Assembly (NCBI GenBank): GCA_003116975.1 | Contig: BGKB01000076.1 | Span: forward strand, 62,001-126,000 | DNA from: Aurantiochytrium sp. KH105 | Taxonomy: Eukaryota > Sar > Bigyra > Thraustochytrida > Thraustochytriidae | Reading direction: 5' to 3' | Length of the DNA stretch: 64,000 nt | Shown here: positions 1 to 64,000 of the stretch, in pieces | Numbering within the stretch: the first letter of the stretch is position 1 | Layout of the letters: each line of letters starts with the position of its first letter | The notes under the pieces: generated by a model | Databases searched by the model: none | Told to the model about the DNA's origin: nothing | What the model saw: only the letters and a program-made list of their open reading frames with translations | Made by a program: the position numbers and the translations under genes

Positions 1-2062
1 CCCCGGATGCCTCATGATCAGCAAATTTCACCTTTCCGCCCTGAGCCAAGACCCATCCTTGGCCGTCGTCGTCCACTTCTTCAATGCCGGTGCGTTTCTC
101 TGCACCTTGCAATTTTTTATGAGAGTCTGCAGAACATGCCGTCTCGTGATCGGACGCCGAGCCTGAAGAGCCCGCGTCCTGGGACAGCGCGTCATCATGA
201 GCGTTTTCGCCTTTTTCAGGGGCGTTTTCATTTCCTTCCGTCGCCGGGGAGGCTTTTTGAGCGGACGACGCAGAAGGCGCCGAGGTTCTTTTTTTGGATT
301 TCTTCTTGCTGCGTCTGGTGCGTTTCTTCCGCAATCCTGTGCCGGGGACTTTCACGCTATCGTCCTTTGCAGGCGAGCGGACATCAGCGTGTTCGTGCGA
401 GCCAGGTTCTGCGGACCCCGTTGCTTCGCCAGCTCCATGCACCTCATCCTGAAGCATGGCTTCCATTGTTTGATCAGCGCTCACGCGAAGTCTTTCCCAT
501 TCAGCAACAAGGCTTCGCACCGCACGCAGCGCCGTAGTGTTTTCGGGTTTTAAAAGAAAGGGCATCGAGCAGTCGACTGCTGTTTCGCCCTTGACGTTGC
601 GCACGGTCACGTCCGCGCCGGCATTGAGCAGAGCCTGCACGCAGCGGCCTCGACCCAGTCTTGCGCCGACATGCAGCAAGGTATCCCCTCGAATCTCGGT
701 GGGTATATCTGCTTTGCCAGGCACCCCCTTGTAGTGCATGGAAAGGACCTTGGAGAGCTTTTCCGGGGGCAAAAAATTCGAAATGTTGGTGATGATCTCT
801 GCGCGTGCCTCGTCTTGCGTGACCTCATCCTCTTCACCAGCATACGAGCTCAGAGCCAACAGCATGCTGCGAAACATGAATGGAACAAGTCCTTGGCGCG
901 CTACAACGCTCTCGGGACGATGCGTCGCTGGATCTGCGGCACTGCCGGACCTTGACTCCGGTGCGTTGCCATCCTTGCCACGTTGGGGCTGCTCGACGCT
1001 CGCCCGGCTTCTACGCACGAGGGCGGCCACATCCGAGGAGACCATGTGTAAAATGGCCCGGACAGCATTGCTGGAGGCAAAGATGGCCGCTGTTTCGAAA
1101 GCCGAGAGTCCGGCAATATGGAGAGAATCCTGTGATTCGTCCACTGGAGAACCAGCGAGTGCCCCTGGTGGGATGCTCCGCCGCTGTCCGCTTGCGGCCT
1201 GTGTGAATGGGTCTTGGTCGGTGCGAAACATGAGAAACTTGACCGCATCGGCCCGATCTCGCGCACAAGCAAGGTGCAGCGGCGATGTGCCGTCGTTGGC
1301 CAAGGGCGAGGGCTCGGCACCTGCCTTGAGCAGGTATGCAATAATGTCAATATGGCCGCCCATGGCTGCTGCATGCAACGGTGTGGCCCCACTCGAGGCG
1401 TTTCCTCGGCTTCGACGATTCACGTCGTCTTCGCCCGTTTCTACGAGGCACCGCACACACTCGAGAAAGCCATGGAGGCAAGCCATGTGAATGGCAGAGT
1501 TATTGGCTTCGTCCATGATGCCGAGGTCTAGCGAAGGCGAAGGGCCGATCTCGTCGATAAAGTCAGAGAGCTCTACCGTAAACTCGGAAACAAGGGCCAT
1601 AGACACGAGCGACTTAAGAGCATCTGCGTGCCCGTTTCGGCAGCACTCAATGATGAGCATATCAAAAAGATGCTGCCGCACTGCGAGAGGGATGCGCGCC
1701 GCATGAAACATGACAAGATTTACGTGCGCACCGCTTGCGCACGCTGCCAGGGCCAAGTCATGCATGCATTTCCACGCTTGCGGGTCGTTTGGGACCTCGT
1801 CTTTGCTCTGTGTTTGCGTGTTGCGCAGAAATTCTTGATACGCTCGTTTGGCCCATGTAGAGGTCTGTGAGCCTTGCGGCGTCTCATGCAGCGCGCCGCG
1901 ATACATTCTGAACAACTTGCTTTCTAAATCTTCTTGATGCTTTTCCCAGAACGCATCTTCGTCTTCATTCGTCGCATCGGATACTACAATCTCCCTTTCC
2001 TGCGTGGTGGGCGTTGTCCCTGCGTCCGTATCGTTCGCGTTGTTGCCTGCCTCGGTCTCCAT
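1..2062 (-). CDS. Ankyrin-repeat protein, C-terminus beyond the window
   Basis: A continuous reading frame runs from an ATG at 2062 to the left edge, about 687 residues, with no stop, so the C-terminus is missing from the window. Ankyrin-type repeats are visible at about residues 180-207 (NSAIHMACLHGFLECVRCLV), 225-255 (GATPLHAAAMGGHIDIIAYL) and 255-280 (GTSPLHLACARDRADAVKFL). A separate one lies at 458-488 (DTLLHVGARLGRGRCVQALL), after a spacer of about 180 residues. The visible end is rich in lysine, arginine, serine and acidic residues (KKRTRRSKKKSKKR near residue 560) and could be a nuclear-localisation segment. No catalytic domain is visible. Ankyrin repeats mediate protein binding, so no specific role can be assigned. 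The ankyrin plus basic tail recalls ANKZF1/Vms1, but I see no VLRF1 domain. Confidence 0.8.
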   Translation of the reverse strand, partial: METEAGNNANDTDAGTTPTTQEREIVVSDATNEDEDAFWEKHQEDLESKLFRMYRGALHETPQGSQTSTWAKRAYQEFLRNTQTQSKDEVPNDPQAWKCMHDLALAACASGAHVNLVMFHAARIPLAVRQHLFDMLIIECCRNGHADALKSLVSMALVSEFTVELSDFIDEIGPSPSLDLGIMDEANNSAIHMACLHGFLECVRCLVETGEDDVNRRSRGNASSGATPLHAAAMGGHIDIIAYLLKAGAEPSPLANDGTSPLHLACARDRADAVKFLMFRTDQDPFTQAASGQRRSIPPGALAGSPVDESQDSLHIAGLSAFETAAIFASSNAVRAILHMVSSDVAALVRRSRASVEQPQRGKDGNAPESRSGSAADPATHRPESVVARQGLVPFMFRSMLLALSSYAGEEDEVTQDEARAEIITNISNFLPPEKLSKVLSMHYKGVPGKADIPTEIRGDTLLHVGARLGRGRCVQALLNAGADVTVRNVKGETAVDCSMPFLLKPENTTALRAVRSLVAEWERLRVSADQTMEAMLQDEVHGAGEATGSAEPGSHEHADVRSPAKDDSVKVPGTGLRKKRTRRSKKKSKKRTSAPSASSAQKASPATEGNENAPEKGENAHDDALSQDAGSSGSASDHETACSADSHKKLQGAEKRTGIEEVDDDGQGWVLAQGGKVKFADHEASG

Positions 2063-3358
2063 CTCGGAACAGGCTTGCGAGCTTCTTCACTTGCCGTCGC
2101 TAGCCGCGCCGCACGAATATGACCGTCAACACTCTGACGTCTGTTCCTTTCGCGGCCTGCGCCAAGGCAGCTAGCAGCCGTGGCTTCAGCTCGCGACGAG
2201 GGCACGAGTTGACTGACGAAAGCCTCCAACGAGCATGAATCGCGACGATTTCCCGGCACAACGTGCTACTTGCCGCACGCGCAGGCAGACTTGGCTTGCT
2301 CAGCGGCTTGCTCGATCGCGCGCGGGTGCACACGCACGCACAGGTGTGCCCCTCCTCTCCCTCGCACGCGCTGGCGGCCGGGGTCGTTTTGGCCATGATG
2401 GCTCGCTTCATCTCGACGCGTCGAGGCCGCTCTCATGATCAATTTGAGTGAGTTGACTGTGAGTGAGGTGAGTTGAGTTGAGGTGAATCAACGACGGAGA
2501 TTGACCAGTGTTCCTTCGTGACATGTGTCTCGCCTTGGCGTCCTTTGCCAGTTACATCATCAAAAGTCTTGAATCTAGTACGGAAGTGACTCTTCGACCA
2601 GCAACAGTTTGCAATGAACGTTGTAGCAGTCGACGTCATCTCCGATTGGCTGGAGGAATCTCAAGTCTGTTGCGGCAACCAATGACGACTCCATGTGTGC
2701 TGCAGGCTGCAGCTATCGAGGTGCCTGGGAACGATTTAGTGTACCTGTTGGATACCTTTCGCATGAGCAGGTCTATCATCTTTGATGTGCGCCACTGGAC
2801 GCGCACGAAGGCACTCTCGGTGAGCATTTTTTCTCCTTGTTATTTTTTTACATCATGTCTCGAGATGCTTATGATTTCTTTCCATTGCTGTCAAAGCAGT
2901 CCAGACATACTGCAGGAAATCTCCGCCCATTCCATCTGATATGCTGAAAGCATGTTCAAGTAGATTTGCGGCCGAACGTTCCGACCATTTCATTCGAGGG
3001 ACATCTCCTCAGGTGAAATCTCTTGGAGTCGCAAGATTGTCATCACACTTGATTACAAAATCTAATGTTTCTTCTTTCAACCTTGGTTAAGTTGCCCAGA
3101 CAGCGAGAAGAAGAAGAAGATGATGATGAAAAGAACGAATGAACAAATGAATGAAGATTGATGGGGAAAATGGAATGCTGGCTTCGACGAACCCATCCGA
3201 ATCGCGAAAGCCGCCGGCCAGATGGGCGGTAGACTGGCTGCTGATAAAACATGTGCCGGGGGTGTGTAGCCTGCACGCGCAAGCAGGCAGGCAGGCAGGC
3301 AGGCAGGCAGCCTGGCTAAGGAAGGAAGGAAAGAATGAAAGATACTTTGTCACGGTGC
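2063..3358. other. Intergenic spacer between ankyrin gene and CHMP1
   Basis: No convincing gene. The part from 2063 to about 2440 is GC-rich and should hold the leader and promoter of the ankyrin gene. The part from 2440 to 3358 is AT-richer, with short out-of-frame ORFs on both strands that show no recognisable domain. Two simple repeats lie near the CHMP1 end: GAA/GAT triplets around 3104-3130 and a GCAG tetranucleotide run at 3283-3310. Confidence 0.6.
3283..3310. repeat. (GCAG)n microsatellite
   Basis: About seven uninterrupted copies of the tetranucleotide GCAG lie just past the 3' end of the CHMP1 gene. Confidence 0.9.
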
Positions 3359-3976
3359 TCATGGGTTCGAGTTGAGCGCTGCCAGGCGCGCCTCAAGATC
3401 GCTGGCGCCCTCGGTTTCCTTGGCCGCAGGAGTTTTCGTAGAGACGACGCCGGCGTCGTCAAGGTCGCCTGCAACCTGGAGGCCGTGCTCGTCCGCGACC
3501 ATCTGGATGAGCTCCGAGACCTCGCTCTCGGGCGTGACACCGGCAGTGGTACTGTCCATAGCCTCCGTCATATATGCGCTGCGGACATCGAGGTCCTCAA
3601 AGTTGGCCTCGAACTTGTCCATGACCTTACCAATCTTCTCCACGTCCATGCTTTTGAGCGTCTTGTCCATACCAGCCACGGTCTTTGTCATCGTCTTGCT
3701 GAGACGGCCCATGCTGATGGCCGTCTGCACGCGTTGCGATACGGCTTCTATACGCGATGCGAGTCTTAGATAATTGAGAGACTGGTTCTTATCCCGAATC
3801 GAATTCGAGGCGTAGATCTTGGCGCCCTCCATGTCGCCACGCTCGATCGCGGCCTTGAGCTTGGCCTTGGCGGCCTTGGAGTTCTTCTCGCACTTCTTCG
3901 CTTCGCGCTGCAGCTGCTTTGCCGTGAGCCGAAGCTCCAGCAGCTGCTTCTGCATCGCGGACTCCCCGTTGCCCAT
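3359..3976 (-). CDS. CHMP1: CHMP1, ESCRT-III subunit (Did2 family)
   Basis: This 205-residue protein has the Snf7-fold length and layout of CHMP1/Did2. A basic N-terminal helical hairpin (about 10-100) contains the family-typical stretch NYLRLASRIEAVSQRVQTA. Central helices follow (about 110-165). A C-terminal MIT-interacting motif sits at about 194-201 (DLEARLAAL, pattern LxxRLxxL), which in the family binds the MIT domains of Vps4 and its partners. CHMP1 is a late ESCRT-III component that recruits Vps4 for disassembly, acting in multivesicular-body sorting and cytokinetic abscission. The N-terminus MGNGESAM has glycine 2 and serine 6, so N-myristoylation is possible; plant CHMP1 also starts MGN. 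It reads as a single exon. Confidence 0.93.
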   Translation of the reverse strand: MGNGESAMQKQLLELRLTAKQLQREAKKCEKNSKAAKAKLKAAIERGDMEGAKIYASNSIRDKNQSLNYLRLASRIEAVSQRVQTAISMGRLSKTMTKTVAGMDKTLKSMDVEKIGKVMDKFEANFEDLDVRSAYMTEAMDSTTAGVTPESEVSELIQMVADEHGLQVAGDLDDAGVVSTKTPAAKETEGASDLEARLAALNSNP

Positions 3977-4043
3977 CTTCTCTACCTCCTTCTCCTGCTG
4001 CTGCTCGGCCTCCTGCTCCTGCTGCTCGACCTCCTGCTGCTAG

Positions 4044-4499
4044 CTACTGCTTGCGCTTCGCACACTCCCTGCTCGCTGATCGAGCGGGGGACCGCAAGCG
4101 AGCGCGGGCGGGAAGGCGCGCGGGCGGGAAGGCGCGCGGGCTGGGGGCGGCCTCGGGCGCGGCGCGGCGGCGCGGCGCGACGCGTGCGGGGCGGGCGGGT
4201 GGGCGGGCGCGGCGACGCGGCGTGTTGGCGATCTGGACTCGAGCAGATCGCCGACCCCGGCACCCGCTTTCCCCCATGTTATTCTTGTAGTAACCTTCGC
4301 GAGCAAAAATATCGCCAGCCCCGTAGTATATTCTCGAGTTCGCAGAGAGGATATCCTCAAACATCTCGCGCTGGCTTTCCGACCAAGGGTTCTGAGAGTT
4401 CGCAGAAGAAGCGACCGATGACCTTGGCGTCAGGACCATCTTGAACACAAAAAACCCAAGGCGTGAGACGCCGACGCCAACGAGATGCAATGCTTTCAA
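4044..4499 (-). CDS. Doubtful small ORF, hypothetical
   Basis: The ORF is 151 residues. The first 80 or so look protein-like: a short hydrophobic stretch (LGFFVFKMVL) and then an amphipathic segment with QREMFEDILSANSRIYYG. The remainder is arginine/proline/alanine-rich and matches the skewed GC-rich DNA at 4080-4220, so it may be out of frame with any real gene or be a read-through into an intron. I recognise no family. It lies just upstream of CHMP1 on the same strand and could instead be part of the CHMP1 leader. Nothing else is apparent in 4500-4829. Confidence 0.22.
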   Translation of the reverse strand: MKALHLVGVGVSRLGFFVFKMVLTPRSSVASSANSQNPWSESQREMFEDILSANSRIYYGAGDIFAREGYYKNNMGESGCRGRRSARVQIANTPRRRARPPARPARVAPRRRAAPEAAPSPRAFPPARLPARARLRSPARSASRECAKRKQ

Positions 4500-4829
4500 G
4501 CTTGATTCGAGACGGCGTCTAGCGTATGCACTCTCTCTCGCTATACAAAAAACAAATGAAGACTTCTGGCAGCCGGATAGAGTCGCCGAGTTGGGTCGGA
4601 TCGGTCATCCGCGGGCAGTTCCGCGTGCACATGGACCGTACATTCGCCAAAGTGCCAGTTTGGTGATCATCAAGCAAAGACAACAAATCAAGACCAGGGC
4701 CTAGGGACCCCCCGTCAATATTGTTATGCCTTTGTGTGCTTTATGCAATCATCATGCACTTCATGTAATCATGGTAAACTCATGTTATCACGCTTTAGAC
4801 CTCGACCTACATCTAGTTCCAAGGCAGAG

Positions 4830-7800
4830 CTAAGCAAGTTCCTTTCCAAAGGCTGAGAGGTGAACCTCCTCCGAGGATGATGCATACGCAACATACTCAT
4901 CGTCCGAATCGTCTTCGGAATCATCCGAATTGCTAAAGTCATCCGAATAGGTCTCGCCGTCCGCAGCATCGCGAGCGCTTGCGGGGCGGCTCGAGCGACG
5001 CGTGGCACTTTCAAGCGCACCTAAAGCACCACCGCCTGTGGTACCGCTATTCATTCCCGCGCTCGTACCAAATCGTTTCCCCGCCCCGTCGCCAAATCCA
5101 GAACGGGAAAGACCGCTTGCTGTTCTGGAAGAACCGCTCGCGCCCCCAGCACCCGGTGCATCGGCGTGCTCGTTTCGGTACACCATAAAAGACGGTTGCG
5201 CCCAAGCTTTGGCACTGCGGGCCGCAAGTTTTTGCGTCGCTTTGCGCGGCTCAAACGAAAAGGCATCCTTATTGCTCTCCGCCGTCTGTACAAGAAAGCG
5301 CCCGGAATTGGCCGCCTTACTTGCGTTTTCCTGTCTCCGTGAATCCTTTGCTCCCTTTGGTGCTGCAGAAGACTGTCGCCGTCGCGATGATGATGCTTCC
5401 GAGGCCGAAGACGACGATGAGGAAGACATGGACGAGGCAGACGAAGCAGACGAAGAAGGACGATGTCGAGTCATGAAGGAAAGCCTGGCGCCTGGCGACA
5501 ACGGACTCGAGGAGCCGCCCGGTGCTGCGGAGAGCATAGCGTCGCGACGCTGTCCAAGTGGGGTCTCAATCCGTCGCACGCCCTTGGAGAGCTCTGGAGG
5601 TGATTTCAGAGGATTACCTCGGCGACGTGGCGCAGCAGGGCTGTCTCCTGTTCCGTCGCGTGTGCTCTCTTCGTCTTCGGAGTGTGCGGACGCGCGCTGC
5701 AAGGCCATGCGAGCAGCTTGCGCCGTGCGAACCCTGCTCTGCTCGAGGTCGTTGAGATCGGCAATCCCCTCGCTCCCTACATCGTCCTCGTCGTCCTCGT
5801 CACCGAGATCATCATGAGCACTTTGACCGAACGAGCTGGCCCCAAGCCGGTCCGCGCGAGTCGGGGTCTGATCAAAAGAGGCGAAAGTGTCGTCTCTCTC
5901 ATAACGCCCGGTATGCGTGCCAGCTTTGACCTGGTGATCAAGATCACTGTCGTGATCGCCCTCATCATCGTCCTCAAAGTCACTCATGTCCGATGCGGGC
6001 TCTGCCTGCTGGGGTCTCGCACCATGCCGCGATATTTGCCAATCGCCCGGGGAGTCTCTCTCTGCGTCAGAGACATGAGGCCCCCGCACAGGCGTCATCG
6101 CGCCGGCGTGAGGGGAAATGTACTCTGCCGTTTCGGCCTCTCGTTCACGGTGGAACCTTCTCTCGCCAGCATAATGTGTCACCGGAGATCGCGTAGCTGA
6201 GGCGGCGCCTACTGAGCCTGAGAGCGACTGGGACGCACGCACGTCTGCATTGTATGTTTGGGCATCGAGTCGCGCGCCATCCTCGTCAAATAACAGCACG
6301 TTCGGCTCCTCCTTCGAGCCGCCCTGACTTGCCTTGGGAGATACGTAGACAAAGCAGCGACTAATAACGCGCAGGGTTTGATCAAGATCGCCCTCTGAGC
6401 CCATCGTTCTATCCAGGTAGCTTGACTCACCTGCTTCATGCACGCTTGCCAGACTCCGATCCAAGGCCGCCTTGCGACTCGCTGCAGGCCCCTTTTCGCG
6501 GGAGCCAGAGGACATCCAGGTATCCCCGAGGCGACGGCCGTGATTGTGCTCAACGTCGTGCGATCGCCCTCTCGCGGCACGATCAGGAATTGTCAATAGC
6601 TTGGAACGCGAAGGCATGCTATGCTCCAAATTAGATGATCCGTTCGTTGCAGAAGTGAATTCACGGTCTCTATCACGTGGAAAAAATTCTCCATTGCCCT
6701 CTTTACGAGCAGGTGACCCTGTCCGCTCGAGTTCCATTGAATTTCCCACCTTGGGTCGGCTCTGAAAGGCAGGGTCCAACGCAACAGGTGTACGAGGTCG
6801 CAAGTGCGAGCGATGCCTTGCGCTCTGGGACAGCTGCGCATCCATCGGCTTTTCAAATGGCGAAACCCGGGCTTCATTGGAGCTTGCTTCTCGCAATCTG
6901 GCGAGTTCGAGACGCTGACGTTCGAGTTCACGTTGAAGTTCTTCTTGCTGGCGCCGCATTTCTTGCATTTCACGTCTCTTACGGACCAGCACGGGATCGG
7001 CCTCGAATGATGGATCATCCATCGACGGCTTCACGAGCGAGGCGACCTGCGTTGTCGATTCCTGCGTGGGTGGAGGACTCGATGCTTCGTGCTGCGAGCG
7101 TCCCGAAAGAAGCGCGTTGTCTCGTTCTGCGGCGAGCTGAAGCTCTTTGAGTTCGCGAGCAATACGTTCTTCTTCAATGGCTTCCTCCTGCTGTCTCCGC
7201 AGCTTTTTCTGTTCGGCGCGTCTTTCGTTTTCCTCGATTTGCTGCTTGAGCGAAAGCTGCTGCAACTGCTGCTGCTGCTGTTTTCGCAGAAGAGCTTCTT
7301 GCTCGCTGGGATCGAGACGATCGAAACGAAAACGAGCGCGTGTGTGCGTCATGTTATTGTTGCTGCTGTTACCAATATTCTCACTATTGTCGCTGTGCCA
7401 ACTCGCTGCGGCTGGCGCCCGATCGTCGTTGGTCTTCGAAGGGGGCCAGGAGTCCCTCGAATCAGGCATTCCATCCGTTCCAGACGCAATCGATTCGAGT
7501 CCTCGCTGAGACCCTGCCTGCGTGTGATTGGCAGTCCATGAAGGTTGGTCAGACTCTCGAAAGCCGCCCCCGCTTGCCCCGTACATTCCTGGCGGCGATG
7601 CAACCCCGCTGTAGCGACGCTCGTATTCTTCCTCTTCTTGCTTTTCCCGCGCCTGCTGGCGCTCGCGCTCGTCCATTTGCTCCTTGAGAATACGTGCGTA
7701 CTCTTCTTGCTTTTTGCGCTGCAAGGCTCGCGCTTCTTTCTCGCCCATATCTACGGGCATGGGCAGTACAGAAGATACCGGCGAAGACGTTGTCGGGGGA

Positions 7801-8630
7801 CCGCCACGACTCGAGTACCTGTTTGAGCTCGTGGACATCATCGACGTTGTGGGTAAAGGCGCCGGGCGTTGCGCAGCAGTTTGCTGTGGATACGGAAGAG
7901 AGGATTCGTTCGAGGGATGCTGGGGTTTGCGGTGGTTGTGGTGGTGATCTTCGTCAACCATGAGCGAAGAATTGCGTGAGCGCGTATCGCGTGAGGAACG
8001 TTCGAGCTTTCGTTTCTCTGCCAGCTGACGATCGAGCTCTTGCTGGTACCTTCGCTTCTTTTCCAGATCCAGTCGGCGTGCGCGTTCGAGTTCCTCCTCA
8101 GAGGCGCCGGCCTGAAGCGAGTGGAGACCTCGACCAAATCCGATTCGCGAAGTCACCGGCGGCGGAGAACCTGATGACGTCATTGGCATTGATGTGAGCG
8201 TCAAAGTGCGATCATGTTCAGCAATATCATGTTTGGGGCGGGCGGACGCTGAAGATGCTGAAGACATGGGTCTCTCTGGGGCTTGACGAGAGGTTTCCAG
8301 TTGGGCTTCCCGAAAGGCTTCCTGCGCACTTGGATAATGCCGTGGCGGACGACTTTGTGTCCGCGACTGGAGCGTCACGTCGCTAGCATCATCTCGCTCG
8401 AAATCGGCCACGCTTTCCCTGGATCTCGCACTGGCACCGGCACTGGCACTGGCACCGATACTGTTGTTTTCCATCGCTTCTAGTCGAGACATTTCTAGTT
8501 CGACGAGTCGGTCAAAGAGAGCACTTCTTTCGGCTGTGGCATCCCCGAGCTCGCTGTTCGAGCGCTCGATAAAGCTGTTAATCCCAGCGTCCACGCCTCG
8601 CGCCGGCATTCCAGCATAGAGAGATGACAT
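4830..8630 (-). CDS. Large coiled-coil protein, CCDC66/CSPP1-like, putative centrosomal or ciliary
   Basis: The 1266-residue protein is read from the ATG at 8630. An upstream in-frame ATG at 8879 adds 83 arginine-rich residues that look like leader sequence. Highly charged helical segments lie at about 180-200 (KKRRYQQELDRQLAEKRK), 300-327, 443-497 and 543-583, separated by long serine-rich disordered linkers. The KKRxYxxELxxQ pattern resembles the conserved segment of CCDC66 and CSPP1, centriolar-satellite and axonemal microtubule proteins. The extreme C-terminus carries an acidic TYSDDF motif (about 1228-1235) of a kind often seen in ciliary proteins. The gene is head-to-head with CEP20, another centriole protein, which supports the guess. 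Coiled-coil similarity is weak evidence, so the family call is tentative although the gene itself is solid. Confidence 0.75.
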   Translation of the reverse strand: MSSLYAGMPARGVDAGINSFIERSNSELGDATAERSALFDRLVELEMSRLEAMENNSIGASASAGASARSRESVADFERDDASDVTLQSRTQSRPPRHYPSAQEAFREAQLETSRQAPERPMSSASSASARPKHDIAEHDRTLTLTSMPMTSSGSPPPVTSRIGFGRGLHSLQAGASEEELERARRLDLEKKRRYQQELDRQLAEKRKLERSSRDTRSRNSSLMVDEDHHHNHRKPQHPSNESSLPYPQQTAAQRPAPLPTTSMMSTSSNRYSSRGGPPTTSSPVSSVLPMPVDMGEKEARALQRKKQEEYARILKEQMDERERQQAREKQEEEEYERRYSGVASPPGMYGASGGGFRESDQPSWTANHTQAGSQRGLESIASGTDGMPDSRDSWPPSKTNDDRAPAAASWHSDNSENIGNSSNNNMTHTRARFRFDRLDPSEQEALLRKQQQQQLQQLSLKQQIEENERRAEQKKLRRQQEEAIEEERIARELKELQLAAERDNALLSGRSQHEASSPPPTQESTTQVASLVKPSMDDPSFEADPVLVRKRREMQEMRRQQEELQRELERQRLELARLREASSNEARVSPFEKPMDAQLSQSARHRSHLRPRTPVALDPAFQSRPKVGNSMELERTGSPARKEGNGEFFPRDRDREFTSATNGSSNLEHSMPSRSKLLTIPDRAARGRSHDVEHNHGRRLGDTWMSSGSREKGPAASRKAALDRSLASVHEAGESSYLDRTMGSEGDLDQTLRVISRCFVYVSPKASQGGSKEEPNVLLFDEDGARLDAQTYNADVRASQSLSGSVGAASATRSPVTHYAGERRFHREREAETAEYISPHAGAMTPVRGPHVSDAERDSPGDWQISRHGARPQQAEPASDMSDFEDDDEGDHDSDLDHQVKAGTHTGRYERDDTFASFDQTPTRADRLGASSFGQSAHDDLGDEDDEDDVGSEGIADLNDLEQSRVRTAQAARMALQRASAHSEDEESTRDGTGDSPAAPRRRGNPLKSPPELSKGVRRIETPLGQRRDAMLSAAPGGSSSPLSPGARLSFMTRHRPSSSASSASSMSSSSSSSASEASSSRRRQSSAAPKGAKDSRRQENASKAANSGRFLVQTAESNKDAFSFEPRKATQKLAARSAKAWAQPSFMVYRNEHADAPGAGGASGSSRTASGLSRSGFGDGAGKRFGTSAGMNSGTTGGGALGALESATRRSSRPASARDAADGETYSDDFSNSDDSEDDSDDEYVAYASSSEEVHLSAFGKELA

Positions 8631-9435
8631 GCTTGCGCAGATCTTGTCTTGCTGGGCGTGGTGGTTGGGTCCCCTCGATCGTCTGTCTCCTCGTTGGGAT
8701 TTAATATTCGCGCGGCAGCGCAAGTTCTTGTCTCCTGTAGCAAATATACAGCGTTCTCGACGCAGCCCGCGCCAGCAGCTGCGCAGTTCGCCCCAGGCCT
8801 GCCGACCGGCGATTGGCGCCGTGGGCGAGCGAGGCCGCGTACGGTGGATGAGGTTCTGGCGTTTGCGTTTTTTGGTCAAAAAGTCAAGAAGAGACCCAAT
8901 TCAGGATGGGTCTCTTTCTCTAACGACCACGAAGGTGCTTGGCTATACGTAGTACAACGGTGGCGGTTGCAGCTTCAGATTTCTCGACAACAACAAGGAC
9001 GACGACAAGAAGGAGGACGACTATCAAGACCACAACCAGAACCGCGACCACGACCACGACGTTGTAGCCCACGACAACAACGAACAGGAAGGAAGACAAG
9101 GAGAAGGAGAAGGAGACGAACCACGAGGCTCGTGTGCAGGAGCTGGTGACTGACTGACGGGGAGAAAAAGCTGGAGACAGGCAATCGTGACAAGCAAGAG
9201 AGAACGTGACGTCCAAAAGCTTGCTTGGGGCTGGTGCGGAGACAGTCATACGAGATTGAGGAAAAGAGAGCATTTTATCGAAGGAATTGGTCTTTTGCGC
9301 AGGCAAACGGACAAGGGAGATAGGCTCTGTCGTCGTAGTTACTACTTCATCGAAGGTGTGAACGAACGCTGTACTGCCCGACGCTTGTGGCTCCTCCTTA
9401 TCCACGCCTGCTGCTGCGAAAAACAGATTGACGTC
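8631..9435. promoter_or_regulatory. Divergent spacer between the coiled-coil gene and CEP20
   Basis: This 0.8-kb head-to-head spacer must hold the promoters of both genes. A low-complexity purine/AC-rich tract (about 8980-9090) dominates its middle, including an imperfect dyad of GTTGT and ACAAC around 9061-9080. I could not find a convincing RFX X-box. Predicted ORFs here are rich in valine and leucine runs and are compositional. Confidence 0.5.
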
Positions 9436-9982
9436 ATGGCATCCCTTGAAGAACTCAATGACGGTACGTGAATTTCTATGAAGGCAACCGACCGACCGAT
9501 CGACCGACCGACCACCTACTACATGTTGGAGAACAATGGCTAACCTGTTCTTTCCTTTTCTTCATAAATTTGGATTCGTAAAACCGTGTGCAGCTGTCGG
9601 CGAAAACCTTCGGGCACGAGGTGTGACAGACGCGATCAAGGCAAGACTCCGTGCAGAGATATTTGCCGTTCTCGAGGGAGAAGACACGCCGCGAGCTCCG
9701 CAACCTGACAACGAGACTCTTTTGATCAACGAGCTCATCCGGGAATACCTGGCCTTTAACGGGTACAAACATGCTCTTTCAGTCTTCATTCCCGAAAGTG
9801 GGCAACCCAAGGATGAAACTCTTCCTCGGGAACTTGTGGCTCAAGATCTTGGTCTTGATTCAGCCGCAAACTTTCGTCAGGATCTCGGCCGACCTCTGCC
9901 CTTGCTATACCAGCTCGTGCACGCTGCTCGGCAATCGTCAAACTCTTCGGACGGGGCACATGCACGGCCTTCCCGCAGGTGA
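9436..9982 (+). CDS. CEP20: CEP20/FOPNL, LisH centriolar protein, two exons
   Basis: Exon 1 is 9436-9463 (ATG to a phase-1 donor GTACGT). The 130-base intron is 9464-9593, ending in GTGTGCAG, and exon 2 is 9594-9982. The joined product is 138 residues and starts MASLEELNDAVGENL. That matches the start of human FOPNL in spacing and pattern, whereas the unspliced frame stops at once. The LisH core follows (about 45-75), with the family signature LLINELIREYLAFNGYKHA and then ESGQP and the PLLYQL segment. CEP20 (FOR20) is a small relative of FOP and OFD1 needed for basal-body docking and ciliogenesis. It is shorter at the C-terminus than the human protein. The intron contains a CCGA-type repeat. 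Confidence 0.93.
9487..9513. repeat. (CCGA)n microsatellite inside the CEP20 intron
   Basis: Six or seven copies of CCGA, with one GATCGA interruption, lie within the 130-base intron. Confidence 0.85.
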
Positions 9983-10821
9983 TGATGGAAAGAAGAGTGA
10001 CTTGGCGCAGAAGGAAGAGACTGCCTATGAGTGACTTGGCGCAGAAGAAAGAGACTGCCTGTGAGTGACTTGGCGCAGAAGAAGGATATTGCCTATGAGT
10101 GACTTGGCGCAGAAGATAGAAATTGCCTATGAGTGACTTGGCGCAAAAGAAAGAAACTGCCTATGACCTCCAACACCACCACCACCATTGTCATCCTCAT
10201 CAGTAGCAGCAGCAGGAGCAGCAGCAATAGTACTGACCACCTTGACGAGGGCAATGTCTCGCCAACCTTCTTTCTGATACAGATGTTCACTCGCCATTAC
10301 ACACTTTTCGTCTTTCGTAGCGGCGTCATCACCTAGAGTGCGAGTTCGCCTCGCACTATTTGGCTTCGCTCGCGATGGCAAATGCTCGTCCATCCAAGAA
10401 AGGAGATCTAGGGCACTCGCAGTGCAGTGCCGGACCGTGTAGGGCAGGGCCCACAGAGCCCCTGCCCCTACGCCGCATGGATGTGATTCTTCGTCACACT
10501 GCGCCAGCCGCCCTGCGCTCGCACTCTCAATCCAATGCGTCTCGCCTCGCGTCCCTCTCGACCATCGCCTGCACGTCCCCAGAATTGCAAGGCGGCGGGG
10601 GACGGCATTCCATGCCATGCCATGCCATGCCGTGCGATGACCATGGGAGGGAGACACCATGTCATCGTCTCGTCTCGGCAGTTACTTTCGTTGCGTGCTT
10701 GCGCTGGGCATACCACTAACATTACACCGTCAGCACGCGACGCTGTCCGCCGCGCGCGGGAGCAGAGCAGGAGCGCGAGCGCGAGCGGGAGCGGAGCGGG
10801 GCCCGGCAGGAGCGCGGCAGG
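9983..10821. other. Spacer between CEP20 and the FYVE gene
   Basis: This holds the CEP20 3' end, a 34-bp minisatellite (9995-10164) and GC-rich sequence that probably contains the FYVE gene leader. A short CATGC pentamer run lies at 10611-10632. Long minus-strand frames here are antisense to the FYVE gene or derive from the repeats, and none shows a domain. Confidence 0.6.
9995..10164 (+). repeat. 34-bp minisatellite, five copies
   Basis: Units beginning GAGTGACTTGGCGCA start at 9995, 10029, 10063, 10097 and 10131, exactly 34 bases apart. They diverge slightly in the GAAGAAAGA and ATTGCCTAT parts. The array starts about a dozen bases after the CEP20 stop codon, so it probably lies in the 3' UTR. 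A 34-base unit shifts frame each copy, so it is not coding. Confidence 0.93.
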
Positions 10822-11703
10822 ATGGACGCGGAGAACAGCCCGCTGCGCGGGAACGCGCTGGTGCGCGCGGAGAAGGAGGCCGTGCGCAAGGCGGCAGGCA
10901 TGGTGACGGCGCAGCTGGCGAACAAGGCCAGCTCGCTGCGCGCCGACCGCGTGCCCGTCGCGCAGACGCTGGCGTCGCCGCGGAGCCCCGGCGGAGAGGA
11001 GGCGCGCGGCGGCAGCGGCGCCTCTGCACCCGGCCCGCGGGCCAGCAGTGAGGCCGCCGGAGGCAGCAGCGAGGGCGTCGAACAGGCGCGCGCAAAGGTG
11101 GCCCTCCTGAAGCTCGACGTCCACCGCCTGCTCGAGGACCTCGAGAACCTGGTGTGGTGGACGTGCACCAACGACACGCAGAAAAAGACGTGGCAAGGCC
11201 TGCTCGTGGAGGTGCGTGCGGCTGTGGACAAGCTCGAGGCGCAGGCCGATGGAGCCATGAACTCGACCCGCGCTACGCTCGAAATCGCTCGCGCCGAGCT
11301 CGCCGCGCTCCGTGAAGCCGAGCGCAAGCGCTGCTCGGTGGCACCCTGGCGTCCCGACGCAGAGGCGCAGGAGTGCGCGTGCTGCTCTGCGCCGTTTTCC
11401 TTTCTTTTGCGTCGCCGGCATCATTGCCGCTGCTGCGGCGAGGTCGTCTGTGCTGGTTGCTCGCCCAATGTGGCGCCTGTCCCGCAGTGGGGCTACCAGG
11501 GTCCTGTGCGCGTCTGCGAAAAATGTTTTGGCACAACAAACTCCCCCGGGGGGACACCGGCATCGAGCCCGCGTACTGCCGTCCCTGTATCCTCCGTCGC
11601 CGTCGCGAGCCGCCCTTCATACGTGGACACCTTGATGGGATCAAGGCCGTCGTCGTCGTCATTTTCTTCGCCAACCGGGACACCGTCCGCCATTTCCCCG
11701 TAA
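10822..11703 (+). CDS. FYVE zinc-finger protein
   Basis: This 293-residue protein has an alanine/glycine-rich N-terminus and a helical middle (about 88-170, with the conserved-looking WWTCTNDTQKKTW). A FYVE finger spans about residues 175-236. It shows all three hallmarks: the WxxD motif (WRPD), the basic RRRHHCRCCG motif and the RVC motif (RVCEKC). Paired cysteines complete two zinc sites. FYVE fingers bind phosphatidylinositol 3-phosphate on endosomes, so this is probably an early-endosome or phagosome protein. The tail after the finger is serine/proline-rich and has no domain. The N-terminal part belongs to no family I recognise. The GC-rich leader leaves the start at 10822 slightly uncertain. 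Confidence 0.85.
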   Translation: MDAENSPLRGNALVRAEKEAVRKAAGMVTAQLANKASSLRADRVPVAQTLASPRSPGGEEARGGSGASAPGPRASSEAAGGSSEGVEQARAKVALLKLDVHRLLEDLENLVWWTCTNDTQKKTWQGLLVEVRAAVDKLEAQADGAMNSTRATLEIARAELAALREAERKRCSVAPWRPDAEAQECACCSAPFSFLLRRRHHCRCCGEVVCAGCSPNVAPVPQWGYQGPVRVCEKCFGTTNSPGGTPASSPRTAVPVSSVAVASRPSYVDTLMGSRPSSSSFSSPTGTPSAISP

Positions 11704-12169
11704 ATACCTTGGCATGCACAAACATGAAGCAGTCCGGTCGCAATCACCTTTTCCCGCCACTCAGTCGTTCCTATTTCCTCGCGAATAGCCCTCTGGCTGG
11801 TTGAAAAGTCCCTCAGGCTGGTGCATGGTGAATCAAGCCGGCATGCGCTCTGGCGAGTAGCTACAATACTGACTTGAGAACTGATTTTATTCTTTTTTAT
11901 GATATTTGAAAAAATGTCGTCATTGGAAGCTTCATCGAGGCTTTTGAACCGAAATCGGACCAGGCCAACTTGAACAACCTCCTATTCGTCTTTAACGAGG
12001 AAAGCGATTTTACTCATTGAACCTCTGTGACGAGTGCTCGATCGAGCAATGCGGCATCAGCGCGGTCTGCGTCGTCCATTCAATAAATCGATAGGCACGT
12101 TCTTGAGCTCAGCTGCTATTTCGAGCAACCTTTTTAACAAACGCTGCGCTGCAAGGTGGTAGGCAGCGT
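11704..12169. other. Convergent spacer, FYVE gene and PARP-like gene
   Basis: AT-richer 3' flanking sequence of two convergent genes. I see no gene, repeat or structured RNA in it. Confidence 0.6.
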
Positions 12170-14935
12170 TCACGTGTAATGTCGACAATACGGGGTGGGC
12201 TTGGCCGGTCGCGGCTCTCGAGGCGCCCAGATCGAACGATAAAGATCCGTGTCCTCGAGTCGCCCGGTGCCATCGCGCCTGTGATCTTGTTTCTGCGCGG
12301 GTTCGACGTCCGTGTCCCCAGCCAACTCCGCAAAGTACCTGTAGACTGCATGTCCTCCCTTCTTCCGCCGTTGCGTGTTGATAGGCCTCTCATTACTACT
12401 TGAGCACTTTTTATCGAATGGCGGCAGACGCAAAGCCGAGCCGGGGTTCTGAGGGTCGCGGAGGTGAGATCTGACAGCTCTTGTAAGGTGTAAGTACTGG
12501 GTTCTGTTGAGCTCCTTCTGCCAAATGATCTCCAGATGGTCAGTCTGTCCTGTAGACCAGTCCATGGAGGGTATGAGCTTTAGAACGTGGATCATGACAT
12601 GCGCAAGGTGCGAGCAGATATCAACGCCCGCATCTTTGCCCAAGCAGGAGCAGCACAGATACTGGCCGAGAATTACCATGCTCGTAGGCGCGACTCGATC
12701 GAGCATGTCTTTGACGGAGAGCTCGAGGCCAAACGTGGATGTGGCGACATTGACCACTTCATACCGCTTTGGTGACTTCAAAACGTCACGCAGGACCTTG
12801 TATGTGGGCATGTCAAGCGGCAAACACGGCCGAATGATGTCGCGGGTTCCTCGATTTTGTAAACGGTAGAATTGATACTGACGGCGACTTCCAGAATCGA
12901 AAAGCCTCTCGAAAGGCACTCGGGTCTGCAAGCGTTCGAGCTCAGATGGGAGACATTCCTTGACCTCCTTGTTTTCATGATCTGAGACACCCACCATAAG
13001 ACATCGCAGTCTGATGACGGCGTCATCCTGGACCACCACAGTTCGCGAACAAGATGATTTTGTGAATGCTGAAGAGTCGCTCACAATTTCCACCAAAGCC
13101 ATAATTCGAGTCGACGTGGAGTGCAGACCACAGGCTATCCAGGGCCAGCACCTATGGCAGTCGGCAAAATTTTCTTGCGAGCGTCTTGCGAGCAGGTTTG
13201 TTTTCCATGTACGTTTGGAGAATCCAAAGGACTGCGACGTTTCCGTGGAGGTATACACGCCGGATCCACGGGCGGCGCCATGGGCTTGATGCTTGGTGCC
13301 TGATAGATTACGTAGGCCACCTTGAAGAATAGAGTAGAAATTTGCAAGTGGACTACCGTGAAAGGCAAAGAAGGAGCCAAAGATGTGACGCCGGCTCTCG
13401 AACGCGGCGGATTTTCTTGACGAGGGTCGAGGGTCATTTATCCAGAGCTGCATGCGCGGGAGGTTCTCGAGCACATCGCGTTTGGTTCTGAGCTTGACGA
13501 CTTCGTCACTTGCCAGATACTGGAAGATTCTGTAGAAGCGCTTGTCAATCTGGTCCAGATGCGCCTTTAGAGCGCGTTTCGCAGCTTTACTCTGCTTACG
13601 TGCTACAGGGTTGCTATCGCTGGTGCACGTGGGGTACCGCTTGCTCTCATCTTCGAGAATCAGGGCGCGAAGAGCGGTCACGTGTGGAAGCTTTCCAAAC
13701 GAGAGGATGAGGGAGACCGTATTGACCTCTAATTTTGTGGCATCACCTTCGCAGATGATGTCGATCGGAAGTTCGCATTCCGACAGCTCATTGTCATGCA
13801 CAAGAGCAAGAGAAAAGAGAAAGACCATGACTTCGAACGAGTTTGGATCATGGAGAATCCACGACTCCACTTCGTCCGGCTCTTGCCGGGGTTCTTGGGC
13901 CATGGTGCGTGTCTTAGTTGAATGCACTACAGCATCTGGAGAGTCTGTGTCGAGCTCAACAATGGTTACTTCGTCTGTCTCGCTGTCACCTTTTATCTCC
14001 TCAATAATGGTGACTTCATGGATCTCGTTGAGACTTGTGTGCATGTTCTCATTGTTCTTGGTCTTGGTCTTGGTGTTGCTGGAACTGGCTGGGACTTTGA
14101 ACGTGCCGTTGCTGGATGCAGAGGGTAGCGGCGAAAATGACGAGCACGAAGAAGAGGACAAGGACGAGGACGAGGATGAGGACGAGGACGTAATTCTCGA
14201 TGACCACGAGGAAGAAGAAGAAGAAGAAGAAGAAGATGGCGCCGCCGCCACTGCCGCCACCGAAAATGCCGACGCCGACGACGATGACGACGACGATGAC
14301 GAAGATGTTGATGATGTTGATGACAGAGACGTAAAACTGGCGCTTGCGGACAGCTTGCTTGGGTTGTGAGGCTGAGGCCGGAATACGCGTTCAGTGAGAT
14401 CGATGAATTGGGTCTCATCCAGAGCAGGAGGACTCACAGGTGATGTCTCGTTCCTGGCTTCTTGTGAAGGACGCGAAGAGCTCTGGGCCAGCCTTGTCCT
14501 TTTCACGAAATCTTTTTTGGGGCGCTTGGATTTCCGGCTCGTACTTTCATCATCACTATCATCTTCATCGTCGTCATCGTCGTCGTTGTCATCTCGACGA
14601 TCACGTGGCGCTCGCGGACGTTTCTTGGGATCTTTACCAAACAGTCGCTTCGAAGCACCGACTGGAGAGATCGAGTGATTCCGGACGCAGGAAAGAGGTG
14701 TCTCGGCCGGTTTGTTGGCAAGAGGAGATTTGTCATTCGATTCCCCTGTGTTTGGTGTATCGTCCAGAGAACGCTGGCCCTCCGTACCTCTCTCTGTCGC
14801 CGGCCTGAACGGTATGATATCGTCGCCGCACAGATCCACTACGTCCGCCACAGTGCAGTGAATGCCTCCTCCTCGCGCGACGTTTTGGATGCCCGCAAGC
14901 TGGCGTGAGTTCCCCGCGGCCGGGTTCGCGAGCAT
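12170..14935 (-). CDS. PARP6/8-like ADP-ribosyltransferase
   Basis: The protein is 921 residues. The first 330 are disordered, with an acidic stretch (about 115-130), a basic nuclear-localisation-like segment (KSKRPKKD) and long serine runs (about 205-285). A PARP catalytic domain begins near residue 520: FAFHGSPLANFYSILQGGL supplies the nicotinamide-binding histidine, and GSGVYTSTETSQSFGF (about 558-575) the tyrosine. The wording around both motifs closely follows human PARP6 and PARP8, including the SGTK and GAA residues between them. The third triad position, glutamate in PARP1, aligns with threonine in CSRTVVVQDD, so mono-ADP-ribosylation or loss of activity is more likely than chain synthesis. 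The C-terminal 250 residues have no recognised domain. Confidence 0.85.
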   Translation of the reverse strand: MLANPAAGNSRQLAGIQNVARGGGIHCTVADVVDLCGDDIIPFRPATERGTEGQRSLDDTPNTGESNDKSPLANKPAETPLSCVRNHSISPVGASKRLFGKDPKKRPRAPRDRRDDNDDDDDDEDDSDDESTSRKSKRPKKDFVKRTRLAQSSSRPSQEARNETSPVSPPALDETQFIDLTERVFRPQPHNPSKLSASASFTSLSSTSSTSSSSSSSSSSASAFSVAAVAAAPSSSSSSSSSSWSSRITSSSSSSSSSLSSSSCSSFSPLPSASSNGTFKVPASSSNTKTKTKNNENMHTSLNEIHEVTIIEEIKGDSETDEVTIVELDTDSPDAVVHSTKTRTMAQEPRQEPDEVESWILHDPNSFEVMVFLFSLALVHDNELSECELPIDIICEGDATKLEVNTVSLILSFGKLPHVTALRALILEDESKRYPTCTSDSNPVARKQSKAAKRALKAHLDQIDKRFYRIFQYLASDEVVKLRTKRDVLENLPRMQLWINDPRPSSRKSAAFESRRHIFGSFFAFHGSPLANFYSILQGGLRNLSGTKHQAHGAARGSGVYTSTETSQSFGFSKRTWKTNLLARRSQENFADCHRCWPWIACGLHSTSTRIMALVEIVSDSSAFTKSSCSRTVVVQDDAVIRLRCLMVGVSDHENKEVKECLPSELERLQTRVPFERLFDSGSRRQYQFYRLQNRGTRDIIRPCLPLDMPTYKVLRDVLKSPKRYEVVNVATSTFGLELSVKDMLDRVAPTSMVILGQYLCCSCLGKDAGVDICSHLAHVMIHVLKLIPSMDWSTGQTDHLEIIWQKELNRTQYLHLTRAVRSHLRDPQNPGSALRLPPFDKKCSSSNERPINTQRRKKGGHAVYRYFAELAGDTDVEPAQKQDHRRDGTGRLEDTDLYRSIWAPREPRPAKPTPYCRHYT

Positions 14936-15884
14936 CTCTGCACGTGCGCGTGGTCCGCTTCAGCGCGCTTGCGCTGGCGCCCGCTTGCGCTGGCGCCCGC
15001 TTGCGCGCGAGCAGCGAGCCGCGAGCGAGCGAGCGAGCGAGCGAGCGAGTGTATGTATACACGCACACAATCGACGTCTGGAGGCGATCGAGCCCCCTCT
15101 TTTCCCTCCCTCTCCGCAGGGCTCTCGGTCGGGGCCGCAGGCCGTGTCCGCGGAGCTCGAGAGCGCTCCTCCCTCCCCGTGCCGCTGCGCGCTGCCTGCG
15201 CGCGTCGTCTCCCGCGCCGCGCTCCCGCGCTTCCTCGCCTTGCTCGCTTCTCCGTCGCTCCTAATACCGGTCTGCTGTCGCCGCTTTCTACTTTCCGCTT
15301 TCTCGCTTTCTCGCTTTCTTCCCTGCTTTCTTCGCTTCGTCGATTCGATCCGCACATCCATTAACCCGGAGAACGTCGCTCTCGCCTCGCTCTCGCGCCG
15401 CTCCCGCGCGGGAGCGCCGCGCGGGAGCGCCGCCGCCCGCGCGTCCGCGCGCGCCGCCGCCTCCCGCCGCCGCGCGCCGCCGCCCGCGCCCGCCGCGCCC
15501 GCGCGCGCCCTCGCCGCGCGCGCGTCTCGCGGGACCCGCGGCTCCTGCGCGGGCGGCAGCCGCGGTCTGCTCGGCCCGACATCGTATCCGCCCGCCGCGT
15601 GCGGCCCCGACGCCGGCCGCGACCTCGGCCTCGACGCGTCGGCCCGGGTCGACGTCGCCCTCGCAATCGACACCGACCTCGGTATCGCTCTCGATATCGA
15701 CCTCGATATCGACCTCGATATCCTCGTCCTCGATATCCTCGTCCTCGCGCGCCTTCTTCTCGTCCTCGGCCTCCTTACTTTGTCTTCACTATTACTGGCA
15801 AGACCCGGGATGCAGGGATGCACCAGGTCTGTCCCCTCTGGCCCCGCGCTGGGCTCCTGCCGCTCGCGACGCTCTGCCTTGCCT

Positions 15885-15945
15885 TGACTTGCCTAGCCTT
15901 GCCTTGCCTTGCCTTGCCTTGCCCTGCCCTGCTCTGGTATGGTCT
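15885..15945. repeat. (CCTTG)n pentanucleotide repeat
   Basis: Irregular CCTTG/CCCTG pentamers in the GC-rich spacer. Confidence 0.8.
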
Positions 15946-17095
15946 GCTCTGGTCCGCTGCCTTGCCCTGCTCTGCTCTGCCGCGGCTCTCGCGCCGGGAG
16001 GCGGCTGCGGCAGCGCCCGCCGCAGGCCCGCGCCCAAGACTTTTCCTCTGCATGGTGGTCGCGGCGCCCTTCCAGGCGACCCAGCGCGGGGACGCTCGAT
16101 CTCGGTCCCCTCCGTGAGCTGACCTGAGCACGGTCACTGGCGGCGTTCCACCTTCCGGATGTTCTCTTTGTGTTCTTTTTTTAGTTAGGCTGGCTGTGGG
16201 CGTCGGGCTGGGAGCGAAGACGACGGCGGCAAGCATGAGACGGGTGAGCTCGGCCACGAAGAGGCTGATGATGCCAGGGATGGCGCCAACAACAAGGCGG
16301 GCCAATAGGCTGAGCCCGTTGCTTGGAGTTTACGCGATCAAGAGGCTTCTGCTACATCTGCTGCCATTGGACAGGGCAGTTGCGATGACAACGGCAATGA
16401 CGGTGATGGGATCGTGTTTGTCAGCAGCGCAAGCTTTTCATCAGCCAGGCCGTGGATGAGAAGGTCATGATGCTAGTACAAGAAATGAAGCCCGAAGAGC
16501 GCTAAAGTAATCAAGGCAAGTGGCTCAAGCGCACGTGCGCTGCTGATTGGCGCGGGAAGAGACTGCAAAGCGTGAGCCGGAAGAACTCAAAATGTCGATA
16601 CGAGTCGATGCGAGTCAATGAGATCAAGAAGTAGAACCAGGGGAAGACTGTCCCCCAATCGAGAAGCGCTGGTCTCGAAGCGAAGTTGAAGCGCGAGCGA
16701 GCAAGATTCTGTCACACAAGTCCAGGCCCCTCCCTGATCTTGCTCCGAGTCCCGTCCCAGGATCGCGTCCGTCGCTATCGGCGGCGGCTGCGACGCGAGG
16801 GAGAAGCGTGTCTCGGCCCTGCGACGCCGCAGCTGTAGCTGCCGCCGGGCCTCGCACTCGCCTCTGCGGCGGAGCCTCCGCAAGGTCCGCGACGCGGCCT
16901 TGGTTGGGTCCGCGCCATGGGACGATTTCCCGCACCCCGCCGGAGGGCTGGGCCGCAGGCGGCGGCTCTCTTGGCGAGACGCGCGCTGTGACCGAGGTGC
17001 GGCCGGCCTGCCTGCCCACCAGACCGGTCGGGACGCGGACGCGCGGATGGATCTTGGGCCGATTCGTGCGGCTCGAGCTCTGTTTGCGAGCAGAA

Positions 17096-17166
17096 CCAGC
17101 AGAACTGGTAGAACTGGCAGAACCGGCAGAACTGACAGAACCAGAACTGGCAGAACCAGGACTGGC
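17096..17166. repeat. Degenerate AGAACTGGC repeat
   Basis: About seven imperfect 9-to-12-base units of the AGAACTGGC/AGAACCGGC type. They produce serine/glycine/alanine-rich frames on the opposite strand. Confidence 0.7.
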
Positions 17167-17398
17167 AAAGGCGCACGCTCGCGCGAAGATCACACCCGTC
17201 TCGAGCCGCGTTCTGCGTCGCGTCGCGTCGCGTCGCGTCGCAGAACGCGGCGCCAGCGGACGAGCAAACCCGAAACCCGAGACCCGAAACCGGAAAAGGA
17301 GCGAAGCGCCGCCCGCCGCCCTTGGAGCCGCCTCCGCGCCAGCCCCAAGACCAGTAAGACTGAGCTTTTGCGCGGCGAAGAAAAGGAAGAAGTGACCG

Positions 17399-17572
17399 AT
17401 GCCGGCTGTGCCCAAGACGGCGTCCTGGGCCAAAGGCCCGCTGGCCATGGTATTCATCAGTGGCGTTGGTGTGATGGCCATGGCGACGTTTTCGCTGTCG
17501 CAGCCGGAGACCAAGCTGAAGCGCCGCCAAACGAACCCAGACTTGCTCAAGGCTTGCCCGCACACGGACTGA
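17399..17572 (+). CDS. Small single-helix membrane protein, hypothetical
   Basis: A 57-residue ORF starts MPAVPKTASWAKGP. One hydrophobic helix follows at about 15-33 (AMVFISGVGVMAMATF), then a basic hydrophilic tail (KLKRRQTNPDLL). This is the usual build of small mitochondrial inner-membrane or assembly-factor proteins, but I recognise no family. In favour of a real gene: its protein-like residues contrast with the biased frames around it, and its stop lies close to the convergent RGS gene. Against it: short length and GC-rich context. It could also be the last exon of a longer gene. Confidence is moderate to low. Confidence 0.42.
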   Translation: MPAVPKTASWAKGPLAMVFISGVGVMAMATFSLSQPETKLKRRQTNPDLLKACPHTD

Positions 17573-17782
17573 CCTGGCTGACGGCAACGAAGCCATTCTT
17601 ACTACTGGTAGTACTACTGGCCTAGTAGACTACTAAAGCTGCATCGCAGAGTTTACATGATAAAAAAAAAAAGGAGAAAAATACACATGCATACCTTTTT
17701 CATTTAGAGATTTTCCTCGGGCCTTCATGCATGGCGAGGGTGACCTGACGAGAACAAATGCAGCGTCCTGCGCGCTTGTAGC

Positions 17783-19771
17783 TCAGGTCGATGCTTCCGA
17801 TTCGTACGCGGAAGAAACCTCTGTGAGCACCTCGAATTGACTGGCCGCGGCATCGAACTTGTCCCAAAGCTTGCGGTTCACAGAGCGAGCCAAATACCGC
17901 TGAAACGAGTCGCGAGAAACCATCGAGAGCACCTCGAGAATGAGGTCATTGAAGACAGAAGGTGTGGCCTCGAATTCTCCATTGTGCGAGCTTGCAGTGG
18001 AGCCGGTCTCCAGATCGGCAATGCTTGTGTGATTTGGCTTGAGATCACGCGTGACCTTGCCAATGCCTCGAAAACGAGCGAGCATACTCGCCGGAATGTT
18101 AATCTGGTACGGTGCATTATGATGCACAAATTTAAAGTAGATTTGAACGCATCGACTTTGCATGTCCTCTTCCGTGAGCACCGCCGCGTTCGTCTTTTCT
18201 TTGCGCATCGCACTGAAAGGGTTTCGCAATTTGCGCTGCAGGTTGTGCGAGGTTACCGAGGTTTTGGGCACGAGCGCCATCTCTGCGTTCTTTTTGCGCT
18301 TGCGCTTGGAACGTTCGCCGGTGGTGGTGGATCGCGCAGAAACCTCACTTCCTGCTCGGGACAAGGGCTGCTCGTGCAGCGACGTCTGCGTCTGCGTCTG
18401 CGACTTGTCATCCGTGTCAGCATTTTGCCCCGTATTTGCATGCGCCGGACTCTTGGTCTCGTTCCCTTCGTCGACCTCGTCAAGCGTGCTGGAGGCCGCT
18501 TGGCTTGCCTGGGAAAACTTGCTGCCCCCCGTCTGAGACTTTGGTTTCTCCTCGCCCGCATCGGCATCCTCGCCAAAGTGGGCAAAGTCTGCGGCGTAGT
18601 TCACGGCCTCCGTTACAAAGAGGAGCGACTCAAGACCGAACTCCATGGCCAAGTGCTCATGCATTGTGCGGTAGCCCTCCTTGGTCATAATGAAAGCTTG
18701 TAGGCGAACCAGCATTTGCAGTCGCGCCAGCTCTGCGGGGTTCTTGCAATCCTCAATCTTCATTACCTTGCCGAGGTCTTCGCTATCCATGAGACCGTTT
18801 TCCTTGATGAGCTTCCGTCGATGGCGAATAGCAATCACGGCGCGAATGCTTGGGATGAGCGTTAGATCAATGTAAAATGAAATGATGAATGGGACAAAGG
18901 CCATGAAGATCCAGCGACCGGGAAGATGACCCAAAAAGTGGGCGAAAACAAGAACGCAAAAAGTGATCATGCTTAATGCTGCATCAAGACCCATGCGCTG
19001 GAGCATGGTCTTGATACCGAGCGAATCGCCGCGCTTTGAAGCCTCGCGTCCAATGTCCAAAATTGTGCCGAACAAGAGAATAAGGAAAAAACCGCCTTCC
19101 ACGAGCATTACGGAAAAGCACATGTACCAGAGCGGCTCGAGCTGCGTGGGGCAGTCGCCCTTACTCGACAGGTCGCACACTCCGTCGGAAACTGGAGTTT
19201 CCCGGCAATCCTCGTATGTAAGCGGAATGGTGGGCGCCCCGTCAGTATCCAAATGGACGGCGTACATGCCGAGCAGGCAGCTTGCGAGGATGACAAAACA
19301 CAAGAGCCAGCTGCGCACGCGGGTCCGCAAACGTTGCTTTGAGGTGATTGCAGTCGAAAATTCGATAGCCTTGTCAGCCAGAGCAGCCAGCCGCGAGCTA
19401 GGCTGCACAACATCCCCGGCAAGGGTCACGGCCGTGGCGTCGCTCTTGGCAGAAGTGTTACTCTTGGCTCGAAGACGGTGCATGTGGTAAAGACGTGCAT
19501 ACCTCGTGATGTACAAATAAAAGGCAGGCCATACGAAGACCATCGGAACAAGGCCCCAGAGCATGTATCCATAACACGGTAAAAACGGCTCATCGAAGAT
19601 ATTCAACATGCCGAACGAAGCCAAGCCGGCAACAAAAATGGCCACTTCTAGGGTTTCCCGCGGGCCTCGAATCCGCAGCTCTCGATGTTTGTAAAAGATG
19701 GCTACACCAATATTGAAAGACCATAGTACGAGTAGCGAGCCGACGCCCGCGAGCAACGACCTGCTCACCAT
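17783..19771 (-). CDS. Seven-transmembrane protein with a C-terminal split RGS domain
   Basis: The protein is 662 residues. Seven hydrophobic helices lie within the first 305: about 6-27, 42-60, 70-90, 152-172, 210-235, 255-275 and 280-303. The cytosolic half contains an RGS domain in two parts. The first is at about 336-395 (LQAFIMTKEGYRTMHEHLAM, then an LLFVTEAVNY helix) and the second at about 530-650 (IYFKFVHHNAPYQINIP, then FNDLILEVLSMVSRDSFQRY). A disordered, charged, serine-rich insertion of roughly 130 residues separates them. RGS domains speed GTP hydrolysis on G-alpha subunits. A 7TM-RGS fusion is the layout of plant AtRGS1 and of related protist receptors, so this is probably a membrane-bound brake on heterotrimeric G-protein signalling. 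Two candidate partner GPCRs lie near 50-54 kb. Confidence 0.9.
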   Translation of the reverse strand: MVSRSLLAGVGSLLVLWSFNIGVAIFYKHRELRIRGPRETLEVAIFVAGLASFGMLNIFDEPFLPCYGYMLWGLVPMVFVWPAFYLYITRYARLYHMHRLRAKSNTSAKSDATAVTLAGDVVQPSSRLAALADKAIEFSTAITSKQRLRTRVRSWLLCFVILASCLLGMYAVHLDTDGAPTIPLTYEDCRETPVSDGVCDLSSKGDCPTQLEPLWYMCFSVMLVEGGFFLILLFGTILDIGREASKRGDSLGIKTMLQRMGLDAALSMITFCVLVFAHFLGHLPGRWIFMAFVPFIISFYIDLTLIPSIRAVIAIRHRRKLIKENGLMDSEDLGKVMKIEDCKNPAELARLQMLVRLQAFIMTKEGYRTMHEHLAMEFGLESLLFVTEAVNYAADFAHFGEDADAGEEKPKSQTGGSKFSQASQAASSTLDEVDEGNETKSPAHANTGQNADTDDKSQTQTQTSLHEQPLSRAGSEVSARSTTTGERSKRKRKKNAEMALVPKTSVTSHNLQRKLRNPFSAMRKEKTNAAVLTEEDMQSRCVQIYFKFVHHNAPYQINIPASMLARFRGIGKVTRDLKPNHTSIADLETGSTASSHNGEFEATPSVFNDLILEVLSMVSRDSFQRYLARSVNRKLWDKFDAAASQFEVLTEVSSAYESEAST

Positions 19772-22210
19772 TGCCTCGACGGCGCCGTAGGTCTCCCTCC
19801 TTTTGCGCTGGAAACGGAGAGGAGGAGGGAAGGGAGGGGGAGAAGAGTTTTACTTTTGCTTGGACGTGTATTGCCTTTGGCTTGCTATACCGTCTAGTCT
19901 TCGTCTGCTCGTACTCGCGCTCCGGAGAGAGGAGCTTTTTTGAAGCTGTCTTTCCAGCACGCGAGCCAGCTGAGCCGCGACGGGCAAAGAAAAGCAGAGC
20001 AAACACAGATGCGCGGAAGCGGTCGCCTGCGCAACACGTACGCGCGAGCGAGGTCCAGCCGAGAAAGGGGAATGTGGAGGGGTCGAACGCACGCCTAATC
20101 CACTCACTCTTCGCAGGCGGTTTTCCCTCCTTCGCCCACTTGCAGTCAGCTATCGCTCAGCTAAATGCTTTGCTTACCAACGTGGGTTGGCTTTGGTCAG
20201 GTCGGGTCACTCGCTCGCTCACTCGCTCGCTCTCGCCTGTGCGTTGCGCGACAGCGCAGTCCTGCAGCCTGCCGCTGGAGTCCAGCGGGCGCTGCAGACT
20301 TGGACTCTCTCGTCGTTCGTTTCTCCTTCCGGCCGCGTCTAGGGCCACTGCGGCCGGTGGCCCTGGCGTGCAGACTGGACTCTGGCTCACACTTGAACCC
20401 GAGTTCGAGCTCGGCTCGGCTCCAGGCTCGGACTCGAACTCCGCTCGCTAACGTGGGGTTTTAGTGAAACGATGAATGGCGAAATGGACGGAGCTCCTGC
20501 GCGCGAGCTGGCCTCGCTGCCTGCTGCTCGCTGCGCTGCGCTGCTCTGCGCTGCGGCGCCTCGGCCCGTCCAGTTCGAGCGAGCAGCGGGTCTGGCTGGC
20601 GCCGCCGCGTCCTCCTCGCGCGGCCCTGGGCGCCGCCGCCCGCGCTTCCAAGGCTCGGCTGGCAGCGGCAGGCAGTGAGGCAGAAGCAGGCGGCTTGGCT
20701 TCCTGCCGCCGCGGTTTCCTGTGCACGTGCTGCCTCCGCGACCGCGCGGGCCGCGCCCTGCCGCTGCGCCTGCGCCTGCTCCTGCTCCTGCGCCTGCTCC
20801 TGCTCCCGCCGGGCCGCCGCTGCCGAGGGCGCGTCGCGCGACTGCCGCGCCGCGCGAGGCCGCCGCCCTGCCGCCGCCGCCCGCGAGACGGACAGTCGCG
20901 GCGCCGCGGCGCGGTCCCGGCGCCGTCGCACTTTGTTTGATCGGTCGGCGGCGAAACAATGTGCGATGAGAGACGGCGCCAAAGTGGACGCACGGCCCTG
21001 CCGGTCCAGCCCGCCGCCGCGGCTTCTTGCCCTCGGCGGCCGCCTGCCTTCGCCTCGCCCTCGCGACGGCGCTCGAGGGCCTCGAGCGTCGTCGCCCTCG
21101 GCGGCCGCCTGCCTCTCGACCACCCCGGGCGGCGCATGCGGGGCGAGGCGAGGCGAGAGCGCGGCCGCTCCCCCGCCCGCTGGACTTCCTCCCGGACCCA
21201 CAAGAAGCGCCAGGCAGCCAGGCAGCCAGGCAGCAGGCAGGCAGCGTGCGGCGCCGGCCCCCGGGTGTGGATGCCGTGGTATGGGCGTGCATGGCGACCT
21301 CCAGGAACGAACGTCATGCCTCGTGAGAGTGCCGGAGCGGCGCTGCAGCTAGTCGTGCGACTGTGGCTTCAACTTTAAGTGACAGTGACTACAGTTGTAT
21401 ACGTGTTTTTTTTTTTAACGGATCTCTCCAAAAGACGTTTCGGCTGGCCAGAGCGTGACTTGGAATGACTGCTTCCAAGGAGGAAAACACGCCCACCTTC
21501 ATGCGCTGGTGGTCGCAGTCGCAGTCGCAGTCGCAGTCACCACGGTTGGTTGCATCACGAGATTGTTGATGCAAGGATGGCTGGTCGGATGATTGAGGTC
21601 GATTGCGTGCAGTGAGTGATTCTTGGCAGTGATTGATTGCCATGTGACGGCAATGGCGGATACACTTGCCATAGATCGTTATATAAATATTTGCCTCGTT
21701 CTTCGAGTAGGTCCTTTGGTTATCATAGCCTATCTGGTTCTCAACAATCTAGGACTATGGGCCTACCTCGTTCTTCAAGTAACTTCCTTGCCTTTCACCA
21801 CTTGTCTTCTCCTTTCCCCTTTCCCCCCCTTGATACTAGCAGCCCTCTCCACCATCGTCGACTCCTCCCGCATACCCGACTTAAACCACGCCATTGTCCA
21901 CTTGACGGCCAGTATAACCCACTTCGCCAAGGCCCAACCCCCCCTTGCGCATAACGCACTTGGCGCCCCACGGGGCCAGCGCGCAGACCGCGACGACGCC
22001 GCGTCTCGGGCGAGCGAGCCGAGGCCCGCGCCCGCGCCGGGAGGACCGGGTGGCCCTGGCCGCCCAAGAAGGAGACACCGCTCGTTCGGAGCCAGGCCCC
22101 GCTCCCGGCTACGGTCTGGCGGCAGTGGTGCAGCCGGGCAGGGTCGTTCTCATTTCCTGGAAACGCAGCGAGCGCACGACGGAGGGCTCGTGTCACGTTG
22201 CCTGGCCAAT
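19772..22210. other. GC-rich divergent spacer
   Basis: This 2.4-kb spacer lies between the RGS gene and the TTL-like gene. From 20450 to 21320 three or more long frames overlap on both strands, all arginine/alanine/glycine-rich, so I treat them as compositional. A GTCGCA repeat lies at about 21510-21540. From 21623 the frame of the downstream gene is already open; it encodes leucine-rich sequence that I regard as leader. Confidence 0.5.
21510..21540. repeat. (GTCGCA)n hexanucleotide repeat
   Basis: Four to five copies of GTCGCA in the spacer upstream of the TTL-like gene. Confidence 0.85.
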
Positions 22211-24037
22211 ATGTGCCGGCACCCTTTCGGCGCGGTGCTGCTCGTCATGAGCTTGTACTTTTGCGTCTTCATCCTAGATCTGCTCGACGTCAAAGTGGAC
22301 GACGGCACAGGCCTCATTCACGAGTACGAAAAGATCCGCAGGATAAACGAAGACCTGCTCAAGGAGGAGGAGGCGCGCCAGATCGCCGAGGCCAAACTCA
22401 AGTTCGACAATTCGCTCTCGACGTATCAAGGTGATTCCACCCACCCATGGGAGAACCCTTTCACAAAGACCCTTATCGCGAGTCCTGTGCGCAAGACGGA
22501 GGCCTTGCAAGAGCTTCATCAGCAACTCGAAGACAGCATCATCTACTACCTTTATCGACATGGCGAGAGCCTGGCCGAACCAATTCTCGACGTTGACGCC
22601 GAGGCAGAGGCGCGCATGGAAGCCCTCATTAAGCGCCAGCGCATGGTCGAGGATCGTTTCGAAAAAGTCACCAAGCTGCCTACGAGTCTCCGCGTGCGCG
22701 ACTATGCCTACGTATCTCCACTTTCCGACCCGGCGCTCTCCGTGCCGCCGACCCCGAGCAACCTTGATGAACTCGCCAAGAAACCATCCTCTGTGTCTAG
22801 CATGTTTTCCAGTGTCGTCTCGTCAGTCTTTGGCAGTGGATCCGATGGCGCCTCTTCAAACAACGCTGCCGATGAAGCCAACACCAATGACGAGCACGAC
22901 GAGCCCGAGGCAGAAACCCAGAATACCGATGGCTCTTCCAGTCAGGACAAGCTCTCCTCCACGGGATCCTTTGCTGTGCTTGCGGACCCCTCCAAGAGCC
23001 CCAAGTCGGCCTCGGTAATCGCTCTCGAGTCAGCGCTCTCCGAGGCAGGATACTCGCGCCACGCTGGTCCTGGCCTGCCGCTTATCCTCTTGGCCTATGG
23101 CCGAACCTGTCCTAATCCAAAGGCCATTGCGGCCAAGGACCCAGGTGGTCAGCACGCCATTTTTTGCGCTGCTTACACGGGTGGCCAAGGGGCGCGATTT
23201 GTCTTTACGGACGCAGACGCCTTTCAAGGTGCTTTGGGCTCCATTCTGCCCTCGCGCGCGCAAGACGCAGTCACTGTGGCACAACGGGTGCGCCACTTTT
23301 ACCGCTTCTTTCAAGAGACAGATCGACCACAACTTATCGAGGCATCCCAGGCATCGCCCGCGCCGATCCTTGTCCTGCAGGCCATGGGCGCCGGCAAACC
23401 GCAGCTTGTGCAGGCCTCGAACGTGCCTGCTTTGCTGCAAAAGGAGGCGTACATTGCAGACAAACCGAAAATTGTCGGCGCTCCCTTTGTTGCATCGCAA
23501 ATGCTCTGGCCTGGTACCAACAGGGCCTTCATGGTCCGCTCTTGGCTCGTCATTCGTCGCGCCGCGCCCGAACTCTTTGCCACCTTTTACACGGGTGACA
23601 TTGTGAAAGCGACAGTGGACTACGCGCCCTTTGCAGGACGTGAACCTGCTGACACAACGGTGAGCATGCGATTTCCCGTCTTGGCGCAAGACGCAGAGCC
23701 CATGCCGTTTGCAGATCATGCGAGCAACGCACTTCCCGAGACCTTTCAGGAGGATTTACGGCGAGCAGCGGCCTACACAGCTGTGCGCCTTGGTGCCTCA
23801 CGTCCAGCTGATAATCTCGGCGATATTCGTCTCGTGCAGCATCTTTGTCTCGACTTTGTTGTTGAAAGTCAGACCCAAACTCCACTGCTCATGACTGTAT
23901 CTCCTAATTGCGACATTGAGGCCGCATCCGAGGCCACCAAGCAAGCCGTGACTACGGATCTGATCTCTTCTCTTGTCAGCGGCGAGGCTTCTTCTGTTGT
24001 GGTCGACCAAGCCAATGGCTTTTTTATCTCCAGCTAG
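22211..24037 (+). CDS. Membrane-anchored protein, remote tubulin-tyrosine-ligase-like fold
   Basis: From the ATG at 22211 the product is 608 residues and begins with one hydrophobic helix (about 4-24, FGAVLLVMSLYFCVFILDLL), which suggests a signal-anchored type II protein. The frame stays open back to 21623, but those 196 residues look like leader. A charged coiled segment follows (about 30-70), then a disordered acidic/serine stretch (about 195-260). The last 330 residues match a tubulin-tyrosine-ligase ATP-grasp layout loosely: LVLQAMGAGKPQLVQ, a FMVRSWLVIRR segment where TTLs have RKFDLRVYVLVT, and a closing LDFVVES...LLMTVSPN where TTLs have GFDFMLD...LLEVNASP. The glutamate and asparagine of that last motif are replaced by threonine and serine, so catalysis is doubtful. 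The fold call is my inference. Confidence 0.6.
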   Translation: MCRHPFGAVLLVMSLYFCVFILDLLDVKVDDGTGLIHEYEKIRRINEDLLKEEEARQIAEAKLKFDNSLSTYQGDSTHPWENPFTKTLIASPVRKTEALQELHQQLEDSIIYYLYRHGESLAEPILDVDAEAEARMEALIKRQRMVEDRFEKVTKLPTSLRVRDYAYVSPLSDPALSVPPTPSNLDELAKKPSSVSSMFSSVVSSVFGSGSDGASSNNAADEANTNDEHDEPEAETQNTDGSSSQDKLSSTGSFAVLADPSKSPKSASVIALESALSEAGYSRHAGPGLPLILLAYGRTCPNPKAIAAKDPGGQHAIFCAAYTGGQGARFVFTDADAFQGALGSILPSRAQDAVTVAQRVRHFYRFFQETDRPQLIEASQASPAPILVLQAMGAGKPQLVQASNVPALLQKEAYIADKPKIVGAPFVASQMLWPGTNRAFMVRSWLVIRRAAPELFATFYTGDIVKATVDYAPFAGREPADTTVSMRFPVLAQDAEPMPFADHASNALPETFQEDLRRAAAYTAVRLGASRPADNLGDIRLVQHLCLDFVVESQTQTPLLMTVSPNCDIEAASEATKQAVTTDLISSLVSGEASSVVVDQANGFFISS

Positions 24038-24248
24038 ACTCATTCAATCGATTTTATTCCAATCGTCATGGTCTTTCCCTAGAATGACATTCTAGTGCTG
24101 CTGCAACCTACCAGCGACGAGACATGCCTTTTCGATTGCATACTAGGACCCCTGGTCCTGTGTGATTCTTTGCACACCAAAAACAGCTTGTTTAACCCCC
24201 CCAAAAGAACAGCTTGTTTATTCGAAACAAAAAAATAAAAGAGTATTT

Positions 24249-26489
24249 TCAACTTGCGGTGTTGGGGACGTTTATCGATTCTCGATCGAGGTGCAACGTC
24301 ACGGCAAGCTCCAACTCGTGCTTCGATTCCAATGTCTTCCGCTCAAGCGATAAAGTTGCCAAATTCGAGAATGCACTTTGCGTGCGCCTTGGCGTCGCGC
24401 CCGTGGACGAGTGCGGGACTTGTAAAAGAATCGGAGCCAACGTCGCGCGTGCGCGCGGAAGAGCACTGCGTAACGAGAGAACGACAACAGCCTCATGAAA
24501 AGCCGCCTCGTCGGCTATCTCAAAATTAACAGAACCTGCTTTGCCCGCATCCGAGATTTTGCCCACCTCCAATGTCAGAACATCTTGTGCCGCGCACAAT
24601 TCCTCGTGTTCGTATGCGTCAATGTCAAGCTCAAGGAAAAAATCTTGCTCAGCAGCGTGCCAGTCGACGGGGTGCTTGCACCCTCGGATCTCGCTTGGTG
24701 CACGCAGCGCCTTGCCGATTGTATGCAGACGAACAAGCCGCGCTTCGATCGTCACTGTTCCCGGAAAGAAGAAGCAAGACGTCTGCAGCTTCCGTTGAAT
24801 CGCCAGCGCTTGCAGACAAAATTGCAATCCACCGACAAATTCGCGTCGTGCGCCTAAATGGGGGTAACAAAAGTCCGAACACACCAATAGTGCACGGTCC
24901 GAAGAATCCTGAGGCTCCTCGTTCTGAAGCGAGGCTAGCACCTCCACCTTACCCGAGGATGCTTCATCGCAAAGACGCTTCCACATGACCAGGCTAAAGT
25001 AGTCCGTCTCCAAACTTTTGACAGCGCAAATTTTCTCAAATTGCGCTGCAACAAACGCTACGAGGCTACCGGATCCAACGTCCCACAAATGAATCGTCGA
25101 ACACGTTTGCGCCCCCACAAGAGTTTCGAGTCCCCCTCGAATAGCTTCCTGACGCTCGTGGTCTACAACCTGTAAAAGCCGCAACGGATCCATACATGTG
25201 TTCAGTTCCGTTGTGATGGCCGACGTCTCAGCTGGTGCGGGTTTCCATTCTAGTTGCTGCACAAAGATCTCCGTCTCTGTACGGCCAAAGCCAACCTCGA
25301 TGGAGGGTCCAGCTTCCACAAGCGGGTATACCACTGGAAACCAATGATCTTGCCATTGCGCCTCTGTTTCTGGGATATTGGGCATGTTTGTAAGGGGACA
25401 GTTGCTGATTTGAACCGCTTTGTCGCTTTCCAATCTCGGGCGTTTCGGCTCCGGGTCTGGCGCGATTTCACTTCCTGCATGCACGTCAAGTTCCCACCAA
25501 ACACAGACAGCATTTGCAGTCTTATCATCGCTCGAGATCATCGAGCTTGGTTCGCAGCGAATGAAATCTTCTATGCTCTTGGCGTCTGCAAAGGCAATGT
25601 CAAAAACCTTTTCAACAGTGCCGAGGAGAACCATCTTGTGCATTTCATCCCGACTCGAGAACTTAATGTCGGTGTGTCCATCGCGATCTTTGGGCGTCGG
25701 CAGACGTGAAGTGCGTCTCTCGGAAAGGCCGAGGACCTTGTCGTCCCGTACAACGAGCTCTCCGACGCCAGTGCGCCCCACCTCTGTGTTGCACAGCTGC
25801 GCGTAAATGCGCGCCTTTTTAGGCACCACAGCGGCGCCGGGCCGGGCTAAACGGTCAAGGGCGTCGGCAAGCGAAGGCAAGATCCCTTCACGAAGTAAAT
25901 GCGAATCAAGAGTCTCAGTGACGACCAAATCAAAAGGTTCCTCTTCGGCATCTAGAGAAAACTCTGTGGAACGACACGCGAGGATTTTGACGCAGCCGTC
26001 GAGACCATTGGCGCGAACGACGTCTTGCGCCACAGCGGCCATGACACCATTCATCTCGCACCCGACAACCTCTCGAGCCCCTGCACGGGCCGCCATTACC
26101 GACAAAAGGCCGGTTCCCGCTCCGATATCGAGCACGCGTGGACCCCGGCCATGGATTGCCGCGAAAGCCCGCACCTCCTCCGCAATGGCGCGCTCGTACG
26201 CCTCATTTCGCAGCGTGTCGTTCAGCATTGGCAGCATCATCCGCGCTTTCGTCGCGAGAACAAGCGCGCGCGCCGCCTGCCCTCTTCGGACGGGTTCTCC
26301 TGCGACAATGTCTGCCGCGTCGACGTCCCTCGGGAGCACGCTCGGCGCCACGGCGACGATCTTGGACGGCATGGCGTCGGCCTCGGCCTCGACCTTGACA
26401 TCCTCGCCCTCCAGCTTCGCCGCGGCGTCCTCTTGGCTCGCGGCCTCGAAGAGCACCACGTCGCCCCACGCCGCATGCGAGGTCTGCAT
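24249..26489 (-). CDS. PRMT7: PRMT7, protein arginine methyltransferase
   Basis: The 746-residue protein has two tandem methyltransferase modules, the hallmark of PRMT7. In the first, the substrate-entry segment MLNDTLRNEAYERAI is followed by the S-adenosylmethionine motif VLDIGAGTGLLSVMAARAGA (about 140-160). The double-E loop TETLDSHLLREG keeps both glutamates at the family spacing. The second module has only a degenerate cofactor motif (WDVGSGSLVAFVAAQ), as in other PRMT7 proteins, where it acts structurally. The family monomethylates arginine in RXR contexts of histones and RNA-binding proteins. The N-terminus has an alanine/acidic extension. Its start is divergent from the JmjC gene across a 0.5-kb spacer. 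Confidence 0.9.
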   Translation of the reverse strand: MQTSHAAWGDVVLFEAASQEDAAAKLEGEDVKVEAEADAMPSKIVAVAPSVLPRDVDAADIVAGEPVRRGQAARALVLATKARMMLPMLNDTLRNEAYERAIAEEVRAFAAIHGRGPRVLDIGAGTGLLSVMAARAGAREVVGCEMNGVMAAVAQDVVRANGLDGCVKILACRSTEFSLDAEEEPFDLVVTETLDSHLLREGILPSLADALDRLARPGAAVVPKKARIYAQLCNTEVGRTGVGELVVRDDKVLGLSERRTSRLPTPKDRDGHTDIKFSSRDEMHKMVLLGTVEKVFDIAFADAKSIEDFIRCEPSSMISSDDKTANAVCVWWELDVHAGSEIAPDPEPKRPRLESDKAVQISNCPLTNMPNIPETEAQWQDHWFPVVYPLVEAGPSIEVGFGRTETEIFVQQLEWKPAPAETSAITTELNTCMDPLRLLQVVDHERQEAIRGGLETLVGAQTCSTIHLWDVGSGSLVAFVAAQFEKICAVKSLETDYFSLVMWKRLCDEASSGKVEVLASLQNEEPQDSSDRALLVCSDFCYPHLGARREFVGGLQFCLQALAIQRKLQTSCFFFPGTVTIEARLVRLHTIGKALRAPSEIRGCKHPVDWHAAEQDFFLELDIDAYEHEELCAAQDVLTLEVGKISDAGKAGSVNFEIADEAAFHEAVVVLSLRSALPRARATLAPILLQVPHSSTGATPRRTQSAFSNLATLSLERKTLESKHELELAVTLHLDRESINVPNTAS

Positions 26490-26991
26490 CTCCGCCCGCG
26501 CGCCGCGCCGCCGCGCCCGCCTCCGCCCTCGGCCGCCGCGCCCTCCTCGTTCGCGCTTTGCTTGCGGCCGGGCGCGGCGTGCAGCGAGATGCTAACTGCA
26601 AGCAGCTTTTGAATCCCTGTACAGTTAGGTCGAGTTGGGTGGCCGGAGCACTGCAGAACGAAGGAACCAAAACAAGATCGGAGAAGGCGGAGGCAGCGCG
26701 GGAGCACGCTCGGCCCGCCGCTGGAGCCGGCGCCCGCGCGCGCGGCGCCCGCCCGCGGTGCCCGCCCGCGGAGCAGCAGGGACTGCGCCGGCGGCGGCGG
26801 CGAGATCGGCCATGGCGGCGAGATCGGCCATGGCGGCGAGATCGGCCATGGCGGCGAGATCGGCCATGGCGACGAGGACCAGTCCGCGAGCGAGCGACGC
26901 CGCGTTGCGGCGAAGGCGGCGCAGCGCAGCGAGAAGCACGGCGCGGGGAGAGAGGAGGTCGACGTGCTTGTCCACACGATCCGGAAGCGCG
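26490..26991. promoter_or_regulatory. Shared divergent promoter/leader of PRMT7 and the JmjC gene
   Basis: This is about 500 bases between two divergent starts. It contains an 18-bp tandem repeat (26800-26871) whose unit holds CCATGG. The JmjC frame is open through the whole right half of this region. Confidence 0.55.
26800..26871 (+). repeat. 18-bp tandem repeat, four copies
   Basis: Four identical or nearly identical copies of GCGAGATCGGCCATGGCG. Each copy contains an ATG in GCCATGG context. The unit is a multiple of three and lies in the open JmjC frame, where it reads as MAARSA repeats. Confidence 0.95.
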
Positions 26992-28431
26992 ATGTTGGTC
27001 TCTCTCGCTCGACTCGCGATCTGGCTCGGGGTCGCGACGGTGCTCGCGGTCGCCAGAGACGATGTTGTCAGGGTCGAGACCGCTGCCGAGGAGGCCGCGT
27101 GCGAAGATCGAGACCCCGTGGCGTGGCAGAGCGTTAAGGTCGACGATGGGTCGGAGCTCCGCGTGCCGATCGGCGAGAGTCCGGCCCAAGCAGTGGCGGA
27201 AGCGCTCGAGTTGTGCGCCGATCTGCGCGTGGACGGCGATCAGTGCGACATGCTGGTCGCGACCATCTGGGAAAAGGCCGTAATTTCTAATTTGCAGCAC
27301 CTCGCTGCGCCGCATCGAGACACTTCAATCCTTGAGCAAGATCTTGTCCAAGAACAGCGAGCCCTCAAGGCGGAACTGCATCACGCGCGTGATCGCCTCG
27401 CACGCGCATTGCGATCGAAGCGCGAGCTCGAGAGTCGTCTTGCGCACGCGCGGCGTGCCGCGGAGCCGACTTTGTCCGCAACACAGGCGAGGATCATTCC
27501 GATACCAGTTCGCGACGCTGCGAATCTATCGGTGTCGGAGTTTCACACCTCGTTTGTGTCACCCGGGATCCCGGTGATTTTGCGAGGTCTCGACGCCCTG
27601 TTCGAGTCCTTTGCGAGCCCAGAGGCAATACGAGAGAAATGCAGTCTCAAGGGCGTGCGACTCAAACGCGTTTCGGACAATGCGACGTCGTGGGCAAAGC
27701 TGGAGCGGGTTGCTACGGTTGACATGGACACGTTTTTCTCCACACTCGAGGGCTCTGACCTTTATCTTCACGACGAACCTATTGAGCGCATCTGTCCAGA
27801 ACTATTATCGTCCTTCCGCGTACCCGCATACTTTGCCGAAGACCTGCTGCAGCGTGCACCCTCTTGGCTTTCGCCCTTTTGGGCCAATTTCCGTGACTAT
27901 TGGCCTAGCGTTTTTGTCAGTGGCTCGAACTCGGGATCCGGTCTGCATGCCGATTGGTGCTCTTCTTCGGCCTGGATGGCTGTCACACATGGACAAAAGC
28001 ACTGGCGCATCGTACCTCAGCGTATGCGCAATCTTCTCGCCGAGGATGTGATGAACCCGGGCACCTTTCACGAATCTCTGTTTTTGACAGAGCCACAGAC
28101 GACTCTTCCCGCTGTCGATATTTTCGACGCACTTGTCGGACCAGGCGATGTCATTTTTATTCCAAGTGGGGCGCCGCATCAGGTGCAAAATCGCGGGGTT
28201 ACAGTCGCCGTGGCAATGAACATGGTACTTCGCGAGGACCTCCCTGTCTTCATGTCTGCGCTTGCCGACCAAGCTGCGGTCTCCCCGCATAGCACTCATG
28301 CTCAATTGCTTCCCGTCTTAGCTCGTCTGCAACGCGAAGCGTCCATCATGGCCCCGCTCGGAACAAGTCCAGAAGCAGACAACGGTGAAGCTTCCGTGTC
28401 GCTGGACCAGTTCAAGTCGCCCACGTCTTGA
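26992..28431 (+). CDS. JmjC/cupin-8 2-oxoglutarate oxygenase with signal peptide
   Basis: Read from the ATG at 26992 the product is 479 residues and opens with a hydrophobic signal-like segment (MLVSLARLAIWLGVATVLAV). A short coiled segment follows (about 118-160). The JmjC domain starts with IPVRDAANLSVSEF and PVILRG. The iron-binding triad is intact: His319 and Asp321 in GLHADWCSSS, and His396 in FIPSGAPHQVQN. THGQKHWRIVP supplies the 2-oxoglutarate-side strand. The family hydroxylates proteins or demethylates histones. With a signal peptide this one would act in the secretory pathway, as JMJD8 does in the ER lumen. Four upstream in-frame ATGs in strong context leave the start unsettled. 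Confidence 0.85.
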   Translation: MLVSLARLAIWLGVATVLAVARDDVVRVETAAEEAACEDRDPVAWQSVKVDDGSELRVPIGESPAQAVAEALELCADLRVDGDQCDMLVATIWEKAVISNLQHLAAPHRDTSILEQDLVQEQRALKAELHHARDRLARALRSKRELESRLAHARRAAEPTLSATQARIIPIPVRDAANLSVSEFHTSFVSPGIPVILRGLDALFESFASPEAIREKCSLKGVRLKRVSDNATSWAKLERVATVDMDTFFSTLEGSDLYLHDEPIERICPELLSSFRVPAYFAEDLLQRAPSWLSPFWANFRDYWPSVFVSGSNSGSGLHADWCSSSAWMAVTHGQKHWRIVPQRMRNLLAEDVMNPGTFHESLFLTEPQTTLPAVDIFDALVGPGDVIFIPSGAPHQVQNRGVTVAVAMNMVLREDLPVFMSALADQAAVSPHSTHAQLLPVLARLQREASIMAPLGTSPEADNGEASVSLDQFKSPTS

Positions 28432-28751
28432 ACGTAGCATTTTTTCCTTTACTTCTTCCAAACAGCACACTGCCATTTAGCGGTTCGCACTGATGTTTGA
28501 ACGTTCAGTCTTTGGTGGCTCTACCCAGGGCATGATTACTATTCTTGGCTAAGTAAGGCGATCTTGCCATTGTGAGCAAGGTCGGCACCGAATTTGTTCC
28601 ATTTTTTTATCATGAATGATCTTTGAAACCAAACGTCACAATTTCCCTGAAATCACGACATTTCACAGTGTTCTCCCCCGCCTTCCTACCAAAACAAAAG
28701 AAACCAAATGACGACAACGGAGAAAACATACAAATCATTCCTTTCATCATT
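28432..28751. other. Convergent 3' spacer
   Basis: AT-rich sequence between the JmjC stop and the HECT ligase stop. No gene or repeat seen. Confidence 0.6.
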
Positions 28752-31700
28752 TTATTCAGAGGTCTGAATGCGCAGCACCGGAGACGCGCGACCCGCAGCG
28801 TCGGCAGAGTCGGGCGCCTGCCAATGCTGGTTTTCAGACTGGTTAATGTTAAAATCAGCGTCCATTTCCGTCGTATTCGTAATGGCATAGCGCAGCTTTT
28901 CTTCCATGATTTCGTCCGTAGAATACTTGGGCAGCGAGAGCGCGAAAAAGCACGTGTGCGCCTTCGGCAGCCACATGTCTGGGTTCTCACGAGGACCCTC
29001 GGCGACCGGGGCTTGAATCTTCAAGTGCTGCGGAAAGTCGTGCTTGGTCGCAGGAAGTCGAGAGCGAGCCCATACAAATCGCAAGAACATCTGTCGCTGC
29101 TTGTTTGGAAATTTGCGAAGTACGCGCCAAAAGGACTGAATATGCGGATCGGATTCGCAGAGATCATCGTCATACTCCGTGCAGCTCTGCAAAAGGTCGA
29201 CGTCTAGCTCTGGAGCTCCGCAAATCTTGCGCTCCAGCTCCTCTGGTGTTAGCAAACTGAGTGCAGCTCGCGGCACAACAGATGCAAGGCCGTCGCGTAG
29301 TGCGGCCGTGCTTTGCTGCGCCTCACGTAGACGGGCATGCAACAGAGCCCGTATGTAATCTTCACAGTCCGCGGGATTTACCCGCAAGTGATGGCCACCT
29401 GGCACCAACTCCACGCGCGAGCCGTCACTTAGGGATGTGTTCCATCGTAGCTCCTCGCACATGGCCTCGAGATACGCCGGATCAGCCGTGCGAAGCTGCT
29501 CGACAAGAGCGACAGTGCTATGATCCACGTCTCTCAGGTCCTCGAGGACAACCGACTCGCCCACGAGTGGTTTCCACACGAGATTGGCAAGGTCAACATT
29601 GAGAAGGGCACGTGTTCGCATGGCAATGCCAAAGAGCTGACCCGAGAAATTGATCATTTCCAGCAAAAGGTGCGCGCCGCTGTCCTTTTTCCCGCGCGCC
29701 ATCGCACTCGGATCCGCGCCCTGACTGGGGTCAGGCCGCAAGACGTACTTTTCGCGATTCGCGCCAACCCCATGCTGGCGATTCGGGCATGGGTGAAGAA
29801 TCGGAAGCACGCATTGCATCTGCTGATTGTCCTTTTTGTCCTCGGCATCATCGTCGCCGCCGCCAGTCCCAGAGTCGGCGCCGTTCCCTGAGCCACCTCC
29901 CTCGCCAAGATCCTGGTCTGGATGTCCTTCTTCCGCTGCGCCATCCGGAGAAAGTGTTGTTGCCGTGAGCTCGCCCGACCATTGTGAAAACACCTCACGG
30001 TAGGGACCTCCATAGTCGTCGACACCCTCACCCTCGAATTTTACCTTAAAGGTGCGGGCCTGGCCCTCGTCCATGGGGTGCGAGTAGGCAATGCGTAGAA
30101 TGCGTGGCTCCAAAAAGTGAAGCTCGTCAAACGCCTGGCCAAAGAGCGAAAAGCTGAGTCGCGACTCCGAATCCGGGAGCGTTCGAGAAAATGCCGCCTT
30201 GGGTCGGTTTAGCATGAGCTGCGGGAGTTCTTCCGGGTATTCGTAGTCGTCTTCAGCGCGCTTCGGCACCGTAGCGGAACGCTCGAGCAGACGCTCCAAA
30301 AGCTGTTTTTTAACGTGCCAAAAGATGAGACCTCGAAAGCAGCTCAATTTCTGCGGCAGGCTTGCAAGAGCCCAATTGGGCCCCTCTGGGGCCGCTGACG
30401 CCGCAGAGGTATGTCCAGCAAGGTCCCCTTCGATAAGAATGACCGCTCTCGGGTCGGCTTGCATTTGCGCTGCAAACCACGGCAAAATGACCTCAAAGCG
30501 CTCATTTAGGGCCTTGAGAAGCGCAAAGCGGGCTGCAGCCTGTTCCAAACTTACCCTCGCGCGGCTTCTCAGCTGGAGCCCTGCAAGGACGTCCGTCGCA
30601 AAAGTATCGGGACCTATTTCGAACGGACTGCAGCCCTTGCGCTCACAATACGCACCAAGCTCCGCAACGAGGTCCCTGTCGACCTGAATAGCCGTTGCTG
30701 CCTCGAAAGCGTGAAGACTGGAGGAAAACGCTTCCTTGCTCATGGCCACGTTTTCCATTGGTGACTGGATTTCCTCTTCGCTGAGAACCGTCAGTCGGTC
30801 GTCGTCCAGTGAAATGGGCCAGGCCCCAGCGCTCTGCGCTTCGTCGTAGGTCACCCACAATTGCGCATCATCTTCAGGGCCAAGGCCTACAACCGTGCCC
30901 GTGCCAAGGTGCGTTTGCACTTTTTGCAACCTTTCAGGACGCTTCAAGCGCAAGTCCTTGCCAAGACGGGTCCACACACGCGTCCACTTCTGCGCCGCCC
31001 AGTCTTGGTGAGACTCCCAGGCCGCGCCCTCCAAAACAGCGTCGACGGCATAGTCACCGCTGAGAAATCGGTCCACTGTGCCAACTGCAGTCAATATATC
31101 GTCCGTGAAGACCGTAGTGGGCACGGCAGGGTCTGTTGTCACGTCGCGCCGGTACAAACTTTTCTTGACCAGGCTGATGACCTGTGAGCCCGAATAAAAC
31201 GCAAAGGCGGGGTACAAAACACCTGTAAGACCATCGAGTGCGACCCCGAGGTCCTTGCCATTTCGAGCAAAGGCAAGCGTTCCGGCATCCATGTCAAGCG
31301 TGACCGAAAGCACATCGCCTTGACCAAATCGATCGCCGTATATGCTCAGACGATTCCGTTTGTGGTACAGAGCCCGGTCACCAATGTAACCCCATCCATG
31401 CTCGTCGCCACCGAGAAAGGTCTGCAGACAAGCCTTACGAGAAGCCACACCAACAAACAAATACGGCGAATCAGACTCGTCGATGCGAACTTGCCACGAA
31501 TGCACGCCGCTAGAGTACCCACGTGTGGCAAGCACTGTGCTCCACGACTCGGTCGCCGCAAATCGTGCGCACAGTCCCTTGTCCGTGATACAAATGTTTG
31601 GCCCACAGTTGTACGGGTCAAACTCAAAGGCTAGGCGATCCTTGGTTCTTGCCTTGTGCGAGGCAACCTTGTAGCGCTCTCCACTCTTGGCAAGCACGTA

Positions 31701-34700
31701 AAGTGCCACCTGGTACGTTGAACCAGCGCGCAGGCCCGTGAAGCGAAAGCTGCAGCCGTTCATCTCCGTCACGCAAAACACCTTTTCATTGGCCTGCAGC
31801 ACGATCTCGCTGTCGAACCCAGGATCAACATGCCACGCCACCTCAATGCATTCGCAGTCCATAGAAGTCACGACAAAACTTCTCACGCCCGACGCCTCGG
31901 GCTGATCATTTTCCTGGCTCGGCTTTGACTCCCCTGCGACCTCGCGACAACATGGAGAGAGAATCAGCTCATGGCTCACCTCGTGTCGCTGTGCACAGGG
32001 TTCGCAAAGAATAGCGTCGCAGTCTGCACATTTCGCCGCACATGATGTCTCGAGGCAAGACGCACATGGAGTGTCCGCGAGTGACTCGGGCCCCGCACAC
32101 GCGTGCTCGGCAAGATCACCTCGGTAAGCTCTCTCCCCGAGCTCAAAGGTCTCAACATTGGCGAGGGAAAGACGCGTCCCCGGGAGGACCTGTCTCATGA
32201 GACCAAGAACCTCCACCGCAGCCGAGAGAAACTTGGAGTAGAACACACGCTGGCCCTGCGCTTCGAGATTGGAACGCCTTTGGCTCACGGCAAAGAGACG
32301 CTGGTATGGAAGCTCCCGGCAGAGTTCCGGAGTCTTTCGTAGCACCTTCACGAGACTCTTGAGCGCCAGGCTCTTGAGAGGGAGATTTGGAGCACCCAAA
32401 AGCTTGGCGTAGCTTTTAAAGGCATTTTCTGACAAGGTCGCTTCGACGCCCTCATTTTGTAAAATGCCGAGCACCCACGTGTCGAACTCGACGCATGGAG
32501 CTCGCGCGAGCTGAAAGTCACTACAGCTGAGTTCGCGCATACCCCAAAGTTGCTCGACATGCTCCTCACTTCGTGCAGCAGTCTCAAGATCCCGCAACAC
32601 AAAATCAGTCAGAGTATTGCCGAGCTTGCCATTGTGATCCTTGCGAAGAAGCTGCACCAGGCTTGGCTTAAGAGCATCCATCATCAGTCGCAAAATGCTT
32701 CCAGCTGCCGCAGCTGCACTGTTGAGCGCTTTCCGACCCTTACGATCCTCTTGTTGTTGATGGTGCGAATCCTTTGCTGCGTGCGGATCCATGCTACCCA
32801 CGTCGGCGGGAAAGAGATCTTCGGCACTTCCTCCAAGTCGAGGGTGCAGCATCTCCAGCTCAGCAGCAGACCCTGCACGCGGTGGAGTGATGGGTACAAG
32901 TCCAGGAAGGTTGGTTTCAAGCAGGTGATCGAGCAGGGCAGGCATGAGCTGTGGTCCACGGAAGAGCACGAGACGCAGAAACTTGGCAAAGTTGATCTCT
33001 TCACTGAGAAAGACCTTGTCGAACTGTACATCCGCTGCCGGCCATTCACGCCAGCGTTGTAAAAGAAGGATCAGGCACGAACGTGCATACAGGATCGAGA
33101 GCTCTTCTTCGAGCTCGGCGCACAGCTTTTCGAGGTCCCCAAAATTGAGCAAGGCGATTTCTGATCGGAAGGCCTCGCGAGCAGCATCCTGCTTTGTACC
33201 TTCCGCATGCACGCCATTGTATAGACCAAGAGCGCCGCATTTGTAACCGTATCCATAACTTGCGCAGGCGTCTGTACGAAAATGATCGTCCTCAAAGACG
33301 TCATCCCCAAAGGCCACCTCTAGCTGCTGAAAAGGCTCATCAATGCGTCTTAGGCTTGCCTTGGCGCGCTGCAGCCGACGACGGCGTCGTCGGCGCTCCT
33401 CGTCCGCTTTAGGTGCCATTGCCTGCGCTGCCTGCACCACCTTTTCTTCAATAGGTTCGACGATGGGCATTTCGTCCAGAGAAAGACGAGAATTCGTTGC
33501 AAGATGACCACCTTGCTCCGTCGAGTGCACGGCCTGAACGTCGTCCTCGTCGTACGTCTTGGACTCCATCAACGAGGGAGGGATGAGTTCGCTCAAGGGC
33601 GTTGAGCTTAGCATGTCCAGGTTGTCTACGATCCATGTCGAAGCTGCAATGAGGTCATAACCTTGAATGCGAAGCGCAACCACGCACCATTCCTCAGGGA
33701 AGCCCATGGCCACTAGCTCGTCTACGAGGTACGAAGGAGGGTCATTACTGCTCGAAGGCGGCTCACCAGCAGCTCCTTCGCCATGAAAGCCTCCGGGAGA
33801 GCCGTCATTTGCGTTCTCGTTTGCGTTCGCATTCGCGCGTCGATGACCCGCGGCCCCGTTTCCATCCTCCTCATCATTCTCTTCGTCGTCTGCATCATCC
33901 TCCTCTTCATCGTCGTCATCATCATCGTCGTCTTCTTCCGAAGATGAGGTCAAACCCATATCATCACCGTCGAGGTCTGGGGCTGGGCCTCGAAGACTTG
34001 CCCGCAGCGCATGAAGTCCTTGACTTTCATGTAGGCCATCCTCCATCTCTCCGTCGTCTGCCTCGTCGTCCTCATCATCGCTGTACATGAGCACGGCAAC
34101 TTCATCGTCAACGTTGTCGCCATGGCCTTGATACGTTGCAGACTCAGCCTCCACGCGGGTTCCAAAGATACCTCCTAACTTAGGCGTCGAGGAAGCAGGA
34201 CGCTCTTCGTGCTCGGATGAGGGCACGCTCGTTGCCATTGAGGTCGATGGCTCCGAGGCGTGTTGGGCATGCCGAAGCGTATGCAGACGCTTGCGCAACT
34301 CTTCTGCGCGAATCTCCATACCCTCCATTGTGACAAAGCGCTTCTCCTTGAGGTTCCGCACTGCAAGCTTGAGCAGCGAGACCGCAATGTTCTCGCCATG
34401 ATCTGCTGTGCGCTCGAAAAGCTCCTCAAAGTTGCAATCAAGCGTCTGTAGAAGCTCGTGCAACACACGAAGCGTTCGAGCTCGACACTGCGCAAGAAGA
34501 ACCGTCTTTGATCGTGTAGTGGTTGCATCCAATGGCACAACGAAAAGATGGCGCAGCAATCTGTAAAAGGAGTCCTCCAAAGTTGTTTCAGGGGAATGCT
34601 GCCTTTGGTTTGGCCGCTGTTGTTTCGACTCCCGGGACGGGTCATCTTTATTTACATCCTGCGAGGAGCCATCGACCTTTACGCGTCGGCGTGGGGAGAG

Positions 34701-37700
34701 ATTGGCAAAGGGTGATCCGAATTCAGGAATCGGAATAAGCTCTTCCGAATTCATACGTACAGCCTTCATTGAACGCTTGTCCGCGGGGGGTGCAGATTCT
34801 CTCTGCTGAATGAGTTGCTGCTGAGCGTGAATGAGTTGCTGCTGTTGCTGAGCTTGTTTTGGGTCCTCTGTGGACTCGTGAGCATCTTCATCCTCGAGTA
34901 TTGAGTCGATTCCTGATCGCTTTGGAGTCATGACAACGAGAGCGGACTTTGACGTTGCTTCGTCCCAGCCCACAACGGTGGCAGTAATGTCTGCATGTGT
35001 CATGGCAACGCGTCCGCCGACGCGAAGGCTCTCGTTGTGGCCGCCGAGCACAGCAAGGGTACCTACACTGCGAAGCGCGTGTACACTGCTGCTTTCGAAT
35101 TCGACTGGTCTGTTCTCCTCGTTCTTGTGACGCTTGGGGCTAAAAAGGTGCGTGCTAATGTCCGACATGGCATCTTGCATTCGCGCACTTAGCATTGAGG
35201 ACCACTCCTCGTTTGCAGAGAGGAGTCGCACAAGCATGACGAGCTCCGAGGCAAGGGCAAAGCTATGGTGCGAGCTCGAGCCGCTCAGAGCAGACGGCTT
35301 GACCTCCACATCTCGCCGGCGCCAGCGACCCACGCTAGTATCGCATTCGAGACTTAGCTTTTTGTGTTTGTGCTTTGCATCTTTGTTCGCACCCGCAGCC
35401 GCCGCCGTCGAAGAGACCGTTGGCATTGTAGAAGAGGTATTCTTTTTCGTGACCTCATCCTTGGCCTCTGTTCGCGCGGTCTTTGACTCGTCATCGTCGC
35501 GCTCTTCGAGCGCAGGCGTCGTTGGCTCGGCCTGCTCCTTTGACTCTGTGCCCACCGTGCTTGAAGCACTTAGGGGCGGGGTTGGAGATTCCTTCGAGTG
35601 CCATACGCCCACACCAATCTGCGCCAGCAAGTAGTCGATAAAGTCTTCCCCCGTATAAGACAGTCCGTCTTTGGCACGAATCAGAGGCGCCAAGACATGT
35701 GGAGCTACCTCGCTTGGGTGCGTTGAGGGGAAAAGTACGCGCCAGAGACGCAAGACAGCCTGCTGTACACGAGGCGTTCCATAGCGGATGAGTCTTGCGT
35801 GGATTTGGAGCCAGCGGGGCATGACGAGGCTTTTGCGTCCAATCGAGCTTTCCGTAAGCGTCTGCTGCAGGACCACAAGCTGGAAACAGTGACGATCGAG
35901 AACGCGCAAGTGCTGTGGGGGGCCTTGGTCAAACATCACGTGCACGTGGATTGGCGACAGCGCTCGTGTACGGTACTTGAGCTGCGCCACGTATCCTTCG
36001 AATCCGCTGAGCATGCGATCGAGATTGGGCTTTCCGACGCAAATTGGCAATTGCGCGCTCTGCTCTGCAGACAATACGTGGGGTGAGGACGATTGTTGCT
36101 GGCCATCCAGATCACCATTGATAAAAAGCCGAAGCTTGCCCTGATCCATAACAATGGCCACATGGGTCCACGCGTTCAGGGGAATGGCGTCCTTTGAAAC
36201 GACACGCTCCGTTTCATCGTCGTCGATGCTGCTCCAAAGCTCGAGACGGCTATCGAGATCACGAATTGTCAAAATTGGAGCTTGAACGCTCGCATTTCCT
36301 CGCATGACGAGCACGCGATCGAGTCCCGAAGCTTGACGCTCTGGAAAGACCCAAAACGACAACGAGAACTCTTCACGATCTTCTTCGTCGTACAACTCGT
36401 TGCTGGCGGCGCTCTGACCGCGCTTCGAGTCAGCTGCTGCACTTGGCGGAGCGAGAACTAAGCCGCCACCCACACTGTTGACACGTGTTGGAGCTTTGAC
36501 GAGCTCATACGAGTGTTTGCTGCTGCTGGTGTTGCTGTTGGCATTGCTACCACCTGCGTTGCTGCCGCCGCTGCCGCCGTGTTTCTCCTCTGCGCCAGCA
36601 TCGGTACCACTCACCGCCTCGGTGTGACCTTGTTTTGGTAACATCATTTCAAGACTAGCTTGCATTTCGGCGTACAAAACATCGAGCAGTGAAGCAAGTC
36701 TGCCGTCGCTGTCGCTCTCGTCGCCAATCTGTGCGAGTAGCAGGCGAAAGAGCGTCCATGCGGCTCTTCCAATCTGTTTTTTGCGGCGTTTTTCCGAGTC
36801 AATCGCCGCTTTACCTCCTGTATTACCATTGCTGGAGCGACCTTGATGCTGCGAAAGTAATTGTTTGTCTTCCTCGCCCTGACGGTCCATCTCGCGGTCC
36901 ATCTGTAGCGCGTTTTGCAGCGTCTCCAAGAGACCGGTACTGCACAAGAGATCTGCATCAATTGGCCCAAGCGAAGTAGCCCAAGCGTCGAGAAGCAAAA
37001 GCCGTTCCTGTGCGCACGCTTTACCATCTTCTCGCAGCGCCGATCGAAGTGCGTGGGCCAAGTCGGTGTACAATTGCACAAAGGATGCCTGCACCGCTGA
37101 GGAGGCTGCAGGTCCCGCCGCGCTGAGCCCAGACGCGGTATTGGCGACTGCATCATTTCCTCTTGCGGATACTTTTCCATTACGCGAGCTGGTGTGTGCA
37201 GAGTCCCCGCTGCTTGCGGCGCCAGCGCCGTTGGAGTCTCCATTTTGGCCTTGCGAGCTGCCCGCCCCGGATGTCCCTACGCGGTCCTTGCCACAGATGA
37301 GCATTGACGCAAGGTCTCCGGGAAGACGTAGCGACGGTGCAAGATGCCGCAAGACATCCGTGCGCGGTGAGACGAGTTGTGGAGTGGCGAGGAGACGGCG
37401 GAAAGAATCGAGACCGCAAGTTCGTAAATAAGCGCGTCGGCAGTTGTTGATGATCATCCAAAAGAGCGCACCGAGGTCAAAGTATTGCTGCTGCATTAGC
37501 TGCTTTCGTCGCTTGGATGGCGAAGCGGGTTTCTTGGTTGGCGATGTTGGCGGCGCGCTCGGATCCGCAGCAACAGTGAGGTCTGTCGGACATTTAATGA
37601 AGCGAATGACCAGGTGCACCATGCCATTGTCCGAGGCTGTGCTTGACAGAGCCTCCTTGCACTGGATGCCCTCCCGAGTGAGACGCTTCCAGCGAATTGC

Positions 37701-40700
37701 CGTCCACACGGCGGCTCGCAACGTCTTCCAATGCGGGTTCTCAGTACGAACGGCACCGGCTCGCGCAGTCTTGGCCGCGCTCGCACTACCAAAGAGAAGC
37801 AAAAACTGTGCACGCTTCAAGTACCCTGCGCAAAAAGCATGAAAGAGATTGTTGTCGTCGCTTGCTTGCGCGTCGTCGCTCGCATTAGCCATGAATTGCG
37901 AACGAAGTCGAACGAGATGCATGCGAACATCGGCGGCCGCGCGCCAGCAATCCAGCACACGCGGGGGCGGGGGCGTCGCTGCGGCAGGAGCGTCATGATT
38001 ATGCGCATAGAGAATGGCGTCCAACAATGCGCCAGTGTGCTTGAGCACCGCGGCAAAAATGCAAGCTTCCACCTTTTCCAATGCCGAAGCGTCGGCGCCT
38101 CCGTTTCCGCGGCCCTGAATGAGAGTCACGTTGTAGGCAAAATTTGCTTTGGCATGGGCTGCGCGAATGGCGTCAACAATGGGCTCTGTGCCTCGCTGAA
38201 TGCGCTGGACGAAGCGTAATTGCTCACCAAAAGAGAACATCTTGAACCAGTCTGAGCCGAGCTTGGGCGCACTCGAGCTACCCGATTTACGGTGTACACT
38301 GGCGCTTGGCGGTCGGTTTTTCTCACGGTCTACCCAATGAACCCCGCTTGCACCATTTGCGGCCATGTGAAGCATTGGAAGAATGCTGCTTTTGGGGGAG
38401 ACGCGCGAGATGATGCGCGCATCTAAACCGCCCTTGAATAGACTAGCATCTCGCCATACCACGTACGACTCGCGGATCTCGTCAGGACCGGGGATTTGCT
38501 CCAGCTGACGAGCTTCTCCCTCAACGTGACCACCCACGAGCGTGGCAGCCAGCTTCCCACCAAGGCTTGCAAGCGCCTTTTCGAGCTGCAAAAGCCATGG
38601 CAAACTTGCCAGTGCCAAGGCCTCCTCGACACGCTTCTTTTTCGACTTGATCTTTGAGCCACCAAAGCGCTCCGATGCCAAACGGTACTCCTGATCAGCG
38701 GCGAGAAGTGGAGGCGATTTCTGCGCAGTCTGATCAACGACACGCAGCGTGTCAATGACCCGTGGCAGCAGACGCCTCGCAAAGTACGTGCGATCCGCAA
38801 AGAGCGACAATGCCATGATGAGAGAGGGGAGAACGCGCGCCACGACCGATTTCTGCGCAAGGGCGTCAAGATTCTCGGATGTGACCACTGCAGCAAGTTC
38901 GTCGTTTGATTGGCGCAGCACAAGTTCGGCGTACCGGAGGAGACAGTCCCAAGCGGTAGAATTTGATGTCTCGAGGTTCCAAGCGAAAGAACCGCCCGTA
39001 TCGTCGCTGTTCGTCTCGTGCTGATCATGTGGCTGCTGTTGCTGCTGTTGCTGTGGCACCTGCGCGTCTGCGACCGCAGATTCCGGCGAGTTTGTGTCCA
39101 GAGTGGACTCACGCGAGACTCCTGAGGATGAAGACATCAGCGACGAGCTGGAAACGGATGACCCGAGTCCAGGCACTGCCGCGGCAAACTTATCGAGAAG
39201 GTCATCAAGGTACTGACCCGTGCGCGGAAGACCTTCAACAGAGCTCTCGGTCGGATGCGATGAGTTGGCCGCCCAGCTGAGAAGGTGCTTTTGCAGTGCC
39301 AAAAGGAGCTGTAGAAAACCGTTCGTGTTGGCAGGATTGCGCAGACCTGCAGAGATGGCACGCCCCGTCTCCGCCCCAATCTGCCTCACCAGACTCGAGA
39401 GAAGACTTGACAGCAGGGCCACCGAGGAGTCGTCCTCACTGTGCTTGCTGAGCGAGCGAGCGCGTCCCGGCCGCGACGCTGAGGTTTCGGCTTCGCTCGA
39501 GAACAGAATTGCCTGATATGGAATCATTGCCGAAACGAGCTCGTCATCAGCCAGACGGCGCAAAAGAGGTTCCAACAGGTAGCGTTTGAGGCCCCTGGAA
39601 AACACTGCAGGTGAAGACGTGCGCTGGAACTTGAAGAGTGGGCTCCGGGGCGAGATGCGGGTTTCGAAGGGAAGTATATCGTGCTGCTCCTGATGTTGCT
39701 GGTGAAGCTGCTGCTGCTGCTGCTGCTGCTGCGCCAAAGCACGGCTTCGCGCGGCGAGTTGCTTGCGAAGTTCAGGAGCGCCGCCTCGGGAGAGGCTCTT
39801 CTCTTGCTCTCGCTCGAGGTCCTTTTCTTCCCTGGTCTCATTTTCGCTCTCGCTCTTGCACTCTTCCTCGCGTTCGTCAGTCTCGTCATTTTCCGCCATG
39901 AGTGAGGCCAAAAGCTGTACTTGAAGCTCTTGTGTTGGGTAAAAGAGCTCAAGTCCTGTCATGAGCACCTCGGACGCGGTAGCCTGAGCCATTTCCGTGT
40001 CGTGCCGAGTCTTGAGACGCGGAGGGTTCTCGATCGTGTCAAGAGCGAACCGATGCACTTCATCGAGCGCGCGAACAAGGGACGATGGCTCAGACTCGAG
40101 GTTTTGCATTTCGTGCTGCAATCTCGGGCCCGCCCCACTCCACAGAAGCTGCGCAAGGTTGTTTCGCGTCAGTCGCAGCAGCGCAAGTGCCATATATGTC
40201 CAGCGCTCGCATCCAGGCTCGGAATGCAAGGCGTCAGCCTTCGAAGTGCAGAGGCGGGCGAGGTAGACGAGCAGAACGAGAGTTCGTGGATCGCTGTCAA
40301 TGCAAAAGGGAAGGTCCCCCGGCGGCAACAAAGTCTGCGTTCCCGCTGCATTGGATGCAGAGCGGGTGTTCGCCACAGCACTCGCATGGCCGCCAAGAGA
40401 GAGCGTACTTGGCACGGCCAGATTTCTGCGATCCGTGGCGCGCGAAGCCGAATTTTCATCAAGCTCGGCTTGAGGGTCAAGCGCTGGGTATGCTCGCTGA
40501 CCGCGCCATCGCTGCACGCTTTCCTGTCGCCGCGCATGATATGATCCCATGCGATCGAGGTTGTACAAGGTGTGAAATGCGAGCTCGAGAGGGGAAAGAA
40601 GTTTGCGCCGCACAGCCAGCGCCTCGCGTTCTTGCATGACAAAGTCGCGGAGTTCGTGTTGCTCGGGTGTAAAAAGGAAGCTTTCGTCCTGGTCAAGATG

Positions 40701-43700
40701 CTCCTTTTCGTCTGCATCTTGACCGCCCACGAGAACAATGGTATGATAAAAGCCTGCAGCCACATCGGCAATGCGAGATCCAGCAAAGGACTTGAGAGGC
40801 AAAGGCGAAGGTCGCTCAGGAGAGTCCCCACAGCCCAATTGGCCATGATTGTTGCGACCAAAGACGTACATGACATTGTTGTGGTCCACGGCCACAGAGT
40901 GATAACATCCAGCGGCGATGCGAACCACGCGAGTGGTGCTGCCGTCGAGGTCCTCGACTTCACGAGGACCAAAGACCTTTTGCGCCGTGGACCCAATGCC
41001 GAGCTGTCCATAGTCGTTTCGCCCAAATGCCCAGAGTTTTCCCGTCGTGCTGAGCGCAATAGTATGGTAGTAGCCACAGCGAAGCTCTCTGATACAGTCG
41101 TCGCTTTCACGGTCCATGGCTTTGCTGCCAAAGGCGCGCACAATGGTCATGCGACGATGTGGTTCTGGAAGTTTCAGACCGAGCTGACCGTAATCATTCT
41201 TTCCGCTGGCGTAGACGGACCCTGAGGCCAGGGCTACGATGGTGTGGTACTGCCCGCACGCGACTGAAACAACGTGTTCGCCTGTGGAGAGCGCGTCAAT
41301 GCGCGCGGGCTCTTTGCGATCGAGCGTATCTCCATGGCCCAGTTGACCAAAGTCGTTGCGTCCAAAGGAAAAGACTTCCCCACTGTCTGTAGCCACGACG
41401 CTATGGTAATAGCTGCAGGACACATAACGTACCCTGCGGCCCGGGATGCCAAATCCGGGCACGAGCTGAGGAATTGATATCGAAGTTGTGTTTCCGTGCC
41501 CGAGCTGGCCTCGATAGTTGTAGCCAAACGAGTAAAGAGCTCCTTCCTGAGTTACACAAAGCGTGTGTTCACAGCCATTGTAGGCATGTACCTGAGCGAC
41601 GTTCTTGTTATTCAGGAACTCGATGTTGGAGAGATGGGCTACACGGCCCGTGTTGCCTTGACCGCATTGGCCATTGTCATTGTAGCCGACTGCATATACT
41701 TTTCCGCTCCTTGTGAGAACAATGGTGTGCTCATTGCCCGCGGCCACTTGAACGACGTCTTTGCCGTTCAAAACGCCTGCTTCCTTGGGTGCCTTTCGGG
41801 TAATTGTATCACCATGAGCGAGCTCACCGTACGAATTTTGGCCAAAGCTCCAAACTTCGACCTCTTCGGCCTTGGCGCCGAGCATGTGGGCCTTGAAAAG
41901 TTCTCGGGTGTCAACCTCGGACAGTTGCATGAGCTTTGACCAGAGGTCGAGGGCGCGCAGTGACCCTGGCTGCACCTTTTGCGAACTTGATCGGCGCGCC
42001 TGTTCACGGATACGTCTTTCGCGTGGAGATCTTTGCTCCTCGACCTCATTGTTGTTGTTATTGTTGTTGTTGTTGTTGTTATTGCGGTGGTCGTTATAAA
42101 CGTTGTTGCTGGCGGTGTTGCTGCTACTACTGCTGTGATTGCTGGTCGCAGATTTCAGATGGTCGTGCTCAAAATTGTTATTACACGGCAGTGCGCCTCC
42201 TGTCTTCTCGCCCGTTCCAGGGCGTGCCGCGATGCGTGGCTTGGTCCCGCCCACAGCAGCCCCAGTCAATTCACGCTGCTCTTGTTCTGATAGTGGCACG
42301 ATCGTTTGCGAGCCTTCCATAGAAGTAATGTCGGTTGACGAGGCACTGGTCCCTGAAGGACCTATTCCCGACGTGACAGCGGCGCTGGCGCCAACGCCAG
42401 ATACAGAGGCTGCTCTTGCTGGAGCAAAGCTTGACGCATCGGCAAGGATCCCTTCAACCGGAAGACTCGCCGTGAGCGGGGAAACGCCGCTCTTGACTTC
42501 TGCTTCCTGGGCATCAACACCCAGCATGAGGTCCTCCACGGTGCGCCAGCCGCGCTTCTGCATGCGCTCGGCGGGCAAGTGGTCCGGAGATCGCTCGCCG
42601 CGGTCAGGACTTGCCGCCAGAGCACCCGTTGCTGTGGGTGTGGGGAACACCGCCAAGCCCTCCGTTGGAGACGTGGACGGAGTCATGGCATCCTTTTTCC
42701 CCAGCTTACGTGCGGTCTCAACGGAAAGACTTGCCGCAGAAGGCAGCGATGATGATGATGATGCAGCGTCTGCCACAGCGTCCTCGAGGAGCACCTTGAG
42801 ACAAAGAAGGAAATCGACGAGCTTCGCGCGTCCGAGGGCCAGTGTGAAAAGAGACTCTATAGCCTGAGCTCGCTCTTCGGCAGAGAGCGCAAGCTCTTGA
42901 TAGCGCTGTGCGTCGACATCATGAAGGTCGTGACCGTAGCGAGAGTCCTCGTCGGTTCCGATTTTCCGGTCCCCACGAGCCAGTTCCTTGGATCGTGATT
43001 TACTCGCACTCGAAGGTCTCGCAGATCCGAGAGTTCCGGTGCGCGCTCCGCTGAGAAGAAGCTCCTCTTCTAATAAGTTTCGCGAACCGAGGCCAACGAG
43101 TTTACGCGAGGTACCCGCGCGATAGAGGAATTCGCTGATTTCATTGAGGACGCCAACGGGGGGAAGCTCGTTCATCTTTTCGGCAGGGCCCTCGGATCCT
43201 GGACCGGTTCCGTTATATCCAAGTCCTTGGTCTGCAAGTCCGCCTGCATGTTGCACATCGTCTCGTGAAGGTTCGCGAATCGCGGGGATTTCATGGCCGA
43301 GTAGCTCGGGGCCGAGGTTTTGGGCAATGGGAAGTATCTCCCGAACGAGATGAACGTACTGGTCTACGGTGCACGCCTCGTCTTGCTGAATGCAATCCAA
43401 AAGGGTAAAAAAGAGACTAAGGCCAAGGCGTACGGGATGAGAAAGGCCAAAGGAGGTAGCTTCTGCTGCCAGATCAGGCGCCCCCAAAGATTCTTGATTC
43501 TGCCGATCGCGCGGAGCGTTGTCAATGGAATCATGCGCAAGGCGACGTCGCCGGCGCCGGCGACGTCGGCGTCGCATTTCGGCCTCGGAGAGTTCTTCGT
43601 GGCTAGTGTTGAGGCCGTCTCCAGGCAGCATCAGGTGATTATCGTCTGAACTCGTGTCCTCGTGGTCGTCGTGCTCGTGCATGTTGAGCAGAACCTTTCG

Positions 43701-44213
43701 GAGCAACGCGGTCTTTCGGTCTGTTCCGGAAAGAGCGTCTGACTGACGATGCTTGCCCTTTAGCGCCGCTCGACGCGGCCAAGCGCGCATCATGGCTGCA
43801 TGCATGCAACGCAGAAAATGGATGCGCTGGTCAACGGTAGTAGTGAAGGGATCTTCTTCGCGGCAATTCTCCGTGAGTCCTTTGGTAAGCCGCTGCACCG
43901 TAATGCTGCGCGCAGCAGCGTCGTATGGGTACGCTAGGCACGCGACTGCATCGGCAATAGCCTCTGCCTCCTCCACGGAGGCGCTCGTAGGCGAGCTTGG
44001 CGAGTTTAGCGCGGCATCGCGATCGTCGATCAGGCTTGCGGCGTTGACCGAAGAGACAAAGTTCTTGCGTACAAGGTCTTTGTCGAACATTTCGTCCATG
44101 CATGCGCGGAGATAGTGCGCATCCATGTCCGCGGAGGGGAGGGCGTCGAAAGGATCAGCGCCTGTTCCGCCAAGCGGCGTGGCGCTACGCGACCCGGACT
44201 CTGCATTGCCCAT
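28752..44213 (-). CDS. Giant HERC1-like HECT E3 ubiquitin ligase (5153 residues)
   Basis: A single uninterrupted ORF of 15.5 kb. Domains by approximate residue: a polar N-terminal region with asparagine and glutamine runs (about 710-725 and later); a complete RCC1 propeller (780-1165, repeats such as VFSFGRNDFGQLGHGDT); a LamG/concanavalin-like domain (2611-2763); an acidic tract (3423-3453); a UBA domain (3494-3534, MGFPEEWCVVAL); a B-box-type zinc finger (4039-4089); FN3 (4110-4191); SPRY (4198-4358); and a C-terminal HECT domain (4700-5124) with catalytic Cys5088 in KAHTCFFALSLPKYST. The last 150 residues read very like HERC1. HECT ligases form a ubiquitin thioester before transfer; the other domains would select substrates. 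MGNAESGS at the start fits N-myristoylation. Acid and serine linkers explain much of the length. Confidence 0.95.
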   Translation of the reverse strand: MGNAESGSRSATPLGGTGADPFDALPSADMDAHYLRACMDEMFDKDLVRKNFVSSVNAASLIDDRDAALNSPSSPTSASVEEAEAIADAVACLAYPYDAAARSITVQRLTKGLTENCREEDPFTTTVDQRIHFLRCMHAAMMRAWPRRAALKGKHRQSDALSGTDRKTALLRKVLLNMHEHDDHEDTSSDDNHLMLPGDGLNTSHEELSEAEMRRRRRRRRRRRLAHDSIDNAPRDRQNQESLGAPDLAAEATSFGLSHPVRLGLSLFFTLLDCIQQDEACTVDQYVHLVREILPIAQNLGPELLGHEIPAIREPSRDDVQHAGGLADQGLGYNGTGPGSEGPAEKMNELPPVGVLNEISEFLYRAGTSRKLVGLGSRNLLEEELLLSGARTGTLGSARPSSASKSRSKELARGDRKIGTDEDSRYGHDLHDVDAQRYQELALSAEERAQAIESLFTLALGRAKLVDFLLCLKVLLEDAVADAASSSSSLPSAASLSVETARKLGKKDAMTPSTSPTEGLAVFPTPTATGALAASPDRGERSPDHLPAERMQKRGWRTVEDLMLGVDAQEAEVKSGVSPLTASLPVEGILADASSFAPARAASVSGVGASAAVTSGIGPSGTSASSTDITSMEGSQTIVPLSEQEQRELTGAAVGGTKPRIAARPGTGEKTGGALPCNNNFEHDHLKSATSNHSSSSSNTASNNVYNDHRNNNNNNNNNNNNEVEEQRSPRERRIREQARRSSSQKVQPGSLRALDLWSKLMQLSEVDTRELFKAHMLGAKAEEVEVWSFGQNSYGELAHGDTITRKAPKEAGVLNGKDVVQVAAGNEHTIVLTRSGKVYAVGYNDNGQCGQGNTGRVAHLSNIEFLNNKNVAQVHAYNGCEHTLCVTQEGALYSFGYNYRGQLGHGNTTSISIPQLVPGFGIPGRRVRYVSCSYYHSVVATDSGEVFSFGRNDFGQLGHGDTLDRKEPARIDALSTGEHVVSVACGQYHTIVALASGSVYASGKNDYGQLGLKLPEPHRRMTIVRAFGSKAMDRESDDCIRELRCGYYHTIALSTTGKLWAFGRNDYGQLGIGSTAQKVFGPREVEDLDGSTTRVVRIAAGCYHSVAVDHNNVMYVFGRNNHGQLGCGDSPERPSPLPLKSFAGSRIADVAAGFYHTIVLVGGQDADEKEHLDQDESFLFTPEQHELRDFVMQEREALAVRRKLLSPLELAFHTLYNLDRMGSYHARRQESVQRWRGQRAYPALDPQAELDENSASRATDRRNLAVPSTLSLGGHASAVANTRSASNAAGTQTLLPPGDLPFCIDSDPRTLVLLVYLARLCTSKADALHSEPGCERWTYMALALLRLTRNNLAQLLWSGAGPRLQHEMQNLESEPSSLVRALDEVHRFALDTIENPPRLKTRHDTEMAQATASEVLMTGLELFYPTQELQVQLLASLMAENDETDEREEECKSESENETREEKDLEREQEKSLSRGGAPELRKQLAARSRALAQQQQQQQQLHQQHQEQHDILPFETRISPRSPLFKFQRTSSPAVFSRGLKRYLLEPLLRRLADDELVSAMIPYQAILFSSEAETSASRPGRARSLSKHSEDDSSVALLSSLLSSLVRQIGAETGRAISAGLRNPANTNGFLQLLLALQKHLLSWAANSSHPTESSVEGLPRTGQYLDDLLDKFAAAVPGLGSSVSSSSLMSSSSGVSRESTLDTNSPESAVADAQVPQQQQQQQPHDQHETNSDDTGGSFAWNLETSNSTAWDCLLRYAELVLRQSNDELAAVVTSENLDALAQKSVVARVLPSLIMALSLFADRTYFARRLLPRVIDTLRVVDQTAQKSPPLLAADQEYRLASERFGGSKIKSKKKRVEEALALASLPWLLQLEKALASLGGKLAATLVGGHVEGEARQLEQIPGPDEIRESYVVWRDASLFKGGLDARIISRVSPKSSILPMLHMAANGASGVHWVDREKNRPPSASVHRKSGSSSAPKLGSDWFKMFSFGEQLRFVQRIQRGTEPIVDAIRAAHAKANFAYNVTLIQGRGNGGADASALEKVEACIFAAVLKHTGALLDAILYAHNHDAPAAATPPPPRVLDCWRAAADVRMHLVRLRSQFMANASDDAQASDDNNLFHAFCAGYLKRAQFLLLFGSASAAKTARAGAVRTENPHWKTLRAAVWTAIRWKRLTREGIQCKEALSSTASDNGMVHLVIRFIKCPTDLTVAADPSAPPTSPTKKPASPSKRRKQLMQQQYFDLGALFWMIINNCRRAYLRTCGLDSFRRLLATPQLVSPRTDVLRHLAPSLRLPGDLASMLICGKDRVGTSGAGSSQGQNGDSNGAGAASSGDSAHTSSRNGKVSARGNDAVANTASGLSAAGPAASSAVQASFVQLYTDLAHALRSALREDGKACAQERLLLLDAWATSLGPIDADLLCSTGLLETLQNALQMDREMDRQGEEDKQLLSQHQGRSSNGNTGGKAAIDSEKRRKKQIGRAAWTLFRLLLAQIGDESDSDGRLASLLDVLYAEMQASLEMMLPKQGHTEAVSGTDAGAEEKHGGSGGSNAGGSNANSNTSSSKHSYELVKAPTRVNSVGGGLVLAPPSAAADSKRGQSAASNELYDEEDREEFSLSFWVFPERQASGLDRVLVMRGNASVQAPILTIRDLDSRLELWSSIDDDETERVVSKDAIPLNAWTHVAIVMDQGKLRLFINGDLDGQQQSSSPHVLSAEQSAQLPICVGKPNLDRMLSGFEGYVAQLKYRTRALSPIHVHVMFDQGPPQHLRVLDRHCFQLVVLQQTLTESSIGRKSLVMPRWLQIHARLIRYGTPRVQQAVLRLWRVLFPSTHPSEVAPHVLAPLIRAKDGLSYTGEDFIDYLLAQIGVGVWHSKESPTPPLSASSTVGTESKEQAEPTTPALEERDDDESKTARTEAKDEVTKKNTSSTMPTVSSTAAAAGANKDAKHKHKKLSLECDTSVGRWRRRDVEVKPSALSGSSSHHSFALASELVMLVRLLSANEEWSSMLSARMQDAMSDISTHLFSPKRHKNEENRPVEFESSSVHALRSVGTLAVLGGHNESLRVGGRVAMTHADITATVVGWDEATSKSALVVMTPKRSGIDSILEDEDAHESTEDPKQAQQQQQLIHAQQQLIQQRESAPPADKRSMKAVRMNSEELIPIPEFGSPFANLSPRRRVKVDGSSQDVNKDDPSRESKQQRPNQRQHSPETTLEDSFYRLLRHLFVVPLDATTTRSKTVLLAQCRARTLRVLHELLQTLDCNFEELFERTADHGENIAVSLLKLAVRNLKEKRFVTMEGMEIRAEELRKRLHTLRHAQHASEPSTSMATSVPSSEHEERPASSTPKLGGIFGTRVEAESATYQGHGDNVDDEVAVLMYSDDEDDEADDGEMEDGLHESQGLHALRASLRGPAPDLDGDDMGLTSSSEEDDDDDDDDEEEDDADDEENDEEDGNGAAGHRRANANANENANDGSPGGFHGEGAAGEPPSSSNDPPSYLVDELVAMGFPEEWCVVALRIQGYDLIAASTWIVDNLDMLSSTPLSELIPPSLMESKTYDEDDVQAVHSTEQGGHLATNSRLSLDEMPIVEPIEEKVVQAAQAMAPKADEERRRRRRRLQRAKASLRRIDEPFQQLEVAFGDDVFEDDHFRTDACASYGYGYKCGALGLYNGVHAEGTKQDAAREAFRSEIALLNFGDLEKLCAELEEELSILYARSCLILLLQRWREWPAADVQFDKVFLSEEINFAKFLRLVLFRGPQLMPALLDHLLETNLPGLVPITPPRAGSAAELEMLHPRLGGSAEDLFPADVGSMDPHAAKDSHHQQQEDRKGRKALNSAAAAAGSILRLMMDALKPSLVQLLRKDHNGKLGNTLTDFVLRDLETAARSEEHVEQLWGMRELSCSDFQLARAPCVEFDTWVLGILQNEGVEATLSENAFKSYAKLLGAPNLPLKSLALKSLVKVLRKTPELCRELPYQRLFAVSQRRSNLEAQGQRVFYSKFLSAAVEVLGLMRQVLPGTRLSLANVETFELGERAYRGDLAEHACAGPESLADTPCASCLETSCAAKCADCDAILCEPCAQRHEVSHELILSPCCREVAGESKPSQENDQPEASGVRSFVVTSMDCECIEVAWHVDPGFDSEIVLQANEKVFCVTEMNGCSFRFTGLRAGSTYQVALYVLAKSGERYKVASHKARTKDRLAFEFDPYNCGPNICITDKGLCARFAATESWSTVLATRGYSSGVHSWQVRIDESDSPYLFVGVASRKACLQTFLGGDEHGWGYIGDRALYHKRNRLSIYGDRFGQGDVLSVTLDMDAGTLAFARNGKDLGVALDGLTGVLYPAFAFYSGSQVISLVKKSLYRRDVTTDPAVPTTVFTDDILTAVGTVDRFLSGDYAVDAVLEGAAWESHQDWAAQKWTRVWTRLGKDLRLKRPERLQKVQTHLGTGTVVGLGPEDDAQLWVTYDEAQSAGAWPISLDDDRLTVLSEEEIQSPMENVAMSKEAFSSSLHAFEAATAIQVDRDLVAELGAYCERKGCSPFEIGPDTFATDVLAGLQLRSRARVSLEQAAARFALLKALNERFEVILPWFAAQMQADPRAVILIEGDLAGHTSAASAAPEGPNWALASLPQKLSCFRGLIFWHVKKQLLERLLERSATVPKRAEDDYEYPEELPQLMLNRPKAAFSRTLPDSESRLSFSLFGQAFDELHFLEPRILRIAYSHPMDEGQARTFKVKFEGEGVDDYGGPYREVFSQWSGELTATTLSPDGAAEEGHPDQDLGEGGGSGNGADSGTGGGDDDAEDKKDNQQMQCVLPILHPCPNRQHGVGANREKYVLRPDPSQGADPSAMARGKKDSGAHLLLEMINFSGQLFGIAMRTRALLNVDLANLVWKPLVGESVVLEDLRDVDHSTVALVEQLRTADPAYLEAMCEELRWNTSLSDGSRVELVPGGHHLRVNPADCEDYIRALLHARLREAQQSTAALRDGLASVVPRAALSLLTPEELERKICGAPELDVDLLQSCTEYDDDLCESDPHIQSFWRVLRKFPNKQRQMFLRFVWARSRLPATKHDFPQHLKIQAPVAEGPRENPDMWLPKAHTCFFALSLPKYSTDEIMEEKLRYAITNTTEMDADFNINQSENQHWQAPDSADAAGRASPVLRIQTSE

Positions 44214-44950
44214 TGGCTTTTAGCGTTGCGTTGATCGTACTACTCGTTTGTAGACGCGAGCGTGAATTGCCGGCTACTTTGTCTGTCTCTGTTTGGCCTC
44301 GTCGTTGGGTTGGTGGCTGGGTGAGTGCGCGTGCACGGTGTCCGCTCACGATGCGAAGTGATTTTTCTTGGTCGGTTTCGGGATCTTGTTGCGCCCCGGG
44401 CGTTGGCAGCCTTTCCGCGACGCTCCTGCGTCGTCGTCGGCCGCGCGCCCGGAGCCTCTGGTAGCGCACCGCCAGAGCTCTCGGCGCAGGCGTAGCTTGT
44501 GATGCAAGTCTGTGCCGACAATTGATCTCGCGCAAAAAACGCTCCGAGCCGTTAGACCACTTTATTGTTCTGCGAGACACTCGGTCTAGGCCTATTCGGA
44601 AATTCGATGCCATGTGACATGACCGTATAGCCTTGTTGATCCCACCCAATCCAGGCTTTGGAGCGGAAAAAGAAGGAGAAGAAGAAGTAAAGGAAGCAAC
44701 GCTGCTCAGCTCGGCTCAGTTTCCTTTTTCTTTTTTTCTTTTTTTCTTTTTTTTGAGGGGGGGGGAGGATTCCAACGACAGCACGCCCTCGATACGAGCA
44801 TTTATTTATCGAGAATTGAAGAGCCAGACGGTCAGTGAACCATGCTGTATGCGGCAAATGGTTGCATGGAAAGAGAGAGTCAGGCAGAGATAAAACATTT
44901 CATCAATAATATCTAAAAACAACACGTGTCTCGTGGTCTCCACGCTAACG
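44214..44950. other. Spacer between the HECT ligase start and the TIR gene 3' end
   Basis: Leader and promoter of the HECT gene (GC-rich, 44214-44520), then AT-rich sequence with a T-rich/G-run tract (about 44725-44767). One palindromic TAGGCCTA lies at 44587-44594. No gene. Confidence 0.6.
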
Positions 44951-47900
44951 TCAACTTGCGTCGATGCGTGCAATGAGCTCCTTGTAAAAGCCCTCGGCCA
45001 GATAAAGGCGACGCTGAAAAGGCATGGACTCCCGCTTGTCGAAGAGAAACTTGGCAGCGTCCGGTGCAGAAGAAATATACGTCGAAAACGATGCGAAAGC
45101 CGGAAGATCTGGATTGCTCTCGTGCACAAGCAAGATGGGTTTCTCCGCCTCTAAAGCCGTCTCGAGCTCCATGCAAACGGCGTCGGACTCGAAGACGGAC
45201 TTGGTGAGGAACAAAAGGTAGCACTTTGAAGCTCTGATGCCGTCGCGCATCTCCGTCGTGGACAAATTGCCCTTGGTGCGCTGGTCAATCCAGACATTGA
45301 GGCCACGGTTAAGGAGCTTTTCTGCAATGAGGTTGCAGGCATCACCAGCCTCGGACTGCTTGTGGCTGATGAAGACGTGCCAACGCGTGCCTGGAGGCAG
45401 CGCGAGCATTGGAACGGACTCGACCGGACCCGTGTCGTGCTTATCGTCGTCAAGCAAACCATCGTTGAAGAACGCTGCAAAGTCCGACACGCGGGCGTTG
45501 CCCATGCCGACTGCCTTGACCACGGCGAGTTTGGCATCGAGAGCGGCCATGTATTTGTCGTAGGAAACCAAAATGGACGCGTCTACGGGGGACTGGAGGT
45601 GTAGCTTCCACGGAAGACGTTGGAAGACGGCATCGCGAGTCCCCTGAAACATACTGATCAAAACCTTGAGCGTACTGGCCGGTCGGTAGGTGCCAGGCAC
45701 AGCCCGCAGCCAAATCTGGTTGCCACGCACCTCAAGAGCAAACTCAGAGAGCCCAAAGCAGATAAGGGCATGGCGACCACTGAGTCGCGGCGGGTTGCTC
45801 TGCGCCCCGCACGTACTGCTGTACTTGGCGCACAAGGACAGGAGGCGAGCAAAGACGCCGTTGGGAAGGAAAAGGTCGGAGAAGTCGAGCACGCACGTCA
45901 GACCTGGGGCCATGTTCTCGACATCTGCGATGAGCTCGGCGTCGTGCGCGTCCCCAAGAAGACTGCTCACAAGGTACAGTGCTTCGCCGTCTCGAGCTTT
46001 CGCGCGGATGAAATCCTCGGGAAAGGCCCAATCTGACGCAAGCATGGTGTCGCCCATAAATCCTGCAAGATAGTCGACTTCCTCGTTGTCCCATAGAAAC
46101 TCGAGCAGGCTACGCGAGGCGATGCCGCGGTGCCTCAAGTGCCAAAAATCTTCCTCGAGGTCAAGCTCAGCAAGCCTTTCGTCATAGTAAATGTTCTCCA
46201 CATGGATTTCGTCGGCGATCACGCGAGAAAGCTTGTCTAGAAGCCACTGCGGCTTCATGACGACCTTGTTGTGCAGAGTGTCCGTGGAACGCAAGTGTAC
46301 AAGCATACCTAGCTCGTGAAAGAACTTGAGCAGCTCGTCTGTCTGATCCCCTGCGTGGTACTTGGTCGCAAACTCCTGCACTTTGGCAAAGGGAACGTGG
46401 TCACAATCGAGCTTCATGAGGTCGTCGAGCACCTTGAGCCAGCGCAGCGAGATCTTTTGCGAGACTGATGGAAGGCTCGACGCTGTTTTCTCGACAACGG
46501 AACGTAGATCTGTAGCGCGGTCGGCAGCAGATGCCATGTTGTTGATTGGGAAGAAACTAAGTCTTTCGGCCCGATTCTTGACCAACTTGACGCCGCGCTG
46601 GGCCTGAAAGTCGTCGCGGAGAATCTTTTCTACAGCGCGAGCATTGTTGGCGGATTTGTCGTAGTGGGAGCCAACCAGAATGACAGGAGCATCGGGGGCG
46701 TGAAGTTGGATCGAATTGAGCCAGAAGCGGAGATAGGCCGAGGCTTGAACGCGCTTGTCCATGAGCTCTTGCATGTTGAACACGAGCATGAAGACGCCGC
46801 CCTCGCGCGTGAGGAAAATGTGGTGCAGCGCGTAAAAGACGTCCTGACCCGCATAGTCCCAGATCGTAAACTTGATCTTCTGGCCCGACTGTGTCTGGCC
46901 GGCCATGTTCTCGATCTCCGCAATGTCGAATCGTCGCGCCACCTCGGCCTCGGGCACCAGCTCCACTTGCTCCTCTGCGACGAAGGGCCGCGCCGCAGAG
47001 GAGCGTCGACGTACGACGTCTACAATGCCGCGAGACATGCGCTTTGGCAGCGATTGCCGCTTCTTGCTCGCCGCTTGCTCCTCCGCGGCCATGCGCAGCG
47101 CCGCCACGCGGTACGCCTGGCGTTCGAACCCGCTGTCGAAGTCCTTGCTCTTTTTCCAGGACTCTGCATCGGTGCGCGTGAGCTCGACGCCCTCCGTCGA
47201 GATGTGCTCCGCCACGGGCGCCAAGCCCAGCAGCGAGCGCACCGTGGACGTCTTGCCGGCGGCGCCCTGGCCGACGACCATGAGCTTGCAGCGGCCCAGC
47301 TCCGCGGGGTCCCCGTTCGCCAGCGCCGCCTTGAGCGCCTCCTCCGCCGCCGCAGTCGTCGCGGGGCCGCCGAGCACGTCCTCGATGGGCCGCACGGCCT
47401 CCGTGCCGTCCAGCCCGCGCGTCGAGGCGCCCGTCTCCGCGTCCCAGATGCGCACGCTCTCGTCCGAAGATCCGCTCACGATCTCCGACCCCAAGAGAGA
47501 GACCGAGCGCACATAGTCCGAGTGTCCTTGCAAGACGTGCAGCGCGTCTCCGCTGCGCGCGTCCCAGAGTCTGACCGTGCTGTCCCGGGACCCGCTCACG
47601 ATGCGGTCTCCCTTGAGCGCGACAGAGCGCACCCAGTTGGTGTGTCCTTCGAGGACGCGGACGAGCTGGAAGGAAGGCACGGCGTAGACCCTCACCTTCT
47701 TGTCGCGGGACCCGCTCACCATGCGCTGCGCGTCGATCGCGACCGCGTAGACCTTGTCTGTCGCCTCCGTGAGGACGTGGCGTGGGCCGCCGCTGGCTCG
47801 GTCGAAGACGCGCACGGTGTTGTCTTCCAACCCGGCCACGAGCAGGTTCTCGTGGGCGGCCACGCTGTAGACCCACGCCCCGGCGTCGATCCTCAAGGTC

Positions 47901-48259
47901 TCTCGGCCGCTGATCTTGTCCCAGACGCGGACGGTCTGGTCGTAGGACCCGGAGATGATCTCGTCGCCGTCGAAGACGACGCTCGGAACAGCGGCGGTGT
48001 GGCCCTCCAGGGCGTGCAGGACGGAGGCGGTGGCCAGGTCGATAAGAAAGAGGCCGGCGGCGGATCCCGTCCCGACGGCGATGACCTTGCCCTGCACGGC
48101 CATCGTCCAGGCCCCGGCGCTGTTGGGCGTCTTCATCTCGAAGACGAGGGCGCCGTCCTCCTTGCTCCACGCGTACACGGACCTGCCGCCGCCGCTGCCA
48201 GCGAGCACGAGGTCGGCGGTCTGCGCGACGCATGCCACTTCGCCTCCGATGCGGCCCAT
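44951..48259 (-). CDS. WD40-Roc-COR-TIR protein (Roco-type GTPase with TIR effector)
   Basis: The protein is 1102 residues in one exon. Residues 1-280 form a WD40 propeller of about seven repeats (for example RIVSGSRDSTVRLWD, EIVSGSSDESVRIWD). A Roc GTPase domain follows, with P-loop GQGAAGKTS (Lys336), DYAGQ (about 468-472) and the SHYDKS base-recognition motif. About 100 extra basic residues separate P-loop and DxxGQ. A COR-type region spans about 560-870 (VVMKPQWLLDKLSRVI). The C-terminus (about 958-1050) is a TIR domain: WHVFISHKQSEAGD, LNVWIDQ, SKCYLLFLTKSVFES and MELETAL. Glu1031 aligns with the NAD-hydrolysing glutamate of SARM1. Roco GTPases act as nucleotide-switched dimers and TIR domains signal or cleave NAD on clustering, so an immune-like or cell-death switch is plausible. 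That role is inference. Confidence 0.93.
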   Translation of the reverse strand: MGRIGGEVACVAQTADLVLAGSGGGRSVYAWSKEDGALVFEMKTPNSAGAWTMAVQGKVIAVGTGSAAGLFLIDLATASVLHALEGHTAAVPSVVFDGDEIISGSYDQTVRVWDKISGRETLRIDAGAWVYSVAAHENLLVAGLEDNTVRVFDRASGGPRHVLTEATDKVYAVAIDAQRMVSGSRDKKVRVYAVPSFQLVRVLEGHTNWVRSVALKGDRIVSGSRDSTVRLWDARSGDALHVLQGHSDYVRSVSLLGSEIVSGSSDESVRIWDAETGASTRGLDGTEAVRPIEDVLGGPATTAAAEEALKAALANGDPAELGRCKLMVVGQGAAGKTSTVRSLLGLAPVAEHISTEGVELTRTDAESWKKSKDFDSGFERQAYRVAALRMAAEEQAASKKRQSLPKRMSRGIVDVVRRRSSAARPFVAEEQVELVPEAEVARRFDIAEIENMAGQTQSGQKIKFTIWDYAGQDVFYALHHIFLTREGGVFMLVFNMQELMDKRVQASAYLRFWLNSIQLHAPDAPVILVGSHYDKSANNARAVEKILRDDFQAQRGVKLVKNRAERLSFFPINNMASAADRATDLRSVVEKTASSLPSVSQKISLRWLKVLDDLMKLDCDHVPFAKVQEFATKYHAGDQTDELLKFFHELGMLVHLRSTDTLHNKVVMKPQWLLDKLSRVIADEIHVENIYYDERLAELDLEEDFWHLRHRGIASRSLLEFLWDNEEVDYLAGFMGDTMLASDWAFPEDFIRAKARDGEALYLVSSLLGDAHDAELIADVENMAPGLTCVLDFSDLFLPNGVFARLLSLCAKYSSTCGAQSNPPRLSGRHALICFGLSEFALEVRGNQIWLRAVPGTYRPASTLKVLISMFQGTRDAVFQRLPWKLHLQSPVDASILVSYDKYMAALDAKLAVVKAVGMGNARVSDFAAFFNDGLLDDDKHDTGPVESVPMLALPPGTRWHVFISHKQSEAGDACNLIAEKLLNRGLNVWIDQRTKGNLSTTEMRDGIRASKCYLLFLTKSVFESDAVCMELETALEAEKPILLVHESNPDLPAFASFSTYISSAPDAAKFLFDKRESMPFQRRLYLAEGFYKELIARIDAS

Positions 48260-48713
48260 GGCGGCGGGCGGCGCGAGGGCGCGAGGGCGCGAGGGCGCGG
48301 CGCGCGGTGGGGCGGGCGCTGCGGCGGGCGGGGCGCTGCGGCGGCGCGGGCCGAGGGGCCGAGGGGAGCCGGGCGTGCCGGGGCTGGGCGCTGGTGCGAG
48401 GCGGCGCGGGGAGCAAGCCCGAGGAGGCCTCTGCCTTGCGCCTTGCGGGTCTGCCGCCCTGGCGCGGTCGCGTGCGCGGGCGAGGAGTGGGGCGGGAGGG
48501 GGACGGCGGCGCGTTTACACACTGCGCGGCACGCGCGGCCGCTGCGGCGCTGGAAATCAGGCCTAAGGTGTATATAGTAGAAACAGTAGTGTGCAGTCAA
48601 AACAGCATCGTGTGCACACACGCTTGATCGACGGCGAGGAGAACCTAGGCCTAGGCCTGGCCTACGCGGCGCCGGGAAAATTGTTTCCGCGCATCGTTTT
48701 TCAACTCTGCACA

Positions 48714-48716
<3 letters not shown>

Positions 48717-48745
<29 letters not shown>
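48717..48745. repeat. (CCAG)n microsatellite
   Basis: Seven copies of CCAG upstream of the WD40-Roco-TIR gene. Confidence 0.9.
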
Positions 48746-48747
<2 letters not shown>

Positions 48748-48891
48748 TCATGGCCAGCCACAGCACTGTCACCAGAGGTGGAGGTTTTCATTACGAGAAG
48801 AGCAAAGCGCGCGGGTTTTTGACAGTAGGCCTTGTTGTGCAGCGTGGCCGCTGTAGCTAGGCTGGGAATGGATGAACGTCGTATTTTTCGT

Positions 48892-48921
<30 letters not shown>
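48892..48921. repeat. (TC)n microsatellite
   Basis: About 14 TC dinucleotides, nearly perfect. Confidence 0.9.
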
Positions 48922-48922
<1 letters not shown>

Positions 48923-49289
48923 ATTCTTCTCTGATCCTACGAGGGTGGTCTATAGCGCGTGGTTCACAACCAGTAGTTGGCCTGCGACCACCAAATGTAC
49001 TTTGTAAAAGTCGGTTTGATGATGATGAAAAAAAAGGGGGGGGGGACTCTTTAGAAAGTCAGGACTGGCCCCTTTTTAGGGACCTACTACTTACACAAAT
49101 CGCTCCTGAGAACAGTAACTCCTGCCCAGTATGCGATAGTTGGCACGAACGAGTGCTCGAGAGAAAGGAAAAGAGCAAGAGGAGAACGAAAGCAAAATCG
49201 CAACAACAAAGCGGAGAGAAATTACGTACAAAAAACACAGGGTGGACGAGAGAATCTCGACGACGTAGGGTAGAACAAAGAGGAACTAT

Positions 49290-50782
49290 CTAAAGTTGGG
49301 AGCGTTCGATCTCGTGAACTTCAGACTCCGGCTCGGCCGGGTCCTCCTTGCTTGAAGGGGGAGACGTTTCAGTGCCGTTGTAAGACGAGTTGATGTCCTC
49401 GGACTCGTACACCCGGTTCTGAGAGAGGGCGGAAGACGAAGAGTCGGGGCGAGCATACCCCAATTCGCTGTCATCGTCGTCATCATCACCGGTGCCGCCA
49501 ATACTTGCTTGGCTGAGCTTGCCGGGTAGATTCGGCGCGCGAGACTGACTTGGCTGACGAGGTCGGTCGTTGGCGCGTTTTCTCATCTCCTTTTGTACGG
49601 TCGAAGCTTCGACAACAAAGAACACGTATAGAATTTTGAGACGTAGTGGTGCATTTTTGAGACGCGTTCGCGCGTTGACGGTGCGTGGAAAAATAAAGCC
49701 TGCCAGGTTAAAAAGGCCTTGCAAAGGCACAAAGAAGACCGCGAGATAGGTCGTGTATTCGCCAGGACTCCCCGTGACAAAGTCTTGGACCCGCAGGATG
49801 GTGACAAAGATGTACGTAAGGACAAAGGCCCCGACGTAGAGAGCAGCCTGAATGATGATACGTTTGGTGGTCTCGAACTTTTTCCGCTCCGACTCGACCA
49901 TTTTGCGCACAGCACGATCTTGACGGTACACCACCGAAACGACCAGAGACATCATGACGAATGTGAAGATGATGCAAAACCAGAGAGGCACGTAGAAGAA
50001 ATAGAGCTGGTAGTTGAAGGCGTTGTTGCCTTGTGCGCACTCTACGGCGGAGGATCCCGTGCAATCTGCTGGCAAGTCCGCAATCCAGCACCAGATGATG
50101 GCGTTATGGTACAGGTTCAATGGAATCGGGGCCACGGTGCAAATAAAGGTGAAAATGAAGACAAAGGCGAACCCGTACGGCTCGAGGCCCTCAATGTAGT
50201 CTGCGGGCCATTCAAGCTTGAGAATGAGAAAGTAGTTGAGTGAGAGAGCTGCGTTCAAGAGGATCGCCCCGAGGCCGACCTGTTCAAAGGCGCCCTGCAT
50301 GATGCAGAGGCTCTGCCATCCTTCCCCGTCGGGTGGCGGAATTGCATAGTCGGAGATCATGTACCCGGTGGACGCGATAAGGTCCGACAGCGTCATGAAG
50401 AAAATAATGCGAAAGTAGCTGTAGGTGGGATCCGTCTTTTCGTGTCAGTTGTCCGCAGGGTCGCGCAACACATCAACTCTTGAAGATTGACAATTTTTTT
50501 TGGAGAGGGATGGTGGGGGGAGGAAAGGCACCCCTCCTATTTTCCTCCGCTATTTCCTCCTTCGATCACGACCGATTTCACTTACGTCGACCAGTGCCGC
50601 GGTCCCTTCCGCATGCACCCATAGATGATAATAAAGTCTCCCAGCAGGGAGAAGACGGCCGAGACCCTCGTCAGCGTCCTGTGTTTCGCAACTCCGTCAG
50701 TTTCTTCGCCCCGCGCCTCGCTGTATGTCGCCCTGCTCGCCGTCCTCCAACAATAACCCTCCCCCTCTGTGTCTCTCCCCAC
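49290..50782 (-). CDS. cAMP-receptor-like GPCR, two exons
   Basis: Exon 1 runs 50782-50586 and exon 2 50418-49290. The 167-base intron has donor GTAAGT and acceptor CCTACAG. The join reads RHWSTYFRIIFFMTLSDL, which restores helix 1 (SAVFSLLGDFIIIYG) ahead of helix 2, as in the paralogue at 52.7-54.6 kb. The 441-residue product has seven helices, an N-x-x-LS-N-Y-type helix 3 (LNAALSLNYFLILKLEW), an NLYHNAIIWCWI extracellular segment and a VFFVPLQGLFNLAGFIFPR helix 7. This layout is typical of Dictyostelium cAMP receptors and related protist GPCRs. The tail is serine-rich and acidic. The ligand cannot be read from sequence. The start is the only upstream ATG in exon 1, so an earlier exon is possible. 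Confidence 0.87.
50419..50585 (-). other. Intron of the cAMP-receptor-like GPCR gene
   Basis: A GT-AG intron of 167 bases, defined by GTAAGT at 50585 and an acceptor AG at 50419. It interrupts a codon after helix 1. No ORF continues through it without loss of the conserved helices. Confidence 0.82.
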
Positions 50783-51236
50783 TCTCTCTCTCTCTCTCTC
50801 TACACTACACGCGAGTCAGCGCGGAGAGGCAGACGCGCGGAGCGGAGCGGCGCACGGCGCACGGCCGGCGCACGGCCGGCGCCGTCCGCTGGCGGAGCGC
50901 TGCGCTGCGCCACGCTGGCTTCCGTTCTCCTTTCGCTTGCCCTCGTCTCCGCTCGCGCCGCCTGCGCGCTCGCTCGCGCGGCGTCGCAAGCCTCCATTCG
51001 TTCAATTCATCCATCCATCGATCCCTCCATCCATTCATCCATCGATCCATCCATCTCCATCCCCCGCCCGCCCGCCCGCTCGCTCGCTCGCCCGCTCGCT
51101 CCACGTGCGCGCTTCTCCTCGCCGCCTCCCCTCCGCGGCCACGTACCGCACGGTGGGCAGGTGCAGGTCCGCCATGGCGCGCCGCGCCGCGCCGGCAGCG
51201 CGCCGCCGGCCTCGCTGCTCGCCTCGGCCGACGAAC

Positions 51237-51272
51237 AGACTCTGTCTGTCTGTCTGTCTGTCTGTCTGTTTC

Positions 51273-51325
<53 letters not shown>

Positions 51326-51390
51326 TTCTCTGTTTCTCTGTTTGTCTGTCTGCCTGTCTGTCTGTTTCTCTCTGTCTCTGTCTGTCTATG
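51237..51390. repeat. (CTGT)n array, about 150 bases
   Basis: Nearly perfect CTGT tetramers, interrupted by a few TTTCTCTG variants. This is the longest microsatellite of the window. Confidence 0.95.
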
Positions 51391-51446
51391 TCTGCCTTGC
51401 CTGTCTATTGTCTGCGCCTTCTCCGTGCGCGCGCCCCCTCCGCGCC

Positions 51447-51570
51447 TCCTTCCTTCCTTCCTTCCTTCCTTCCTCCTTCCCTTCTTTCTTTCTTTCTTTC
51501 TTTTCCTCCTTTCTTTTCCTTCTTTCCGCTTCTTTCTTTCTTTTCCTCCTTCCTTTTCCTCCTTTCCGCC
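51447..51570. repeat. (TTCC/TTTC)n pyrimidine tract
   Basis: A polypyrimidine tract of TTCC tetramers that passes into TTTC tetramers. Confidence 0.9.
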
Positions 51571-52196
51571 GTGCCTTCGGACAAACCCGCCGCGGGACGC
51601 GCGCAAACCAGACCGACCGGCCACCGCGGCACGGCTGCCGCGGCGGGAGAACCAGCTGCAGCCGCGGCCAGTTTCCCCGCCGCTCTCGCTCTCGCTCTCG
51701 CTCTCGTTCCCGCCGCCGCGGCCCGCGGCCGGCCGCCACTTCTGCGGGCGGGAACACCGCGCGTGCGCGGAGGCCGCGCGGCGCGTGCCGCGGGAGGCGC
51801 TCGCAGAGGAGCGGAGCGGCGAGGGCGCTCGCCGTGCGCCGCGGCGATGCGGGGCGAGACGCCCTCGTCGCGCGGCGGGCGCGGCCGGAAGCGGGCGCTC
51901 GTGTGCGCGCATGGCTGCATGGAGATGAGGCGGGCACGGCGCTCTCGCGAGGGCGAGGTCGAGGACGTCGAGGGCGGCGCGGGCGAGCGAGCGAGGGGCA
52001 GCCAGCAGCCAGGTGCAGCTGGACACTGCGACCAGCGCGGGTGTCGCAAATGGGAGAAGACGCGCACACCAGCAACAGCGAGTTGTACTACGTCGTGGTG
52101 GTGGTGGAGGAAGAAGTAATTCGCGCAAGGATTGTTGGACACGCACACGCTCGCGCGCGCGCCTCGTGACGACCTCCCTGGCCGAAGTCGAGCTGT

Positions 52197-52220
52197 CAAG
52201 TCAAGTCAAGTCAAGTCAAG
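52197..52220. repeat. (AAGTC)n pentanucleotide repeat
   Basis: Five copies of TCAAG/AAGTC. Confidence 0.9.
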
Positions 52221-52659
52221 CGATCATCAAGCGAGAGCATCCGTCCTCTCGACCGACCGCAGCCTGGAAAAACGCTCGCTCGCTCGCTCGCGGTCGCATG
52301 TCGCAGTCGCTTGTCGATTCAATCACAAGAAAGAAGAAGCCCGTTACGATTTTTAGAGCTCAGCTTTACTAGGCCTAGGCGAGGCTATCCGATCGATTAT
52401 GGCCGCTGCCGCGCCCTCAAAGTTCCAGCAAAGCTGCGGCGCAAGGCGGCGCCCGGGTCGCACGCAAGCCACAGCCAGCGGCAAGCCTTCGAGCCTAGCC
52501 AACCCCTAGAACCCAGAAGGCATGGTCCGAGCAGGGCGGTGTCGACCGCCAGAGACGCACGGCGCAGCGCAGGCAGGCGATCGGCCTCGCGCGCCTCCCT
52601 CCTCAAGGCTGTTGGTTCTTGGCCTGCGAGCGAGACACCGCGCGTCATCGTCGTCAGCG

Positions 52660-54588
52660 TTAGACCAGCTGCACGGTGGTCGTCGCGTTGGCGTACCCAT
52701 CGCTCGACGCGCCGTGCGAGCGCGCTTCGCGTGGCGAGGCCGCAGCGTCAGAGTCTTTGTTCGCAGCCTCGGCCTTGGCCTCGTCTTCGGCTTCGAGGAC
52801 AAAGTTACACTCGGCGTCCGTGTCAGGGCTGTCGCTCCCTGTGTCGGCATCACCATCATCATTATCATCAACATCATCATCGCCGGCGGCCCGAGGCGCG
52901 GCGCCGTTGCGAGCGGCCTCGACTTGCACGGCGGCACTGCCATTTCTTGGGTGGGAGCCGGGCCCGCCATTCGCCGCCTCATACGAAATGTCCCCCTCCA
53001 TGTCCTTGTCCCTCTTGTCGTTATAATTCTCATCTTGTAGCTTCGTAAAGCGCGTGTCCTTGTCGCCAACCTCGTTCTCGACCGCACTCGCACCAAGATT
53101 TTTGTTCTCGACTGCACTCGCACCAAGATCCTTGTTCTCGACTGCAGTCGCACCAAGATCCTTGTTCTCGACTGCACTCGCACCAAGATCCGCGCTCTCG
53201 ACACCCTCGTTCCCGGCAATGCCGTCCTCCGCCGCCGACAGCACCGGCGTCGGCGCAGAGACCGGCGTCGCCGACTCCGTCGTGGACGCCTCCTTCTCTT
53301 GCCGCCGCGAAATCACATCGACGGAGCGGATGATTTCCTGCACACTCGACGAGGAGTTCCCGTTCGACGTGGTCGCCGCGTTGCCTGTTGAATAGGGGCC
53401 CTGGGCAAAGTCCACGTTCCTGCTCATGCCGCCGCGACCCGACGACGTGTGCGGAAGGCCGCCGCCATTCTTGGCCGAGGCCCGGCGTCCGGCGCCGCCC
53501 ACGGGCGAGGGCTCGGGCTCCTCGTCGCCGCTCCGTCGGCTCGTAAAACTTCTGTTGGGCGTCTCGCCGTGAGGGCAGCAGGGACACTCAAATAGCGTGA
53601 GAAGGCGCGTGCCCCACGACTTGTTGTTTCCTTCGTTGGCAACGTGGGCGTAGAAGCGCGGACGGATGTAGACAAAAAAGTTGAGAAAGCCCTGCAGCGG
53701 AACAAACAAGCTGTGCAAAAAGGTCAGAGCAAAGTTGCTCTTCCCCGTCCCGGTCTGATACAGGCGATTGATCGTGCCAAATATCCACGTAAGGTAGAAA
53801 CATGCCACGTACAGCCCTCCTTGTACGGCCACAAGCTTGGACTTTTTAAAGGACGCGCGGCCCGAGCGCGTCGCATCAATGAATCGCGAAATCCGCTTCT
53901 CCTGCCGCCAAACGTGCCGATACACCATGAACATGGCCACGAGCGCGACAATCATTAGTGCCCAGAGTGGCGCATAGAAAAAGCTCCACTGGTATATTGC
54001 AGCATTGTTGCCGCGCTCGCACGAGGCCGGTAGTTCGGTCGTGGCATACTGTGTCGAGGTGCACGTTAACGGGTACTTGGCGATCCAGCACCACATACCG
54101 GCCGCATTGTACAAATCTAATGGGATGGCGGCCGTTGCGGTGGCCAGGGGAAAGAGAATCGCCGCGGCGTGCATATAGGGTTCAATCTTGCGCAGCTGGT
54201 GTTCTCGCCACTCGTACTTGATAGACAACACATAATTCACCGAAAGAAAGGTGTAATAAAACGGCACCGCCAGGTTGAACTGCAAAAAGAAGCCCTGCGT
54301 CGTGCATGAGCCAACGGTACCGATCGCCCCGTACACGTTTTTCGTGTCACTCGGCATGGGCCATGTGGACGCAAAGAACCACGCCGACCCGATGAAATCA
54401 AACATGCTCATCATCAAGAGGATCCGGTGGTATTGTCGACTCTCTTCGCCGCGCTGAAGCCTCCGGGTAATCGACCCAAGGATGCTCACGGACCCGACAA
54501 GGGAGAGCATTGCAGTTGCTTTGGGTGTAAAGGCAATGGCTTTTTGCTCGGCGATGGCCCACATATCACTGGTCACTTGCGAACCCAT
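52660..54588 (-). CDS. cAMP-receptor-like GPCR with repetitive cytoplasmic tail
   Basis: Read from the ATG at 54588 the product is 642 residues; an in-frame ATG at 54651 would add 21. Seven helices occupy about 20-310, with the same signatures as the neighbouring gene: SVNYVLSIKYEW in helix 3, NAAGMWCWIAKYP before helix 4, a glutamate/cysteine loop ERGNNAAIYQW and FVPLQGFLNFFVYIRPRF in helix 7. It is a cAMP-receptor-like (protist class E) GPCR in one exon. The cytoplasmic tail of about 330 residues is long and disordered. It contains four tandem 10-residue units of the DLGASAVENK type (DNA 53071-53190) and acidic stretches. It is a tandem paralogue of the 49.3-50.8 kb gene, but the tails are unrelated. 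It probably couples to heterotrimeric G proteins; ligand unknown. Confidence 0.9.
   Translation of the reverse strand: MGSQVTSDMWAIAEQKAIAFTPKATAMLSLVGSVSILGSITRRLQRGEESRQYHRILLMMSMFDFIGSAWFFASTWPMPSDTKNVYGAIGTVGSCTTQGFFLQFNLAVPFYYTFLSVNYVLSIKYEWREHQLRKIEPYMHAAAILFPLATATAAIPLDLYNAAGMWCWIAKYPLTCTSTQYATTELPASCERGNNAAIYQWSFFYAPLWALMIVALVAMFMVYRHVWRQEKRISRFIDATRSGRASFKKSKLVAVQGGLYVACFYLTWIFGTINRLYQTGTGKSNFALTFLHSLFVPLQGFLNFFVYIRPRFYAHVANEGNNKSWGTRLLTLFECPCCPHGETPNRSFTSRRSGDEEPEPSPVGGAGRRASAKNGGGLPHTSSGRGGMSRNVDFAQGPYSTGNAATTSNGNSSSSVQEIIRSVDVISRRQEKEASTTESATPVSAPTPVLSAAEDGIAGNEGVESADLGASAVENKDLGATAVENKDLGASAVENKNLGASAVENEVGDKDTRFTKLQDENYNDKRDKDMEGDISYEAANGGPGSHPRNGSAAVQVEAARNGAAPRAAGDDDVDDNDDGDADTGSDSPDTDAECNFVLEAEDEAKAEAANKDSDAAASPREARSHGASSDGYANATTTVQLV
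53071..53190 (-). repeat. 30-bp coding tandem repeat, four copies
   Basis: Four exact-length 30-base units at 53071, 53101, 53131 and 53161. They encode DLGASAVENK-type decapeptides in the GPCR tail, and one unit carries threonine for serine. Confidence 0.95.
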
Positions 54589-56207
54589 TCTCGCAGCTCC
54601 GAGGGTGCCGCGAGCCTCCTCCCCTGCAGCATGCACGCTTTGCCTCGCCAAGACTCGCTACTCAAAGCTCGACGACGGCGCTGGATTCGCGATCAGCTCG
54701 TGAAAACGAAGTCTTGCAAAGGCGCCACTTTCGTTTTAAAACGACACAAGGGACACGCCGTCGCCCGAGGCCTCTTCTTCTGCGGCCTGCTCACGTCCGC
54801 GCCTCCCGCGCCTGTCGCGTCGCCTCGCGTCGCTCGTCAGACGTACACCAGCACCTTGAGGCCTTCCCAGTGCCGCCTCGCGTTCGCCTGCGCTCGCGCC
54901 GTGCGTCTGCAGCAGCGCAGCGCAGCACAGCGCAGCGCAGCAGCCGCCGGCAGCGCCCTCGCGGCCTGCTCGAGCGGCGGCCGCGACCGCGTCGTTGGGT
55001 CTCCGTCGCAGCCTTCGAGTTGGACGGACTCCGCCGGCCGGGTCCGTGCGCAGGCTTGGTCTTCTGCCGGCCAGAGGCTCGCCTGCTCTGCTCTGCTCTA
55101 CGCTGCGCTGCGCTGCTCTACGCTGCCCTACGCTGCGCTGCGCTGCTCTACGCTGCCCTACGCTGCGCTGCTCTGCGACGAGGCTCTCGAGCTCCTCGTG
55201 GACCTGTTCGAGCGCGGCGTGCTTGCGCGGCCTCGTGCTGTTGTGGTTGGTGGATTGTTGACGAGGACCGACGGAGTGGGTCGTAGGCCTAGTAACAAGA
55301 AGAGAGGTATGAAGGCTGCAAGTGGAGTGACTCGTGTGCATGCGTGCATAGGCCTAGATAGGCCGATGGGTTCGCGGCCGGGATCATTTGTGTGGAGGCG
55401 ATCTGCCGGCTGACCACTGGCTACGAAACGTCCGCGACGAACGACACGGGGGGGGACCCCTTGGGCTGCGAAGACTCATGCATAAAGCAAGCAAGAAGGC
55501 ACCGCTGCAACGGTATGCACAGGAAAAGCAAGGGCCCAAAGCAAAAGACGGGAAAGGTGGTTTTGCTGCCTCGACTTCACGTTGTCGACAAGTCCTCGCA
55601 GGCTGAAAACGCGCTCGCTGAGGGAAGTCTTTTTCCACCATCCGCCTGGCCATGCAAAACAAACTCATGCTAGGCCCATACGTAATTATCTACTCAGCAC
55701 CAAAGTCAATCTCTTTTTAATCGCTTCTCGCTCGCTGCGCAACCTATCACCCCGCCCACCCCCTCGACCATTCCCCTCCCACCCAAACGAAACATCTTGC
55801 GCTCTCTACGGTCTCAGCCCGGCCAGTCTCGCGCGGCGTGCAGCGGTGCGCCGCAAGGACTCCTCGCGCCTGAAGTTCTCCGTCCCGGCCGGGACTCTCG
55901 CGGGCTCCTCGTCTCATCCCCGTCACTCGTGGCGGCTGGTTGCGCCCCTTCGCGGCGGGGCAGGAAGGCGGAAAGCGGCCTATCGCAGCGGCGCCGCGCC
56001 TCCGCGCACCCGGCCTCCGCGAACCAGTCGCGCGGCGCAGTTCCACTGGCTGATTGATTGCACGCACTGCTCTCTCTCTGAGATCCAAAGAGAGATCGAG
56101 GCGTGTGTTGGCTTGGCCTGGTCGCAGCGCGCACGCACGCGTCCACGCTCGCTCGCTCGCTCGCACGCACGCACGCGGGCCGCGGCGCAGGCGCCCGCGA
56201 AGACACA
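54589..56207. other. Divergent spacer between GPCR and GAR synthetase genes
   Basis: 1.6 kb, GC-rich at both ends. It contains CGCAG repeats near 54910-54945 and a roughly 30-bp tandem repeat of CTACGCTG-type units (about 55084-55176). Two TAGGCCTA palindromes lie at 55284-55291 and 55349-55356. Overlapping arginine/alanine-rich frames are not supported as genes. Confidence 0.6.
55084..55176. repeat. CTACGCTGCGCTG-type tandem repeat
   Basis: Repeating GCTCTACGCTGC/GCCCTACGCTGC units with a period near 30 bases, about three copies. Confidence 0.85.
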
Positions 56208-57743
56208 ATGGGCGGCGACGGCGCGAGCGTGCTGGTGGTGGGGTCCGGCGGACGCGAACATGCCATGGCGTGGAAACTTAGCCACAGCCAGCTGGTGGCC
56301 AAGGTGCTCGTCGCGCCCGGCAACGGCGGCACCGCGGCCTCCGGCAAGGGCGCCGCGGGCGCGAGCAAAATCGAGAACGTGCCCAAGAGCGAACTGAACG
56401 TCGACGACAACGAGGCCGTCGTGCGTTTCTGCCGCGAAAAGCAAATCGAGCTCGTCGTCGTTGGACCCGAGGTGCCCCTCGTGAATGGCATCGCGGACGC
56501 TTTGCGCGAGGCCAACATCCCGTGCTTTGGACCCTCCAAGCTCGCCGCTCGCCTCGAGGGCTCCAAGGCCTTCTCCAAGGCCTTCATGATTCGCCACAAC
56601 ATCCCAACGGCCGAATTCCGCAGCTTTACGGACTACGAAGCCGCCGTCAAGTACGTGCGCGAGGTCACCACCAAGCACAAGGTTGTCGTCAAGGCGTCTG
56701 GCCTCGCGGCCGGCAAGGGCGTCATCCTCCCGGACACCACCGAGGAGGCCGTCGATGCTCTCAAGTCCATCATGGTCGACAAGGAGCTTGGCGCCGAGGC
56801 CGGCGCGGAAGTCGTCGTCGAGGAGCTCATGGATGGCCCCGAGGTCTCCGTCTTTGCCTTCTCGGACGGCGAGCGCGTGCACCTGCTCCCCCCGGCGCAG
56901 GATCACAAGCGCATCTTCGACGGCGACAAGGGCCCCAACACGGGTGGCATGGGTGCCTACTGCCCTGCCCCTGTGCTCACCAAGGAACTCGAAACCTTTG
57001 TTCGCAAGAACATTGTCGAGCGCACGGTGGCCGGCGCGCGCGCCGAGGGCTTTCCCTTTGTTGGCTTGCTCTACACGGGTCTCATGCTCACCTCTGCTGG
57101 CCCCAAGGTCCTCGAGTACAACTGCCGCTTCGGCGATCCCGAGACCCAGGCCGTCCTTATGCTGCTGCGCTCTGATCTCTACAAGATCATGCTCGCCTGC
57201 GACGAGGGAAACCTGGTCAACGCCGGTCCCATCGAGTGCAAGCAGGGTTACTCTGCGGCCACCGTAGTCGCCGCCTCCAAGGGCTACCCTGGTACCTACG
57301 AAAAGGGCAAGCGCATCACGGGCATCGCCGATGCTGATGCCTTTGCCGGTGTCAAGGTCTTTCAGGCCGGTACCGCTCTCACTGGCACGGACGACTCGAC
57401 GCTCGTCACCTCTGGTGGCCGTGTCCTCGCTGTTAGCGCCTGCTCGCGCTCGCTCGAGGAGGCTCTCCTTCTCGCCTACAATGGCATGCGCAAAATCAAC
57501 TTTGAGGGCATGCAGTACCGCCAGGACATTGGCCACCGCGCCATCGGCGGAAGGTCTGCTGGCGCCTTGTCCTCCGGCACGCCCTCGGGCGCCGCGCCTC
57601 GTGAGCTTCTCGCTCGCGCCAAGGAGGCCCTTGCCGATCCGCAAAACGCTGTGGGTCTGGCGGTTGCCGTCGCCGGCGTTGCCGTTCTCACTGCCGTCCT
57701 CGTTGCGCGTTCTCTCAGCACCTCGTCCTCGTCTTCTGCCTAA
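56208..57743 (+). CDS. Phosphoribosylamine-glycine ligase (GAR synthetase) with C-terminal membrane helix
   Basis: Read from the ATG at 56208 (ACACAATGG context) the product is 511 residues; the frame is open upstream but only through repeat-like leader. It is a complete GARS: GSGGREHAMAWKL at the start, the ATP-grasp segment KASGLAAGKGV (about 163-173), GPNTGGMGAYCPAP (about 245-258) and LEYNCRFGDPETQ (about 303-315). The enzyme joins phosphoribosylamine and glycine in the second step of purine synthesis. It is monofunctional, unlike the animal GARS-AIRS-GART or fungal GARS-AIRS fusions. Past the normal end (about residue 445) comes a 65-residue extension. It has a short charged segment and a hydrophobic helix (about 484-504, AVGLAVAVAGVAVLTAVLVA) with a serine-rich tip, the layout of a tail anchor. 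Confidence 0.95.
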   Translation: MGGDGASVLVVGSGGREHAMAWKLSHSQLVAKVLVAPGNGGTAASGKGAAGASKIENVPKSELNVDDNEAVVRFCREKQIELVVVGPEVPLVNGIADALREANIPCFGPSKLAARLEGSKAFSKAFMIRHNIPTAEFRSFTDYEAAVKYVREVTTKHKVVVKASGLAAGKGVILPDTTEEAVDALKSIMVDKELGAEAGAEVVVEELMDGPEVSVFAFSDGERVHLLPPAQDHKRIFDGDKGPNTGGMGAYCPAPVLTKELETFVRKNIVERTVAGARAEGFPFVGLLYTGLMLTSAGPKVLEYNCRFGDPETQAVLMLLRSDLYKIMLACDEGNLVNAGPIECKQGYSAATVVAASKGYPGTYEKGKRITGIADADAFAGVKVFQAGTALTGTDDSTLVTSGGRVLAVSACSRSLEEALLLAYNGMRKINFEGMQYRQDIGHRAIGGRSAGALSSGTPSGAAPRELLARAKEALADPQNAVGLAVAVAGVAVLTAVLVARSLSTSSSSSA

Positions 57744-57762
57744 AAGATTTGAGTTCTTTACG

Positions 57763-57793
<31 letters not shown>

Positions 57794-58327
57794 AAATGAT
57801 CAAGAGGGGGAAAGAGACGGCCATGAAGAACCAAAAAGGAGAAAAAAGAAAAGAAAGCGAAAGGAGCTTTCGCTCCTCGCTGGCCGGTCGCGGCCGTATT
57901 ATCTAAAACAAATGGTTTAATTTTGGTTTTACTGTCATTACCTTGCATCTTTCTTGAAATGTAACCTCCCTCGTCCTGGAACAGAGGCCTCGCTCGAGTG
58001 GGCTTGTCCTTTCTCCTTTACTCGTTGTAAACACCTCGCGCTGCTGATGTTTGTCTTTTCATATTTCGAGAACAGGCAAAGCAGTATTGTCAATAATCTT
58101 ACATTCTTTGGTATGCATCTGCTCTACAATGTCGCACGTGCATCAACGTGTATCAATGTGCATGCTTTTGCATCGGTCGAACAGTTTACACGCTACGTTC
58201 TTTTGCCTGCAGACGAAAAGTCGTGACCGGAAAGAAGAAGAACGAGCTGACAATGAGCACCGTGATCGTTCTTCTGAAAAAACAACCCATCACCAATCAT
58301 CTCGGTCCGTAAACGCTGTTGCACCGA
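57744..58327. other. Convergent 3' spacer
   Basis: A CAA-rich run directly follows the GAR synthetase stop (57760-57795), then AT-rich sequence. No gene supported. Confidence 0.6.
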
Positions 58328-59839
58328 TCAGGGCACATGAACAGGGACTGAGTCTTGCTTGAAACCCGTGTGCGCACGCACAAAGAGATCCTGTGGCAGG
58401 CAAGGCAAACAATCCTTACAATAGAGGGTGCGCCAGCGGCAAGCTGCCTGATCGATCGTTGACTTCGGGTTGCCAATGAAAACGTCGGCATAGACCCAAA
58501 GCCACACCTGCTGCATAAAAGGAATGTCCTCAGACTCGATTTGCCACATGGAAAACATCGCATCTTCCTCGGGGACAAGACCATCGGTGCTCACAACGAC
58601 ATGTGCCTCGTCCTCTGGAATCCCAGACTGGGAAAGGTAGGAACGCACCATATCAGGCGTCAAATGACAATACTTTTCGTACTCGTCGTATTTGTCAAGC
58701 TCGCTCAACTGAATTGGTTTAACGCACGAACGCGAGAGCCAGCGTCGATGCACCGCAACGATCTTCTTGCCACGATGGGTGGAACGAATCGTCTCCAGGC
58801 GTGCCAGCGTCGCATCCAATGCGCCCTTGCCCGTAGGAGCGAGGTATCGCCAATCGCCAAAGGGGAAGAGCTCTCCAGGGGCCTTGTGATGCCAAGGGTA
58901 TCGGTAAAAGGACGAATGGCTCCACCCAGTCTCGCACGTGTCCTCGAGCTTTTTCACTTGCCCACTCTGGTACATGCGAGCAAAGGCCACGCAATTTTCC
59001 GAAGTGTACGGCTTACTCAGAGGAATGACGGGAATGATCGCTTTGAGGTTGTCAATTGATTCGTCGCTATAGACCTTGCACATCCACGCTTGCCACACGT
59101 CATCCACAGCGAGATAGTCATACCCTTTCGATCGCGATAGTTCCGCGGCGATAATGAGACTATCCATGCGGTTAGCGTTTCCAGCCACCTCAATGTTAAA
59201 CGAGTCCAACACCATGCAAGTCCTTCCGCCAAACAACAAGGTTGGAATGTCGCTACCGATATACTCTGGATAGAGCCACATGAGAAACACAAGAATTACA
59301 CAGACAACACTTGCGCCGCAAGCGAGCAGCCTTGCAGGGCCCACCCGCTCCGCATGAAGACGGAGAGCTTGCAGAGAGAACCTGCGAAGCCCACGGGGCG
59401 AAAACACCTTGCGCTTGAGCTTGTCATCCTCTGCGTCACCATTGCCGTCCGAGACAATCAGACGCACATTATCGCTCGATCCACGATCCCGATAGCTCTC
59501 GCCTTCGGCAAGCGTGGCTCCCTTGCCTGGTCGCATGTGGAGATCAGACGCCTGAAATTGGAAATGGTCTGCGCGCGAGTGAGACAAGCTCGCGCGTCGG
59601 TTTCTTGCCGCGAGAGCAGACGGCGCGAGTGCCGGGCCTCGAAAAGAAGCCGTGCGACCTCTCGAGGACGACTGCGTTTCGCTGCTCGAGGTCCTCGTCC
59701 GAAGCGTGGTGCCCACCACCGCACCTGTATTCGCTCTATGCGAGAGCAGACTTTCCTCGCTCGCGCCGAAGCCGGGCCTCTCCAACAAGTGCAGATCCTC
59801 CCGGAGCGGCGTTTGCATCGACCTCGCGCCTCGCGCCAC
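58328..59839 (-). CDS. Type II membrane protein, fucosyltransferase-like
   Basis: The protein is 503 residues. A long polar cytosolic N-terminus (1-168) is rich in serine and arginine. One transmembrane helix (about 170-192, LLACGASVVCVILVFLMWLY) then leads to a lumenal domain of about 300 residues, the usual Golgi glycosyltransferase topology. The lumenal part follows a fucosyltransferase outline: NRMDSLIIAAELSRSKG in place of the GxGNR motif, KKIVAVHRRWLS in place of the VHxRR donor-binding motif, VVVSTDGLVPEED, and FIGNPKSTIDQAACRWR near the end. About ten lumenal cysteines could form disulfides. Similarity to O-fucosyltransferase or alpha-1,2/1,6-fucosyltransferase folds is my reading and not a family match. 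Its start is divergent from calnexin. Confidence 0.72.
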   Translation of the reverse strand: MARGARSMQTPLREDLHLLERPGFGASEESLLSHRANTGAVVGTTLRTRTSSSETQSSSRGRTASFRGPALAPSALAARNRRASLSHSRADHFQFQASDLHMRPGKGATLAEGESYRDRGSSDNVRLIVSDGNGDAEDDKLKRKVFSPRGLRRFSLQALRLHAERVGPARLLACGASVVCVILVFLMWLYPEYIGSDIPTLLFGGRTCMVLDSFNIEVAGNANRMDSLIIAAELSRSKGYDYLAVDDVWQAWMCKVYSDESIDNLKAIIPVIPLSKPYTSENCVAFARMYQSGQVKKLEDTCETGWSHSSFYRYPWHHKAPGELFPFGDWRYLAPTGKGALDATLARLETIRSTHRGKKIVAVHRRWLSRSCVKPIQLSELDKYDEYEKYCHLTPDMVRSYLSQSGIPEDEAHVVVSTDGLVPEEDAMFSMWQIESEDIPFMQQVWLWVYADVFIGNPKSTIDQAACRWRTLYCKDCLPCLPQDLFVRAHTGFKQDSVPVHVP

Positions 59840-60571
59840 CTGTGTCCGTCTCGAGCGAGCTCAAGGGCCACGTGTATAGAAGAAAGAAGTCTTGCCTTGC
59901 CTTACCTGCGCTGCGAACGTGCAAACCAATCTCAATCTTCACTGTCCGTCGAGCGTGTGCACGCGCGTCCAGCAGCGACGGCGTCCGCAGGGCGGCGTCC
60001 GCGGGTCTGCCGCCAGCAGAGCGTCTCGCGGCCGCCCGCCGCCACCCGCGCCCGCGTGGACCGCCCTCGCGCTCGAGGTCTGCGCCGCGCTTTCGCGCCA
60101 GGAGGCGACAGGAGGGGCAGGGGGTCACGCCGGGCGCGCCGGAGGCTGGTACCTTCGGCGCCAAAGCTGGGCGCGGCCTCCGCCTTTCACGTGAAACGCG
60201 CCCCGTGCCCCCGCCCTTGCTTTCGCCGCGAGAAGCGTTCTTCGCTGTGCAGAAGCGGAACGCGGAAAGAACAAGAGGTCTACTTGCGGCGGGGCGCGCA
60301 AGTGGGGTATAGGCGACGGCAAGTGCGAGTGGCGCGGGCGCAAGTGGGCGGCGGAGAGGCGGCGGTTGCGGCGGCTTCGAGAAGATCCCGGACGTTTTTC
60401 CAGGCTGGCACGTTCCCAACCCGGACTCCGTCGCGAGGTCGCGGCCAGACTCCAATCGAGACAGCCCGCGCGTGCCGCCAGCCAGGCAGCCCGCCCGCCC
60501 CTCCAGCCAGCCCGCCAGCCAGCGAGCTAGCCAGCCAGCCCCGCCAGCAGCCCGCGAGCTCGCCGTAGGAG
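59840..60571. promoter_or_regulatory. Divergent spacer between the fucosyltransferase-like gene and calnexin
   Basis: 0.7 kb, GC-rich. It holds both leaders. Repeated CCAGC/CCCGC motifs lie just upstream of the calnexin ATG (60475-60555). No gene supported; overlapping frames are compositional. I did not find a perfect ER-stress element. Confidence 0.5.
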
Positions 60572-62212
60572 ATGAGGACGACCTTTGTGGCGGCGTACGC
60601 CGCCGTCGCTGCGCTCGCGCTGGGCCAGTGCGAGGCGATCAACTTCCGCGAGAGCTTTGAGGGCGCGAATGTGGAGAAAGAGTGGGTGAAGAGCGCTTCG
60701 GACCGCTACGCCGGCTCCGAGTGGACCTTCGACACCAGCAAGGACACGGGCGACGTGGGTCTGCAAACCGTCAAGCCGCACAAGTTCTACGGAATCTCGC
60801 GCAAGTTCGAGAACTCAATTCCCGTCGGCGACGGTGAAAAGCCCTTTGTGGCGCAGTACGAGGTCAAGTTCACGGAGGGGGTCTCCTGCAGCGGCGCGTA
60901 CCTCAAGCTCTTGGAGCAGGATGATGCTTTTACCCCAAAGGACCTCGTCGAGTCCTCGCCGTACTCGATCATGTTTGGCCCCGACAACTGCGGTGCCAAC
61001 AACAAGGTGCACCTCATCTTCCGACAGGAAAACCCGGTCACCAAAGAGTACGAGGAGAAGCACATGACCAAAAAGGTCACTTCGGTCCGCGACCGCACCT
61101 CTCACGTCTACACGCTCGAGGTTCATCCGGACAACACCTTCAAGGTCAAGGTCGACGGCAAGGTGGAAGCCGAGGGCTCGCTCACCGACGATGAAGCCTT
61201 TTCGCCGCCCTTCCAGCAGCCCAAGGAAATCGATGACCCCAACGACGAAAAGCCCGACGACTGGGTCGACCAGGCCAAGATCCCCGATCCCGAGGCGAGC
61301 AAGCCCGACGACTGGGACGAGGATGCACCCAAGCGTATCGCGGACCCGGACGCCGTTAAGCCCGAAGGCTGGCTCGACGATGAGCCAGATCAGGTTCCGG
61401 ACCCCGCTGCGTCCGAGCCGGAAGACTGGGACGAAGAGGACGATGGCATTTGGGAGGCCCCGCTCGTTGCCAACCCCAAGTGCACTGCCGGACCCGGCTG
61501 CGGCGAGTGGAACGCCCCGATGATTGACAACCCGAACTACAAGGGCAAGTGGAGCGCCCCGATGATCGACAATCCCGAGTACAAGGGTGTGTGGAAGCCG
61601 CGTCGCATTGAGAATCCGGCGTACTTTGAGGAGGCCAGCCCGGTCACCACCATCAAGCCTATCGGAGCTGTCGCGATTGAGATTCTCGCCAACGACAAGG
61701 GCCTTCGTTTTGATAACATCATCATCGGCAACGACGTCAAGGAGGCCGCAGATTTTATTGACAAGGAGTTCCTTGCCAAGCAGGCGGACGAAAAGGCAAA
61801 GGTCAAGGAAGAGGCCGCCCAGGCAGCACAAAACAGCCGCTGGGAAGAGTACAAAAAGGGCTCAATTCAGGGCTACGTCATGTGGTACGCTGGTGACTAC
61901 ATTGACTATGTCATGGAGCTTTACGAGGCTTCGCCGATTGCCGTTGGCCTTGGCGCAGCAGCGGCTGGTCTTGCCGTGCTTGTGGCGCTCATGGTCATGT
62001 GCATGTCTGGTGCCCCCGAAGAATATGATGATGACCTTGCTCTTCACAAGAAGGATGACGATGCGGCGGCCGGAGACGACGACGAGGCAGAGGCAGAAGC
62101 TGAAAATGATGCCGCTGACGAGGACGACGACGAGGAGGAAGATGACGATGATGAGGATGAGGATGAGGACGAGGCGACTGGCCCGCGGCGTAGGGTGAAA
62201 CGCGCCAACTAA
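60572..62212 (+). CDS. CNX: Calnexin, ER lectin chaperone
   Basis: The protein is 546 residues. It has a signal peptide (about 1-22, ending GQCEA) and a globular lectin domain (23-215) with GVSCSGAYLKLL, YSIMFGPDNCG and HLIFRQENP. The P-domain (216-350) has four type-1 repeats of the IPDPEASKPDDWDED kind and three type-2 repeats of the GEWNAPMIDNPNYKG kind. A second lectin segment then leads to a membrane helix (about 455-479) and a long acidic tail ending RRRVKRAN. The membrane helix makes it calnexin and not calreticulin. It binds monoglucosylated N-glycans and retains unfolded glycoproteins in the ER. The cytosolic tail is almost all aspartate and glutamate. The start is the first ATG after a GC-rich leader. 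Confidence 0.97.
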   Translation: MRTTFVAAYAAVAALALGQCEAINFRESFEGANVEKEWVKSASDRYAGSEWTFDTSKDTGDVGLQTVKPHKFYGISRKFENSIPVGDGEKPFVAQYEVKFTEGVSCSGAYLKLLEQDDAFTPKDLVESSPYSIMFGPDNCGANNKVHLIFRQENPVTKEYEEKHMTKKVTSVRDRTSHVYTLEVHPDNTFKVKVDGKVEAEGSLTDDEAFSPPFQQPKEIDDPNDEKPDDWVDQAKIPDPEASKPDDWDEDAPKRIADPDAVKPEGWLDDEPDQVPDPAASEPEDWDEEDDGIWEAPLVANPKCTAGPGCGEWNAPMIDNPNYKGKWSAPMIDNPEYKGVWKPRRIENPAYFEEASPVTTIKPIGAVAIEILANDKGLRFDNIIIGNDVKEAADFIDKEFLAKQADEKAKVKEEAAQAAQNSRWEEYKKGSIQGYVMWYAGDYIDYVMELYEASPIAVGLGAAAAGLAVLVALMVMCMSGAPEEYDDDLALHKKDDDAAAGDDDEAEAEAENDAADEDDDEEEDDDDEDEDEDEATGPRRRVKRAN

Positions 62213-62519
62213 GCAACTGATTTACAATAACATAACTGGCCTTGGTGTGCTCACTCTGGGATGGTCCACCTCTTTTATAAAAAAGCAAAGCTATTTCATA
62301 ATACTATTACATCTTGTGATCATCGGACATTGCGCATGTAGGTAGGCCTCGACCGGTCGCCTTTGCTTGCGCATTGGCATGGTGACCAAGAGCAAGTGAT
62401 CTATCAAACACGACCCTCGTTTCCACTTTCGTTCCCTTTTGAGCCGCCGAAAGAGTTATGATGGCTCCGCTTCTCTCTTTCTTTTTTTTTTTTTTTTTTA
62501 AAAAATTAAAAAAATGTTC
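62213..62519. other. Convergent 3' spacer
   Basis: AT-rich 3' flanks of calnexin and the RbgA-like gene, with a long T run passing into an A-rich run (about 62485-62518). No gene. Confidence 0.6.
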
Positions 62520-63515
62520 TTAGAAGCGGAGCTTCCCAGCAGCCTCCTTCTTGGCAGCGATGCGCTGTTCCTTTCGCAAGCGGCGGCGCTCGTCGCGTCG
62601 CTCGCTGCGACGTTCCGCCCCCTGCCGAATGCCATCCTCTTTGCCAAGTCTATACTCGTCACTATCCACCGATTCGGGTGACTCGAGACTTATCCTGCCA
62701 AGCCTGCCGCGGCGATAATCACGAACCAGAACCTCTGCCGCACGCTCGAGGTCAGGTACGCCTCCCGTGCGCATTAGGTTTCGTTTTGAAGCGATTGCTC
62801 GCAAAGCCGAGCGCGTCCACTCCGCCGCATTGGTTTCCTCCGGGGCGGGGGACTCAAAATCATATGCACTTGCCAACACTTCGGGGTACACGCCAACAAG
62901 ATGGTGTAGCAAGAAGCTCGCGGCTTCATCAAAATCAAAGATGCCGTCCTTGATAGCACCACTTATGGCCAGCCGATATGCGCACTCGGCAGGTGCCAGA
63001 CGCGGCCAAAGGAAACCCGGCGTGTCGAGAAGGGTGATTCGGGGCGTCAAGGTGATCTTTTGCTGACGCTGCGTCACTGCAGGGCGATTCTCTGTACGGC
63101 ACACGTTTTTGCCAGCCATGGCATTGATGAGTGTCGATTTGCCGACATTCGGCACGCCGAGGATCATGACGAGAGACGCTTTGCTACTCCCCGTACGTAA
63201 GAGTTCTTCGCCGCGCTGCAATACTTTTTGGGCGTCTGAAGGGTGCGTGGCCCGCGCAGGAACGGCCACGACACCGGGCTCCTGCTCGAGGTGCTCGAGC
63301 CACCGTGCAGTCTGCTCTGCGTCTGCCAAGTCGACCTTGTTGAGCACCTTGAGAGAAGGCGTTTCTCCTCGCAGCTGGGGCACGAGCGGGTTCTCACTGC
63401 TAAACGGTGCTCGCGCGTCGAGGACCTCGATCACAAGCTTCACGCGCCTCATCTGCGTCGCGATCTCCTGCCGCGCCTTGTGCATGTGGCCCGGAAACCA
63501 GTTGATGGCCGCCAT
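62520..63515 (-). CDS. RbgA/YlqF-type circularly permuted GTPase (MTG1 family)
   Basis: Read from the ATG at 63515 the product is 331 residues. It begins like bacterial RbgA: INWFPGHMHKARQEI. The GTPase motifs are permuted: NKVDLAD (about 57-63) comes before the P-loop GVPNVGKST (about 117-125) and DTPGF (about 160). The C-terminal helical domain has the RbgA signature LMRTGGVPDLERAAEVL followed by GRLGRISLE, and then a basic tail. RbgA and its organellar relatives help assemble the large ribosomal subunit; a mitochondrial role is likely. An in-frame ATG at 63776 would add 87 residues, including a hydrophobic stretch encoded by a pentanucleotide repeat. I prefer the shorter start because homology begins right at it, but then no obvious targeting peptide is visible. 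Confidence 0.92.
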   Translation of the reverse strand: MAAINWFPGHMHKARQEIATQMRRVKLVIEVLDARAPFSSENPLVPQLRGETPSLKVLNKVDLADAEQTARWLEHLEQEPGVVAVPARATHPSDAQKVLQRGEELLRTGSSKASLVMILGVPNVGKSTLINAMAGKNVCRTENRPAVTQRQQKITLTPRITLLDTPGFLWPRLAPAECAYRLAISGAIKDGIFDFDEAASFLLHHLVGVYPEVLASAYDFESPAPEETNAAEWTRSALRAIASKRNLMRTGGVPDLERAAEVLVRDYRRGRLGRISLESPESVDSDEYRLGKEDGIRQGAERRSERRDERRRLRKEQRIAAKKEAAGKLRF

Positions 63516-64000
63516 CTTTCTGTCCTTGTCTCCACGTTTGCGCTTGCAGCGGAGGTGCGTGCCGGGCAAGCTTTCTTTGCTCTGCTGCGCTCGCTTGCAC
63601 TGCTGCAGAGGCGGACGCAGTGCCCGTCTCACTTGTTTGCTCTCGCTGCCCGCGCCCGCGCAAAGTAAAGCAAAGCAAAGCAAAGCAAAGCAAAGCAAAG
63701 CAAGCCGCTCTCGGGATGACAACGAATCGTGAATGGCAGGAGAAGGAGAAGGAGTTGTGATGATGATGCATGCCATGGATGCTGCGCTGCACGCGGTTGC
63801 GGATGCTATGGCTGGCGGGCCACATTGTGCAGAGTCATAGATGGTTCATTGCATTGTGTTATAGTGACTAACGTAAGACAGGCAAAGACTGATATTTAGG
63901 GGATAAAGGGTGGGGACCCTGCGGGCGTGCAAGTAGTATAAAGACCTTGACATAGGCTACTACGCATGCTCGCTTTGGCTTTACCATGATATTACGTCAT
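63516..64000. other. Upstream region of the RbgA-like gene, to the window edge
   Basis: GC-rich leader, an AAAGC pentamer array (63666-63705) and AT-richer sequence after 63780. No gene supported. Confidence 0.55.
63666..63705. repeat. (AAAGC)n pentanucleotide repeat
   Basis: Eight copies of AAAGC. On the minus strand it reads LLCFA repeats in the frame of the RbgA-like protein. Confidence 0.95.

Follow-up and report, generated by a model that had tools for sequence, protein, structure and literature searches.

An expanded WD40-Roc-COR-TIR family with a hypervariable propeller face, a candidate recognition repertoire in a thraustochytrid-like protist

The gene at 44951..48259 on the minus strand of the window (the whole 64,000-nucleotide stretch of DNA analyzed here) encodes a WD40-Roc-COR-TIR protein and belongs to a large family in which the top face of the propeller is under diversifying selection; the finding is a repertoire, not one gene. 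Comparison of the copies gives good support to regarding the family as a diversified recognition repertoire. The sequence-only reading of this gene had proposed an immune or cell-death receptor in a protist with an unusual layout. The layout, the size of the family, and the diversifying face all favor that proposal, although the function stays putative. We regard the layout as supported, together with the idea that this stramenopile protein is a candidate intracellular receptor for immunity or cell death, and more strongly so than a single gene would allow, since the gene is one member of a large family with a propeller top face under diversifying selection.

Domain architecture of the window protein

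The protein is read from a single open reading frame (44951-48259, minus strand) that runs from ATG to TGA, encodes 1102 amino acids, and contains no internal stops. No in-frame ATG, GTG, or TTG lies between the upstream in-frame stop and the start codon, and the column of the start methionine also holds M in all 10 paralogs whose sequence reaches that point. A possible polyadenylation signal, AATAAA, is located at 44801..44806 on the same strand, about 145 bases past the stop codon. The protein matches four Pfam domains beyond their curated cut-offs, WD40 (E = 1.8e-30), Roc (4.8e-18), COR-A (2.7e-11), and TIR_2 (7.3e-13), and its domain make-up is secure. The WD40 propeller, which we propose as the sensor, occupies 47411..48238 (minus strand; residues 8-283), and in the structure model its 28 strands form seven blades of four. 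The Roc GTPase domain (46460..47302, minus strand; residues about 320-600) contains the P-loop GQGAAGKT at residues 330-337 (47249..47272, minus strand), with Lys336, and a G3 motif, DYAGQ, at residues 468-472 (46844..46858, minus strand). Lys336, Thr337, Asp468, Gly471, and Gln472 are each present in 20 of 20 paralogs, as are His532 and Asp534 of a G4-like HxD. The COR domain follows at 45464..46450 (minus strand; residues about 604-932), and the TIR domain, the proposed effector, lies at 44960..45385 (minus strand; residues 959-1100). The protein thus shows the features of a Roco protein, namely Roc and COR in tandem with a P-loop lysine, DxxGQ, and a G4-like HxD.

A model of residues 320-1102 matches the Roc-COR of CtRoco over 431 residues and the TIR domain of SARM1 over 130 residues. 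A wider alignment was used for this model because the first was too poor in the Roc-COR region, and the fold matches of the first model cover the propeller only. Glu1031 (45167..45169, minus strand) aligns weakly (E = 0.25) with a glutamate of the TIR-1/SARM1 chain 8p2l, which we take to be the catalytic one, and is invariant in 20 of 20 paralogs; the position is Gln in L024, a Roc-COR-TIR relative without WD40. Both the fold and the aligned glutamate expected of a TIR NADase are therefore found in the window protein. A STAND NTPase of the NB-ARC or NACHT type was not found: residues 320-1102 match only Roc, Ras, COR-A, and TIR_2 at E = 0.001 and residues 8-283 form the propeller, so the protein lacks such a switch. 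An N-terminal LRR is also absent, the N terminus being a WD40 propeller in the structure model. The sequence-only reading had named an N-terminal propeller, a Roc domain with intact P-loop and DxxGQ, whose positions it gave correctly, a COR-like region, a C-terminal TIR domain, and a glutamate at the SARM1 position, and each of these holds up. It had also raised the prospect of a C terminus that was not TIR and of a missing COR fold; both were examined, and the folds found were TIR and COR.

Family size, variability, and selection

The host assembly (76.0 Mb in 367 contigs) is probably diploid, as the first Rpb2 domain has six matches in three pairs, the pattern that three polymerases would give if both haplotypes were assembled. 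The PfaD family (PUFA synthase) has four strong matches in two equal-scoring pairs. PUFA synthases of the PfaD type are a mark of thraustochytrids, and the host is therefore likely to be one. Because the assembly holds both haplotypes, the gene counts that follow include both. COR-A has 124 matches in the genome, 116 of them over the cut-off, and TIR_2 has at least 150 (150 of 258 candidates were scored). A scored TIR match lies 0.3-2.6 kb downstream on the same strand for at least 91 of the 124 COR-A matches, a lower bound given that all 16 members of a mixed set have TIR, including seven counted as TIR-less. STAND switches are few in this genome, with 2 NB-ARC and 17 NACHT matches.

A pattern for the WD40 motif FLIDLATASV served as a family tag and was found at 61 places (reversed control, 0); it misses at least one member, L026, which has WD40 by Pfam yet no tag match. 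COR-A lies downstream of the tag at 51 of the 61 places and TIR as well at 50, and 44 of those 51 tags share a reading frame with COR-A. In 41 open reading frames of at least 1000 amino acids, tag and COR-A share the frame and TIR follows. This recurrence of the layout speaks against the TIR part being a separate gene, a prospect that the sequence-only reading had also raised. Counting by length alone (43 of at least 1000 amino acids) was too generous, the tag being out of frame in C14 (L071) and C115 (L027). Some copies are broken or misassembled: the tag is out of frame with COR-A in 7 of 51, L071 and L027 included, and L086 lacks most of its TIR domain. The five WD40-type rows group together as a single clade (100/100) in a tree built from 35 Roc-COR-TIR rows; the other groups are Roc-COR-TIR proteins with no WD40 in the frame from the first ATG in 12 of the 16 proteins scanned.

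The blades of 20 aligned WD40-type paralogs follow a consensus of roughly GH(T/S)xxVxSV...GSxDxxVR on a largely constant framework. This sample, taken from roughly 50-60 copies, comprises the window gene, 9 of 30 COR-A loci with most of the WD40 region, and 10 of 35 further long open reading frames. It includes L027, in which a frame shift in WD40 precedes blade 4, and leaves outside the short-frame L034 and L038, the broken L071, and the later L084-L086. For the blades of HET-D and HET-E, the available text of PMC1805685 describes strong positive selection at codons 7 and 9, which flank a conserved codon 8, and at 25 and 27, which flank a conserved codon 26, and places these codons in the d-a loop and b-c turn at the propeller top. 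Our 20 tested sites are the neighbors on either side of the conserved V and D in blades 3-7 (residues 90, 92, 106, 108, 129, 131, 145, 147, 169, 171, 185, 187, 209, 211, 225, 227, 249, 251, 265, and 267); we consulted the HET-E positions once the alignment had already been inspected, and blades 1 and 2 are outside the set because their register is unsure. The tested top-face codons span 47459..47992 on the minus strand, and on the model they fall in the b-c turn and where strand a begins or immediately ahead of it. Entropy among the 20 paralogs exceeds 2 bits at 18 of the 20 sites compared with 3 of the 188 other sites in residues 83-290, all three of which directly adjoin a tested site, and at 49 of 780 sites in residues 320-1102. 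In 100,000 random draws of 20 WD40 sites, the observed mean entropy was never reached. All 90 complete blade signatures differ from one another, and mean identity between paralogs is 14.9% for the signature and 87.2% for the framework. The tested sites are enriched in W, Y, N, K, and R (W at 7.4% versus 1.4% in whole proteins; Y at 10.4% versus 1.9%), as would be expected of a binding face.

By Nei-Gojobori counts over the 190 pairs of the 20 paralogs, dN/dS is 3.43 at the tested sites (pN/pS 2.13, with a bootstrap range of 1.65-3.01) and 0.77 elsewhere in residues 83-290; for Roc, COR, and TIR it is 0.32, 0.20, and 0.17. With L027 removed, the values are 3.44, 0.75, 0.33, 0.20, and 0.16, respectively, and among the 14 close pairs (dS < 0.35) dN/dS at the tested sites is 5.58. 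The four closest paralog pairs show a residue change at 57 of 68 site codons versus 64 of 712 other WD40 codons, with TIR changes of 0/147, 0/148, 4/147, and 4/147, and the recent paralogs L033 and L035 differ at 12 of 16 tested codons versus 3 of 156 in the rest of WD40. Replacements are thus in excess on the propeller face, and Roc, COR, and TIR are under purifying selection. Diversifying selection of the HET-E type is present at the equivalents of blade codons 7/9 and 25/27. The highly alike repeats of variable number that HET-E also has were not found in the seven blades, whose off-register matches are 30-41% identical and whose framework is position specific. The other TIR genes were also considered as a second hypervariable set and set aside, as four haplotype-like pairs showed, by eye, differences without a fixed register; three of these pairs are of the ankyrin type by the members scanned (L043/L046, L061/L065, and L001/L003), and L039/L041 is TIR only.

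Origin and meaning of the variation

Synonymous differences, counted at same-residue codons in blocks of 30 residues, amount to 19% in the first 30 residues, 5-10% from residue 31 to 360 but 16% at 61-90, 16-25% at 361-510, and 31-55% beyond. Third-position GC stays at 0.86-0.94 through residue 360, falls to 0.71 over 361-420, and lies at 0.60-0.79 beyond that. This pattern suggests that the sensor half may be exchanged among copies or gene-converted; gene conversion would explain its low synonymous divergence, part of which may instead reflect strong codon bias. We tentatively envisage an NLR-like, germline-diversified repertoire built around a Roco GTPase in place of a STAND switch, in which the propeller together with the beginning of Roc (roughly residues 1-360) could be an exchanged cassette that gives recent duplicates new specificities while Roc-COR-TIR stays constant.

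L071 was assigned as the haplotype counterpart of the window gene from how far it lies from another matching pair, and is 94.6% identical to that gene in DNA over 3.9 kb. The two differ at 15 of the 20 site codons, all replacements, and at 4 of the 5 codons adjoining them; elsewhere replacements are found at 18 of 261 other WD40, 13 of 310 Roc, 7 of 320 COR, and 2 of 148 TIR codons. L071 has a frame shift in WD40 and may be dead or misassembled. A donor of its differing face was not found among the 20 genes, none of which matches it at more than 5 of the 20 residues (several cover only 16 or 17 sites). In the haplotype pairs L084/L085 and L078/L086, 0 of 19 and 0 of 20 tested codons differ, with changes present elsewhere. 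Because two of the three haplotype pairs are identical at the tested codons, these are not fast-changing between alleles everywhere. The variation appears to lie mainly between copies, and in one case a locus seems to have had its face replaced.

These comparisons bear on what the diversity is for. The same machine could serve allorecognition, its ligands being products of conspecific individuals, as in fungal heterokaryon incompatibility, and not of pathogens. We consider this unlikely: allorecognition loci are usually polymorphic, whereas two haplotype pairs here are identical at the tested sites, and we know of no cell fusion in the host organism. On its side are the differences between the window gene and L071 and the match of the variable positions to those of HET-D and HET-E, described as allorecognition genes in the available text of PMC1805685. 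Somewhat less likely still is a diversified signaling family outside immunity, in which the WD40 faces would pick cellular partners and TIR would be a mere scaffold. WD40 and Roco proteins do have many roles outside immunity, but a face dN/dS above 1 and 90 of 90 distinct blade signatures would be unusual for housekeeping adaptors, and Glu1031 is kept in all 20 paralogs. Neutral drift of exposed residues under relaxed constraint would suit the loop or strand-edge location of the tested sites, and we think it very improbable in view of the pN/pS above 1 across its bootstrap range and the still higher dN/dS among close pairs; moreover, gene conversion that homogenizes the framework should homogenize neutral sites within it too. 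Least probable is targeted hypermutation of the variable codons, for which selection on the protein would not be needed and to which the L033/L035 comparison lends itself, since L084/L085 and L078/L086 are unchanged at 39 tested codons and changed elsewhere, which weakens any mutational hotspot, and since codon use (TGG, AAG, and GAG are common) does not resemble adenine-directed mutagenesis of one template codon, on which ground we reject a mechanism of the diversity-generating retroelement type.

Proposed mechanism and relation to known systems

On balance, we think it probable that these genes make up an expanded receptor family of a thraustochytrid-like protist, devoted to recognition in the cytosol, in which the propeller senses, Roc-COR switches, and the TIR domains act on NAD+. 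Ligands would bind the top face of the propeller, where fixed blade positions carry copy-specific residues, and binding would alter the nucleotide or dimer state of Roc-COR. The altered Roc-COR would cluster the TIR domains, which would then hydrolyze NAD+ or make a signal from it, leading to defense or death of the cell. In this scheme we infer the ligand class, the cytosolic location, the GTP cycle, the NADase activity, and cell death; NAD+ cleavage with cell death as the output is an educated guess based on the fold of the TIR domain and its invariant glutamate. If the scheme is true, a stramenopile protist would have arrived at the NLR plan of a hypervariable repeat sensor, a nucleotide switch, and a TIR executioner by means of a different switch, using the same propeller positions as fungi do. 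It would also run against the suggestion, made in the available text of PMC11378527, that ROCO diversity accompanies multicellularity. Recognition of invaders or kin by a protist, and the role of Roc-COR when coupled to TIR, would become testable, and this coupling bears on LRRK2-type switches.

The window protein resembles SARM1/TIR-1 in its TIR fold and aligned glutamate and differs from them in that they are regulated via ARM-SAM. The layout, which the sequence-only reading had thought unusual, is so in part: fusion of a Roco switch to TIR is already known in bacteria and Chondrus, and we found no report of the hypervariable WD40 version in the literature searched. In the available text of PMC8195603, bacterial LRR-AP-GTPase-COR proteins are predicted conflict systems with TIR among at least 24 C-terminal effectors. 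Two Verrucomicrobia loci (L082 and L083) are LRR-Roc-COR-TIR. These bacterial proteins are like the window protein in joining a sensor, Roc-COR, and a C-terminal TIR in one chain, in a predicted role against invaders, and in the several copies reported in one genome (PMC8195603). They differ in having LRR in place of WD40 as the sensor, and the Roc-COR-TIR part of L082 and L083 is about 20% identical to that of the window protein. A close prokaryotic relative was not found in one genome scan limited to two peptide patterns, which returned two loci 21-22% identical in the matched part.

Among eukaryotes, Roc-COR is likewise joined to TIR in a TPR-ROCO-TIR protein of Chondrus (PMC11378527) and in a handful of ROCO-TIR proteins of Aplysia (PMC9334734); their sensors differ from the WD40 found here, and the available parts of both sources make no mention of a hypervariable face. 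TIR is also among the domains drawn for Trichoplax ROC-COR proteins in a figure of PMC4104024, as far as the source was available. The brown-algal LRR-ROCO proteins, candidate immune receptors, offer another case of an expanded ROCO family in a stramenopile, with an LRR sensor, diversity through exon shuffling, and no mention of TIR in the available text (PMC11378527). The same text gives at most four ROCO proteins in each of several unicellular SAR species, Schizochytrium aggregatum included. Transcriptomes of two thraustochytrid species hold 290 and 306 WD40 proteins, according to the part of PMC8917795 available. No report of a WD40-Roc-COR-TIR family, or of Roco/TIR receptors in thraustochytrids, was found in the open-licence PMC literature, a search in which hypervariable WD40 outside fungi was not a specific target.

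A close parallel in the sensor is with the fungal HNWD proteins HET-E and HET-D, which also form a gene family with WD40 repeats diversified at the pairs flanking conserved residues of the d-a loop and b-c turn. As described in the available text of PMC1805685, those proteins combine a NACHT (STAND) switch, a C-terminal WD40 region of highly alike repeats in varying number, and a HET effector, whereas the window family has a Roc-COR switch, an N-terminal seven-blade propeller with distinct blades, a TIR effector, and more copies.

Roc-COR-TIR genes with and without a propeller

Several host loci, including L009, L010, L017, L020, L021 and L028, encode Roc-COR-TIR proteins in which no WD40 domain was detected within the ORF. 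Some of these genes are grouped in threes, in clusters that match each other between contigs C69 and C138. These WD40-less genes could encode partners of the WD40-type proteins. At 10 WD40 tags (the pattern for the FLIDLATASV motif) in the host assembly, a downstream COR-A match is missing (C26:115944, C235:2735, C259:56497, C259:58326, C17:277607, C58:287781, C117:209668, C54:232376, C157:55224 and C67:116423); these may be fragments, or propellers fused to another partner. Where COR-A does follow the tag, the two lie in different frames at 7 of 51 places, namely L071 (the haplotype partner of the window gene), L027 and five further tags, and the TIR domain is mostly lost from another copy, L086. 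L071, L027 and L086, together with five other tagged copies, look broken.

Surroundings of the window gene

The adjoining gene (49293-50396, minus strand) weakly matches PF05462, the slime-mould cAMP receptor family (1.6e-4, barely above the PF05462 cut-off). An uninterrupted ORF of 5153 aa (28752-44213, minus strand), with stretches that look RCC1-like and HECT-like by eye, resembles a HERC-type ubiquitin ligase of giant size. A low-complexity stretch at about 50700-51700 translates into SVCL- and PSIH-type repeats.

Other TIR and STAND genes, and bacterial relatives

An upstream COR-A match is absent for 59 of the 150 scored TIR matches in the host assembly, only a few of which were covered by domain scans. 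Ankyrin repeats precede TIR at loci L001, L043 and L061, a second TIR family of the host, and comparison of haplotype-like pairs from this family did not reveal a hypervariable register. NACHT yielded 17 matches in the assembly (C59:196119 and C88:195603 among them), 15 of them within open frames longer than 1000 aa; the STAND set of the host is small relative to its large Roco set. In Verrucomicrobia, LRR, Roc, COR-A, COR-B and TIR_2 are joined within a single ORF at each of two loci, L082:3945-6953 and L083:3555-6794.
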